This document shows, piece by piece, positions 1 to 64,000 of a DNA stretch of 64,000 nt. Position 1 is the stretch's first letter, and each line of letters begins with the position of its first letter. The notes under the pieces are model-generated. The model was not told the DNA's origin. It worked only from the letters and a program-made list of their open reading frames with translations, and searched no databases. Source of the stretch: Morinoia aosen (taxonomy: Eukaryota > Arthropoda > Malacostraca > Amphipoda > Talitridae); assembly GCA_030386875.1 (NCBI GenBank), contig CM059579.1:15224484-15288483 (forward strand). The letters run 5' to 3'. A program made the translations under genes and the position numbers.

Positions 1-3000
1 ATGTCCTGCCATAGTGGAAACCCACAGCAAAATTGCTAAGCTTAATATAAAAACAACATACAGATTGTGCACAGTATTATTTTGTTAATTGAAAAAATGT
101 TCATGTCAATATCAGGTAAATATATTTTCATATGAGATAAAATTTTCGTAATTGTTATTCGATTGAAAACCCTGTGCTGTTTTCCGGTGACATAATTTGC
201 CTGTCTTTGTTAATTTATCATGGTGTTAAACACGAGATATGAAATTTTTCAAAGGGCTTTGTGTAGGTTCAGTTCAAAATAAAATCAACGGTTCTTAGAT
301 GGTTGGCTTTTTTCACTGAACATTACTAGAGTTATAAATTATGAAATTTATCCACTTTTCGAATTGCCACAGCTAGCGTGCAATAAAAAACATTATCAGC
401 TATCAGAGACACTTACGGGCATTTACAGATTATACTGCTATTGACAGATATTTCAGCTCTGTAAAAGCAATGTCTTAATCTAATATAAAATAAAGAAAAT
501 GACACTTATCACACTTCTATAGTCACTTTTACAGTAAGCAATAATGGTGATAACAAAATTTGAATGAAAAATTTCAAGGAGTTATACGAACAGAGATTAA
601 ACAATCATTTTAATGAAAAACAGTTCGAGTTGAAACCGTAAAATCTTCTAATTTTTACTCCCCAATAATAGGAACGATATTTTGTTTTGAGAAACCTGGA
701 TGATTCTGACAGGTTGTTCTCCCTTAGAATAGAATCGCAGAGATCACGTCTGTTGGTTCCCTTATCAATGGGCATCGTGCCAATTTTGTTTTTAAAGTAA
801 ATATTATCCATTGAGATAACATGGGAAAACATTTGTCCATTATGAAATTGTTACTTTTAACGCGTTATTACCTAGCTGGTTGTTTTTCTCAGATCGTATG
901 TGAACTGGTGTTAAAAATTCTGATCACACCAGCACAGGTTTAATGAGTTCGATCGTTAGTAACTGTTGAGGTTAATTTGTGTATAGAAAATGTATGGTAA
1001 TCAGCGTAGTAAGGGATGGCGATGGATATATTTACTGCACTGATGTCACGGACTGCACTGTTGTTGATGTGCTATTTGGATAGATCTAAACTACGTAAAA
1101 CCGCCTGAGGCTGCATTTGGATTTATTGAAAAATAAGAACAAAATTTCTTACTTTTCACTACAATATCTTCACTACCTAATTCAACTTTATATAACGATG
1201 TTCGGTGCCAAATCGGGTTCCGTAATAAATACATGTACAGTAAGTTTTGTATAATTTTTTCCTGGTGATTAACACAAGGATTTTGGAGTAGTCGAGGGTG
1301 CGACTGCGATCCGCTACAGGGAGTTGTTGCGTTTTCTTTGGACATCCCTTTTTTCCTCTTTTATATTTGTTTACTTGCTGTATCAATTTAGGTTTGATGT
1401 GAGAAGACAAGCTTTATTGTTTTTTGTGAATAAATTGGTCTGTAATGAAATGGAACATAGATTTTCATCCGTTCTCGAATAACAAAAATCATGAAAGTTA
1501 GCATACGTATTGTTCCTACGTGTCCTTGCACTTGTACGTGTCTCCCTTACATAACGAATTTGCAATTATCTCCCACGGATCAGGAAAAGTTAAAATTGAT
1601 TCATGAATTTTGCAACTAATATGAACTATGTAGTGAGTAGAAAATGTAAGGGGATGATCAAAAACTTTTCAAACTTCCACTCGCTGCCATGAATTTCTAA
1701 GGGAGCGAACCAACACTTCTCGGAATATTTTTGCTTCAGATCCCAAAAGGGTGCGATGTGGCATGGGAACTTCAAAAGCTTTTGAAAAGAATTCTAAATA
1801 TTAAGATTTTATACACTCATTTGAACATACGTAGTGGGAAATTTTATGTTTATACCTTTTCAATTTTCATTGGAAATCTATTGTTCTTTGGATGCACTAA
1901 CAAATTTGTCTTTTGTTATTACGCTGCAACTTAAATTTGCCAATATTTTAAGTTCATTGTTGGAACTCATTCGGAGACAAATTCTGCAATATCTTTGAGC
2001 TGTAACCAAACGAATGTGAGTTCTAATTTAAATAAAGAAATATGACTGTTTTGAATATGAGCTGTGTATTTGAAAAAAATGACCAAGCTAAACTCTTTTT
2101 AGGAAATTAATGCACGCGCTTGTTACAAATATTTTTCGTTGAGCCGAGACTAGACTTGCAATTTTGACTTTTCAATTATACTAGAATGCGTTCAGACTGG
2201 GTTTTTGTGCACAATGGTTCTTTTGTTTGCAAAATCTTCCTTATCGAAAAAACCCAGCACGGACAAAGAATGCTCTTTCTTTGATGTTTGAAGTTGAAGG
2301 ATTCGCTCCGAGAGAACGGGAGAGCGCGGGTCGTAGCACCTTTTGAGAGGGTTGATCCTTCCAAACTTTGGCTTGAAACGAGAGTTGCAACATCGCTTGA
2401 TGGCGAGAAGTTGAACTTCAAAACGGCGACAAAGTTCAGTTCGGATGCTTCAATGGCGAAAAATCTTCCCTCGTACTTTTTGTCATGAATGCCTTGACAT
2501 AACTTCGGATTTTACGGTGATTCCAGACTCGTGATTGGTGGATTCCTTTACCTTTGAGGAGATAACAGAAGATCGGAGAGCAGAGATGACAATGAAATAA
2601 GGAACGACCTGACAATTGCTGGCACAAAATCTGGGAATATGTTAAATATTTTATTTATTTTTTCAAAAGCTCAATTCTTCATCTTTCTTGCACATAAAAA
2701 TTGCAAAAATTTCTGTTAATGGAGTTCTAAACATTACAGCTTGAAATATAATAGGGTCTCTGATGTTAAATGACGTTAATACACGGAGTGTTAAAATGTA
2801 CTCTAATGTAATGTAATTCATGTAAGTGTAATTCATGAATTGAACGCATTACAATTAATGTCACTATCTGATTTTTAGAAGAGGTAAAAAAGAACTAGCC
2901 TAACCTCTGTAACATCAATTTAATTGACTGCCGAGAACAATCATCAGCACTTACTGAATAACTTAATCACTATTTTTTGGAACAAAATGCTCCTAACATG

Positions 3001-3700
3001 CTCCTCTCTTTATTATCCTTTCTTTTGTATATTGAGACTGAACAATAGAAGGAAGCAAAGCTCATTGCTTCATTGCTTTCAATTACTCAGTTGCCAGAAT
3101 CCCACACATGCGCTTTAATACAAGGTCTCGCACTTTATTTGTGAATTAATGGTCCAAGATCTGCAGCGCAACCCCTCGTCAAGAAATTGTTCCTCGATAG
3201 AAGTTCATGGCAGCAGCCAATCAAGGTTCGTTTATTGGGAATCCAGTTTCGGTCAGGAAATGATGAACGAATGGGAAAGCTAGGAAGGCCTGGACTCACG
3301 TGCGGAGTATCAGCTGACTCATGGGCTCTACTGAGAGCATAATAATTCAGCGAATGCTTACTGTATGTCCAATTTTCAATGATATTAACTTGCTGAGCGG
3401 ATTTGAAATGTATTTTAGGCTAGTGAGAATAAAATTTAAAACTAACATGTAAAGCTCGTGAGTGTGGTTAAATTCAAAAGAATTAACGATGGCCAGTCAT
3501 TCAATAAATGCTTCCACTCTAATGGAAGCGATGCCTACTCAACACAATATGAGATTTGTAGTCTATTATTTATGAACTCTGGATTGAACTCTGATATGAC
3601 TCAGATTGATCAATTATTGAGGTGGGACATATCAATTGGTTTAAAATACGAAATAATACGCCTGTAAAACGATCATCAAACAAAACTTTTACTTGAAAAA
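1..3700. other. Left flank, no recognisable gene
   Basis: AT-rich sequence with only short chance reading frames. A slightly GC-richer patch at about 2,290-2,440 has open frames on both strands but no motif I know. I see no transposase, reverse transcriptase or RNA gene. Confidence 0.6.
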
Positions 3701-3721
3701 AAGAACAAACTCTAAAACAAT

Positions 3722-3990
3722 CAAATCATACGAACTTCAATTTTACCAACGGAACAAACTACGATACGAAAAACGAACATAATTTCTGTTTGATCAACAG
3801 GAAAACTACGATACGATCAACGCACCGAACTTTAATTTGTCAGTAAAACAAACTACGATACGAACTGAACTTAAATATGACCAACGGAACCAGCTGCGAT
3901 GCGAACTGAACCCCTGTTTGGTCAACGGAAGAAAGTTTCGAATGATCACTGTACTGAGCTGAGACATGATTAACAAACAGAATTGTGTGT
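3722..3990. repeat. Degenerate tandem repeat, about 40-50 bp period
   Basis: The phrases ACCAACGGAAC, AAACTACGATACGAA and GAACTGAACTT recur about five times with indels, for example near 3,745, 3,800, 3,850, 3,885 and 3,925. It is an old minisatellite; its open frames are not convincing genes. Confidence 0.6.
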
Positions 3991-4353
3991 TGGCCAACTA
4001 ACTCTAACTGGACTGCCACATCATTTAACAACTAAGATATGGTCTAACGAATACTTTGGGCTAGAATGAAACCAATAAACCAAGCCCTGACATTATCAAT
4101 TAACTGAGTTGGCCTAAATTCCTAGAATAATTAGTGAAATATGCCGCAGTTCATGAGACTTGGAACGCTGCATCAACTTGGGGCTCTGCGCTCGTGCAGA
4201 CTGCGGTGCTTCACCTCAAAGCCGAACTTCCGGAATGAGGGGCCCAATATTGGCTTGTGGACAGACTATTATATTGCCTTCTGATATCTTGATCGTGCTA
4301 ACAGTTTTGGGCATGTTTAAATAAGGGATTGGTAAAGCCCTGCAAAGTTAGAT

Positions 4354-4883
4354 AATTTGAGAACAACTCAACATGAGAACAATTTGAGAACAACTCAACA
4401 TGAGAACAATTTGAGAACAACTCAACATGAGAACAGTTTGAGAACAACTCAACATGAGAACAATTTGAGAACAACTCAACATGAGAACAATTTGAGAACA
4501 ACTCAACATGAGAACAGTTTGAGAACAACTCAACATGAGAACAATTTGAGAACAACTCAACATGAGAACAATTTGAGAACAACTCAACATGAGAACAATT
4601 TGAGAACAACTCAACATGAGAACAATTTGAGAACAACTCAACATGAGAACAATTTGAGAACAACTCAACTTGAGAACAATTTGAGAACAACTCAACATGA
4701 GAACAGTTTGAGAACAACTCAACATGAGAACAATTTGAGAACAACTCAACATGAGAACAATTTGAGAACAACTCAACATGAGAACAATTTGAGAACAACT
4801 CAACATGAGAACAATTTGAGAACAACTCAACATGAGAACAATTTGAGAACAGCTCAACATGAGAACAATTTGAGAACAACTTC
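4354..4883. repeat. 27-bp minisatellite, about 19 near-identical units
   Basis: Units read TTGAGAACAACTCAAC followed by ATGAGAACAAT, 27 bp in all. There are 19 full copies with only single-base variants (for example AACAGTTT for AACAATTT, CTTGAG for CATGAG). Because the period is a multiple of three, long frames stay open on both strands, so the open frames are by-products and not evidence of a protein. Homogeneity implies recent expansion or ongoing conversion. Confidence 0.9.
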
Positions 4884-4998
4884 ATGCTTTCATGCTTTCA
4901 TTTTCTTCAATTTGAGCGAAGCGTTAAAATGCACAACTGTAACCATGAAGCGGGGGAAACGCGTGTGTGCGGCTTTAACAATCCTCGTTTGAAATTAA

Positions 4999-5160
4999 CT
5001 AGATTGTCTGAGGTTTCCACGTGCTTTCGAGGACACAAATAACTTCCTGGCTAGCATGAGCCAGAGGAAGACAAAGAAAGGATTTATGAGAGATGATCCT
5101 AGCCTAGCGAAAGAGCGTCTGCTATTGAAGAGGCGACAGTTCATTCGTAGCAGATATTGA
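4999..5160 (+). CDS. Short unrecognised open stretch, possible terminal exon or gene fragment
   Basis: 53 codons open to TGA, following a possible acceptor (AACTAG). It includes SMSQRKTKKGFMRDD and AKERLLLKRRQFIRSRY, a basic, coding-like composition unlike the surrounding AT-rich DNA. It has no ATG at its start, no known motif, and no partner exon that I can identify. It may be a terminal exon, a relic of a processed gene, or chance. Confidence 0.2.
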   Translation, partial: LDCLRFPRAFEDTNNFLASMSQRKTKKGFMRDDPSLAKERLLLKRRQFIRSRY

Positions 5161-8100
5161 TGGTCTCTCCGGCGATTGAAATTTGATTAGTTTCATAATC
5201 TTGTTTTTGCAAACCGAACTAGTATTCGCATATTTTTGTGAGTAGAAATACACAAATTTGTGACGGTTCTAGTACCCATGTTACTCTAGGGATTATGAGC
5301 ACGATTCATGTAGTAAGTAATTTTATTTCAAATCCGATCTATAGGATCTATGCTCATGCAGTGCCAAATATTTTTGAATGAAATAATTCAATTCAGAAAT
5401 TAATCTTACATCGATTTGGGAAATGAATAAGCACTTCATTATAGATGTGATATTGATTTCAATTCCTCTGTAGGAGGCCAATTCTATTCGCCAGTGTTCA
5501 TTCCGTAGACAAATCGAAAAAAAGATCGTGACTCACAGTTCCTTTATTCATTTGTCACATCGAAAGTATGTGATTCAGAACGCTAAATGTCCATATGCTT
5601 CTGAAAGAATTACAATTTCTATATACAGTGACCCAAAAAATTTGTTTCTGTTATGTTTTACACGTTGAAGCTTTCCAGGTAACTTTTTGATAGGTTTGCT
5701 AGCGTATTTCACTACGCTATACATAAGATCGTTACTAAGGAAAACGGTGCGATTCCATGAAACGATCTTACGGATCAAATTGGAAGCGATGGTACGCAAG
5801 ATATCTTTAAATAGTTTCCGCCTCCAGGTGAAGCCCCTAGAGACTCGTTACAATTTCTGGCATTACTGAGCAATATAGCAGCAGTGAAAGAAGGGTCTTA
5901 CAAGTTCATAGTCAGCAGAGAAAGCGTTAATAATTATGATTGGTGGCAGAGTAAACGGTAGAGTCAGTGATAAGATAGTAGAATACATTAATGACTCGCA
6001 GAAATTGATCCCCATGAGGGCATTTTTGTAAAGATTTTGAGTATTTTGTTCATGATAAGGCAAGTTTCACAAGATTCAGCTTTATACATTAGCGCACGTA
6101 TTCACTCTAAGAACTTGGCGAAAAATAAATTTTTCACGACAATGTTTTTGAATAGACGTCTGTATTCAAATAGTCCAACGCGAGATTATGCCAACCAAGC
6201 TAATGTAATTCAGAATCAGTGACAAATTAGGCGTTTTGAGTCACGTTTCATGAGGTCCTTCCTAGATAGCGTGATTTTATACAATGATGTTGAAAAAAAT
6301 AGGAATGTACGCAGAGTAAAAAGAAGAGCAATATATTTTCCAGGATCTCACGAACGAGACATGAGCACAGCTCCTCCACAGGAAATGACCTCTTGATTAT
6401 CTTTCCTGATGACAGATCAGCGCGTTCAGGATGGAGGATCTTAAGTGTAATTACATTGGAATTAGAATACTGATTAGTTGAAACAAAGTTTTCCGATATT
6501 TTTTGTTCTTCCAGTAAATAACAGTTCGGCTTTCTGGCTAAATCAGTAATTAAAGTTGACAGTGCTTGGGTGTTCTAAACTCTATCAGGGACAGGAAGCT
6601 TCTCAGTGAAATCAACGGAAAACAGTTCAAATATATAAATGGAGTGAAGCAGATTTCAGACTCTTGATTCTCACAGCTCATATAGTAAGTCTAGACTAAG
6701 ATTCCTATTACATTGGTGCGTAAATGAGACCAACGAGAAAAAAAGAAGTAGAAATGAAATGATTCGAGAAAATAGTCAACTACAGTACATGGTTCATCGT
6801 CATCTCCGACGAAAAACGCTAAGTGCACAAGACAACATTGAAAAGTCTCACAATCTTGCCAACAGCTGTCTCATACAACATTGTTGATCCCTTCCAGCGC
6901 ACGAAGCCATTAAAAATCCACGGTTTGCATTATATATCTTCAAATTTGCGATTTCTTTCAAAATTTTCTTTAAATTTAGATTTAAGAGACATGAAATTTC
7001 TTCAAATGCACGTCTCTCTATTTCAGTGACGCTTTTGGTTCTTGCACATCTCACGAACGCAAACTGCATAAATAGGAATAAACAATCTACACGTTTCAAA
7101 TCACCAAGCATCTAAACGGCAAGACATTGCAAAAATCTACGGATTTCCTAACCAGAATTGAAATTACTTTTTTATCTATCCTGTACTGTATAAACATTTA
7201 TAGGTATCAGTACCAATATCATTTTAAAAATAAAAGAAATGTTCCACAACGCCTCAAACATAAAATAAAATTTTATTTTTCAGCTTTGTGGAATGCTTTT
7301 TTATTCGCAATTGGAGCCCGAAATAAGTTAATAATAGAGAATAGGGATGAAAAAAGTTTTTTCCTGGTAAAAAAACAAAGACTGTTGACCGTATGCCAAT
7401 CTCGTATTATTTGGTCTTATAAGACAATGTTCATTGAATTTTACTACGAGACACCGATCTGTATGCCATCCTTGTGCTATTTAAAACTCAATTATTCATC
7501 TTTAGCAGATTTTCATTGACATTTTATGCGAGCGCCGAATCCTCGAACTGCACCGGCAATGTCCTGCGTTAAGAGGTGAGCAGGACCACCTCCAATTCAA
7601 TTCTCAGCGACTGAAGTATCAGCAAAACGCTCTAAGAGGCGCAGACCCAATATTGAGGGTCGCGTCTGACGCACGGATGACTATCTGAGGCAGGCATGGC
7701 TGAGCTCTTAAGCCTCCGTGTCTGACTGCGGATGCTGCAATATGGAACTGCCGTCCAATGGCCAGCTCCGTGTAAGGAGAAAACTAAAGCTCTTGTGCTT
7801 GAGTTAAGGCAGAGTGAATTCTCAATTTCTTCATTTTTAATGTAGGTTTAACAATTTTGTCATAGATACTATGTAAATTGTTCTAAGAAAAATACTTACA
7901 ACATTAAAAAAAGAAGTTCTATTAGTTAATGTTTCAGTTTCTTAGGCTACCCAACAAAAAGAAATTCCGTCATAAAATGTACACTGGATATTTATGGCTT
8001 TGAAGTTTTTTTACTGACTTGTGGGTAAATTACTTCACCAAATTCTTAATCTCATTTTTAATTTTCAGGTCAAATGATCTAGTCAATTAGAAGTTTGACA

Positions 8101-8519
8101 TGAAGGTTTAGTGTTACTTATCACGCTAAAAAAGCAAATCTCTTCTCGTTACTAAATTAAACCAAATCCATTCTTCACGCTCAGCATCGAAGTTTCGTCA
8201 AAATGATTTTTTCCAGAAACTTGATAAAGTATGTTCACGTCTGTGGCTCATCGAAACACTGTATGCTCTTTACATATACACCAAAGAATGCAAAATAAAT
8301 GTTTTAACAGCGTAAAAAAATTTTACTGAGATTTTAACGATCAGTAACGCGAATAAATTATACTAAAAAAAGGACTCATGCTTGATGCTCAATGTCAATC
8401 CCACTTGAACATAGATATAAGTCTATTCAATGCTATCACTCCAAACAGCTCATGTGAAATTTTAAAGCCATTTTAATTTTCTCTCCGATCTATTTTCTGT
8501 CTGAGAAAAAGTTCAGCGG
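5161..8519. other. Left flank up to the duplication, no recognisable gene
   Basis: Low-complexity AT-rich DNA with scattered short frames. The longest, a 130-codon stretch at 7,127-7,519, is dominated by AT-rich codons (F, Y, I, K, N) and shows no motif, so I do not call it. A GC-richer patch at 7,530-7,790 has no recognised identity. Confidence 0.55.
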
Positions 8520-9459
8520 TAAGCCTAAAATAAATTAAATTCAAGTGTTTGCTCGAAAATTTCTTTGATTTATTAAAACATTTGGTGTAGGCATGCTAGA
8601 ATTCCTAAACATTCCTAACGTTTGATACCGTTGGTTTATATTAAGGAAATTATTTTTCGTGTTAGTTTCTTAATTTTCAAAAAATGTAACGTAATAACCG
8701 TAGACTATAAAAAAAATGAACATAGTCTTTTGATACACTCGTGCCGACCATTAAATACAACTATTAGTGATGAAGAAAAACTTTACGGTGTTTATACGTA
8801 AAATTTTATTTATTCCCATAGAAATCAGATGCACACTATACAGTACAATTTGATAAACAAAAGACTACGGTGTTCACTTCTAACATTTAATTTACACGCG
8901 TGGGTGCCTGATGTATTGTTTACTATCGAAATAAGTCTGCAGCAGCTTTTCCGTATTTTATTTTATGCGTTTCAGAACATCTGTTCTTACACAGTGTAGT
9001 ATCAAAACGACAATTTGACAGTAATCCAAGGTGCTTTTTTCTAAAATTTAACAGGTTAAGTTAAGCCGCTGAAGTAAAACAGTGACTCTTTATAACGAGA
9101 TTCATGATTGAATAACATGAATAGAGGATTGGGATGCTCCACCCTAAGCACAAGGTCATGAATTTGAAAATTAATACTTCTAACGAACATAAATCACAAC
9201 TGATGCTCGAAGTACAATAAATCACAGTAGCATATTCATTCACAGTTTTATACCCATTGTGAAACGAAAATATTATCCCTGAAAAGTTCTTGGCGTTATA
9301 ATATTACTCACTTAAATTTGATTTCACATCTCACTTTCACGTGACAACATTGCGCATTATTACACCAATAGCCTCGTTTTCGTTCACTTGCAACGCTCTC
9401 ATTTATAAGTAATTCAGATTTGCAATATCTCACCTAATTTTTCCTTCAAACACTGAAAT

Positions 9460-9600
9460 ATTAATGGTAGTATGTCATAGAGGTTAGTAACAGCGACAAC
9501 AGTGAAATTAATGGTAGTATGTCATAGAGGTTAGTAACAGCGACAACAGTGAAATTAATGGTAGTATGTCATAGAGGTTAGTAACAGCGACAACAGTGAA
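9460..9600. repeat. 47-bp perfect triplicate, copy A only
   Basis: Three identical 47-bp units starting ATTAATGGTAGTATGTCATA. The homologous place in copy B (about 34,560-34,610) has one diverged unit. The expansion is therefore younger than the segmental duplication. Confidence 0.92.
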
Positions 9601-10577
9601 ATTATGAGCAAACGATCCATTGCTGTGATTTGCAAGAAAATCAGACATTTTCAGAATAATTGAAATAGCTCTTTTCCGTAGAGTACTCGCTGATGTGGGC
9701 AGCCCGATTTTTAATTTTTACTGGTTATAAGCTCTCGAACTCGTTATTTAGATGATTTGGTCCAAAATTGGATGATTGGATGATTGTACCAAAATACATG
9801 GTACATGGATTTTGACACGAATCTGAAAATGATTTTTGATATTTAAATAATATATCATTGAACAATGACTCGATTCATTTAAACCTGCTGATATCGTTTC
9901 ATAATTTTTACTCGTAAAAGCTCATGGATTGAAGAATGTGTTTTTGCTCTAAGTTTTTTAGTAACTGTATAATTGTGTTGTGCTCCCCTCTCAATATATA
10001 ATATATTGATATGAAATTAGAGTTTCCCGATCATCATTTGAAGCGATGCTTTCTTAGCTAAAATCATCTCAATGAAGTCGTCTTTCAATCGATTTCAGTT
10101 TCTCTAGTATCTGAATTTTATTCCAACAAAGTTTTAAAGTAACAGCTATGGGGTATGCCTATCTGAGTCATTACACGTTTCAATTCTCATGTTTTTTTTT
10201 TGCATGAACAATATTTGCTCAGCTATGCATATTTTTTTAAATGGAATTGTCTTCAAAACTTATGTCGTATGTCTTTGTGCTCAGTTGCATGATTATTTGT
10301 AGTATTTCTTACAGATATAAGAAATATTGTAGTATTTCTTACAGATGTACTGCACTAGTGAAACAAAAAATAGTCAAACGTGCATATAAATATGCAATTT
10401 CAAAACATCATGGAGACTTAGGAAACCAGATTCGTCAATAATATGAGAGAAAGTTCAAAAAATGTTTAGATAGGAAACTTGAAGAACTTCCAAAACGAAT
10501 TTTAGAAACGTCAGTTTCAATGTTTTGCTAAAATCCAGCCAGTCTTCAAAATCCAGCCAGTTTGCCCAACTGCTCTT

Positions 10578-10772
10578 TTTTCACGTCACATTAATCCAAG
10601 TGAAGTAAAAGTTGATTCGAGTCACGTTCAAATTAATCCAAGGCAAGTTCAATTTAATACATGTCAAGTCCAAATAACAAGTAAACAAAGTCAAGTTCAA
10701 ATTAATCCAAGTCATGTTCAAATTAATCCAAGTAAAATTCAAATTAATCCAACCCTAAGTCGAGTTAAAAAT
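10578..10772. repeat. Degenerate 21-bp tandem repeat
   Basis: Units of the type CAAATTAATCCAAGTCAAGTT recur about eight times with substitutions. No equivalent is seen at the matching place in copy B near 35,530. Confidence 0.7.
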
Positions 10773-10850
10773 TGGCATAATTACTCGTTAATTTGAGTGC
10801 TTTTTGTGTTAAATATGTATCTATTTGATGTGATGAGCAAAAGGATCGTT

Positions 10851-11869
10851 TTTCCTTTCAGCAAGGAATATATACAATTTCCGCCGGTGTTGCAATCTAA
10901 AGACAAGCTGTCGTAAAATGTGCTAAGTATTCAGCATCAGGAGGCAGAGTGATTCAGATCTTTGACCGGCGTAAAAGGTACAAGTCAATTATAAAAGGTT
11001 CGTATTATCCTACTCAATAAAGTTTTTTAATACTCTATATTAATGGCAGCATGCATCCATTCAAATATTTATGTTCCAAAAGTAATTTGATGTTACACAT
11101 ACACATAGTAGCATCGAGGATTTATTTACACTCATATCGAGATTTCCATGCGTGAAATTCCACTTTATTACATATTTAAATATAAAATCATATACATACA
11201 ACTACGTGAGATCACTTTTGGACGATATGTCGATTCAATTTCTGAAAGAAATATACAAATGCGATTCACTGACAACTTACGTACGATTCCATTTGATTTA
11301 AATTTATGTGAGTACAGTACTACACAAGTACACTCTTGCATTAGCAAAAAAAATGTTGCCATGCCTTCAAATTAGTAGGCCAAGGCGAATATATCATCTA
11401 AGTCGATGACACAAATTGTAAGTTGTTTTTACGAAAATTGTTTGGACGAACGAAGATAGGACTTCTTGGCCACATTTCTTTTAAAGATTAACTCTACATA
11501 TCGTCCAATGGTGATCTTATATATTTGCATGCATATATGATTTTATACATGGGGTAAAGTGGAATTTCGCGCGTATAAATCTCTATTTGAGTGAGAACTA
11601 ATCCAAAATACAAAAATACGTCTAACATAACATTAAATTTTGGACTAAAATATTTGAATGGATGCATACTACTATAATGTAGAATATTAAAACAACTTCA
11701 ATGAGAAGTATAACATGTAGCTTTTAAAATTGACTTGCACTTTTTACGCCGCTCAAAGATCTAAATCACACTCTGCCTCCTGATGCTGGATACTTAGCAC
11801 ATTTTAGGACAGATTGTCTTTAGATTGCAACACCCGCGGAAATTTTATGTATTCCTTGCTGAAAGGAAA
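10851..11869. mobile_element. Long inverted repeat (foldback-like), arms about 400 bp
   Basis: Arms 10,851-11,254 and 11,471-11,869 are imperfect reverse complements; for example TTTCCTTTCAGCAAGGAATA at the left end returns inverted at the right end, as do GTTGCAATCTAAAGACAA and CAGCATCAGGAGGCAGAGTG. The spacer is about 216 bp. There is no coding capacity. Copy B lacks it, so it was probably inserted after duplication. It begins 127 bp past the gene A stop codon. It could be a foldback or long-TIR MITE; no clear target-site duplication was identified. Confidence 0.8.
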
Positions 11870-11995
11870 TAATTCTCAACATGACATTATTCTTCTGAGC
11901 TTCTCAGCGTTGTCTAATGAGCCCTGTAAATTTTTTAAAAATAATAGATTCAGACTAAGCACAGGATCCATAATCAGTAGCTCAGGATCTGAAGC

Positions 11996-12222
11996 TTACT
12001 TCACCATTATCTGACACAGAACGGCATATTCAGCCGAGCAATTCTTATCGCCGAGTTTGAATTGCTCACTTTTCATGAGCCTGGCACACACGTCCTCCTG
12101 CAGGTCTTCGTTGGGGTCATCCTTACCCCAGTTTCCTTGCCCGTCGGGGCCGGGAAAGCGCCCGTTCGGCAGCCACTGCCATACCCCATTCATTTTCTTC
12201 ACCGCCACCCAGAGGTCTTCCA
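11996..12222 (-). CDS. Gene A exon 6: C-terminal half of the C-type lectin domain
   Basis: 227 nt from acceptor GGTAG to TAA. It encodes LWVAVKK, GVWQWLPNGR, GNWGKDDPNED, DVCARLM, KLGDKNC and YAVLCQ, which are the long loop and core strands of a C-type lectin domain with its last three Cys. D-P-N lies where family members carry EPN (mannose type) or QPD (galactose type). The usual WND triad reads LGD. A long inverted repeat begins about 127 bp downstream of the stop. Confidence 0.82.
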
Positions 12223-15200
12223 CTACCGGATAAGAACACAAGAGAATATTATCAAGTATACTGTATGTAATTGAAAAAGAAAAATGCGATTGAATGAAAC
12301 TGTTTAAAGAGATAATTCTTCCCATATGATATGTTATGACCGGGTCAGTCGTTTGCTTGAATCGCAAATTTATGAGGAACTTAAAAACAATGAAAATTAA
12401 AAAAAAAAACTAAGATTTAATAGGGAAACTTTTCGGAATCTAGCTTCATCATCATTAAAAAAGTACAAATCATTATGTCTGAAATTGAAGATAAAAAACT
12501 GTATAAAACAGTCATTAAAAACATAAAGAAAACAATAATGTTTCAGAGTAAAATAAAACTGAAAAGATTACTATCTATTTACTATTTGAAACGGGTATGC
12601 ACTGCAAGTATTGTTAGGGGTGGGTTTTCGTGTAAAAATATGTAAAGCCTCTAAAATCCTACGGTCATAAGAGGTTGAGGCAGAGTGTAAAATTTTGAAG
12701 TTTGCAGAAAATGTATGTATAGTGCATTTTTTGGGCGCGATTGCGTACTGCTGAGTGAGAGGGGTGGGCTAATTGAGTCCCAGTACCGCCATTCTGATAT
12801 AAAAATATAGATCTAATTTAAAATCGCAGTACGCAATCAAGAAGAAATATGTAATGTGCCCATATCTTCTGCTGACTTCTAAATCATAGACTGCTTTAAC
12901 CTCATATGACCTTAGGATTTTAGAGTTTTGACATATATTCAAACTAAAATCCACCCTTTGCAATAGTGACAGTTCATATCCATTGCCAATAGTAAATAGA
13001 TAACAATTTTTCAATTGTTTTTCTATGATATATTGTTGTTTACGTAACATCGTCGAATGACTCATCAGTTTTTCTTATCTTTTATTTTAGTCATTAGGAT
13101 TTGTTCTTTTTGAATTGATCATGGAGCTGGACTCCAAAACATTTTCCCATTTAATACGATCAATTTCCTGTGACTTTTCCTCAATTTTATGTTCCTCAAA
13201 AGTTTCTGATAGATGCAAATAGAATAAAAATTGGGCAATTATAAAACTTGACACAAGGAAATTTTTAGTGCGAATTCTGCATTTATTAAACAATTGCTGA
13301 AAAAACGCAACTCGTTCTCGACCTTATTATTAATATGAGCAGTTTTTCTGGTCGCATCTGCTGTAAGCTTAATTAATTTTTTAGTGAAGGGCTAGTTCAA
13401 CATGATACATTGCGCCACTATTTTGGTTGCAGTGAATCGATTGTGACCTCTCGCACTGAAAAATACACCAGCGCTGCTGCAGTAAATGTAGACTTGAGCC
13501 ATTGCAGGTATATGGTGGTCATTGGGTGTACTGCAGTTCTATACCACTCAGAAGAGTTCAATGATTAAATTGTCATAGTGTGAACCACGGCGAATTTATA
13601 AAAACCGGAGCATAAGCACACATTGCGTGCTTGTCGCTGCACAACCTCTGTTATGGCACTCTATTTACCTTGGACTGATAATTATCAGAAAATTCACACT
13701 ATAATCGGTAATTGCAATTACCGATTATAGTGTGAATTTTCAGAAGAGAGTTGAAATATTGTACGAAAATGTCACGCTACTTATATTGTGTGAGCTATTT
13801 CATAATTCTACCAACCAAGTGAAGGAAGTTACTGAGAAATGCTTATGAACGAATAGATCAATCTTCTACCCATACCTTGCGTAGAAACAAAAGCAGTGGA
13901 ATAGATTAGTTTTATAAGTGGAGAACCCAAGAGATGCACATATGTTTCTTCAGTGGTTTCTCAAATGCAGTCGAGCATCACCTTCTGATGCCTAAAGCGG
14001 GCTTGTGCATAATTAGGTAAACTTTGAACCAACTTGACTTATGATCTAACTGCAAAACCTCGAAGTGATTGTTGGTGGTCGGTGTTACGCTGCCAAAATT
14101 ATTTTTTTCCAAAAAAACGGGATAACAATTCATTGCAGGAAATATTCGATAAAATCCAAAAACCAGGTGAATGCTGCATATGACTTTCAACACTTACACT
14201 AGCGAACGAAATTGCAAATTTGTGAGTAGTTTGGCGTTGAACACATGATAGAAGCTCGATGCCATGAACCCTTTCAAACTTCATCAAAATTCGGTTCTAA
14301 ACTGCGAAAATAATTTTTCAATACCGCCATCAAGCAAAAAAAATGTTCGAGTTTCGAAGATTTAACAACACTTCTCGTTGGAGTGATTTAAAAGTTCATG
14401 GAATCAACTTTTTGAAGAGTGAAATGTGGCAGCGGGCCTAGATTTCGTACGACTCTTGACTTAATGACAACAAGATCCATTTATTTCTCAAAACGGTGAT
14501 AAATTAGGATCACAAACCTGACGAATGAGTCTTCACCAATGCTTGGATCCACTTATCCTTAAGTGAAAAGAGCGTTAACGATCACAAACCTCTTCTCATG
14601 AATGAAGGTACAATAAACGTTCATGAAGCGAGATCCACCTATTATTCGATGAAGTTATAAACCTTTTGTAAACCTTGTCTTACGATGCTCTAACCGTCGT
14701 CTAGAAAACGACCACAAACTCTTTTCGGGGAAATAAAAAAAAACAAATTATTGAAAAGTTCTCTTTCCTGATCATGTCTCAAATTTGATGTATTGGGTCG
14801 AGTATTCTGATGCACGAATCATCACAACAGTGGGCCTCATTATGTCGGGAGGAGTGGGTGTAAATCTCGCAGCGATCGCAAGTGCATTATGGCGCACGGG
14901 AATGAACCACCTAAACAACAAGTGAAATTCAAACGCTCACGCCATGAAATCAATATGACATTAGATACTAATGCATCGAAAATCATGCAAAGTGTCTTTA
15001 AATGAAACGCTAAATTGGTTTGAAATCTACCAACGCGCTTTAGCTGATGCAGCCACGAATACTGAAGTGAACTTCAGTATTAGGTGCTCTAAAAATAAGA
15101 ATATGAGTGAAATATACTGCCAAAACAATTGAAAAATATAAAAAAAATATCCCTTATTTTAGTATAAGTTCAATAAATCATGAATATCTGACATTTATTT

Positions 15201-18200
15201 TTCGTTAAACATTTTTCACTCATTTAATACATAGCATTGATTTAATTCTCTGGCAGCGATGAGTGAGTGAGACGTATATTGCAGAATGAATTTCCAAGGA
15301 ATGCCTGAGCAAGTGTCAACATCATATGTAAGTTGAAGTAAAAAATGTATGAAAGTTCACTGATCATCAAATATACAGAATGAACTTTTACGTAGACATG
15401 AGTTGAAACAATGTTAGAAAAAAGTTCTTGAACTCAAGGAAACAAAAAATAAATAAATCATCTGTTCAACTAGTTCTTTCAAATTGCGTCCAACAATTTG
15501 GTGTATGCCACGAAATAGAACGTAATGAAGTGCATAAGTGCACCCTTCTCTCCCTGATGGCTGGAGATGTCCTTAATCCACAAAATCTAGCGTGAATAAC
15601 TTTCAGCAAAACTCCAACAATCCGTGAAATGATCAATGAAAAATACGTTTGAGATCATCCATTACATCATAACTTCTGCGTAACTTGATTGGAAAAATGA
15701 TTGATACAATTTCATAATCACCAATTAAACTCGCATAAAGTAGTTCGAGTTGAATTGCTTTGCGAATTAGGTGAGAAGGAAAAATATTTAAATTTCATTT
15801 CATTGTAGATAATTTAACACTGTATTGCGGCTCTTATGTTATACACAGTGAATTATAAAACAAGGTTGATGTCGTTAGTTATTTTTTCCCAAAAAATGGT
15901 ACCAGATGTTGAAATTTATGTTATCTTGCTCTGGAACAAAATTATTCAGGAATTTAGGCATGTTCATGAATAAAATATGTGAAGAATAGTTAACTGAGCT
16001 CATAGGAAATAAATTTATAATAAAGCATAGTCAAATTGAATGGTTTTTATCCTAGTAAATTAACGAAGCCCCGTAGAAAGTTATGTCGTAGCGTTAGTAA
16101 CATTTCAAAAAAATCTTCATGACACGAACTCAAGTACTCATAACCTTAACACTCATAACTCATATAGTCATAACTCAAAAAACGAAGCAATTCACAGATT
16201 CAAAACGGCGCCCGCTATCTCCTGTTGACTGTGTAATAAGTTGGAGTGAAAGTGCATTTAACAAATGAAAAAACTCTGACTCACTGATTTCTTTTTCAAG
16301 GAGGTACTTCCTCAGGTCCTCGAATACTTCATTACTTTCGGTTGTGTATAAAATGCCACGGAGAGATATGCAGTTTTCCTGAGCGCTGGACCAGTCCATT
16401 TTTCGCGACTCGATGTAGAGGCAACCAGCACTAGTGGTTTCGAATGGCTCAAAACAACGTGTCAGGTTTTCTGCTCACATTGAAAATGAAATATTTTCAA
16501 GCATAAAATGTTACGAGTGGGATTTTTTCTAACATCTATTTCGAGTTAAAAGCAACTTAATATAAACAAGGGGTCATACAGCTTTGGTATTTTTATGCAA
16601 CTCGTATTACAAATTTAGAGAAGTTTTTTTTAAGGGTTATTTGTATGAAATTACACTGCGTGCCACTTTAAAGGGAAATGGTTATTAACGAGAAGCATGT
16701 TATCAGCACATACTTTATTTTATAGAAGAAATCATGAGTAGTTTGACGAATACCATTATTCCGAACATCGTTATCATGCATTATGTCAATGATTCCCATA
16801 TTCTGCCATGAAAAATCGTATCTGGACTAAGTACAGCAAAATCTATCAGTTTCTGAAGTTTTTTGGAAAAAAACGTTTCAAGTTTAGTTATTGAGTTACG
16901 AAAGAAGATTATGAAATATAACACAACCTGTCACTCATTAGGTTTGTTGCTTCTACAAAGTCAGGCAAAAAGTTGCAGCTATCAAAGAACGAAACTAATT
17001 CCGACGCAAAGAAATCTTAACTCTACAACAAAGTACATTAAGAGCAATGTTTATGCTCAAGAATTTACCAATAAATCACGAAGCTCGCTCAACGTTGTGT
17101 AGGAACAAAGCCTAGAGCTTCTCCGAACAGCCACTTTAATCTGCAGTGATAAAGTGTGTATTCGTTCATTGGGCACGTTCAATGAACACAACTTTCGGTT
17201 TGACAGTACCCGTCGTGCAGTGCATTAAAGACCAGAAGCCTGTTAGTTAATTAAGGTTACTATCTGATGTGCCACAAGAGAATTACAGAGCCTATGTTTC
17301 CTCGAAGAAAATATTGTGATAGTGAGGTATCTCGGGTCGATGTAGTGACATGTTTGTGAGTTTTCACAATTCCCTGATAGTCTACGCAATTTATTCCCTC
17401 TCATTCTCCTGACAATTATGATTCTAACATGGTGCAGGACAGCATACCTCTCGGCAGTAGTTAGAATCCTGTGTTGCATGTTTTGGGTTGAAGGAATATC
17501 TAATGGCACCGCTAACTCACAATATCAATCTTCCATGGAACCTGATTCAAATTACTATGCTCGAACTCCGTCCGGAAAGACACTTAAAGAACTGTGTATA
17601 TAGTAGAGATTACACAAAAATTTGTTCAATTTTCAAAATTCTTGAAACAAAACAACCTTAAAAGAATATTACAGTTGTTTGAATTTTTCTCGTATCAGTT
17701 TTCAGTTCATTTTTCATTAACTGGTAAAATCGTTGCACAATTTCTTGAAGAACTTTATGAAAAAAAGGTAGCGCTATAACTCCGAAACATTTCCGAATGT
17801 TGATATCAATGATACCTATGAAAATGAAGTTGATTAAAGCGATTCAAAAACTTTCCATCGCAGAATGCAAAAAATTCGGAAAAGTTCATGTAATTATACG
17901 ATCGAATGTGTTATTTTTCATAAAATCTAAAACAGTTAGACAAGGAAAATAAAAATATAGCTATGCAAAACGAATAAGCGTACTGTGAAGGAAAAAAGGG
18001 TTCAAGTACACACAGCTAATTACGGTGAAAGACATCGACAGTTTATGTAAGACTAAACGGCAGGCAAAAAAACTTTGGGAAGAGCGATTTTAATATATCA
18101 GCTATCTTCGAGCCCAAGAAAGTGGAAGCTTCGAAGCACTACATAAGCACTGACCATAAAATCACAAATAGGTTTCAGGAGGTTGAGGTTGTTAGGGGAA

Positions 18201-21200
18201 GGCGATACTCTCAGCCTAACCTTAAATGGTCCTGTAAAGGTTCTTTCAAAAATTTGAAATATCTATTTCAAAATGTCACCTTTGAGTTTGATTCCATCTT
18301 CAGTGCACATGAAGGCCTGATCACCGTCACCTGTGAAGGTGGTGTTGATGTCGACGAAAGTGCCGTTATTGAGGCAGCAGCCTGGAACTATGCACGGTAT
18401 TGACATTACAAATTTGCATGTAAAAAACTTGATCTTAGTATTACTAAGACACTGCTTGAAATTGCGGAATATTATGTGGGCCGTTTGTAATTTGCATTCA
18501 AATTATGTACCTAAAAGAATTTTGGCATTGCCCTAAATACAATTTCGTTCCGAAGCAAACACAATTTTGCGCGTCTTAGTCACAACACAATTGCAAAAAG
18601 GTGCGTTATTAACATTATGCATTTATCAAGGTATTGTTACACACTTTTGTGTATCATGGACTCACACAAATGTGTCAACTGTGACACTATTGACGTTAAT
18701 CTGGTCTATTTCACATACGGATTTCATTTTCTCAGACTTGTCTGTGAATACACGGAAGGACTGACGCTGTCAAAAAAAAAATCCCAAACATTCTAATATT
18801 TCAGTGGAAAATTATATACATTCCTATCACGAATTTAAAAACTACTCATGACTTAGCGGAAATATTTTCTCCTGATGAAATGTAAATATATTGCTTGAAT
18901 ATGTCATGTGTAATCCAATAAGATCAAGATCCAAGTTTCTTTTGAATAACAGTTTGACACACACAAGTGTGTCAAAAACTCTGTGAGCGTGAAGTTGTAC
19001 TGCGGATGTAAATACATTGTTCATTTAATTGATCATCTTATACAGCACTGTAATTTTTCAGTAAAAATAGCTTCAGGTACATTAATTAATAAGCCGCGAG
19101 TATTTGTAAATATTCCGAATTATTTTCTGTGGTCATTAGAAGCAATCAAATCTAACGATCACACTGTAGAGCGAATAATATGTTGTTCTGGAATTATTAT
19201 GAATGCATTTTATAACTGAATAAAATCCAGATTTGCCAGTAATTTTTTAGTAGAGAATTATGCGAACTAGTCTTAACCTGTGACTGCACAATCATTGGTA
19301 ACATGAATACCGATGATTAAAAAATAAATATATAAAAAATATTAAGAGTTTCCCTCCGGATGCAATGAGACAGACTTGAAAAAAATGTTTTCCAATGTGA
19401 CCCGATAACATTTTTCACTATCCAAGTATATTATATTTTATATTTTATATTTTAAAAATGTTATATTTTATTCAGTGCTGCGTTTTCGTCGACTAGGTAC
19501 GCAGCACGACTTCATAAAAAATTAGCTGAACGCTCTTTGTGCATTTTTTAAAACAATTTTGCTCGGTTGATGCTGTATAAAAGGGAAGAAGCGTACGAAA
19601 GATGAAGGCTGTTGAGTAAAAAAGAATAATTGACGAGTAGGGAAAAAAAGATTCATAAGTATTTTATGTATTTTATATTTAGTTTACTGAGAAGGTACAC
19701 GAACTAAATTCAACGATATTTTGCACAATTAAGCCTAGAAAATCACTTAGCAGTGTAGAGGTATTGGTGGATTGCACATGCATAGGCATGAAAGCGCACC
19801 TCAAAGCATTGATGTGCCGTGACTTTTTTCGTGATGTTCCGCCGTCCTCCAAAGCGGCGCGACTTGCCTATTTATTTCAGTTCTTATCCCTTTTTCTTTA
19901 CGAGGCGATCTCTGGTGTGATCACACCAGATTTCAACTCATCACGAGAGAAGTGAACTTTTTGCCAAATTCATAGAGCATAAATTAAGAAAAATAACAAA
20001 AAAAAAGTAAAGTACAAAAGTATGAATGAAGATAAACAAAAAACTGTAATTTTTTGCCGATGGACACCAATGAAAAATGTCAAGTGGTTGTCATTGTGGC
20101 CCTCACCTTTATATTGGACGAAGAAGTAATACCGTATTTTTATGAAATACTTTCACGTTTCTTTTGCATGTTTTTCCTCTGCTCAATATCTCACGATTAG
20201 ATTAAATTTAAGCCTCCTTTACCATAATAAAGTTGTTCCAAAGGTAGGAAGGGCGAAAGCAGTATGAAGGTTAGGGAACGGGGTTTCAGTGCGCAAGGTG
20301 GGTTTGCGCACAAGATCTCCTGCGCACAGTCAACAAGTGAGGAAAGAAGTTCATGAAAGAAGGTAAAAAGTTAAAGAAAAAAGTAGTAGGCGCTTAAGAA
20401 CAGGACTGAAGTGAACCGAAAGAAGTTGGTCCGAAACAAATCAAAAAACCTATTCTATTTCAATAAATCCAAGACCTACTAAACCGTCAGCTCGGGACTT
20501 CATATTTTCCTTATTGGAGCGCTTAATTTCTTCCTAAAATTGTATTTACATGCCCCTGGCAGGTCATTATTTCAGGATTAGGAGAAGACTTGTCTCACAA
20601 TATCCTAAGCATGATCTCCGGTTACACAATAACTTGTCCTCCAGTGTCCTCAGGACTCGCATAAGCAACATAAACAGCGTTGAAAATACGTAACAGAGCT
20701 CTAAGTAAAGGCGAGATTCTTAATACAGACTAAGTTACTAGTTAGTCCAGTTCCACCAGTACACCGAAAACTTCAAAATTGTTTAAGAAAAAACTGCGTG
20801 TAACTGTATCACTGTTTTCCAACAGCGATTGCTACTGCTGTTGTTATCATTATCAACGCACTTGTGTTGTAGGTTCATTGTTTCGACTCATAAAGCGTAG
20901 ATAACACTAGGCGGCCTCAGTGATGCTAGTGAGAGTCAAAATTGGGTTAGATTTAGTTAGTCGTAAAAGAATGATAGTCCACTTCACAATTTTATTTCGA
21001 TGAAAGCGTAAATGTAGATTGCTTATATTAATATTCTTACTGTTAACACTATTATTCCCTGGAACCCAATTGATAGGCCAAATTTATGCAGTGTTTAACT
21101 TCGAGGAATTTTGTTTAATTAGAAGGCATATTTTTTGAATGTGAGATAAAAGTTATGCTGACTTGATCCGTGGGGTACTTCGAATCTTCCCTTCCTCCCT

Positions 21201-24200
21201 TGTGGGGCGGTAGGTCTCCGCCGTAGTTCGGGTGCCGCATAGTTTATTCTCTTTATGCTTGGGAAGATGAACTTTTGAAGCACCACTAGAATGTGTTATG
21301 TAACCAAAAATTCACCTCCTGACCTCAGGTGGCTGGTCGGGAGTAGACGGGACTCGGCTTAATTCTTGTTGGTCCTCCCCAGAAACACCCCGATATATTT
21401 TGCACTTTCGTATGCTCCAAAACGTTACCTCTGAGTTTGGTTCCATTTTCGGTGCATGTAAAGGCCTGGTCACCGTTGCAGGCGAACGTGGTGTTGATGT
21501 CGACGTAAGAGCCGTTATCGCGGAAGCAACCTGAAGTTAAACACGAAAGATATTGAGGAAAATAATTTTTCTTTAATCGAATGTTCATAAGGAATTTAAA
21601 AACGAGGAACACTGCTCATAGGTTTATCATTTAATATTACACATCGTCATATCTAAACGTTTCGGAATCCAGCTCCATCTTCAGTGAGTACAGTCTGAAA
21701 AACATAGAAAGACAAAAAGTTCGTCAGACATGTTTAAAAAGAAGGAAAATTAATAGAAAATCTCATGTAAAAACTTCCAGCGGATAAGAACTATTCATAC
21801 TGTCTAAAACGGCTTTTTCTTTGGATATGTACAGAGATTCCAAAATTCTTAGTTCCGAATCATTAAAAGCATTGCACATTATTTCAAATTGATTTTCAGA
21901 GACTCCAGCACCACACTGCTCTGCATGGAGTCGCACAGAAGAATGAGGCAGTTGCGCAAGAGGCCTCCCGGTACGATGGCTTACTCCATGATGCTGGGCA
22001 ATCCTTATGTAAAACGGCAAGGTCGTCATACCGACGTAGCCTGATGTACACTGTACACAACTAAAATTGTAAACTAAGGACGCCCTCATTTGCTGTGGAA
22101 GTACATCTTTATACCTAAAAATGAGCCTATTTTAAATGAATTGACAGAAATGTAAAAAAATTATTTACAAATGTACCGTTAGGAGAAACCATCAACATAT
22201 TAATAAAGTCTTTTCTCGTTACACCAGCAGATGTAATTTTTGGTTTCACCCAAAATCATTTCAAAACCTTGCTTGAATTGTCGGTTATGAATTCAGTTTT
22301 CATCTTTGCTAATAAACTGTATAAGAAAGTAGAGGGCCTTGGTATGGGTCTCCCGTTGGGGCCCATTTTTTCGAATATATTCATGTGCCACAGGGAGACA
22401 AAGTGGCTTGATGATTGTCCCCTGGATTTCACGCCGAAGTTTTATCGTAGATATATTGACGACACTTTTGTATTGTTCAGAGATCCTAGCCATGTTCCAT
22501 TATTTCTCGACTACTTGAATTCTAAACATCATTCCATAAAATTTGCTGACGAAACCGAAAATCATGATTGTATTCCTTTTTTAGATGCTAATGTTGCAAG
22601 AACCGGTCAGACTTTCACCCCCTCTGTATACCGAAAACCTTCGTTCTCAGGTCTGGATTTAATTTTTTTTAGCTTCTGTAGCTTCAGGTTCAAAGTGAAT
22701 GTAATTAGGACGCTTGTAAACAGAGCTTACAATATTTGCTCCAATTTTAACAACCTTCACAATGGATTCAATTTCCTGCACTATTTTTTCCGCAACAACG
22801 GGTTTCCTTCTTCTGTAATCTACACTTATGTTAAGAGGTTTTTGGCAAAAAAGTGTTCGAGAGTTAGTGCCAATGTCGACCCTTTACAATGTTTGTATTG
22901 AAGTTTTCCATGCTTTGGCCAGTTGTCTGAGAAAATGTCTAGAGATTTGGAATTGCTTTTCAATCGCTATTTTCCTGACATAAAATTGCGCCTAATTTCT
23001 GTCAATTCATTTAAAATTGGCTCATTTTTTCGATTTAAAGATATACTTCCAAAGCTAATAAGGGCGTCCTTAGTCTACAAATTCAGTTGTGTACAGTGTA
23101 CATCAGGCTACGTCGGTATGACGACCTTTCCGTTTTATATATAAGTGTTGCCGAGCATCGTGAAGTAAGCCATCGTACCGGGAGGCCCTTGCGCAACTGC
23201 CTAATTCTTCTGTACGACTCCATGCAGAGCAGTGTGGTGCTGGAGTTTCTGAAGATCAATTTGAAATAACGTGCAATGCTTTTAATGATTCGGAACTGAG
23301 AATTTTGGAATCTTTGTACATAGCCAAAGAAAAACCCGTTTTGAACAGTATGAACAGTTCCTATCCGCTGGAAGTTTTTACATGAGTTTTCTACCAAATT
23401 TTCTTCTTTTATAACATGTCTGACCAACATTTTGTTTTTTATGTTTTTCAGACTTTACTTACTAAAGATGGAGATGGACTCCGAAACATTTAGTTTTGAC
23501 GATGTGTAATATTAAATGATTAACCTACGAGCAGTGTTCCTCGTTTTTAAATTTTTAATAAACATGGAAGGAATTAAAATTTTCTATTTCTGGGGATAAT
23601 TTTGTTGAAGTGAGATTTATTTGCAATTGAAGGCCCACTATTCCTTTCATTAAAAGTATGAAGTGTTTGACTTGCTTATTCACACATATATAATGTAAAA
23701 GATTGAAGTTTAGCCTTTCGCACAATCTCAAAAGAAATAAAAAAGCAGGAACAGTAACTCTCAAATTGAACATTATATCCTAATAAAATAAGAGAATTAA
23801 AAAATCGAACGTTTTGACTCCTAAGTTCATCTTCAGTATCTGAATTTTTTCAAACATGAAGTCCATTTGCAATGTATTTGAAAATTAACAAGCTATTTGT
23901 AACGGATAGGAAAATTGCGTGTCGTTTAAAACCGGCTTGTCTTTCATGATAAAAAGAGATTCTAGGATACGGAGATCTGTTGGACTAGATGCAGTAGCAA
24001 TAATATTTAAATCGTCTAATCATCATTCACTTCTCTGCATGAGAGCTGACTGCAGAGTGAGGAGAAGCTTTCAAAGGCAAGGTCGTTCAATAGCTCCGTC
24101 TAGCATGGTCAGTTACACGAACATGAAGGGATCTGGTAGATTGCCCAACGTATTCGGACCCACACTGTGTGCAACGGTACTGCAAACAATGGAAGAGAGC

Positions 24201-27200
24201 ATAGCCATAAGGATCTTATCTTAATAGTTGAAAATTGACTGCACTCTATATTTACTCAGTAAGATTGCTTTGAAATCAATGTTCATAAAATATTTCGATA
24301 ATACTGAAATGACGTCCTTTTTACCAATCGGAATAGTTGAAGAAGGAGGTCATTAACAGGTCATTAAAGAGGTCATTAGCAGCGCTCATATTGCATCAGG
24401 CAACTCTGCTGGTCTCAAATCTGGCACCACTATTGGCCCAACGACATGGCGTTTTGACGACGTCACAAAGTTAGTTTGAAATAAAGCCGTTGTCTTGGCT
24501 AGCCGAACAGTGTATTTTCCCCCATAGAAATGACGAGACCTTGTGTCCTCTACTCTGCTCAACAGAATGCACGTGCCCCAACAGTAATACATAACTAAAT
24601 TATGCTAATTGGTAACACATGGTCATGGTCAACCAAACAGTTGGTTAGTAAGTTATATTGTAGTGTGCACGACACATCAAAAATGACGGCCCATTATTGA
24701 CGGGATTCGTTATTTTCTTTAGACGAGTTTCCCAGATGTGGAAACATATCCATCCTAATAGAACCCCCGATTGAAATATTCCTGTACCTATTGACTAATG
24801 AAACTTGTATCACAGATTAGGCCATTAAGCATCCTTTGGAAGCGTGAAAGAGAAACAGACCAACCAATTTAATGTGGTCAGTGAGATATTAATTATAATA
24901 ACTTAAGAGAAATTATGCACAAAAAATATAAATTTATTTAGTTGTTAGTTAATTAATTACCAAATTTATTTATAAAAGAGATACCTGACGTTTTATTATA
25001 TAAGCATGACTATTTAGCACCGTTGAAATTACTCGGCCAATATTATCATAAACGTAGGTGGACCCAAAAAAATATTCCAACATAACCTATTCTAGCCTAT
25101 CGTTACGTTTCCTACACTAATCAATCACACCATTCTTACGTAATTTAGTTGTCCATAACCTATTCAAGCCAATCTTCACCCAACCTACGTTGATCTAACT
25201 ATTACATTCATATCCTATCCTAAAAAGGAATTTCTAATGTACCTTACCTCGGCTAACCCGGTAGCAACAGTCAACTGTAACTAAAATACCTATTGAAGCT
25301 CAAAGTGTAACGTACAGGCCGATGAAACTCAAGGAGACCCATAATATGGATTAATTTTATGGGTTTAAAAACACTGATGAAAATGTCATTATTTTGCGTT
25401 TGGTCGGCCAGTTTTTCTGATACTTCGCTCAAAAAAATTTTCAGTACTCGCCTAAGGTAAGATATTAATTAAAATTGGTTGACGAGCTCTAAGTACCACG
25501 ACAGTTGACTGTTGAATGAAGAAGTAATTGAATCGAGCGGAAATATGTAGTTTAAGAGAATCTGTGCTACATTCGTTCTTACAGGCTATTTATGAAAAAA
25601 TATTAATAAATTTTTTGATGATTTTGTAGCTTCAATTCTTATCTAAAAATACGAGTATCTATATACTTAATAGCAAAACTCAAAATTTGTGCGAGTCCGT
25701 TTGGAAAATTGGCTGAGTCTACATGGTCGAGTGAGGTATTAAATTGAAGCCACTGGTGTCTATATTTGCAGAAAACTATTTATTTAATTTTTTTTTAATT
25801 TTTTTTATTTTGATTTTTTTCTTCTTTATTTCTTTATTTTTTGATTATTTACTTTTTTTTTTGATTTTTATTTATTTTTTATTTATTTATTTTTTTTTCC
25901 ATTTTATTTTTTATATTTTTTTTATTTTTTTTTTTTTTTTTTTTTAATTTTTTTTTTATTTTTCTTATTTTTTATTTTTATTTTATTTTTTTTATTTTTT
26001 TATTTTTAGGCAAGTCGGACAACCCGATACTCGGGTTGAACCGGCTTAAGCTTAGCCGGTTACCGGAGGTAACCGGCTAGTGTATAGTTGATTTAACTCT
26101 GTCGTAACATTAATTAGCCCCTTATTGTTTTATCAAGTGTCACTGTTACACTAAGTAACTAACTACTCCAGGGACAAGCAGAATTATAATATAGATATAA
26201 ATCTGGAAGCCAGTTTGTGTGATTCTTCAATTCCTCTTTTCCCTCATCGTGGCGACGGTAGTGAGTTTTTGCCACAACACGGGTGGCGCATAGTCCAATC
26301 TCGTTATACTGCACATGCGAAAAAGGTTGAACTTTTGAGGCACCACGAGAAAGATGTGCTGACGTCAACCCTTCGTTGAAGAATATGGGGTTATTCGGGG
26401 AAGGCAGTGAGCTATGTCTAACCCTAGATGGTTCTTTTCGAGAGCATGCTGACATGCATTCATTTGCAATTCAGTACGTCACCTATGAGCTTGGTTCCAT
26501 TTTCGGCACACACGAAGGCCTCGCCCCTTGCACCTGCGAAAGTTTCATTGACGTCGACGTACGAGCTTTCGTTGAGGTAGCAGCCTGAAACTAAGAACGA
26601 GATCAACTTTTTATTTTTTATACAAATGAGCCTGGTGAAAATATGATTTCATCGTAATATGTCTGTCCGTGCAGGCTGTAAGTACATATGTCGTATGTAG
26701 GCTGCAATCAAACTCAAAAAATAGTTTTAAATATATTCACTACAAACGTTTCAGAATATATAGATTCCATCATGCGTGGAAAAAAACAGATTAATGAATA
26801 AAATAATTAAGTTCAAATAAAACATCAAATGAATACATTTCTGAAATAATTCGCCTATCTTTTAGAAACCCAAGAACGATAAAAAAATGAAATTTAAGAT
26901 CTTACTGAAGCCCGCCCCAAAGCCCACACGCTCATTCTCACTTGTACTAACACCCAAACACTCACTCGAATGTTAGGAAGGAATAACCAAGATGCATCGG
27001 AATACCGGTTCATATGAGATCTATTAATAAATGAATAATAATGCATATTTTGAAAATCCTTTTCATCATTTGATTTACAAAGCAAAGTGAAATTCTAAAA
27101 ATTTCAAGAGTGTCGATACCGCCGTGCGGTCGACGTGAGGGTTCGTGGAAAAGGGCTGCCTTCTGTGGAGCTAATTTTTATTCCGGGGCGCTAGCTTTTC

Positions 27201-30200
27201 TGCGCAGCTGCCCTTCCTGAGGTTTGTGTGGGAACCACCAACGCCGTAATCAGTCCGTTAGAGCGACAGAAAAGAATTTCTGTTAGTGCTGAACTACGGC
27301 GGTACCGTTAAAGTGAGATTTGTATGGATACGGCATAATCCAAAATTATTCCGCTTGGGCAACATAAATAATTTCTGTTTGTGCTGAACTACGGCGGTAC
27401 GGTTAGGAAGACGAGCAACAATCTGTGCTGCAATTAAGGCCTCTTTAGACGGTGCAGCACAAGCGACTCATTGATGCATCACGCATCACAAGTACTCGCA
27501 AAGGAGCATGCTGCTGCAGCAAAACACCGACCCGCCAAAGATGGATCCGTGATGCATACTCACATGCAGCACGCGAGGAGCACAGAGATCAAGTGTCCAG
27601 CAAGCAATGATTGAGTGAGGTTGTGCGTAATTGCGTCTCCCACTGATAATGGCCGCATCGTTTCCTCGGCGGCGCACGCAGCGACGGTCCACAAAAGAGC
27701 TTGGCGTCGCACATCCATCCCTCGACGCGTCTGAGCAGTAACTGACCTCCATTCGTGCTTCTCTCACTTCAAGTCACTTGCTCGGCTGCAGAATGCCGTC
27801 TACAAGCCCATGCAGCACAGATAAGCAAACTCATGCAGCCCTTGCGACTCTTTTGAGTATCTATGATGCATCGTCTTAAGAGGCCATTAGTCTGCTAGGG
27901 CTCCACAGGAAATTCCCTGATTTGTGCAAATACGACAGCGCCTTCCTTTAGACAAACAATGTGGAATAGTTTGTCCTCCCAAGGCGGTTCTTTAACCTCT
28001 TTTAGGCGAGATATCTTATTAGACTAAAGCCTGTATCAAATAGAGAAAGGAAACTTCTTTGACTTTAGGATCTGAATTGTTTGTTGCCGAATCTCTTTGC
28101 AGTGCCTCCAAAATACACAGATACAATTTAGCAAAAACAATTATTTATTTGCTTTTTTGCCAAAATAACGCTCATAAACATGAGTTACTGCATAACACGC
28201 AGGAGTACATTTAAATGTTTTGGCCATTCAGATAGGTAATCAATCTGATGCTCGAGTATTGAAACAAAATACAAATGAAACTTAAGGTCTAACTAAAGTG
28301 AATACACAGGTACACCATCCGCGCAGAGAAACAGACTTAGGCCGGTCACAAGGAACTGAACACTTAAAGAAAGTACCGAAGATTTTGGGTTTTTTAACAA
28401 AATAGACTCCACACCACTTGCGCTGCCTGACAAAGGGGTAATTAGAAACAGTTCAGACATTTGTAATAGAGGAGTGGGGTGACTGTTGGAGTGACCTGAA
28501 CGGGGACTGTTGAGCATAAATAGTTGAAAGAGAGTAGATCCAACATACGAAAAAAGATTCGCACCAGGCCCAAGAGCTCTCGTTTAAAATCATCCAAGTA
28601 ACGAAGGAACGATAAGCCAATGCTTATTTTTAGCTTTGGTAAGACCTAAGTTGCAGGAGGATAGAATATGTATGTTGTGGTCGAGGAAATTTCTAAGTAT
28701 TAGCCTCAAAAAAAATATTGTGTGCTAATTGCATATGAACGATTTCTGTGACAGTTTATCCTCTAGTGAAGTATTCGAAAATCTAAAACATTCCATGCAG
28801 TAAGATATCAACACACGATTTGACACAACTGTTGTAGAGACAGTTGGAATAACTGGTATTTAGGCCCTTAAAAGTGGATTCCTGCAAAGTAAAGAAATAT
28901 TTCAAGAGTTCAAATTTTTCACAGAGGCGTTTGAAGTCGTCGTTTCATCCTTTTCTCATTTTCAATCGTAATATTATTGTTGAGATTGTTTTTCTAGCAA
29001 AAGTTCATTTCTGAAGATATTATTTATTGTATTATTCTATATATAATGAAATACAAGAACTCTGAAACGTTTGAGGGCAAATAAATTAATTCCTATGATG
29101 AATTCATCCTAATTTTGACAGTTATTTTCCAAAAGCATCTCATAATTAGCAATAAAAATACTTCTCAAACGAATCTTGGCGTTAACATTTAAGCCCAGAT
29201 ATCAAGACAGTTATTTAACTACTTTTTGACCTGCTACAACGAAACAGATTTGTGTGATATGAACTACTATTACAAACAAATCTTAGAATTATTGCTAAGA
29301 CCTAGAGTTAAAGACTGTAATCTAGCTCTTTTTTTTGAACTACTACGATAACTTCACTGGACGACAGTAAATTTTATCACAGAGAAATTACGTACAAAAA
29401 ATGTTCAATAGAATATTTTTCAAAAGACTCTGAGTCGAAATGATGCAATGGTGTGAAGGTAGCATCGTCGCTCAAGCCAAGTAGAGTTTCCTTCTTTTTA
29501 TGAAATAATTTTATTGGTGAAGGTAATCATACATAAGCACTTTCCAGGCAGAGAGTTCTGTCGATCAGTGTTTGTGAACAATAGTACGACAGTTTTCATG
29601 GTCACAGTCATTGAGCAACGATTCACTGCATTAAATTCACCCGTTTTCTGAGAAAGGAACTTACTACTGCAGTTGGTTCCTCTGATCTTCAACTAATTGA
29701 GAACAAATTCAATGGGCTCAAAAAATTCTATTCAAGTATACTGAATCAAAAGCATATGAAAATAGTTACAGTTTAAATTGTTTGCTTTCCACTATTATTT
29801 TAAATTTTGTAACTAGAATGAGTTTGAGATAAGTTTTGAACCTTAGTTCAACTAATTACTGGTGATTTTTTATGAGATAATTTTAAAATTTTCCGAAGAG
29901 ATGAAAAAAGTAGATGACTGAGACAATAATTACGTTCAAGATGTGTTTCAATTAAACATGTGCCCTTAATTTTTCATTCTGTCAAAGTTCATCCACCAGA
30001 AAACTCATTGAGCCTTCACACTTTGAAGCATGGAATAAAGTACTCAAAGTAATTTCAATTGGTTTTCTAGTGGATTTTCTAAAATTGAAACCTTGTTAAG
30101 AAATATAAGAGCCTTACGAACGAAGGGAACTGAGAATAAAGGAATACTTACGAACGAAAGACTGTCTAATCTTGCAGGTAGTGGCACCAACGGTACCGTT

Positions 30201-30500
30201 CCATCGAGCAGCCACACTCTTCAGGGCATCATCGCCCCACGTCCGGCACTGGGCCCCAGGGCGGTCTTTTGAGAAGCAGGAGGCCTGGCCCCACTCCAGC
30301 GCCTGCGATACGGCGAGGCAGTGAAGGGAGGAGTCCGTGGAGTTCAACCACACTCGTCCTCCACTGTCCATCATGGTAGCTTCGTCGAGTACAGATGAGA
30401 CCCACACCTCTGTGGAGTGAGACTTGCCTTGTTTACTCATCGCTCCACAGACAGCACAAGTCAAAAGACCGACAATCTTGAGTAAAATTTCATGCCCCAT
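11996..30500 (-). CDS. Gene A: secreted modular C-type lectin, six exons, 355 aa
   Basis: Exons on the minus strand are 30500-30152, 26584-26483, 21530-21429, 18381-18280, 16470-16285 and 12222-11996. All introns are GT-AG and all internal junctions are phase 1. The joined frame is open for 356 codons and ends in TAA. The predicted product starts with a hydrophobic signal peptide (LLKIVGLLTCAVCGA, about residues 6-20). It then has a Cys-containing segment that loosely resembles a PAN/apple domain, three 34-residue modules, and a C-terminal C-type lectin domain with all six long-form cysteines. The family is known for extracellular glycan recognition, often in immunity. The Ca-site motif reads D-P-N, and the usual WND is LGD, so calcium-dependent binding is uncertain. 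Gene B is its tandem paralogue. Introns hold a Penelope-like insertion and other A-only insertions. The exon join is my inference from splice signals and phase; no transcript was available. Confidence 0.8.
12425..13190. mobile_element. Penelope-like 3' fragments in inverted pair (intron 5, gene A)
   Basis: A minus-strand fragment (about 12,425-12,770) and a plus-strand fragment (about 12,815-13,190) point away from each other. Both read through the end of a GIY-YIG endonuclease region (RILEALHIF on minus, YDLRILE on plus), and both end in the element's GGAGCTGGACTCC-type 3' motif. The middle has an inverted repeat around GATTGCGTACTGC. It is a broken, 5'-truncated fossil, and the same arrangement occurs in copy B, so it predates the duplication. 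Confidence 0.65.
13688..13741. repeat. Perfect 54-bp palindrome
   Basis: Two 27-bp arms, beginning GAAAATTCACACTATAATCG, are exact reverse complements with no spacer (centre 13,714/13,715). In copy B (about 37,757-37,783) only one diverged arm is present. It lies in intron 5 of gene A. Confidence 0.97.
16285..16470 (-). CDS. Gene A exon 5: N-terminal half of the C-type lectin domain
   Basis: 186 nt, phase 1-1, acceptor GAGCAG, donor GTGAGT. It encodes the long-form start (LTRC, then SAGCLYIE) and the MDWSSAQENC helix, then an LRGILYTT stretch and the second helix with DLRKYLLE. These positions match the beta1-alpha1-alpha2 part of the C-type lectin fold. It is 71% identical to gene B (18 differences in 62). 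A decayed third relative is at 61383-61567. Confidence 0.8.
18280..18381 (-). CDS. Gene A exon 4: 34-residue module 3
   Basis: 102 nt, phase 1-1, donor GTGACA. Key residues are CCLNNGTFVDIN, TTFTG, DQAFMC and EDGIKLK. It has three Cys, two of them adjacent, and sequons NGT and NTT. It is the most divergent of the three modules, with F for Y and I for T at otherwise shared positions. Confidence 0.75.
20811..21428. other. Highly similar intronic block (copy A)
   Basis: Continues into exon 3. Against 45,411-46,034 the first 172 bp show only three differences, and the rest of the block is also clearly more alike than neighbouring intron sequence. It has no open frame conserved between copies. 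It may mark a recent gene-conversion tract or a constrained intronic element. Confidence 0.6.
21429..21530 (-). CDS. Gene A exon 3: 34-residue module 2
   Basis: 102 nt, phase 1-1, donor GTAACG. Key residues are CFRDNGSYVDIN, TTFAC, DQAFTC and TENGTKL. It has three Cys and sequons NGS, NTT and NGT. Its acceptor lies only about 48 bp from the edge of a Penelope-like insertion, so its upstream intron sequence differs from that in gene B. Confidence 0.78.
21580..23565 (+). mobile_element. Penelope-like element with inverted terminal copy, copy A only
   Basis: The plus-strand part encodes a reverse transcriptase fragment with GLPLGPIFSN and the catalytic YIDDTF box (about 22,269-22,901), then a GIY-YIG endonuclease region (CVQCTSGYVGM, about 23,050-23,390). 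A minus-strand copy of the endonuclease end occupies about 21,590-22,120 and starts with the same tail in inverted orientation (21,590-21,750 against 23,400-23,560). Such inverted truncated copies are known for Penelope-like elements. The reverse transcriptase is 5'-truncated and the element is broken. Copy B has an uninterrupted empty site near 46,145, so insertion followed the duplication. Confidence 0.85.
23790..24330 (-). mobile_element. Second Penelope-like fragment (GIY-YIG end)
   Basis: Reading minus, the segment YRCTQCGSEYVGQSTRSLHV and later DLRILESLF are typical of the endonuclease domain of Penelope-like elements. It differs from the neighbour at 21,580-23,565 and belongs to another family (closer to the element at the right edge of the window). 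Old, broken, 5'-truncated, and absent from copy B. Confidence 0.7.
24331..25770. other. Copy-A-specific intronic DNA, unidentified
   Basis: Only the end of this stretch (from about 25,590, around GATTTTGTAGCTT) matches copy B (about 46,380). The rest has no partner there. It includes three AGGTCATTA phrases in tandem near 24,345-24,378. No coding motif was recognised. Confidence 0.5.
25780..26010. repeat. T-rich low-complexity tract
   Basis: About 230 bp almost entirely T with some A on the plus strand. It is missing from copy B. On the minus strand it is an A-rich tract directly following the hairpin cluster at 26,020-26,078. Confidence 0.9.
26020..26078. repeat. Cluster of three perfect hairpins next to the T tract
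   Basis: Stem 1 is CAACCCGA/TCGGGTTG (26,020-26,038, loop TAC). Stem 2 is AACCGGCT/AGCCGGTT (26,039-26,061). Stem 3 is AGCCGGTTACC/GGTAACCGGCT (26,054-26,078, loop GGA) and shares its left arm with the right arm of stem 2, so the two are mutually exclusive. Absent from copy B. Confidence 0.85.
26483..26584 (-). CDS. Gene A exon 2: 34-residue module 1
   Basis: 102 nt, phase 1-1, acceptor TTTCAG, donor GTGACG. Key residues are C-Y-L-N, SSYVDVN, ETFAG, EAFVC and ENGTKL. It contains three N-glycosylation sequons (NES, NET, NGT) and two Cys. The same module recurs in exons 3 and 4. I do not recognise the fold; the C..N.SYVD....F....F.C..NG spacing faintly recalls half of a single VWC domain. Confidence 0.78.
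   Translation of the reverse strand, partial: AATSTKARTSTSMKLSQVQGARPSCVPKMEPSS
26735..26800 (-). mobile_element. Possible Penelope-type 3' tail relic (A)
   Basis: Minus strand reads CATGATGGAATCTATA then TTCTGAAACG, resembling the degenerate tails of the Penelope-like fragments elsewhere in the window. A partner occurs at 47,100-47,150 in copy B, so it predates the duplication. No coding part remains. Confidence 0.3.
27276..27404. repeat. Pair of direct repeats (GTGCTGAACTACGGCGGTAC)
   Basis: Two copies of about 36 bp, 27,276-27,311 and 27,369-27,404, 93 bp apart, within a GC-rich block that copy B lacks. Confidence 0.75.
27438..27885. mobile_element. 448-bp non-autonomous TIR element
   Basis: Ends are GGCCTCTTTAGACG and CGTCTTAAGAGGCC, imperfect inverted repeats (13 of 14 match). 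Flanks ATTAA/ATTAG may be a mutated 5-bp target duplication. The interior has subterminal GCATGCA and CATGCAGCAC motifs in both orientations and is GC-rich. No transposase frame. The superfamily is not certain. The region 27,105-28,430 has no partner in copy B. Confidence 0.6.
30152..30500 (-). CDS. Gene A exon 1: signal peptide and N-terminal Cys domain
   Basis: 349 nt, donor GTAAGT. It encodes the start MGHEILLKIVGLLTCAVCGA and a soluble segment with Cys at CLAVSQ, ASCF, AQCR and TTCK, plus sequons NST and NGT. The spacing loosely recalls PAN/apple domains, but this assignment is weak. The GC content is clearly above that of the surrounding AT-rich DNA, which fits coding sequence. About 85% amino-acid identity to exon 1 of gene B (17 differences in 116). 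Confidence 0.8.
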
Positions 30501-33500
30501 ACTTATTTTCGATAATTGGTAGTCTAGTCACAAATGTTTAATGATAGAAAGTTATTATTTTATTTTGAGATTTGAAAAACACTGATGAGCAGTGAGTAAC
30601 GTCAGCTAGATTTTTTGACTTCGGAATGTGCAATGCATTTGTTTGAGTTAGCATTGGAACATAATTTCAGGAAAGGTAGTTTCATTTATTGAAATAATTT
30701 TTCTTGACATTGACAGCTCATCATAATGCAGCGGAAAGTTGATGTAGAAGATATGGTTAGTTTTCTTTATCACTCGGAGGATGTCCAACTCATCTTCAGC
30801 TATGTTGAAGCCCAACTACAATTTAATTTCTGTGGAGTCCACTTCTAGCCATGATGTGTATCGCATACGTCAAGGGGCATTGTAATTGTTCATCCGTGTT
30901 AGAGGATGCATTAGTGTCAAGACTTTCATTTGCAGCTTGAGTGACGGTACGTTCTGCTCCTGTGTTGAGTATCGGTTGTGAGTGAGTACTAAGCGAAGAC
31001 GGTGTGAGATTAGGCATTCTAAGCCTCATTTGGACCGATTTATGACAAATAATCAGAGTCGTAAATGCCATGAGGGCTTGTCATATTCTGTCGATCCTTT
31101 AAGTAAAATGCTTTTCACAAATTGTTTTAGTTGCTAAGGAAGGTTTAAGTTCAGTGAGTTGAGTTTTCTGTCCCGTTTTTGACTTTTGAGAATATAAGTG
31201 AATGTTGGAAATGATGGGTGCGTCCCAAAAGTCTTGAAATATGTTTTTTCAAATCGATTTATCGGCGGTATTGTTGGCCAGTGTGGAACATAGCTAGATC
31301 TGTTCCATTGGGCTTCTGCAACGGCGATGCCACATTATGCTGCGCCACAAACTCAAGGCTGGCCAAAGTAATGGGGCTAGGCGCATCGTTGTTACACAGA
31401 ATCAATGCAGTGGTGATGCATTTTCGTACGAGGATGACTTCTTTCCTCAACAGCACACCATTTACGCATCAGGCAGCGTTGACAGATTGTCATCGAGCTA
31501 ATATTTCTGCACGGACCTCACTTGGGAATAAAAAAATCAGTCTGGTTTCATATTGCTATAGCTCGTCTTAGCATTCTTCAGGTTTGAAAAAGCCGTTGGC
31601 TTGCACAGGCGATACGTGAGTTCCAGTAGTTTTTTGTCACGTCCTCTACATAACTCAACAACTGAATTTTGCTTGCTTTAGATATTGACTTCCAGGCTTT
31701 GTTTTCTGCAAAACTTGATTGTTTAATTTTCTTAACAGCAGAAATTGAATACCCAACTATGTTCTTCATAGAACTTGACAACCAAACTTTGTTTAAATGT
31801 CTACGCCATCATACGTTGGGACTTGGTCTCAAAGGGAGACACTCCTACTCAACAATTCGTATACAATAATTATTGATCCTGACGTCATCGATTCTCAGAG
31901 TGAACTGACTTTGGGTTAGTTTAGTGGGTGAGAATCCGTTTTCCTTAATCCAGGCGGTCCGAATGTCGTACGATCAGCATGGATGCGACCGAAAAACCAT
32001 GTTTTGTAACTTATGGGAAGCATGCGGCAGATCTTAATTAAATTTTTATTAGAACTCAGTTAACATTGTTTTACTGAATGAGGATGCCATTTATATTTGT
32101 ATAAAAGAAAGAAAATGAAATTTTACCATAACTCTAAGTGTTGATGATCTTTTAATTCTTTCACTGTATTACCAATATCTTCTAAAGCAGGTGTGCCTTA
32201 TTGGTAGATCACAAGTACATGGCTAACAAGGTGGGTTTAAAATTACTAAGCGCATCAAAATAACAACAGAGGTGAAGTCGTGTCAACACACTCACGGACG
32301 AAATACATCGCTAAATTAATTATTACTGAGCCACGAATTAAAGGGTATTTTCGATGTCAGATGAATTGAATTGAAAGATTTGTATTTTGACTCATAAGAA
32401 CATATATGATGCGTGGGAGTGAATTGGTCAGTATTTTTAATGATAAGGTAAATACTCAAGACGCTTTCACAAATTTCGGCGAAATATAAGGTTCTAATAG
32501 GATAAAAACCTTCTAATTTTTGGGTTATAATTTCTTAGCACATTTTGTATAGTACGATGTCGTAAACGACAGTTTTCAGAGCCCGAAATGCGCAAAAAGA
32601 AATGTACAAAACTGAGTCCCGCAAGCCTTAGGGGATTCCATAAATTCTAATCAGAAATATTACTAAAATTCTGTGCTCAGAGGCGCAATCGGAGTGGGAA
32701 AGTAACCGTCTTCTCTCTACCTCTTCCGGGGGACTGTTCGGCTGAAAAAAGTTTATCATTTATCGACCTATTTTTTGGAATTTTCACCGTAGGTGTAAAA
32801 TGCTGCAACAATTTCATTTGAACTCGTGTGTTTTTTTCGTAATGTTATTAGAAATTTCTTTTTTCGGGGAGACTGAATAAACTGATTATTTTTGAAAATA
32901 GATCTCTACAATTATGAAGTTCTTGAACTGGCAACATGTTTTTTGTTATCTAAATGTATTGTCTAGGGAACTGTTGCAATGGATTTACGAAAATTTGATT
33001 TAATGTATTTTTGAAATTTATTTCCCAATACTTTTAACTTTTTTGCCTTCTTATGTCTCGTATAGTTTTCAACCTGAATCAAATTTCAAAAATCGATTGA
33101 AAAATGTCTCTATATTTTTGAAGCCCTATCAATTGATATATTTGCCATTCCTTTGCCTTCACAACTTTGGGAGAAGATCCACTTCAAAGAGCAAAAACTG
33201 CAAGTTTTCAGGAGAGCCAAACCACCTCGATGCACTGAGTGGTCTGCTGCGCAACCTAGCTCAGGATTTGTTCACTGTGTTGGTCAGAATGTTTTGTTTT
33301 CGTTCCAAAGTATTTCGATCGTCAGCTGTAAGGCTAAGCCTCGCCTGCTCAACGCTCAAACCTGTTTTGTTGTTGGGGGGGTGGGGATTAAATGACCGTC
33401 TTTTCAAAAACTATAGTCCGTCATTTTCACACGGTTTTTTCCTCAATTTATAATATAGGTGTCATATTACGCAACAATCTATTTGGGACTCGTGTGTTTT

Positions 33501-33597
33501 CTTCACAATTTTTAATGTAATGGATTTTTCCGAAAATGCCTGAAAAAAATTTTTCTTATAAGTTGTATCTCTTTCAATTTGGAGTATAGTATTATTG
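30501..33597. other. 5' flank of gene A, no second gene seen
   Basis: Most of this region is conserved in copy B (49,250-52,518). It includes a block near 31,310-31,500 with relatively high GC and disrupted frames that I cannot identify, and a degenerate 30-bp tandem repeat (TTGAC...CAACTTTGTTT type) at about 31,670-31,795. A promoter is expected just above 30,500, but no clear TATA box or initiator was found. Confidence 0.45.
32780..33575. repeat. Direct repeat of about 670 bp, second unit cut by duplication junction
   Basis: The phrase AACTCGTGTGTTTT preceded by a TAGGTGT...GCAACAAT motif occurs near 32,795-32,835 and again near 33,460-33,502. Only the start of the second unit remains before copy B begins. 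Confidence 0.65.
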
Positions 33598-36070
33598 AGT
33601 AAGCCTAAAATATATTAAAATCAAGTGTTTGCTCGAAAATTTCTCTGAATTATAAAAACAATTTGCGTAGACATGCTAGAATTTCTAAACATTCCTAACA
33701 TTGGATACCGTTAGTTTATATTAAGGAAAATATTTTTTGTCCTAGTTTCTTAATTTTCAAAAAATTCAACGTATTAACCGCAGGCTATAAAAAATGAACA
33801 TAGACTTTTGCTACACTAGTGCCGACCGTTAAATACAATCAGTATTTGAATAAAAAACTCTACGGTATTTCTACTTAATATTTCATTTATTCTCGTGGAG
33901 ATCAGATGTACAATATATAGTACAGTACCGTATGATGAATAAAAGACTACGGTGTTTACGTCTAACATTTAATTTACTCGCGTGGGTCCCTGGTGTATAG
34001 TTTACCATCAAAATAAGTCTGTATTAGCATTTCCGTATTTTATTTTATGCGTTTCAGAACAACTCTTCTTACTCGGTGTAGTATTATAACGACAATTTTA
34101 CAGTAATCGAAAGTGTTTTTTTAAAATTTTAGCATGTTAAATACAATCAGTATTTCAGAGCCGCAAAAGTAAAACAGTGACTATTTATAACGAGGTTTAC
34201 GTTTGTATTTCATGAAATAGGATTGTGATACATCACCCTAAACACGAGGTCAAGCATTTTAAAATTAATTCTTCTGACAAACATAAATCTCCACTGATGC
34301 TCGAAGTACAATGAATCACAGCAGCATAATCATTCATAATTTTGATTACATTGTAAAACAAAAATATTATTCCTTAAAAATTCTGGGCTTATAATGATGA
34401 TACTTTTATGAGATTTAATTTGATTTTATGGTTCGTTTTGATGAGATAAAAAGGCGCATTATTACACCAATAGCCTCGTTTTTGTACGCGTACAACACCA
34501 TCATTTATAAGTAAATCAGATTTGCAATATCTCACCTAATTTTTCTTTCAAACACAGAAATACTGGTCGCAGTTTTTCATAGAGATTAGTTGCAGCGACA
34601 TCAGTGAAATTGAGAGCAAACGATATATTACGGCGATTTGCAGGAAAATCAAACAGTTTAAAAATAACTTAAATTATTTTTTCCGTAAAGTACTCGATGA
34701 TGTGCTCAGCCCAATTATCAATTTTGACTAGTTATAAGCTCTCGTAGTTTACATGGTATTCGATTTTTGACAAACTTTTTAAAACGAGTTTTGATAATTA
34801 TATAATACATTATTGAATAATGATTTTATTCATTTGAATTTTTTGATACCGCTTCAAAATTTTTACTCGTATAAGCTCGTTGATTGAAGAATGAGTTTTT
34901 GCCCAATTTTTACTGATTAATTCTATGATTGTGATGTGCTCTCGTTTCACTAAAATATGCCGATTGGAAATTGGAGCTTCCCGATCATCACTTGAAGGGA
35001 AGCTTCCTCAGCTAAAATTATCGGAATGATGTCGTCGTCCTATTGATTTCAGTTTCTCTAGTGTTAGAATTATTCCAACATGGTTTTAAAGTAACAGCTA
35101 TAAGGTATGCCTATTTGAGTGATTATTCATTTCAATTCTTTGCATGAACAACATTTGCTTAGTTAGGCATGTTTTTTAAGTTAACTTGTCTTCAAAACAA
35201 GTCATCATCATTTTATATCAAGAGATATATTTTTATTGAGCTCATGATTTACTATGCCTATGTCAATGAACTCAGCCGCATGAATATTGTATTCCTGAGT
35301 AAAATGCTGCACTTGTGAAACAAAACTAGTCGAATATGCAGATAAATGAGCTATTTCGATACATTATGGGTCTTTTGGAAATCCGATTTGTCAATAATAT
35401 GAGAGAAAGTTGGAAAAATGTTGAGGCAGGAGACTTGAAAGTACTTCCTAAACGATTTTCGAACTTCATTAGTATTTTTCAATGTTAAGCAAAAATTCAG
35501 CCAGTTTGTAAAACCAACGAAGTTTGCCCAATTATTCCAAAATTCTTCTTCATTACGCTCTTCTGTTGTCATCAGAGTAATCTGTAGGTTTAACATGGTC
35601 AGACTGGTCACTGCGTCAATTGTACAGTTTATATCAAGAAACTTCTGTCTGCAGTTCCTCCAAATTCACTACAAAATGAGAACAATGTGAATTAAGTAAC
35701 CATCTTGAAATGCTGCGCTCAGAATTTTCTTGCTCAACATTTCCTGTCACCGTTTGCATCACTTCAGTGCTTCCGCAAAAAATGCTAGATTTAGTTGGTC
35801 GAGTTTCAATATTATTGCACTTTGATTGAGCATTATTTCTAGTAGCCTATGAGATATAGGATGGATGAGTTTATATGTACAAGAATTTGACTTGCAATTG
35901 CCCTGGACCGGTTCTTGATTACGGAGTAGTTTATAAACCTCTTAGGAACTCTCAACAGGATATTTTTCTTCCGTACTTTTCCGCATTGTCTAATGAACCC
36001 AGTGAATTTTGAAAAAATATAGATTCAATACAAGCACAGCATCAGTAATCACTACCTCAAGATCTTGTGT

Positions 36071-36300
36071 TTAGTTCTCAATAGCCTGACATACAACACT
36101 ATAATTAGTCAAGCAGGGTTTATCGCCGAGCTTGAATGATTCTTTTTTCATGACCCTGGCACAGACGTCGTTTTGCTGATTTTCGTCGGGGTCAGTCATG
36201 GCCCAGTTTCCTTCCCTGTCGGGGCCAGGACAGCGCCCGTTCGGCAGCCACTTCCACACTCCTTCTATTTTCCTCACCGCCACCCACAAGTACTCGTCGT
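36071..36300 (-). CDS. Gene B exon 6: C-terminal half of the C-type lectin domain
   Basis: 230 nt from acceptor GGTAG to TAA. It encodes LWVAVRK, GVWKWLPNGRC, GNWAMTDPDEN, DVCARVM, KLGDKPC and YSVVCQ. D-P-D stands at the EPN/QPD position, and the extra Cys after NGR is absent from gene A. Identity to gene A over 73 aligned residues is about 63%, the lowest of any exon pair. Confidence 0.82.
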
Positions 36301-39300
36301 CTACCGGACAAGAATAAAAGAGAATGTTATCAAGTATACAACATGTATTTGAAATATAAAGAATGCGATGGAATAAACTTTTTAAAGAGATAATTTTTAC
36401 AGGATCAGTTTCTGATATATCTGAACGGGTAAATCGTTTTATTTACATGCAAATATATGAGGAACTTCAAAACGAGTTATGTTAAGAAAAATGTTTAATG
36501 GGAAAATGTTTCGGTGTCCAGGTTCATCTTCAGTTCAAAAAGTACTAATCAATATGTCTGATGAACGAGACGAAAAATGCTAATAACAGTCATTAAAAAA
36601 TATCGAGAAAAAGAAAACAAGTAAGAAATAGAAATATGCAATTTAAAAGATTGCCAATTATTTACTATCTGCAGCGAGTATGAACCATCAGTATTGTTAA
36701 CGGCAGGTTTTTGTTTAAAAATATGTAAAGATTCTAAAATCCTAGGCAGAGTCTGAGATTTTGAAGTCCGCTGAAGAAATGTGTAGTCAGATTGCACTTT
36801 TCGTCGTGATTACGTACTGTGGAGCGACAGAGGAGGTCTAATTGGGGCCCAGTAAGGAATCTTCTACCCCTGTTGCTCGGCCACTCTGAGATAAAAATCT
36901 GAATCTGATTTTAAAATCGCAGTATGCAATCAAGCCGAAAAATTGCATTTTACCTATATTTTCTCCCGACTTTGAAATCTCCGACTCTGTCTGATGACTT
37001 TTTATAAAATCTATCTATATTTTTCAACTAAACCCCGCTCTCATTGATACTGACAGTTCATACTCATTGCCAAGGGTAAATAGTAATTAGATAACAATAA
37101 TATCAATTTCATTTTCTTTGGAATTTTTTGTTTTCGTGATATCTTTCAATACCTCAATAACATTTTTTTTACCTCCTATTTCAGGCCTAATGATTTTTAC
37201 TTCTTTAATTGATGATGGAACTGAACTCCGTTTATTCATTAAATATGATTTATATCTTATGAGTTTTCCTTGTTTTATGTTCCTCATCTGTTTCTGGCAG
37301 ATGTAAATTAAAATGAGATGTGAATGATTATAAAATTTGTCACAAATAAATTTACGCTGCGAATTACACATTTATTAGAGAATTGCTGAAAAAGCGTTGC
37401 ATGTTCTCGACAAATATGAGCAGAGTCTTCGGAAGCCTCTGTTTTAAGCAGTCAAATTTTTAGTGGGCTGGTTCAACACTGTATATTGTGCAGTTGGTCT
37501 TGATTGCAGCGAATCGATTGTGACCTTTTTCATTAAAATACGCCCGCACTGCTGCAGTAAACACAGTCGTGAGTCACTGCAGGTATGCAGTAGCCATTGG
37601 GGTTACTGCAGATCTATGTATACCACTCAGAAGAGTTCAATGACTAAATTTTTATAGTGTGAACGACGGTTAGTAATTAAAAACTGAAGCAAAAGCACAC
37701 ATGGCGTATTTGTCGCTGCATAACCCTCGTTATGGCACTCTATTCACCCTGGACTGATGATTACCGATACTAGGGTGAATTTTCATAGTGGAGTTGAAAT
37801 ATTGTATGGAAATGTCTCGCTACTTATTTTGTGTGAGCTATCTCATAATTTTTCCAACCAAGTCAATGAAGTTACTGAGAAATGTTTATAAATGAATAGA
37901 TCAATTTTCACCCATAGCATGGGTAGTAGCAAAAGCTGGGGAATAGATTAGTTGTTTTTAAGCGGAGAACCCGGGATATGTAAATTTGGTTCATCAGTGC
38001 TATTTCAATTGGAGTCGAGCTCGACCTTCTGAAGCTTAAAGCGTACTTTTGCACAATTGGGTAAACTTTGATCCAGCTTTACTTATGATCTAACTCTATA
38101 ACTTCATAGTGATTGTTGGTGGTCGTTGTTACGCTGCCAAAATTATTTTCTCTAAAAGAACGGGACTAAAATTCAGTGCCGGAAATATACAATAAAATCA
38201 TAAAACCAAGCGTATGCTTTATTTGAGTTTCAACATTTACACTAGCGAACGAAATTAACAAATTTGTGAGGAGTTTGGCGTTGAACACATGATAGAAGTT
38301 CTATGCCATGAACCATTTCAAACTTCATGAAAATTTGGTTCTGAACTACGAAAATTCTTTTTCATTACTGCCATCAAACAACACAATTCTTCAAATCTTG
38401 AAACTTCAAGAATACTTATAGTTGGAGCGACTTTAAAGTTCATTGAATCAACTTTTTGAAGAGCGATTTGTGGCAGCAGGCCTCGATTCCGCACGCGTCT
38501 TGACTTAATGACAAAGAGATCCATTTATTTCTCAAAACTGTGATAAATTACGATTGCAAACCTGACGAATGAGTCTTCACCAATGCTTGGATCCACTTAT
38601 CCTTAAGTGAAGAGAGCGTTAACGATCACAAACCTCTCCTCATAAATGAAGCTACAATAAACGTTTATAAAACGAGATCCATCTATTATTCGGCAAAGTT
38701 ACTAAGAATGTTTGCAAACCTTTTCTCAAAATGCATTAACCAACGCCTAGAAAACGACCAAAAACTCTTTCTGGAGATGATGAAAATACAAACTATTGAA
38801 AGGTTCTCTACTCTGATCATGTTTCAAACTTGATGTATTGTGTCGAGTATTCTGATTCACAAATCATTACAGCAGTGGGCCTCATTATGTCGGGAAGAGG
38901 GGGTGTAAATCTCGCAGCGATCGCAACTGCATTATGGCGCACGGTAATGAATCACTTAACCCTTTAACGCCCAAGTGGACTGTACGGTCCTCTTTCCAAA
39001 ATAACAATAATATAATGTATTTCTTATTCAATTTGTTCTCTAATGTGTCCTTTGAACTTCATTGCCGAGTGGCAGTTCCTTCCCCATCTTGATAACAGTG
39101 ACTACCTAATGCCAGAGTCGGTTTAGTGATAGTGGTTGTCATAACGGTAATATGAGTATAAAAATGTGGGCGTTAAAGGGTTAAACAACACATGGAATTC
39201 AAATGCTCACTATATGAAATCCATTTGACATTAGATACTAATGCATATAAAATCGTGCAAAGTGTCTTTTGATGCAAGGCTAAATTAGTTTGAAATTTAA

Positions 39301-42300
39301 CAACACGCTAAGCTGATACAGCCCCTAATACTGAAGTGAACTTCAGCATTGGGTCAAGTGACCTCTAGTGATCTAATCTTGATGTAAGCTTCAGTTTTAG
39401 GTTAAAACTGAAGTGAATTTCAGTATTAGGTCAATCTAGCAGTTAACTTCAGTATTATATGTTCTAAAAATAAGAAAATAAGTGAAATATTCTGCCGATA
39501 CAGCCTAAAAATAAAAAAAATATCCCTTATATTAGTATAATTTGAAATTCAATAAATCATGAATATATGGCTCTGATTTTTCGTTAAAATTAATCACTCA
39601 TTTAATACATAGCATTGATTGAATTCTCTGGCAGCGATGAGCGAGAGAAGCGTATTTTGCGGAATGAATATCCACGAAATGCCTGAGCAAGTGTCAATAT
39701 CGTATGTAAGTTGCAAATAAAATGTATGGAAGTTCTCTGTGCAAACGATCCACAAACACACAAAAAACTTATACGTAAACATGAGTTGAAACAACTTTAT
39801 GAAGAAAGTTGTTGTACCCAGCGGAAAATAGAAAATATTCACCTGTTTAACTAGTTATTTCATACTGCGCCAAACAATTTAGTGCATTTAATATAACAAA
39901 ATAAAACGTGCATAAGTGCACCCTACTCAACCCAATGGTTGGACCCCAAACCCCAACAAGCCTCGAAATGATTATTGAAAAAATAGTTTGAGATCATCCA
40001 TAACATCATGATTTTTGAACAACCTAATTTGAGAATTGACTGGTACAATCAAATTATCATTAATTAAAATCGCATAAAGTAGTTGGAGTTGAATTGCTTT
40101 GGGAACTAGGTACGAAGGAAAAATATTTACATTTCATTTAATTGCAGATATTAAATTGAATTATAATTATAACTTAGCGTTGACGTAAATAGAAATTTTC
40201 CCCAAAAAATAGTACCAGATGTTGAAAATTACGTTTCTCGTTATCTTGTTCATGAACAGAATGATTAAAAAATAAGGCATTGTTAAAAAACAAAAGAAGT
40301 TAAAAGTAGTTAATTCAGCTCATAAGAAATAAGTTTAAAACGAAAGACAGTCAAATGAAATAACTTTTTTCCTAGGAAATTTACAGAGCAAAGTTATGTC
40401 TTAGCGTAAGTAATTTTTTGAAAATATCTGACACTCGTAACTCAAGTACTTGTAACTCAAACACTCATAACTCAAGTACTTATAAATCAAACACTCATAA
40501 CTCATGTACTTATAACTCAAACACTCATAACTCAAGTACTTATAACTCAAACACTCATAACTCAAGTACTTATAAATCAAACACTCATAACTCAAGTACT
40601 TATAACTCAAACACTCATAACTCAAGTACTTATAACTCAAACACTCATAACTCAATTACTTATAAATCAAACACTCATAACTCAAGTACTTATAACTCAA
40701 ACACTCATAACTCAATTACTTATAAATCAAACACTCATAACTCAAGTACTTATAACTCAAACACTCATAACTCAATTACTTATAAATCAAACACTCATAA
40801 CTCAAGTACTTATAACTCAAACACTCATAACTCAATTACTTATAAATCAAACACTCATAACTCAAGTACATATAACTCAAACACTCATAACTCAAGTACT
40901 TATAAATCGAACACTCATAACTCAAGTACTTATAACTCAAACACTCATAACTCAAGTACTTATAAATCAAACACTCATAACTCAATTACTTATAAATCAA
41001 ACACTCATAACTCAAGTACTTATAACTCAAACACTCATAACTCAATTACTTATAAATCAAACACTCATAACTCAAGTACTTATAACTCAAACACTCATAA
41101 CTCAAGTACTTATAAATCAAACACTCATAACTCAAGTACTTATAACTCAAACACTCATAACTCCAGTACTTAGAACTCAAACACTCATAACTCAATTACT
41201 TATAAATCAAACACTCATAACTCAAGTACTAATAACCCAAACACTTATAACTCAAGTACTTATGACTTAAACTCTCATAACTCGAAAAATGAAGCCATTC
41301 ACAGATTCAAAACGGCACTGGTATCTTTTGTTTTCTGAGTAATAAGTTGCAGTGAAAGTGCATTTCAAAAAATAACTCAACTCTGACTTACTGATGGTAT
41401 TATTGAGGAGATAATTCCTCAGGTTCTCAAACTCGTCATTACTGTCGGTTGTGTACAAGTCGCCTCCGAGCAATATGCACGTCTCTTGAGCACTGGACCA
41501 GTCCATTTCTTGTGACTCAATATAGAGGCAGCCGGCACTAGTGGCTTCGAATGGCTTAACACAACTTGTCAGGTTCTCTGCTCGAATTGAAGATGATATT
41601 CTAATGTGAAAAACATTAAGAACGGGATTTTTGTAGCATCCATATCGAGTTTAAGAGCACCTTAGTGTGAATAAGGAGTCATAATGCATCGGTATTTTTA
41701 AAGCAACTCATATTACATACATAGAGAAGTATTTTTTATGGGTTATTTGTATGAAATTACACTGGGTGCACCTTGAAAGGGAGTTGTTTATTATCGAGAA
41801 GTATGTTATCAGCGCATTCTTCATTATTAGAAAATATCATAAGTGGTTTGGAGAGTCTTATTATCCCGTACATGGACATCATGCATTATGTCGATGATTC
41901 ACATGCTCTGCCATGAACAATCGTATCTGGAGTAAGTATAATAAAGTCTATCAGTTTCTGCCTCGAAAAAAAATCAAATTTGAGTTGTTGAGTTACGAAA
42001 GAAGATTATGAAATACAACACAACCGGTCTCTCATTAGGTTTATTGCTTCTACAAAGTCAGGCAAAAATATGAACGAAACTAATTACGAAACTAATTAAA
42101 GAACAAAACTAATTACGATGCAAGGAAATCTGAACTATACTTTAAAGTACATTAAGAGCAATGTTTAGGCACACGAATTAAACAAAAATCATGAAGCTTA
42201 CACAACGTTGTGTAGGAACAAAGCCTAGAGCTCCTCCGAACAGCCACTTTAATCTGCTGTGATAAAGTGTGTATTCGTTCATCGGACATGTTCAATGAAC

Positions 42301-45300
42301 ACAACTTTCGGTGTGACAGTACCCGTCGTGAAGTGCACCAAAGACTAATAGCCTGTGAAGGTTACTATCTGATGTGCCACAAGATAATTACAGAGCCTTT
42401 GTCTTCTCGAAGGAAATAATGTGATAGTAAGGCATCTCGGATTGTTGTTGTGACATGTTTTTGAGTTTTCACAATTCCCTGCTTGTCTACGTAATTTATT
42501 CCCTCTCATGATGCTGACAATTCATGATTCTAACATGGTGCAGGATAGCATACCTCTTGACGGTAGCTCGAAATCCTGTTTAGCACGTATTTAGGTCGAA
42601 GTTATTTCTTATGGCATCACTGACTACCAATATCAATCATCCATGGAACCTGATTCAAATTACTATGTTCGAACTCCGTCAGAAAAGACACTTAAGAACT
42701 GCGTGTATATTGGAAATTACACCAAATTTTATAACGATTTCAAAATCCTTGAAGCAAAGCACCTTTAGAAAACATTAAAGTTGCTTAAATTTTTCTACTA
42801 TCAGTTTTCAGTTTATTTTTCACTAACTGCTACAGTGAAAATGCTGCACACTTTTTTCAATAATTTTATTCGACCAATTTTTTGGAAATATTAATCATCT
42901 ATAACAGATCGTTTTCAAAATATACAACAACCTTAAATAAATAATAACTACGAAACATTTCCGAATGTTAATATCAATGATAGCTATGAAAATGAAGTTG
43001 ATCAAAGCCCTTTTACAACTTTACATCGGAGAACGTAAATAATTCTGAAAAGTTCATGTATTTATACAAATGTGTTATTTTTCATACGATCCCAAACAGT
43101 TAGAAAAGGAAAATTAAAATATAGCTATGCAAAACGAATAAGCGTACCGTGAAGGAAAAAAGGGTACAAGTACTCACAGATAGTTATTTTGCGAGACACG
43201 GACAGTTTATAAAAGACTCTAAATGGTAGGCAAAAAACTTTGGGAAGAGTGATTTTAATACTTTAGCTATCCTCGAGTCATAGAAAGTGGAAGCTTCGAG
43301 GCACTACTAGGACAGAAGCACTGACCTTGAATTCACAAATTGGTTTCAGGAGGTTGAGGTTTTTAGGGGAAAGCGATACTCTCAGCCTAACCCTAAATGG
43401 TCTTGTAAAGGTTCTTTCAAAAATATAAAATGTCTACGTTCATTTCAATACGTTACCTTTAAGTTTGATTCCAACTTCAGTGCACACGAAAACCTGATCA
43501 CCGTCACCAGTGAAGGTGGTGTTGATGTCGATGAAAGTGCCGCTGTTGAGGCAGCAGCCTGGAACTATGCCCGGAATAACATTACATATTTGTGCTTAAA
43601 AACTTGATCTTAGTATTACTAAGAAACTGCTTGAAATTGCAGAATATATGTGGGACGTTTGTAACTTGCATTTAAATTATGTACTTGAAAGAATTTTGAC
43701 ATTGCGCTAAGAACAATTTCTTTCTGAAACCGATACACTTTAGTGCGCCCACTTGTCACTAAACAACTGCAAAAAGCTTGCGCCATCAGCATTCTGCATT
43801 CATTGAGGTATTGTGACACACTTTTGTGTGTCATGGACTGATAGGACACACACAGATGTGTCAACTGTGACACATTTTCAGGAAAATTCGGGAAAAAAAC
43901 GCTGAAATCTCTTGTGTGCATTTTTTTTAGAGGGAAGAAGCCTGAAAAAGACGAAGCATGTTGAATAAAAAAGAATTGTTGACGATAGGGACGTAGGGAA
44001 AAATGAGATTTATTAGAATTGTATGTATTGTACATTTCGTTTGCTTAAAAAGTTCACAGAATAAATTCACCATTATTTTCCACAATTGAGCTTTGACAAT
44101 CACTTCGTAGTGTGGAGGCATTTATTGATTGAGCGTGCATAGGTACGAAAGCGCTCCTGAAAGCATGGGAGCGCGGTAACTCTTCTCGTGTTGTTCCGCC
44201 GTCCTCTGAAGCGGCGCCACCTACCTATTTCGTTTATTTCTTAACTCCTCTTTCTTTACGAGGTGACAATTTCTGGTACGATCACACCAGATTTTATCTC
44301 ATCACGAGGAACGTGAACTTAGTGCTAAGTTTGTGGAAAATGAAGTAAGAAGGAAAACAAAAAAGTTTAATTTTTTGCCGACAGACGCAAGTGAAAAACG
44401 CAGAGTGGTTGTCATTGTGGCCCTCACCTTTATGTTACACAAAGTAATACCGTATTTTATGGGATACTTTAAACAATTTAAACAATTCATCTATCACAAG
44501 TCATACCGCAGTAGATTTTCTCTTAAGTCTAGTACAATGGACATATTTGAGTGTACGAGTAGCTACTTGTGGGCCCGAATAAGTTCGGGGACTTCTAGGG
44601 CAACCTATCATCAAAGTTATTTTTAAAGTTTACAGTTATGTTTAACTTAATTTACTTAACCTTGGGGCACACAAGACTGATCATGTTTAGATGCTTAATT
44701 TTACAAAAAATAAATAATATGAGCTATATGGGAGCAGTATATTCAAGAAAAACGATTAGGTGCATAAGATTCAAATTATTATCATGGCAGATTACCTTGT
44801 CGTGATAAGTCGTATTACATGAGAAAAAAAAGGTTGCAATGAAATACCATTTGTGATTAATGTTTGGATAAGAAGAAGGATTCAAGTTCTGTTCTGATAG
44901 CTTTGTAGGAACTTTTCACGTTTCCTCTGCTCAATATTTTATGATTTGCTTAAATTTAGGCCTCCTTTACCATAATGAAGTTGTTCCAAAGGTAGGAAGG
45001 GTGAAAGCACCATTTAATTAGAAGGTTGGGGAACGGGGTTTTTATATGCAAGGTGTATTCGCGCTCAAAATCTATTGAGCATTGCATCAACAAGTTAAGA
45101 AGGAAGTTTATGAAATAAGGTAATGAGGAAAAAAAAAATTTTAAACGCTCAAGAACAGGACTGAAGTGAACCGAAAGAAGTAGGTCCGGCACAAAACGAA
45201 AAACCTAATCTATTTAAAAAAAACTCTTGTTACACAACACCTTGTCTCCTTAGTGTCTGAACTTGCATAAGCAACATAAACAACGTTGAAAATACGTAAC

Positions 45301-48300
45301 ATTGCTCTAAGTGGAGAAAAGATTTTCAATTAATGCACACTGACAGTTACGAGTTAATCAAGTTCCACAGTACACCGAAAATCTCAGAATTGTTTAAGAA
45401 AAACTGGGTGTAACTGTATCACTGTTCTCCAACAGCGATTGTTACTGCTGTTGTTATCATTATCAACGCACTTGTGTTGTAGGTTCATTGTTTCGACTCA
45501 TAAAGCGTAGATAACACTAGGCGGCCTCAGTGATGCTAGTGAGAGTCAAAATTGGGTTAGATTTAGTTAGTCGTAAAAGAATGATTGTCCACTCCACAAT
45601 TTTATTTCGATCAAAGTTTAAATGTAGGTTGCTAATATTAATATTCATATTGGTAACACTATTCCTGAAACGCAATGGAAAGGCCAAATTTATGCAGTGT
45701 TTAACTTCGAGGAATTTTGTTTAATTAGAAGGCATATTTTTTGAATGTGAGATAAAAGCTATGCTGACTTGATCCGTGGGGTGCTTCGAATCTGTCCTTC
45801 CTCCCTTGTGTGGCGGTAGGTCTCCGCCCTAGTTCGGGTGCCGCATAGTTTATTCTCTTTATGCTTGAGAAGATGAACTTTTGAATCACCACTAGAATGT
45901 GTTCTGTAACCCAAAATTCACTTCTTGACCTCAGGCGGCTGGTCGGGAGTAGAAGGGACTCGGGCTAATTCTTGTTGGTCCTCCCCAGAAACACCCCGAT
46001 ATATTTTGGATTTTCATATACCCCAGAACGTTACCTCTGAGTTTGGTTCCATTCTCGGTGCATGTAAAGGCCTGGTCAACTTTGCAGGCGAACGTGGCGT
46101 TGATGTCGACGTAAGAGCCGTCATCGCGGTAGCAGCCTGAAATTATGATTGGAAGTTATTATAATTTCCCACTTCTGGGGATAATTTTATTGAATAAGTA
46201 AGATTTATCTGAAGCTGTAAGATGTAATGGGCCCACTGTTCCTTTCATTCAAAGTATGAAAGGTATGACGTGTGTATTCACTCGTTCTAGTGCATACTGT
46301 ATATATATATATATTTAATAGTATCTGTGTTAGTCTTTCACACAAGCGAAAAATGAAGCGAAGTGCCAATGAATTTTTTCGTGGTTTTGTAGCTTGAAGT
46401 CTTGTCTAAATATATGTTAAGCAAATTAAACAGCGTCTTAACAATACTACGACACTTATAATGGAGTTATCAAGGGCCGCCATGGTAGCACTAACCAACA
46501 CAGGGACACGCAGAATTATCATATAGATAAGGGCCTGGAAGCCGATTTGTGTGATTCTTCAATTCACCTCTTTCCTCAACACCACGACGGGAAAAGAGAC
46601 TCACCATTTTAAGTCCATGGCGGTGGTGATTTTTTGCCACAACACGGGTGGCGCATAGACCATTCTCGTTATGCACGACATACCAAAAAGGTTGAACTTA
46701 TGAGGCACCACGAGAACGATACGCTGACGATAACCCTTCGTTGCAGAATATGGAGTTACTCGGGGACGGCAGTGAGCTATGTCTGACCCTAAATAGTTCT
46801 CTTCTAGAGCACACTAACAGACATTCTCTAGCAGTTCAGTACGTTACCTATGAGCTTGGTTCCATTTTCGGTACACACGAAGGCCTCGCCCCTTGCACCT
46901 GCGAAAGTTTTGTTGACGTCGACGTACGAGCTTTCGTTGAGGTAGCAGCCTGAAACTAAGCACGAGATAAACTTTATTTCACACAAATGAGTCTGGTGGC
47001 AGTATGATTTCATTGTAATTTGTCTGCCCGAGCAAGCTGTAAGTACATATGTCGTATGTAGGCTGCAATCAAACTTAAAAAATAGTTTTAAATATATTCA
47101 TAAGAAACGTTTCAGAATACATAGATTCCATCGGGGGTGGAAAAAAGTAGACTAATGTATAAAATAATGAAGTTCGAATAAAACAACCAATAAATACATT
47201 TCTAAAATAATTCATCTTACTTTTAGAGACCCAATAATTGAAATTTAAGATCTTACTGAAGTCTACCCCAAAAGCTCACGCAGCCATTCCCAGTTTACTA
47301 ACACCCAAATACGCACACGAATGTTAGTTAGGAATGAAAAACCAAGATGCATCGAAACGCAGGTTCACATGAGGTCTATTAATAAATGAATAGTTCTGCA
47401 TAATTTAAAAATCCTCTTTACCATTTGATTTACAAAGTTAAGAGAGATTTAAAAAAATTAAAGGGGTAATTAGAAACAGTTCAGGAATTTGTAATAAAGG
47501 ATTGGGGTCACCTGAACGCTGACTGTCAAGCATAAATAGTTGAAGGAGGGTAGTTCCAACATAAGAAAAGAGATTCGCACCAGGCCCAAGAGCTCTCGTT
47601 TAAAATCACCCAAGTAACGGAGGAACGATAAGCCAATGATTATTTTTAGCTTTGGTAAGACCTAAGTTGGAGGAGGATGGAATATTTATGTTGTGGTAAA
47701 GGAAATTTCTAAGCATTGGCTTAAAAATTAATACTGGGTAATTATTACATATGAACGATTTCTGTGGCAGTTCATTCTCTAGGGGTGTATTGTGAACGCA
47801 TTGCAAATCTAAATAACTTTATGCAGTGATATATCAACACACGAACTGTTGTAGATACAGTTGGAATAAGTAGTATGTAGGCCGTTAAAAGTGGATTCCT
47901 GCAAACTGAAGAAATAAATTAGGAGTTCAAATTTTTCACAGGGGCGTTTAAGATTGCCAGTTCATCTTTTTCTCATTTTCAATCGTAGTATTAATGTTGG
48001 GATCGTTTTTTCCAGTAATAGTTTTATTTATGAAGATATTATTTTCTGTATTATTCTATGTGAATTTTTATTCGTTTTCACGCAAGGATAACGAAATCTA
48101 TTAACCCAGAAACGTTTGCGGGTAAATATGTTAATTCCTATAGTGAATTCATGTTAATTTTGGGAGATGTGTTCCATGAGGATATCATAATTAGCCTTAA
48201 AAATACTTCTCTAACAAATCTTGGCGTTATTATTTAAACGCAGGTATCAAGACGGTAATTTAAATCCTTTTTAAAATGCTACAACAAAACAGATTTGTAT

Positions 48301-49249
48301 TATATGAACTACTATTACGAATAAATCTTAGAATTATTGCTAAGACCCAGCGTTAAAGACAGTAATTTAATTCACTTTTTGAACTACTACGAGAATATCA
48401 CTTGACGACTATAAATTTCATTGTAGAGAAATTACGTACTAAAAATATTCAATAGAATATTTTTCGGCACTCTCTGACTCGAAATGATGCAATGGTTTGA
48501 ACCTTAGATCAACTAATTACTGGTAAGTTATTAGAAGATAATTTCAAGTTTTTCCGATTAAGTGAAGATAGTGGATGACTGAGACAATAATTACGTTCAA
48601 TGATGTATTGTCAATTTAATACGTGGTTTTAATTTTTCACTCTGTCAAAGTTTTGCAGTCATTGTACCAGGTATACGGGGTTCAAAAGCTCATTTTCACA
48701 CATCACTGTTCAATGGAATCCCTCACTGAGCAAGCTCATCCGCCAATAAACTCATTACGTCTCCACAATTTAAAGCTTGAAATAAAAATGCTCAAAGTAA
48801 TTTCACTTTATTTTATTGTGGGTTTTCTAAAATTTAAACACTCGCTAAGAAATATAAGAACCTTACGAACGAAGGGAACTGAGGATAAAAGAATACTTAC
48901 GCACGAAAGACTTTCTAATCTTGCAGGTGGTGGCACCAACGGTACCGTTCCGTCGAGCAGCCACACTCTTCAGGGCATCATCGCCCCACGTCCGACACTG
49001 GGCCCCAGGGCGGTCTTTTGAGAAGCAGGAGGCCTGGCCCCACTCCAGCGCCTGGGATACGGCGAGGCAGAGAATGGCGGAGTCCGTGGAGTTCGACCAC
49101 ATTCGTCCTCCACTGTTCAACATGGCAGCTTCGTCGAGTACAGATGAGACCCACACCTCTGTGGTGTGAGACTTTTCTTGCTTACTCATTGCTCCATGGA
49201 CAGCATAAGTCAAAAGTCCGGCAATCTTGAGTAATACTTCATACCCCAT
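36071..49249 (-). CDS. Gene B: secreted modular C-type lectin, six exons, 356 aa
   Basis: Exons on the minus strand are 49249-48901, 46949-46848, 46136-46035, 43558-43457, 41577-41392 and 36300-36071. Exon sizes equal those of gene A except that the last is 3 bp longer. Phases are identical and the joined frame is open to TAA. Architecture is signal peptide, Cys-containing N-terminal segment, three 34-residue modules, then a lectin domain in two exons. The start is set by the ATG conserved with gene A; the frame stays open upstream but without a conserved ATG. The lectin exon has D-P-D where gene A has D-P-N, and an extra Cys (NGRCPGP). Intron 5 carries a TTAA-flanked MITE and a large minisatellite. 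Intron 2 is only 711 bp, against 4,952 bp in gene A. It is probably functional, since no break was found in any exon. Confidence 0.8.
36500..37225. mobile_element. Penelope-like 3' fragments in inverted pair (intron 5, gene B)
   Basis: Partner of 12,425-13,190. The minus part reads LPRILESLHIFKQKP, as at the end of a GIY-YIG region, and has a well-kept tail CTGAAGATGAACCTGGACAC then CGAAAC. The plus part follows after an inverted GATTACGTACTG/CAGTATGCAATC pair. Broken fossil shared with copy A. Confidence 0.6.
38960..39180. mobile_element. piggyBac-type MITE in TTAA, copy B only
   Basis: 221 bp with perfect 14-bp terminal inverted repeats CCCTTTAACGCCCA, flanked on both sides by TTAA (38,956-38,959 and 39,181-39,184). 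Copy A has the unoccupied site at about 14,914 (ACCTAAACAAC). CCC(T/A) ends and a TTAA duplication are hallmarks of the piggyBac superfamily. It has no coding capacity and must have been moved by a transposase supplied elsewhere. Confidence 0.92.
40432..41280. repeat. 30-bp minisatellite with 60-bp higher-order period
   Basis: About 28 units of AAGTACTTATAACTCAAAC plus ACTCATAACTC, without a single indel over more than 700 bp. Variants AAGTACTTATAACTC and AATTACTTATAAATC alternate to give a 60-bp higher-order unit in much of the array. It lies in intron 5 of gene B, ending about 110 bp from exon 5. In copy A the same place (16,130-16,180) has only two or three diverged units. The long open frame (TYNSNTHNSS repeats) is a by-product of the period. 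Confidence 0.95.
41392..41577 (-). CDS. Gene B exon 5: N-terminal half of the C-type lectin domain
   Basis: 186 nt, phase 1-1, donor GTAAGT. It encodes LTSC, SAGCLYIE, MDWSSAQETC, LLGGDLYTT and NLRNYLL. The LGGDLYT stretch after the first helix is closer to the family norm than the LRGILYT of gene A. The intronic minisatellite starts about 110 bp downstream. Confidence 0.8.
43457..43558 (-). CDS. Gene B exon 4: 34-residue module 3
   Basis: 102 nt, phase 1-1, donor GTAACG. It encodes CCLNSGTFIDIN, TTFTG, DQVFVC and EVGIKLK. Cys positions match gene A exon 4; the first sequon is changed (NSG instead of NGT) while NTT is kept. Confidence 0.75.
45411..46034. other. Highly similar intronic block (copy B)
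   Basis: Partner of the block at 20,811-21,428, ending at exon 3 of gene B. Contains the shared phrase GATAACACTAGGCGGCCTCA. No RNA gene could be assigned by eye. Confidence 0.6.
46035..46136 (-). CDS. Gene B exon 3: 34-residue module 2
   Basis: 102 nt, phase 1-1, donor GTAACG. It encodes CYRDDGSYVDIN, ATFAC, DQAFTC and TENGTKL, with the same three Cys as gene A exon 3. The NGS and NTT sequons of A are lost here (DGS, NAT remains as a new sequon). It sits at the end of an unusually similar block shared with copy A. Confidence 0.78.
46298..46316. repeat. TA microsatellite
   Basis: A short run of TA dinucleotides in intron 1-side sequence of gene B, not present at this length in copy A. Confidence 0.8.
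46848..46949 (-). CDS. Gene B exon 2: 34-residue module 1
   Basis: 102 nt, phase 1-1, donor GTAACG. It encodes CYLNESSYVDVN, KTFAG, EAFVC and TENGTKL. It differs from gene A exon 2 at only two residues (K for E, T for A), so it is the best conserved of the exon pairs. Confidence 0.78.
   Translation of the reverse strand, partial: AATSTKARTSTSTKLSQVQGARPSCVPKMEPSS
47100..47155 (-). mobile_element. Possible Penelope-type 3' tail relic (B)
   Basis: Partner of 26,735-26,800; minus strand reads GATGGAATCTATG then TTCTGAAACG. No coding part. Confidence 0.3.
48901..49249 (-). CDS. Gene B exon 1: signal peptide and N-terminal Cys domain
   Basis: 349 nt, donor GTAAGT. It starts MGYEVLLKIAGLLTYAVHGA and keeps all the Cys of gene A exon 1 after the signal peptide, including the unchanged central stretch CLAVSQALEWGQASCF. 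The ATG at 49249 is chosen because it aligns with the only ATG at this place in gene A. Confidence 0.8.
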
Positions 49250-51714
49250 ACCTAATGTTGAAGATTGATAGACCAATCAAAATTATTAAATGGTAAAAAG
49301 TAATAAATCAATTTTTTGATTTAAAAACACAGACTGTGTTCTCAGTAACGTCAGGAAGGTTTTTGACTTCAGAATGTTCAGTGCAGACGTTTGAGTTGTT
49401 ATTGAAACACACGTTCAGGCCAAGTTATGTAGCTCCATTTCTTGAAATAATTATTTTTGCCGTTGACAGCTCATCACAATGCAAAGGAACAATGATGTAG
49501 AAGACATGTTAAGTGTTCTATATCACTCGGAGGATGTCCAACTCATCTTCAGCTATGTCCAAGCCCAACTGCAGTTATATTTCTGTGGAGTCCACTTCTG
49601 GCCATGATGTGTATCGCATTTGTCAAGTCACACTGTAATTGTTCATCCGCGGTAGAGGATGCATTAGTATCAAGACTTTGATTTGCTGCTTGAGTGACGG
49701 TATTGCTTCTGTGTTGAGTATCGGTTGTGAGTGAATACTAAGCGATGGCGGTGAGGAATGAGGCATTCTAAGCCTCATCTGGACCGATTTATGATGAAGA
49801 ATTGGAGTAGTAAATGTCATAAGAGCTTATCATATTATGTTGATTCTCTAAGTAGAATGGCTTTCAGAAATTGTTATAGTTGCTAAGGAAAAGTTTACAT
49901 TCAGTAAGTTGAGTTTTCTTATCAGGTTTTGACTTCTGAGATTATAAGTAAGTGTTGGAAATGATGGATGCGTCCCGAAAGTCATGAAATATGTTTTTCA
50001 AATCGACTTATTAGCTTTATTGTTGGGCAGTGTTGATGATTTTTGAAGTAATCGCTATGAGTATTTTCACATTTTACCAACGACTCAGTCATGCACAATG
50101 CGCGGCTTAGCAGCTCTCTAAGGGAACTTTGTTTACAGCTGTTGTCAAGGCAGTTTGAATGGCCCAAATGCTATCTTTGTGATGTCTTTGAGTGACACCT
50201 TGAACCTCGGGAACAAAGCGTAGTGGAACATTGGTAGATATTGCCCATATAGACTTCTGCAACTGCGTTGCCACATTATGCTGCGCCACAAGCTCAAGGC
50301 TGGCCAAAGTAATGGGGCAAGTCGCATTGTTGTTATACAGAATCGATGCAGTGGTTATGCATTTTCGTACGAGGATGACTTCTTTCCTTTATCAGCACAC
50401 CATTTACGCATCAGGTAGCGTTCACAATTTGTCATCGAGCTAATATTTCTGTACGGACCACACCTAGGGTATTAAAAAATTCATCTGGTTTCATTTGGCT
50501 ATTGCTCGCCTTTGCATTCTTCAGGTTTGAAAATGCCATTAGGATGAACAGGCGATCCGTTAGTCCCAGTAGTTTTTTATCGCGATCTCTACAGAACCCA
50601 TGAACTGAATTTTTTTGGGATATGACTGCCAGGCTTTGTTTTCTGTAGAACTTGATTGTACAAATTTGTCAACAACAGAACTTGACTGCCCAACTATGTT
50701 TTTTCTAGAACTTGACAACCTAACTTTGTTTCAATGTCTACGCCATCATACGTTGTGACTTGGTCTCAAAGAGAGACACTCTAACTCAAAAATTCTGAAA
50801 CAATAATTATTGATCTTGCCGCCATCGATACTCATACTGACTTACTTTGGGTGAGTTGTGAGGATAATGGTTGAGGACCCGTTTTTCCTAATTCAGGCTG
50901 TCCAAATGTTGTACGATCAGCATATATGCGACCAGAAAACATGTTTTGTGACTTATGGGAAGCGCGAGACAGATCTCAATTAAATTTTTATTAGAACTCA
51001 GTTGACATCTGTGTATCAATGAAGGTACCATATATATTTGTATAGACAGCATAAAAACTGAAATTTTATCGTAACTCTAAGTGTTGATGGTTTATTCATT
51101 CTTTCACTGTATTACCAACATCTTATAAAGCAGGTGTGCCTTATTGGTAGGTCACAAGTAGATGGATGAGAAAGTGGCTTTTAAAAACCCCCAAGAGCAT
51201 CAAGATAACAGCAGAGGTGATGATGTTTCAACACACTTACGGACGATTAACATCTCCAAATTAATTAATACTGAGCCATGAATTGAAGGGGTTTTTCGAT
51301 ATCAGAAGAATAGAATTGAAAGATTAGTATTTTGACTCAAAAATACATGCATGATGCGCGGGAGTGAATTGGTCCGTACTTATTAATGATAAGGAAAATA
51401 CTCAATGCACTTTCATCATAAATTTCGGTATAATATAAGATTCCAACAGGATAACAACCTTCTAATTCTAGGGTTACAATTTCTTAACACATTTTGTATC
51501 GTAGGATGTCGTAAAAAACATTTTTCAGAGCCAAAAATGCGCAAAAAGAAACATACAAAAATGAGTCCTGTAAGCCTCAAGGAATCCACTGATTCGAATA
51601 AGAAATATTACTAAAATTTTGTGCTTAGATGCGCAATCAGAGTGTGAAAGTCAACGTCCAGTCTCTACCTCTTCGACGTTATTAAAGTCCACCAATTTTC
51701 GACGTATGTTTAAA
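49250..51714. other. 5' flank of gene B, no second gene seen
   Basis: Colinear with 30,501-32,780 apart from an extra segment of roughly 200 bp near 50,030-50,240. Short frames there are not conserved in copy A. The degenerate 30-bp repeat is again present near 50,610-50,735. Confidence 0.45.
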
Positions 51715-52860
51715 AAATTTTCACTATTGGTGTGAAATGATGCAACAATTGTACTCAAAATCGTGTTTTTTTGGTAATTTCATTAGAAATTGTTTTTTTT
51801 GAAAAACTGAATAAATTGAATATTTTAAAAATAGATCTCCCACATATTTTGAAGTTTTAGAACCGGCAACATGTTTATTATTTAGCTAAATGTATTGTCT
51901 AGGGAATCTTGCTATGGATTTTCGACAATTTGATTTGTTGAATTTTTGGAATTTATTTCCCAGCAATTCGAATTTTTTTTTTCTTTTTTATGTCTCGTAT
52001 AGTTTTCAAATGGAATCTAATTTCAAAAATTGATTGAAAAATATGTCTAGATTTTTTAAGCCTTATCAATTGAGGTATTTGTCATTCATGTACTTTCAAA
52101 ACTCTGGGAGAAGATCCACTTCAAAAAACAAAAACTGCAAGTTTTCAGGAGAGCCAAACTAAGTCGATGCACTAAGTGGTCTGCTGCTCAACCTAGTCCA
52201 GAATTTTTTCTCTTTGTGCTCTAGAATGTTTTGTTTTCGTTCCAAAGCATTTAGACAGTCAGCTGAAAGGCTAAGCTCAACGCCCAAATTTGCTTCTTGG
52301 TTGGGGGTGGAGGGGGATGTTTGACGATATATGGGGACCGTGTATGTAAAAATGATAGTCCATCATTTTCAAACGGAATTTCCTAAATTTATAATATAGG
52401 TGTCAAATTATGCACCAATCTTTTTTGAACTCGTGTGTTTTTTAAATTTTAAGATAAAATTGATTTTTTAAAATCTGAAAGAATTTTCTTTTAAGTTGTA
52501 TCTCCTTCAATTTTAAAGTTACAGAACCAGCAATATTTTTTAGGTAGCTAAACTTATTCTATGAAGATATATTGGAGTAAAATTTCGATATTTTGATTCA
52601 TTGGCTTTTTTGAATATTTTTAAAATGAATAATTTTTTTTAAATTTTGATTTCGTATTTCTGTTATAAATTTCAAACGAAGCAGTTTAAAAAAAATGATA
52701 GACCAATTTTTAGCTCTTTACAAGCACTATCGATTGATATATTTTTCATTCCTATAGCTTTGAATTTTGGGAGAAGTAACATTTTTAACGTTAACAAGTT
52801 CAAGTTTTCTGGAGAGCCTGATAAACTCGTCACATGGCCGTGTAGTGACGTATGAGACTG
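51715..52860. repeat. Direct repeat of about 670 bp, two units (copy B side)
   Basis: Unit 1 starts near 51,715 and unit 2 near 52,390. Shared landmarks include the TAGGTGT/TTGGTGT motif, AGAACCGGCAACATG (51,860) against AGAACCAGCAATAT (52,523), and GGGAGAAG followed by CAAGTTTTC and GGAGAGCC (52,100-52,160 and 52,770-52,818). The right unit is complete here but truncated in copy A. Confidence 0.7.
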
Positions 52861-53130
52861 GCATTTCGCAAGCTTGTATCAAACGAACGAACACACTTAC
52901 AGAGAAGTGAAGCTTATCTATAGATTCAAAGAAAAATCTCATATAACATGAGGTAGAAGCAGAAAATTTATAATTTTTTGATTTTGGGGAAGCCGGAAGC
53001 CTTACTGGCTGGCCTTTCGTAAGCTGTAGCAGACGAACGAACACACTTACAAAGAATAGAAGCATGTCGTTAGATTCGTAAGAAAATTTTCTATAGTATG
53101 AGTTAATAACGAGAAAATTAAGATTTCTCG
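52855..53130. repeat. Two-unit direct repeat, about 153-bp period
   Basis: TGGCATTTCGCAAGCTTG... and TGGCCTTTCGTAAGCTG..., each followed by ACGAACGAACACACTTACA, at about 52,859 and 53,012. Confidence 0.75.
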
Positions 53131-54299
53131 GATTACGAGCCCGAACGGTCCCCGCTTACGTTTGGACCGAGGAGCGTTTACTTTTTGGGCTGGCTTTTTT
53201 TATCGACTGATTTGACTGAAAAATAGATATGGTGTGTAAACCGTGAATCTAGGACTAATTTGCTCATGATTTATTTTTGAATTTTTTATTTGGGATGCTA
53301 CATAAGAATTTTGAATTTTTTTTTTTGGGAAATTTTGATTTTATATTTATTAAAAAATGCCGGTAGATTTTTTTAATTTTTGGTTTTAAATACTCAGAAT
53401 ACAAACACAAACCAATTCTATGCAGCGGTTTTTTTATTTCGTTTTAGTTTTGAAAATGTATTCAAATTTCGAAACTTTTTCAATTTTCATGTCATTTTTA
53501 AAAAATGAGCTAAAAATTATTGAAAGTCTGACTGAGTAAAACATTTGGTACTACATTTTCTTTCATTATGCAACTTGAATAGTAAAAATTGGACCACCGC
53601 TTATGAAGATATAGCGATTCAAAGTGTGTGCATGAGGCTAACATTCAATCAATAGCTCATAAGTTTAAACTTAAGAGCTAATGATTGTAAACCTAATGAG
53701 TAAAAAAAGTGTTATTCCACTGATTTAAACACGTTTTCTCTGCGAGAGAAACATTTTCTGCACATTTTCTGTACATTTTCAGTACTTTACTGTGAAGCAA
53801 AACCGTAGGAAACTATTCTAGACCAGAAAAATTCAACAAATTTTCGAATAAATCAGTAAACACTATTTTTAGCACGAAAATGCATGCTCTACAAACTCAT
53901 GTAACGAATGATACTTGTTAGGCTAGAAGCAAACATGTCGACAAGTGCCTTGTAATTTAACCGGAGGGCAAATAATTCTCCTCGCATAACTAAACTCGCG
54001 TATCACATATACTTGCGATACATATTTTCGTCTCGGATTTCAAAATTTCATTAGTTTGAATTCATTTCGTCACAATTTTCGAGGCCTGTTTTATCAGCGC
54101 GAAAAATTCCTTAGCTTGATTTTTTTATCGGCTTGAAAACTTCGAAGCTTTTAGCTTATAGATCGATTTCGCTGCGGCTCAAATTTTCGACGCTTGAAAA
54201 ACAGCTTGAAGCATCTTTTAAGCTCTACCAGATCAAACTCCAAGAACTGGCGAAATATATTCGTATATGAAAAAAACTGTGGGCAAACCCCAACTTAAA

Positions 54300-54790
54300 T
54301 AAATTAAGTCAGCAGAACCTGACTTATTTTATTCCTGAAAATTTCAGGAAGATTACTCCGAAATAAAAAGCCTCTGAAATTACGGCCCTCAGAATCCCTA
54401 AGATAGGGACAACCATCAAAAGTGGCTCCCAAGAAGGACCATTATCACTAATCAAACCGACCTCACACGAATGCCCTGCTGTCTTTCAACCTCGATGGCC
54501 ATACCCCTCCACACTTAAGGTCAGAACTAGACTTGTTCCCCGCTTACCAAACAAGAAGGACCAACCTAAATAATTCTCAATCGTGCAGAACAGGACTCGC
54601 CCACTTAAATAATCTATAACTGGCGCCCAACGTGGATTCGCCGCCTCAACGATCTAACAATTTGACGCCCAAGAGGATACTCTCAAACAAAATAACTAAC
54701 AATTTGGCGCCCGAACAAGGACCTGCCCTACTAACTATTTAAAAATTTGGCGCCCGAACAAGGGACTGCCATAACCTAATTTTGAACAAT
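54300..54790 (+). mobile_element. LTR-retroelement leader fossil (LTR end and primer-binding-site-like motifs)
   Basis: Four TGGCGCCC-type motifs lie in series at about 54,618, 54,660, 54,703 and 54,746. The last two extend to TTTGGCGCCCGAACAAGG, close to the tRNA-Lys-type primer-binding site used by many LTR elements. The upstream sequence, not AT-rich like the rest, could be the end of an LTR. No gag or pol coding region follows, so this is at most a broken, old remnant; family cannot be set beyond LTR retroelement. Confidence 0.4.
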
Positions 54791-54799
54791 ACGCTCTAC

Positions 54800-56800
54800 C
54801 GCAGCAAGACTTACATAGATTTATACTCCAACCAGAAAAACCGGTGAACACTTTTTCCTCTCGGAATTTGATATAGTTTATGTGATCATACGTTAAAACT
54901 GTGTATCAAATACCGATGCCATTTATTTAAAAACCTGCCACCCCAAACATGTTGCATTACTGAACCAGGATCTTTTGCTGTGACTCTATCCTGGTCAAGC
55001 AAATGAATGATGGGTGAATCCCATAGGACATCTTTTACGGTGAGCTCACTATAAGTCATGGCTATGCGGGATAACTAATTTTATTCTAGAAGGAGGTCTA
55101 GAAGACGCGATGGCGGTTGATGTTGAACCGACACGTTTAAAAACCGTGGCTAAAGATCGGGATAGCTAGTCTCCAATTTCTTGAGAGTTCACGGAGGATG
55201 TGAATTTTTACAATTTCAAAATAAAAATTCTTTCCAATTCAGAGAAAATGAAAAAAAGTACAATGGAAGCCATTTCAAAATTGTGCTTAGTAAAGCATTG
55301 TGAAGATTTAACAGTACGAAAACCGGGGAAAGGAAATATACCAATGCAAGGAGGGAGGGAGCCCAGGTGACCCAAAACAACAGTTTTGCCGGCAGAACCG
55401 CGCGCTTTTATCTGCGATACGGGAGAGCTTGGCGTTCGTGAATCGACCTGCACAGCCTATGGCCGCCGTCACACGGAGACCTAATGGCAACGTTTCGTCA
55501 TAATCGTTTACAGTCAGCGGCACCAATCGGTCTGTCCAGCGCTACAAAACGGTCAGATTTCAGCCTTAGTTTGAGACGAGCTAAGTCAAGCCATGATTCC
55601 AGAACAAGAAATAATGCAGCATGAGTGCAGGACTAAACTGTGAAAATTTGTCTATTGCCTCGCTAGGCAAAAAGATGTCACATAACAAGTGTGAAGAAAC
55701 TCGATGACATCACTAGCACAGTGAGAGCGAAAAAAATTGTGTCGAGTATTCCAGACTTCCTGAGATTTTACTGTACGTTGTGAGAAATACATGAGGTTTT
55801 AATCATGTAACAAAATTTCTATTTATCTTTAATTCAGGCATTGAGACACGTTAAAATTATTGAAAACCACATCACAAATTTATCTTACCTTAGGCCATCG
55901 TGCTTGGGGGGAGCAAGTGTTTCATTTTTTAAAAGGGCGTTCAGTGAGCAAGGAAAAAATATAAATTAATCGTGAAGAGCATTTGAACAAATTGAACGTT
56001 AAAATCATGGATCAATAAGAGTTTCCTAACAATGATGGTTCAATTTCCAACGTTGACGGTTTTGCTTATTTCTATTAATGGTTATGCATCTTTGAATTGA
56101 TATTCGCCTTCAACGTGGCTTACACCTTCTATTTGGCTAAAACCTGGTGCCGATATAGTATATATACCATCGGTTCTGGAATATTACGATATCTACCGTG
56201 GATTTTCTCGTGTAGTATCAACTTTACCGTAAATTGAAATCAATTATTAAAAATGAATATCATTTGGTTAAGGATAAATAAAACATTTATTGCGGAATAT
56301 TCGTTACAAAAACTTTTTCTGATATAATTGGTAAACAAATCTGACATCGCTTAAGAAAGCAGTAAGCTTATCCTCTTGTTTTCTTATGAATTTCCAATAG
56401 TAATGGACAAAATGAAGTTGGAAGCGCTCATGGGGTACACCTCTTTTCTTTTTCAGCATGTGAATTTTTATTGAAAAAGAAATTTAGGGCAGGAAATACG
56501 TACATAGGATAAAGAGGTTTGTAGATATTAAAGAAGTAGAAGTGCTGAAGCGAGACAGGGTATAAAAAATGCAGAGGTAATACACAGCCAGTTCTACGTT
56601 TAGGAAAACATGGGCCAGTATAACTTCAATTTAAATAATTAAATGTTAGGTTTAAATTCCGTAGAATTTTTTGCAATTCAATTTGATGAGCAAAATTAAT
56701 AGTGCTTGCTATGAAGGGGACAACACAGCGATTTTTAAATTTTGATCCGATTGGTCTTAAATTTAGCCAGTATTTGTATTTGTTTTTTAAAATAAACATA
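54800..56800. other. No recognisable gene; GC-richer patch
   Basis: A GC-richer island at 55,320-55,570 stands out from its AT-rich surroundings. It has short frames on the minus strand with no motif and no splice context I can defend. Confidence 0.45.
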
Positions 56801-56814
56801 TTTTACTTGTGTAA

Positions 56815-57470
56815 CTTTTCGATTTAGACCTTAGTTTTTTGTAAAAAATTAAAATATTTGTTTTCTGTGTTATTTTATCACATATTTCAAAACAATTGAA
56901 GTTAATGAGTTTTTAAACAAGATCCAATTCAAAGACAGTTTTTAAATCCTTGTAACATTTCAAACAAACTGGGAGGTCAGAATTTTCATTTTTTCTTTTC
57001 GTTTTCTTCTGAAATGTGGTTTTCGATCACTAACTAAAATGTTAGATATTCTACCTGCATAATTTCAAATATACACTGTGAATTGTAAATAACATGCATA
57101 AATTACATCCAAAAAATAATTCCTTATTGCATGATGAATGTTATATATTTCATTTGTTGACTGATTCTTGTGAAATAAGCCATTGTATGTAATTTTTTAA
57201 AAGAAACACATTTTGTTCTATTCATTTTTTCGATTTTGGCCTTAGTTTTTCGGAAATGGGAAATATTTGTTTTTTATTTCATTTTATCTGATATTTAAAA
57301 TGGAATATATATGTTTTTTATGCCATTTTATCTGATATTTCAAATGAATACAAGTCAGTGAGTTTTCATGCCCCCAAAAAACTAAAGACAGGTTTGCCAT
57401 ACTTAAAACATTACTAACAAAGTAAAAGAGCAAGACTTTTCATTTTCATTTTTGTTTTCGGTTTATATGG
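56815..57470. repeat. Two-unit direct repeat, about 410-bp period
   Basis: Unit 1 near 56,818-57,005 and unit 2 near 57,230-57,470 share the CGATTT...CCTTAGTTTTT start, the ATTTTATC(A/T) and ATATTTCAAA phrases, AAAGACAG, and a TTTTCATTTT...GTTTTC end. Confidence 0.65.
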
Positions 57471-57515
57471 GGTCAAAAACTCATGATTTTTGGTCCCCTT
57501 AAACCCCTTTTGGGA

Positions 57516-57534
57516 GGGGGGGGGGGGGGGGGCT
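57516..57534. repeat. Poly-G run
   Basis: An almost pure G run of about 18 bases, unusual in this AT-rich window. Could form a quadruplex or be an unstable assembly site. Confidence 0.85.
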
Positions 57535-57559
57535 TAGTGTCCGTAGTCCCATAAAATTT

Positions 57560-59990
57560 TAGGACACACTAGCCCACCATCTAAGGATTTTTCATCAACA
57601 ACTAAAAAAAATGGCCAATCGGCGGAAAGTCGCTGGGTTGTCCCCCTAAAACTCAACTCGGTATTGAGTGCAACGTGATTTACGGAAAGAATTTTCTTCT
57701 ATGACAGCAGAAAAAGAAGTTAAATTTCATGAGTCTTTCGCGTACTTGTCAAATTTTTCGTCATATGAAAGACATATCTGGCTTTCGGAGTGCAGCATGT
57801 GACAAAGTTCATTCACTGTTTAGCAAAGAGTTCAAGTTATGAAGTGTCTACACTTTTGTCCTTATCTATGAAACTTTTTTTTTAACAAATAGGTAAATTT
57901 TGGCTTATTCTAATAATTCTTCAAATGAGTGGATTTTGAATACGCAACCTGACACACAGAACAGTTCAGCAAAAAAGAGTAGTTCTCCCTGCGTACTTCA
58001 GACAGTAGTTACACTTCATTTCGGGCCTTAAATACCTACAACAAAATCTAATTTTTCACAGTGTGTCAATCATACGAATACAATTCACGGATATAATTTC
58101 ACTTATATCATGCCAAGATCAATAAGCGAAACTAAAGCAGCGGCAATACATGTCGCTGTTAAAAACAGAAACATGAAATCTTATTGAAGAAAAAACCCCA
58201 TTGATACTAATCTTTAACGCTTTGAATTTTAATTTCCTCTACTTCAGTGGATTTTTTTGTCATTTTCATAGGTAATTTTTTCGTTTATCAGTCATCAACT
58301 TCTTAATGAATATGGCCGTCGTTCTAGTCGAATATATAAGCCGGAACTATGCTGGTGGCATCATGTGAAGACCCATGTTTTAAAGTTATCTTAATAAAGA
58401 AAAAACATTCTATCTATGGGAGTCCCATCTCTGAAGGTTATTCTGCATTCATTTTAGATCTTTGTTCTAGTTTTTCATCGCACGATTTTTTCAACTTCAA
58501 CGTATAATATCAATGAATCTAAGTTTTGGCTGCTCATAGTTGTCAGGGTTTAAGAAAACTACTTACGGATTATTTTTTGTCAAGTTGCGAGTTAAGATGT
58601 TCTCACAAATAAACCGTTCATGCTTTGTTGATCAATGAGGCTACCGATGTGAGAAAATAATAAATAATTCAGTTTTGTTTTCTATAATTCACCTACGTTA
58701 GAGTTTTCCATCCTATGCTAAGAAAGAAGTGAACAGTGTTACCACCAAGCTCAGTATCTATTGATACTATCATACAATAGCCATTGAAAATAAATTAAAT
58801 CTTAAGACTAAACCCGCAGAGTTTTCCCAACTTTCGACTTCGACCAGCAACAGTTCTGCTTACCTAAATTAATTCCATAAATTCGAGCTGATAGCTATTC
58901 TTTCCAGGCTTTAATTGAAAGGCCTGGAAAAGAACAAGATAAAACGCGGAAGTGTGTTCTCATCATTCTGGTCGGTTGGTGAACTGCAGAGGTGCAATAA
59001 ACATCGACAAAAAAAAATTGCGTTTAATATGTACAAAATGAACTGCAAATATATTTGTAGATGAAATACTCACGTTCGAAGACGCATTATAAGAATGTAC
59101 TAAAGTCAATAATTAGAATATTTTAGTATAATTACTTCTATTTATGGTGCAACAAGTATGGTGGTATGGTTTATGGTACAACAAGTACCGCAAAAGTAAA
59201 TTCATAGTCATTATACAACATTTTTAACATAAATCGCAATCAATTGCACTTTGAAAATTATTTATTCAAGGATATGATAAAAAACGCATCATTTTCTTAA
59301 CACAAAAACAAACACAGTGCCCTAATTCAATTTTTTGTAGCCCAACTTTTATTTAATTGCTCTGGGCGAGAGATTTTGAATAAGAGAGGTTACTGAATGC
59401 TGCGTTACTCCAGGGCAAAAACGAATACATTGCCATCATTCGATCTTTTTGTAGCACAAACTTTATTGTACTCCTCTGTAGATATTTAGCAAATTCATAC
59501 GATGCTTCATTTATCATGTTCATCTTTCGAATTACGTGTTGACGAACCTATATTTTAACCGGTCAGAAAATGTGCAAAGAGAAGTTCCCACTGATTGGCT
59601 TTGAACCTAAACTTACCTTCAAATTTTATTTCTGTGAGCCTTTGTACTTACATACAAATTTGTCAATCTGAAAAGAAAAACCAGTGCAATTGAATTGTCA
59701 TATATAACATACATTAAAAATTAGATCAAAAAATAACTGCATAGTAAAATTGAAAGATTTTTAAAATAGGGATCTACTTTTCAATCACCCTGTAGATTCT
59801 CGGATATTTAGCCTTCGAAGCTATTAAATAGATATAGTTAGAACAATCACCAAGCAAAATGCTGATATAAACGCGAAAAATTTTGACGCATGAAAAAAAT
59901 GAAATTATTTTGGCGAATTAAGTGAAACATTAATTACAAAATTGCCCGTATTGCCTTTAGGTCTAAAATTTTTGTTCATCTAGTTATGGT
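57560..59990. other. No recognisable gene
   Basis: AT-rich sequence with a degenerate direct-repeat pair near 59,305-59,390 and 59,410-59,500 (TTTTTGTAGC...AACTTT...TT type). No domain recognised. Confidence 0.5.
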
Positions 59991-60009
59991 TTGCCAGTCT
60001 GAAATGTTA

Positions 60010-60765
60010 AATGCGAAATCGAAGACCGGCAGGCCCCAAAAAATATCCGCGTAACAATAATTCTAATATTGTTTTGGAAGCTTTAACGGACCTTTTTGCG
60101 ACAGCGTTATCTGTTTCTTGTTGTTTCAGTGAATAAAAAGAAAATCTTACAAGAAAAAGTTTCCCACCGGTTACATAATGTTAGATTGTTTGGTTGGCTG
60201 CAAGCCGACAAGCCTCTCATTTCAAAGGAAAACTACAAGGCCGGCCCCGGTTTTCGGGACAGATTTCTTGATTTCTTCGTGTAGATGAGCAGTGGGACGG
60301 AATTTTCATTTAGCGACTAATCGAAGTTCAATGAGATCGGTTCTGACGATAAAATTCATGCACGATGCAGAGCAGGTAAAAGTTTGGGGATTGCGTATTT
60401 GTGGTGAAGGCAACGATGCATTGAATAACAACCAAGTTTTTTGAAGGAATGTAATGGGAGGTGGGAGAGAGTAATGATTTCTTGAGCAATCCATTTCTTC
60501 ATTTATACATCTACGTAAAAGAATCAATACAGACGTTAATAAACATCTTCAACAGCACCGTATTGTGATCAACTTATACCCACCATTTTTATGCAAGACA
60601 ATGCACCCTGTCATAAGGCTAGGAAAGTTATGACTTTTTTTTGTGAGAAAGGGATTACTGTGATTAACCGGCCAGCTCAGACTTCCTGCCTGAAGCCTAT
60701 CAAAAATGTTTGGAAGATCATTGGACTCGGAAACAAATCTGAAGAAAACTCATAATTTGTGAGAT
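60010..60765 (+). pseudogene. Decayed Tc1/mariner transposase (DD34E type)
   Basis: Transposase landmarks occur in order on the plus strand: KTGRPQKIS of the DNA-binding part (about 60,020), HRLHNVRLFGWLQ...KPLISKENYKA (about 60,165-60,240), FSD.SKFNEIGSDDKIH (about 60,308) holding the first catalytic Asp, FMQDNAPCH (about 60,590) with the second, and LKPIKNVW 34 residues on. In the last motif the catalytic acidic residue is Lys. A TAA interrupts SDESKF, and frames shift several times. It is a dead DNA transposon; terminal inverted repeats were not found. Confidence 0.82.
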
Positions 60766-61382
60766 TTACAGAAGAAAGAATGGAGAATGGCTGGGTTTTG
60801 AAAAAAACTAATAATGTATTTTAGTAAACACTAATAATAATGTCTTTAGTTTTTAACTTTTTGCTACAAGGTAATTTACCTTTCCTTTCAAAATGAAATA
60901 TTGTTTGAACTTATTAAAAAGCACGTAACTTTATACGAATTCATAGACATTGAGTTTATCAGCATTTCTTGAAATCTTCCATCTATTTCATTTCAATATG
61001 TTCAAGTTTTAAACTATTAAGGTCTATTCTTTGCGTATTGTACGTTATGGCACCTACTGCCACCCTCACCAAGCCAATGTCTGCAAATCTATTCAATGAG
61101 ATCGGCACAATACACCCAGAAAGATTAGATCATTTATTACAATAGTTGCACCTGTAGCTCGTGTAAAATATCAAAGCAGAATAGAGTAGATAATACATAA
61201 CAGCAACTCGAATAATGTCATTCACATAATTCTTAAAACATTTTTCTTTTTCGATGTATCAGCTTCGACGTCGCAAGAGCAGTCTGTAGAGTGTTTTTTA
61301 TAAACACATAACAAATGAAATAAAAAATTATTTCACTTCTTTTTTCACGGAAATATCCCACTTTCATTTCTGATTTGAGCAG

Positions 61383-61567
61383 AAAGTCCAGGAAATTGGA
61401 CTGAGCCCTTCGAATGCACTATTGCTGGCTGCATCTACATTGAGACAACACCCCTGGTCTAGGACGCGGCGGAAGAACGGTACAGTGCGCTGGGGGGTAC
61501 TCGTACGCGGCCGGCATTGATGCGGAGTTCGGGAACCTGCGGGCTTACCTCCTAGAGAAGGCAGCCA
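61383..61567 (+). pseudogene. Orphan decayed C-type lectin exon (exon 5 type), opposite strand
   Basis: An acceptor (GAGCAG) is followed by a lectin exon start: TEPFECTIAGCIYIE, then DAAEERYSALGG, then in another frame AAGIDAEFGNLRAYLLEK, ending at donor GTAAGT in phase 1. It is 185 nt against 186 in genes A and B. It has an in-frame TAG near the position of the conserved Trp, and a one-base frameshift after LGG. It is GC-rich compared with its flanks. No matching first, module or last exon was found nearby on this strand. It is a relic of a third, more distant family member lying in inverted orientation. Confidence 0.72.
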
Positions 61568-61671
61568 GTAAGTCTCATCTGAACGAGTTCTTTGCATATG
61601 GGGTCATGCACTCCTTTGGAAAAATAAGGCAAGTGCTCAAGAACAGTATTTTGAGTCTGGAACTGACATTT

Positions 61672-61890
61672 TATTCTTGAATAACAAGCGTCAGATGAAA
61701 TTTCTCGTAGAATAACTTATACTTCATCTTGAATTACTTGAATTACGAGTGTCTCATAAAATTTCTCGTATAATAACCAACTCTGCAGCCTGATTTGTAA
61801 GCGTCTGATTAAATTTCTCGAGAAAAATCAACTCTAATTCTCGAATTTCAAGCGTCAGATGAAATTTATCGTAGAGTAACTAACACCACG
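61672..61890. repeat. Degenerate tandem repeat, four units of about 57 bp
   Basis: Units contain AAGCGTCAGATGAAATTTCT, CGTAGAATAAC and variants. The array begins about 105 bp beyond the donor of the orphan lectin exon, the same relative place as the intron 5 minisatellite of gene B. Confidence 0.75.
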
Positions 61891-61899
61891 ATAAAGCTT

Positions 61900-63250
61900 A
61901 ACATATTGTCCGGCCAGGTTACTTCGCATGGATAAAAAGTCGTCAATTTGTGGGTGCTGCATTTTGATTTTTATCTTGTTTGTTGTGAGTGAATAATTAT
62001 CAGTCAGTTATGATTTTTTAACTACATATCTATCTGAATCTAATTTAGTTAACGAAAAAGAAATAGAAGTAACTTATCTATTATTCGCTGTCAAAATAGA
62101 AAATTAGTTGGAATATCAGTTTGTGATTTTCTTGCGTTTTTCAAGAGTCAAGATGAGTGGTTAAATGGTGTGAAACTCAGAGTAGCTTGAACATTTTCCC
62201 CCTACCATATTTACGATTTAACTTTACGAAAATGACTGCATGATGGTATAGTCAAATTACGTTTCTAGTTCTTTTATGATCCTTACACACCTTATGATTT
62301 TGATCAAGGGTTTCAAAAGTAGATTTCGAGGATCTATAGTAGCTATTATAATAGTTTCAAGAAATAATTGTAAGGAATGGAATTACTACCTGCCATTGAG
62401 GATCTACTAAATAATTCAATCCGTTTTCAGAGTTAATTTTTTTTGCATCAGAAATATATATCTGCATTTTTATCATTTTACATAATTTTACTCCGAATTT
62501 GGTTTTCAATTAGGCATTCAAGTTCTTTTTGTGATGGTATGCTGTTGCTACACTCCAGAGATCGGTTCAATTGCGAGTTAAAAATTTCTGTACAGTCAGA
62601 AAAAAACACGCTCCAGTGGACTTCTTTGAAAATTGCTTTGATATTATATTCTCACCCTCCGCTTCATGATTATCGAATCTTTACCATTGATTTTTCACAA
62701 AGCATAAAGGTTAAATTACCTCAAGAACTTAGAGATTTATTTGATAACAACGAGTAGATCAGTAAAAATGCTATTTTATCTATTTTCTGAATTTTGATCA
62801 ATTTAATAATATGCTCACAATTTTCTACTACTGTTCCTAATGTTCAAAACTCCATATTCGAGTATCGAACCATCGTGACTTCTACATGCTTCAACGCAGT
62901 ACATTTCTGAATCAAAATGCTCATTACTTCAAATATGCTGCATACTGGCATGGCTTTAACGGATGAAGTGCGCAGATCATGAAGCTAACTCTTCCCGCAA
63001 CGTTTTAATGCAAGATTCACAGCAGCAATTCCAAAATAAAAACTAGCCCACTTGTGCTCTGAATAATCCAATCAAACCCTGGGAGCAGCCCAGTTTTTTT
63101 CACGATCGATTGTTTACTGGACTTTCTAAAATTATTGTTCGTTATTGAAGAACATCATGAACGCATGTTCACGCAGTCGTATCGCAAACAAAAACACCAA
63201 GGTTGCTACTCTCAAAATCAACATTGTTACAATTATTTATTGCTTCCAGA
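61900..63250. other. No recognisable gene
   Basis: Contains a 104-codon plus-strand frame at 62,443-62,757 (ending KLPQELRDLFDNNE) with no motif I know, no conserved context and no convincing splice sites. I do not call it. No last lectin exon was found here for the orphan exon. Confidence 0.45.
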
Positions 63251-63261
63251 TACTGAAAGGT

Positions 63262-64000
63262 AAAAGTTTCGAGCATCAGGCTCATCATCAGAGCAAGTTG
63301 TCTGAAAAGAACAAAACCAAGATGAATAGATAAAAACATACGGGGAATGAACACAGAAGTAAAAAAAATACTACTACTAAAATCAAGAGGAAACTACGTA
63401 CAAAGGGTGGGCAGCATTAGTTTCATTAAGAGGCGGCTAAGTTTGAAAATGTATAAGGACTCTACAATTCTTAAATCATTCTGATGGCTGGCTGAAGCTA
63501 CAATGCTAAAAACCGCCCTGCACATCGGAGCCACATTGTTCACAAGGGAGGCGCACCGAAGAGATGGGCAAGAATCCCTCCAGTCCGGCTACTACGTCCA
63601 GCATGCTCAGCTTCTCTGACGCCCAAAGTTCTGCAGGTCGAGCCTACATAACTAGATGCACATTGTGCACAACGAAATTCATATAGAAGAGAGCGGCGAA
63701 TGCTGGATGGTAATTTTTCTTTGTAGTTGAAAAACGAATTTATGCTAAATTTGTTTGTAAGATTATTTCTGAAATAAAAATCAGGTAAATATGAGTGAAA
63801 AATTTGGACAAGCTCTGTTCTCATTTGTTCAGATTTAGGCCCAAAGTATAGAAAGGTAAGTATAATCTCTAAGTATAATCTCTTTCTTGTACTATCGACG
63901 AGATTGGCGGGTGAGCTATATTTGGAATTTAAAAAACGTTTTATCAAAGATTGAACTAAACCAACAAGAATACCATTATTCATGAAAAATTGAACGAAAA
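63262..64000 (-). mobile_element. Penelope-like element, 3' part, running off the right edge
   Basis: Minus strand encodes the reverse transcriptase end (YFGPKSEQMRTEL, FHSYLPDFYF) followed by a GIY-YIG endonuclease (RCAQCASSYVGSTCRT, EAEHAGRSSRTG), then DLRIVESLYIF after a frame interruption. The open stretch extends to 63,983. The 3' end carries a CTGATGA...GAGC/GCTC...GAAAC motif at 63,266-63,291. It is a different family from the element at 21,580. At least one break is present; the 5' part is outside the window. Confidence 0.8.
63266..63291 (-). ncRNA. Hammerhead-like ribozyme core in Penelope-like 3' end
   Basis: On the minus strand CTGATGA is followed by T, a GAGC/GCTC stem with loop CTGAT, and GAAAC. 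This matches the conserved core of hammerhead ribozymes, which are known in the terminal repeats of Penelope-like elements. Stem I, stem III and the cleavage triplet could not be settled by eye, so activity is unproven. Confidence 0.45.

Follow-up and report, generated by a model that had tools for sequence, protein, structure and literature searches.

Two tandem C-type lectin genes of the amphipod Morinoia aosen, each with three symmetric module exons best read as fibronectin type I/VWC-like

What is the 34-residue module that occurs three times in each of two neighbouring genes of Morinoia aosen, each copy confined to one symmetric exon, and does that symmetry mean that the copies are skipped? 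The window, a stretch of 64,000 nucleotides (assembly GCA_030386875.1, contig CM059579.1, forward-strand positions 15,224,484 to 15,288,483), holds both genes on its minus strand, with six exons apiece (Table 1). They probably encode two tandem secreted C-type lectins, each carrying three minimal fibronectin type I (FnI)/VWC-like class 1-1 modules that are likely spliced constitutively into a stalk.

Table 1. Exons of the two lectin genes, in window coordinates
Gene	Exon	Content	Position	Strand	Remarks
1	1	Start codon, signal-like peptide, ~96-residue domain	30152..30500	-	349 nt
1	2	Module a (GCYLNESSYVDVNETFAGARGEAFVCAENGTKLI)	26483..26584	-	102 nt, phase 1-1
1	3	Module b (GCFRDNGSYVDINTTFACNGDQAFTCTENGTKLR)	21429..21530	-	102 nt, phase 1-1
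1	4	Module c (GCCLNNGTFVDINTTFTGDGDQAFMCTEDGIKLK)	18280..18381	-	102 nt, phase 1-1
1	5	C-type lectin domain, first half	16285..16470	-	186 nt, phase 1-1
1	6	C-type lectin domain, second half, and stop codon	11996..12222	-	
2	1	Signal-like peptide and N-terminal domain	48901..49249	-	349 nt, phase 1 donor
2	2	Module a	46848..46949	-	102 nt, phase 1-1
2	3	Module b	46035..46136	-	102 nt, phase 1-1
2	4	Module c	43457..43558	-	102 nt, phase 1-1
2	5	C-type lectin domain, first half	41392..41577	-	similarity to gene 1
2	6	C-type lectin domain, second half, and stop codon	36071..36300	-	similarity to gene 1

In both genes the reading frame is open and bordered by AG/GT across all six exons, and every intron is in phase 1 (5/5 in gene 1 and 5/5 in gene 2), the first exon of gene 1 ending at the donor C|GTAAGT. 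Because all five introns share this phase, the symmetry of the module exons is nothing special within these genes; the first lectin exon of gene 1 is likewise symmetric, which corrects an earlier note. The range 18280..26584, given in the preliminary description for the modules of both genes, is exact for gene 1, but gene 2 lies outside it. Both genes also have an upstream exon with the start codon, so that the modules are exons 2-4 of six.

The repeat itself is as first described, with three 102-bp phase 1-1 exons per gene (exact AG...GT borders in 6/6 window exons) and one frame-preserving exon for each 34-residue module, in agreement with the codon phases; the first 2 nt and the last 1 nt of each exon belong to split codons. 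The same length, borders and phases were found in 30/30 module exons read, with the flanking exons in phase. The six window copies reach 65.9-73.3 bits against a module HMM, and no other place in the window scores above 11.3 bits, so the repeat is not a product of chance; tblastn between different copies gives E values of 1e-7 to 4e-19. The six copies share the consensus G-C-x(4)-[GS]-[ST]-[YF]-[VI]-D-[IV]-N-x-T-F-x(6)-[AV]-F-x-C-[TA]-E-x-G-[TI]-K-L. The SYVD string reported earlier holds for four of the six copies, and module c of both genes has TFVD or TFID in its place. All 32 modules read retain C26 and G30; N13 is present in 30 and the N-x-S/T sequon at positions 13-15 in 29, whereas C2 was a condition for selecting these modules and is no independent tally. 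The corresponding figures from an alignment of 22 modules (N13 invariant, sequon 21/22) are too high, since it omits ten of the 32, two of them lacking N13. Each module has two or three cysteines, C2 and C26 being general and a third occurring at position 3, 18 or 20 in 15/22 aligned modules.

The module had been left without a name, and its domain matches stay short of formal thresholds; profile and predicted fold nevertheless point to the FnI/VWC group. The Pfam family Fn1_2 (PF23003) matches 4/4 multi-module arrangements (E 6.3e-5, 1.0e-4, 7.6e-4 and 1.1e-3), in all of which it is the sole family below E 0.01, although its scores of 19.6-23.5 bits stay under the curated cut-off of 27 bits. 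The gene 1 modules alone give E 2.2e-4; in gene 2 the best-matching stretch is module c continuing into exon 5. None of ten controls (nine shuffles and one reversal) matched Fn1_2, but one matched an unrelated family at E 0.0023, which makes an E value near 1e-3 weak by itself. Among 22 single modules scanned, one matched Fn1_2 (E 0.056). The module scans returned no classical Fn1, and neither multi-module arrangements nor single modules matched VWC; sequence searches of the PDB, run with the three modules and with a profile of 22 members, turned up nothing related and no fibronectin, and the prokaryotic NCBIfam library had no match. A search of the whole genome with the Fn1_2 model was silent, which is uninformative because this 70-position profile spans two exons and 14 control genomes were silent too.

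An AlphaFold2 model of the module (pLDDT 88, pTM 0.49) has two short and three longer strands. With this model as the query, ranks 1-3 of 50 Foldseek matches are FnI fragments of fibronectin, at non-significant E values of 0.24-0.79 and superposing at 3.0-3.2 Å; lower in the ranking stand VWC-type domains (CCN3, collagen IIA), NEL and VWF/mucin D regions, at E 2 to 9, with TM scores by query of 0.66-0.79 that are similar to those of FnI and rmsd values of 1.3-2.1 Å.

FnI modules consist of a two-stranded sheet packed on a three-stranded one, have about 40-45 residues and four cysteines joined by 1-3 and 2-4 disulfides, and in fibronectin and tPA occupy one phase 1-1 exon each. The lectin-gene module shares this exon arrangement; its model has 2+3 strands, which would fit the two sheets, and FnI supplies the leading Foldseek matches and the only recurring Pfam match. 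It departs from FnI in its 34 residues, its two general cysteines, the sub-threshold Pfam score, the missing classical Fn1 match and the loose superposition. On this balance of profile and model, a putative minimal FnI/VWC-like unit is the preferred reading. The module might instead be a relative of the VWC subdomain, or a small beta module of its own kind with two cysteines, limited to this lineage, and for this reading, unlikely but deserving some weight, speak the sub-threshold Pfam scores, the absence of a PDB sequence match, the non-significant Foldseek E values, the closer superposition of VWC, NEL and mucin/VWF D regions and the fact that just two cysteines are general. VWC domains, for their part, have more cysteines than the module, and none matched it in Pfam; the Pfam profile and the Foldseek ranking are independent lines that both put FnI first, and no family other than Fn1_2 recurs across the four arrangements.

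The Fn1_2 family is presumably named after MIG-18, a secreted nematode protein, which the lectins would resemble in being secreted and in having this family as their best Pfam match. At a basement membrane, MIG-18 assists the ADAMTS protease MIG-17 as its cofactor (PMC4856095); no finding links the lectin genes to that role, and they have a C-type lectin domain attached. A shrimp mannose receptor is reported to carry a fibronectin type II domain beside its C-type lectin (PMC10341498), and the genes described here resemble such secreted invertebrate lectins in their combination of signal peptide, small accessory module and lectin domain, but differ from the shrimp protein in having FnI/VWC-like rather than type II modules, three one-exon copies of them and the exon-1 domain. 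Literature searches on FnI with crustacean C-type lectins and on amphipod C-type lectins and genome assemblies gave no such architecture among the matches listed, and those joining lectin, FnI domain and arthropod, or pairing MIG-18 with FnI, found nothing; among the matches listed for Fn1_2/PF23003 there were just unrelated FN12 text matches.

Exons 5 and 6 of gene 1, when joined, match Pfam Lectin_C (PF00059; E 7.9e-10, 39.9 bits against a cut-off of 22.6); the scan covered gene 1, and the lectin exons of gene 2 were assigned by their similarity to it. C-type lectins typically bind calcium and sugar through EPN or QPD together with WND; gene 1 has DPN and an LGD-like motif, and the site varies among the ten exons compared, both window genes included. 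Exon 1 encodes a predicted hydrophobic signal-like peptide followed by a conserved domain of ~96 residues, for which the Pfam scan found no match and structure prediction reached a pLDDT of 38, too low for any conclusion from the model. In the genome there are 27 full-length copies of this exon, clustered on contigs C24, C6 and C5, and the other 26 are 82-91% identical to that of gene 1. Both window genes are probably tandem members of a large secreted C-type lectin family, their predicted products running from signal peptide and N-terminal domain through three FnI/VWC-like modules to one lectin domain, with the modules most likely forming a short, disulfide-stabilised, putatively N-glycosylated, beta-rich stalk that joins the N-terminal domain to the lectin head.

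The 5' half of these genes is far more alike between family members than the lectin head: between genes 1 and 2, dS reaches 0.72 in lectin exon 5 but stays at 0.09-0.11 in the modules and exon 1, and matches to lectin exon 6 within the C24 and C6 clusters are 38-67% identical. It is tempting, though on balance doubtful, to see in this a diversifying recognition system with similar 5' halves, divergent lectin heads, a stalk length set by module number and possibly skipping.

Module number varies between genes: paralog stretches that were read completely have no module in one case, one in another and three in both window genes, with phase 1 junctions throughout, and two-module paralogs are indicated by exon positions only. 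Duplication or loss of whole exons would account for this series. One class 1-1 exon per module is the familiar animal route to extracellular mosaic proteins, and the arrangement is ordinary modularity of this kind. Its value lies in a likely name for a module that had been left unplaced, and in sister genes that have the 102-nt exon zero, one, two or three times, a natural series within a single species in which exon symmetry, module duplication and possible skipping can be related.

Two other accounts of the module exons have to be weighed against constitutive inclusion. They might be decaying remnants in a pseudogene-rich cluster, absent from the mature protein. In-frame stops do occur, in 4/27 full-length copies of exon 1, in 3/38 module places (all on C5) and in several lectin exons (for example C24:15411993), and module dN/dS exceeds 1 in 2/5 comparisons; constraint is moderate at best, given values of 1.12 and 1.83 against the C6 gene. 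Decay is nonetheless very improbable for the window genes, each of which has six open exons with AG/GT borders; dN/dS between their modules is 0.46 (19 changes), and the cysteine, glycine and sequon counts given above show these features to be kept.

Regulated skipping, by which each gene would yield lectins with zero to three modules and so tune stalk length or valency, is a more serious candidate. Every module exon read is symmetric, and the phase 1 ends of exons 1 and 5 are compatible, the natural zero-module paralog joining them in frame; G stands at +5 in 1/32 module donors as against 10/10 exon-1 donors read, and among 20 modules less than 80% identical the splice-proximal intron is conserved for ~20-40 nt before the exon and for ~18 nt after it. 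Frame-preserving skipping of symmetric modules is reported to be commoner in Metazoa (PMC8001218), and fibronectin EDA and EDB are single-exon modules with demonstrated alternative splicing (PMC8471655), which the lectin modules resemble in being skippable in frame, here possible in principle. Yet exon 5 is symmetric as well, and extracellular modules have such symmetry by default. The 12 module donors sampled have computed U1 duplex energies of -5.9 to -8.0 and thus pair no more weakly than the flanking donors (-5.4 to -5.5 for exon 1, -5.3 to -6.5 for lectin exon 5, three genes), so that the sampled donors bear no sign of built-in skipping. In a tree of modules from four genes, moreover, copies group by position (clade a 0.97, c 0.98, b more weakly at 0.73), and this positional identity argues that all three are normally used. 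On this evidence from genomic sequence, regulated skipping appears rather unlikely, and all three modules are most likely spliced in as a rule.

A spliced retrocopy, as indirect evidence of splicing, was searched for and none was found. Weak module donors, which the missing G at +5 had suggested, are not supported by the U1 duplex energies. The thirtieth of the module exons read has the same borders as the others, but a stop replaces its first cysteine.

The 34-residue modules of the two neighbouring genes, encoded by exons 2, 3 and 4 (modules a, b and c), lie between an open upstream exon and the lectin exons 5 and 6, and they are therefore best read as the central part of a six-exon, secreted C-type lectin gene. 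The preliminary description had reported three 102-nt, phase 1-1 exons per gene; the presence of these exons, their length and their symmetry are confirmed, and in a scan of the window a module HMM scores 65.9-73.3 bits at these six exons and at most 11.3 bits anywhere else. In both genes exon 1 carries a start codon and a hydrophobic, signal-like segment (by the sole criterion of hydropathy), then about 96 residues, and ends in phase 1 at an exonic C followed by the donor GTAAGT; that of gene 1 has no match in Pfam. Four cysteines of the exon-1 domain are common to both genes. The lectin domain of gene 1 scores 39.9 bits with PF00059 (cut-off 22.6; E 7.9e-10). Since the five introns are in phase 1 throughout both genes, exon 5 is symmetric too. 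Gene 2 appears to be a tandem duplicate of gene 1: by blastn, collinear pieces with 71-91% identity cover roughly two thirds of gene 1.

Exons of the two lectin genes (window positions)
Feature	Gene 1	Gene 2	Strand	Description
Exon 1	30500-30152	49249-48901	minus	open, 349 nt, upstream of first module
Module exons (2, 3, 4)	26584-26483, 21530-21429, 18381-18280	46949-46848, 46136-46035, 43558-43457	minus	each 102 nt, AG/GT borders, phase 1 on both sides
Exon 5	16470-16285	41577-41392	minus	C-type lectin domain, 186 nt, symmetric
Exon 6	12222-11996	36300-36071	minus	C-type lectin domain

C26 and G30 (numbered within the module) are invariant among the 32 genomic modules read, N13 and T15 each occur in 30, and 29 carry an N-glycosylation sequon at 13-15 (N13 is missing from two modules and T15 from one); in a 22-module subset the sequon is found in 21, against a mean of 0.29 after shuffling residues inside modules. 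The module had not been recognised as a named domain, which holds for formal membership of the fibronectin type I (FnI) family, since neither the cut-off of Fn1_2 (Pfam PF23003) nor the four-cysteine pattern is reached; the module is nevertheless better read as FnI/VWC-like. All four multi-module arrangements tested match Fn1_2 (E 6.3e-5, 1.0e-4, 7.6e-4 and 1.1e-3), as do the gene 1 modules alone (E 2.2e-4), in every case under the 27-bit cut-off; the best stretch in gene 2 is module c extending into exon 5. Of ten controls, nine shuffled and one reversed, none matched Fn1_2 and one matched an unrelated family (E 0.0023); of 22 single modules, one matched Fn1_2 (E 0.056).

In FnI modules two short strands precede three longer ones, and this order recurs in an AlphaFold2 model computed from the six window modules (pLDDT 88, pTM 0.49). 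When the model was compared with the PDB by Foldseek, ranks 1-3 of 50 were fibronectin FnI fragments (rmsd 3.0-3.2 Å, TM by query 0.74-0.77, probability 0.90-0.98), one of which is labelled as a predicted model, all E-values in the list being non-significant (best 0.24); sequence searches of the PDB with the modules found nothing related. Lower in the list are VWC domains of CCN3 and collagen IIA, a NEL protein and VWF/mucin D regions (TM 0.66-0.79), whose superposition distances of 1.3-2.1 Å are better than those of the FnI fragments and would suit a VWC relative or a separate module, which we consider rather improbable. An FnI/VWC-like fold is thus probable rather than proven, with FnI placed first by two methods and VWC also possible.

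Searching the genome (1.99 Gb, 29 contigs) with the exon-1 domain, the most conserved part of the family, yielded 27 full-length copies (E < 1e-46; in-frame stops in four) plus fragments, located on C24, the contig of the window, at 15.25-15.55 Mb, on C6 at 48.70-48.89 Mb and on C5 at 1.63, 10.7 and 14.2 Mb. All 38 places found with the module at E up to 10 lie inside these regions (three contain stops), and another query gave 40, one apparently by chance. The 102-nt AG...GT borders are present in all 30 module exons first read, one of which, a C5 copy, carries a stop where its first cysteine would be. The lectin cluster C24:15236482-15547141 has a partner, C6:48705038-48892659, whose near-identical modules run in the opposite orientation (for example C24:15302144 and C6:48835158), and C5 carries additional copies.

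Module number differs from gene to gene: where the stretch from exon 1 to exon 5 was fully read, it contains no module in one paralog (loci L082 and L087), exactly one in another (L086) and three in each window gene. Exon positions suggest that two-module genes exist and that the 15.30-Mb gene of C24 and the 48.84-Mb gene of C6 also have three. The zero-module gene has phase 1 both at the end of exon 1 and at the start of exon 5, so the frame continues across the junction. In a nucleotide tree of 32 module exons (leaving out the stop-bearing C5 copy), modules of four genes group by position (a, support 0.97; c, 0.98; b, more weakly, 0.73), which implies a triplication older than these gene duplications.

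A single gene might also yield several forms by skipping modules, as the preliminary description had suggested, but this seems the less likely case. The module exons are symmetric, but PMC8001218 describes symmetric class 1-1 modules as the norm among shuffled extracellular domains of Metazoa and as lending themselves to exon skipping, so that symmetry alone is no evidence of skipping. Skipping would also fit the conservation of intron sequence by the splice sites among 20 modules less than 80% identical (over roughly 20-40 nt before the exon and 18 nt after it, with background level further out), as well as the rarity of G at donor +5, present in one of 32 module exons and in all ten of the exon-1 donors read. 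However, U1 pairing energies, compared in three genes, range from -5.9 to -8.0 kcal/mol at the 12 module donors sampled and are no weaker there than at exon 1 (-5.4 to -5.5) or at exon 5 (-5.3 to -6.5), and the positional conservation of a, b and c suggests that all three are used. A search of the genome found no contiguous, already spliced copy. Of the 32 module exons genome-wide, 17 have another AG 6 nt before the acceptor, use of which could lengthen the protein by two residues without a frame change.

Constraint on the modules is moderate at best, as dN/dS is 0.46 between genes 1 and 2 (7 synonymous and 12 other changes) and 0.58 and 0.51 between the window genes and the 15.30-Mb gene, but in comparisons with the C6 gene reaches 1.12 for gene 1 and 1.83, on just 8 changes, for the 15.30-Mb gene; some copies may have evolved under relaxed or positive selection. 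Divergence is uneven along the genes: dS between genes 1 and 2 is 0.72 in lectin exon 5, against 0.086 in exon 1 and 0.114 in the modules (Fisher tests with rounded counts, p about 1e-5 and 7e-5). The other 26 full-length exon-1 copies are 82-91% identical in protein to that of gene 1, and for lectin exon 6 the matches within the C24 and C6 clusters show 38-67% identity. A homogenised 5' half, or recombination close to the modules, would explain this pattern, a lead rather than a result because the aligned noncoding blocks show no clean step: identity is 81% at 8.5-9.5 kb, mostly 71-76% between 9.5 and 16.2 kb, 80-84% in the 16.1-18.7 kb interval, which includes exon 5, and 80-91% around exons 3, 2 and 1, with low blocks of 72-74% at 19.6-20.2, 23.6 and 25.5 kb.

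Intron 5 of gene 2 carries, near lectin exon 5, a 30-bp minisatellite of about 28 copies (40431-41283) that overlaps long open frames at 40376-41173 and 40422-41270, with a related stretch in gene 1 at 16127-16179. A 27-bp minisatellite (about 20 copies, 98% matches) at 4354-4881 is open on both strands. Fragments at 21763-23454 and 63382-63857 resemble Penelope-type retroelements with a GIY-YIG-like part; one of the two lies in gene 1, between its modules b and a. Elsewhere in the genome, a small contig carries a mitochondrial COX1 free of internal stops when translated with the invertebrate mitochondrial code, and its protein looks like that of an arthropod, probably a malacostracan crustacean. 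The 75.6-Mb contig C27 contains, at 55303150-71643313, seven long COX1 frames without stops (E < 1e-100); mitochondrial copies contain TGA, and the seven look bacterial, presumably symbiont or contaminant sequence.
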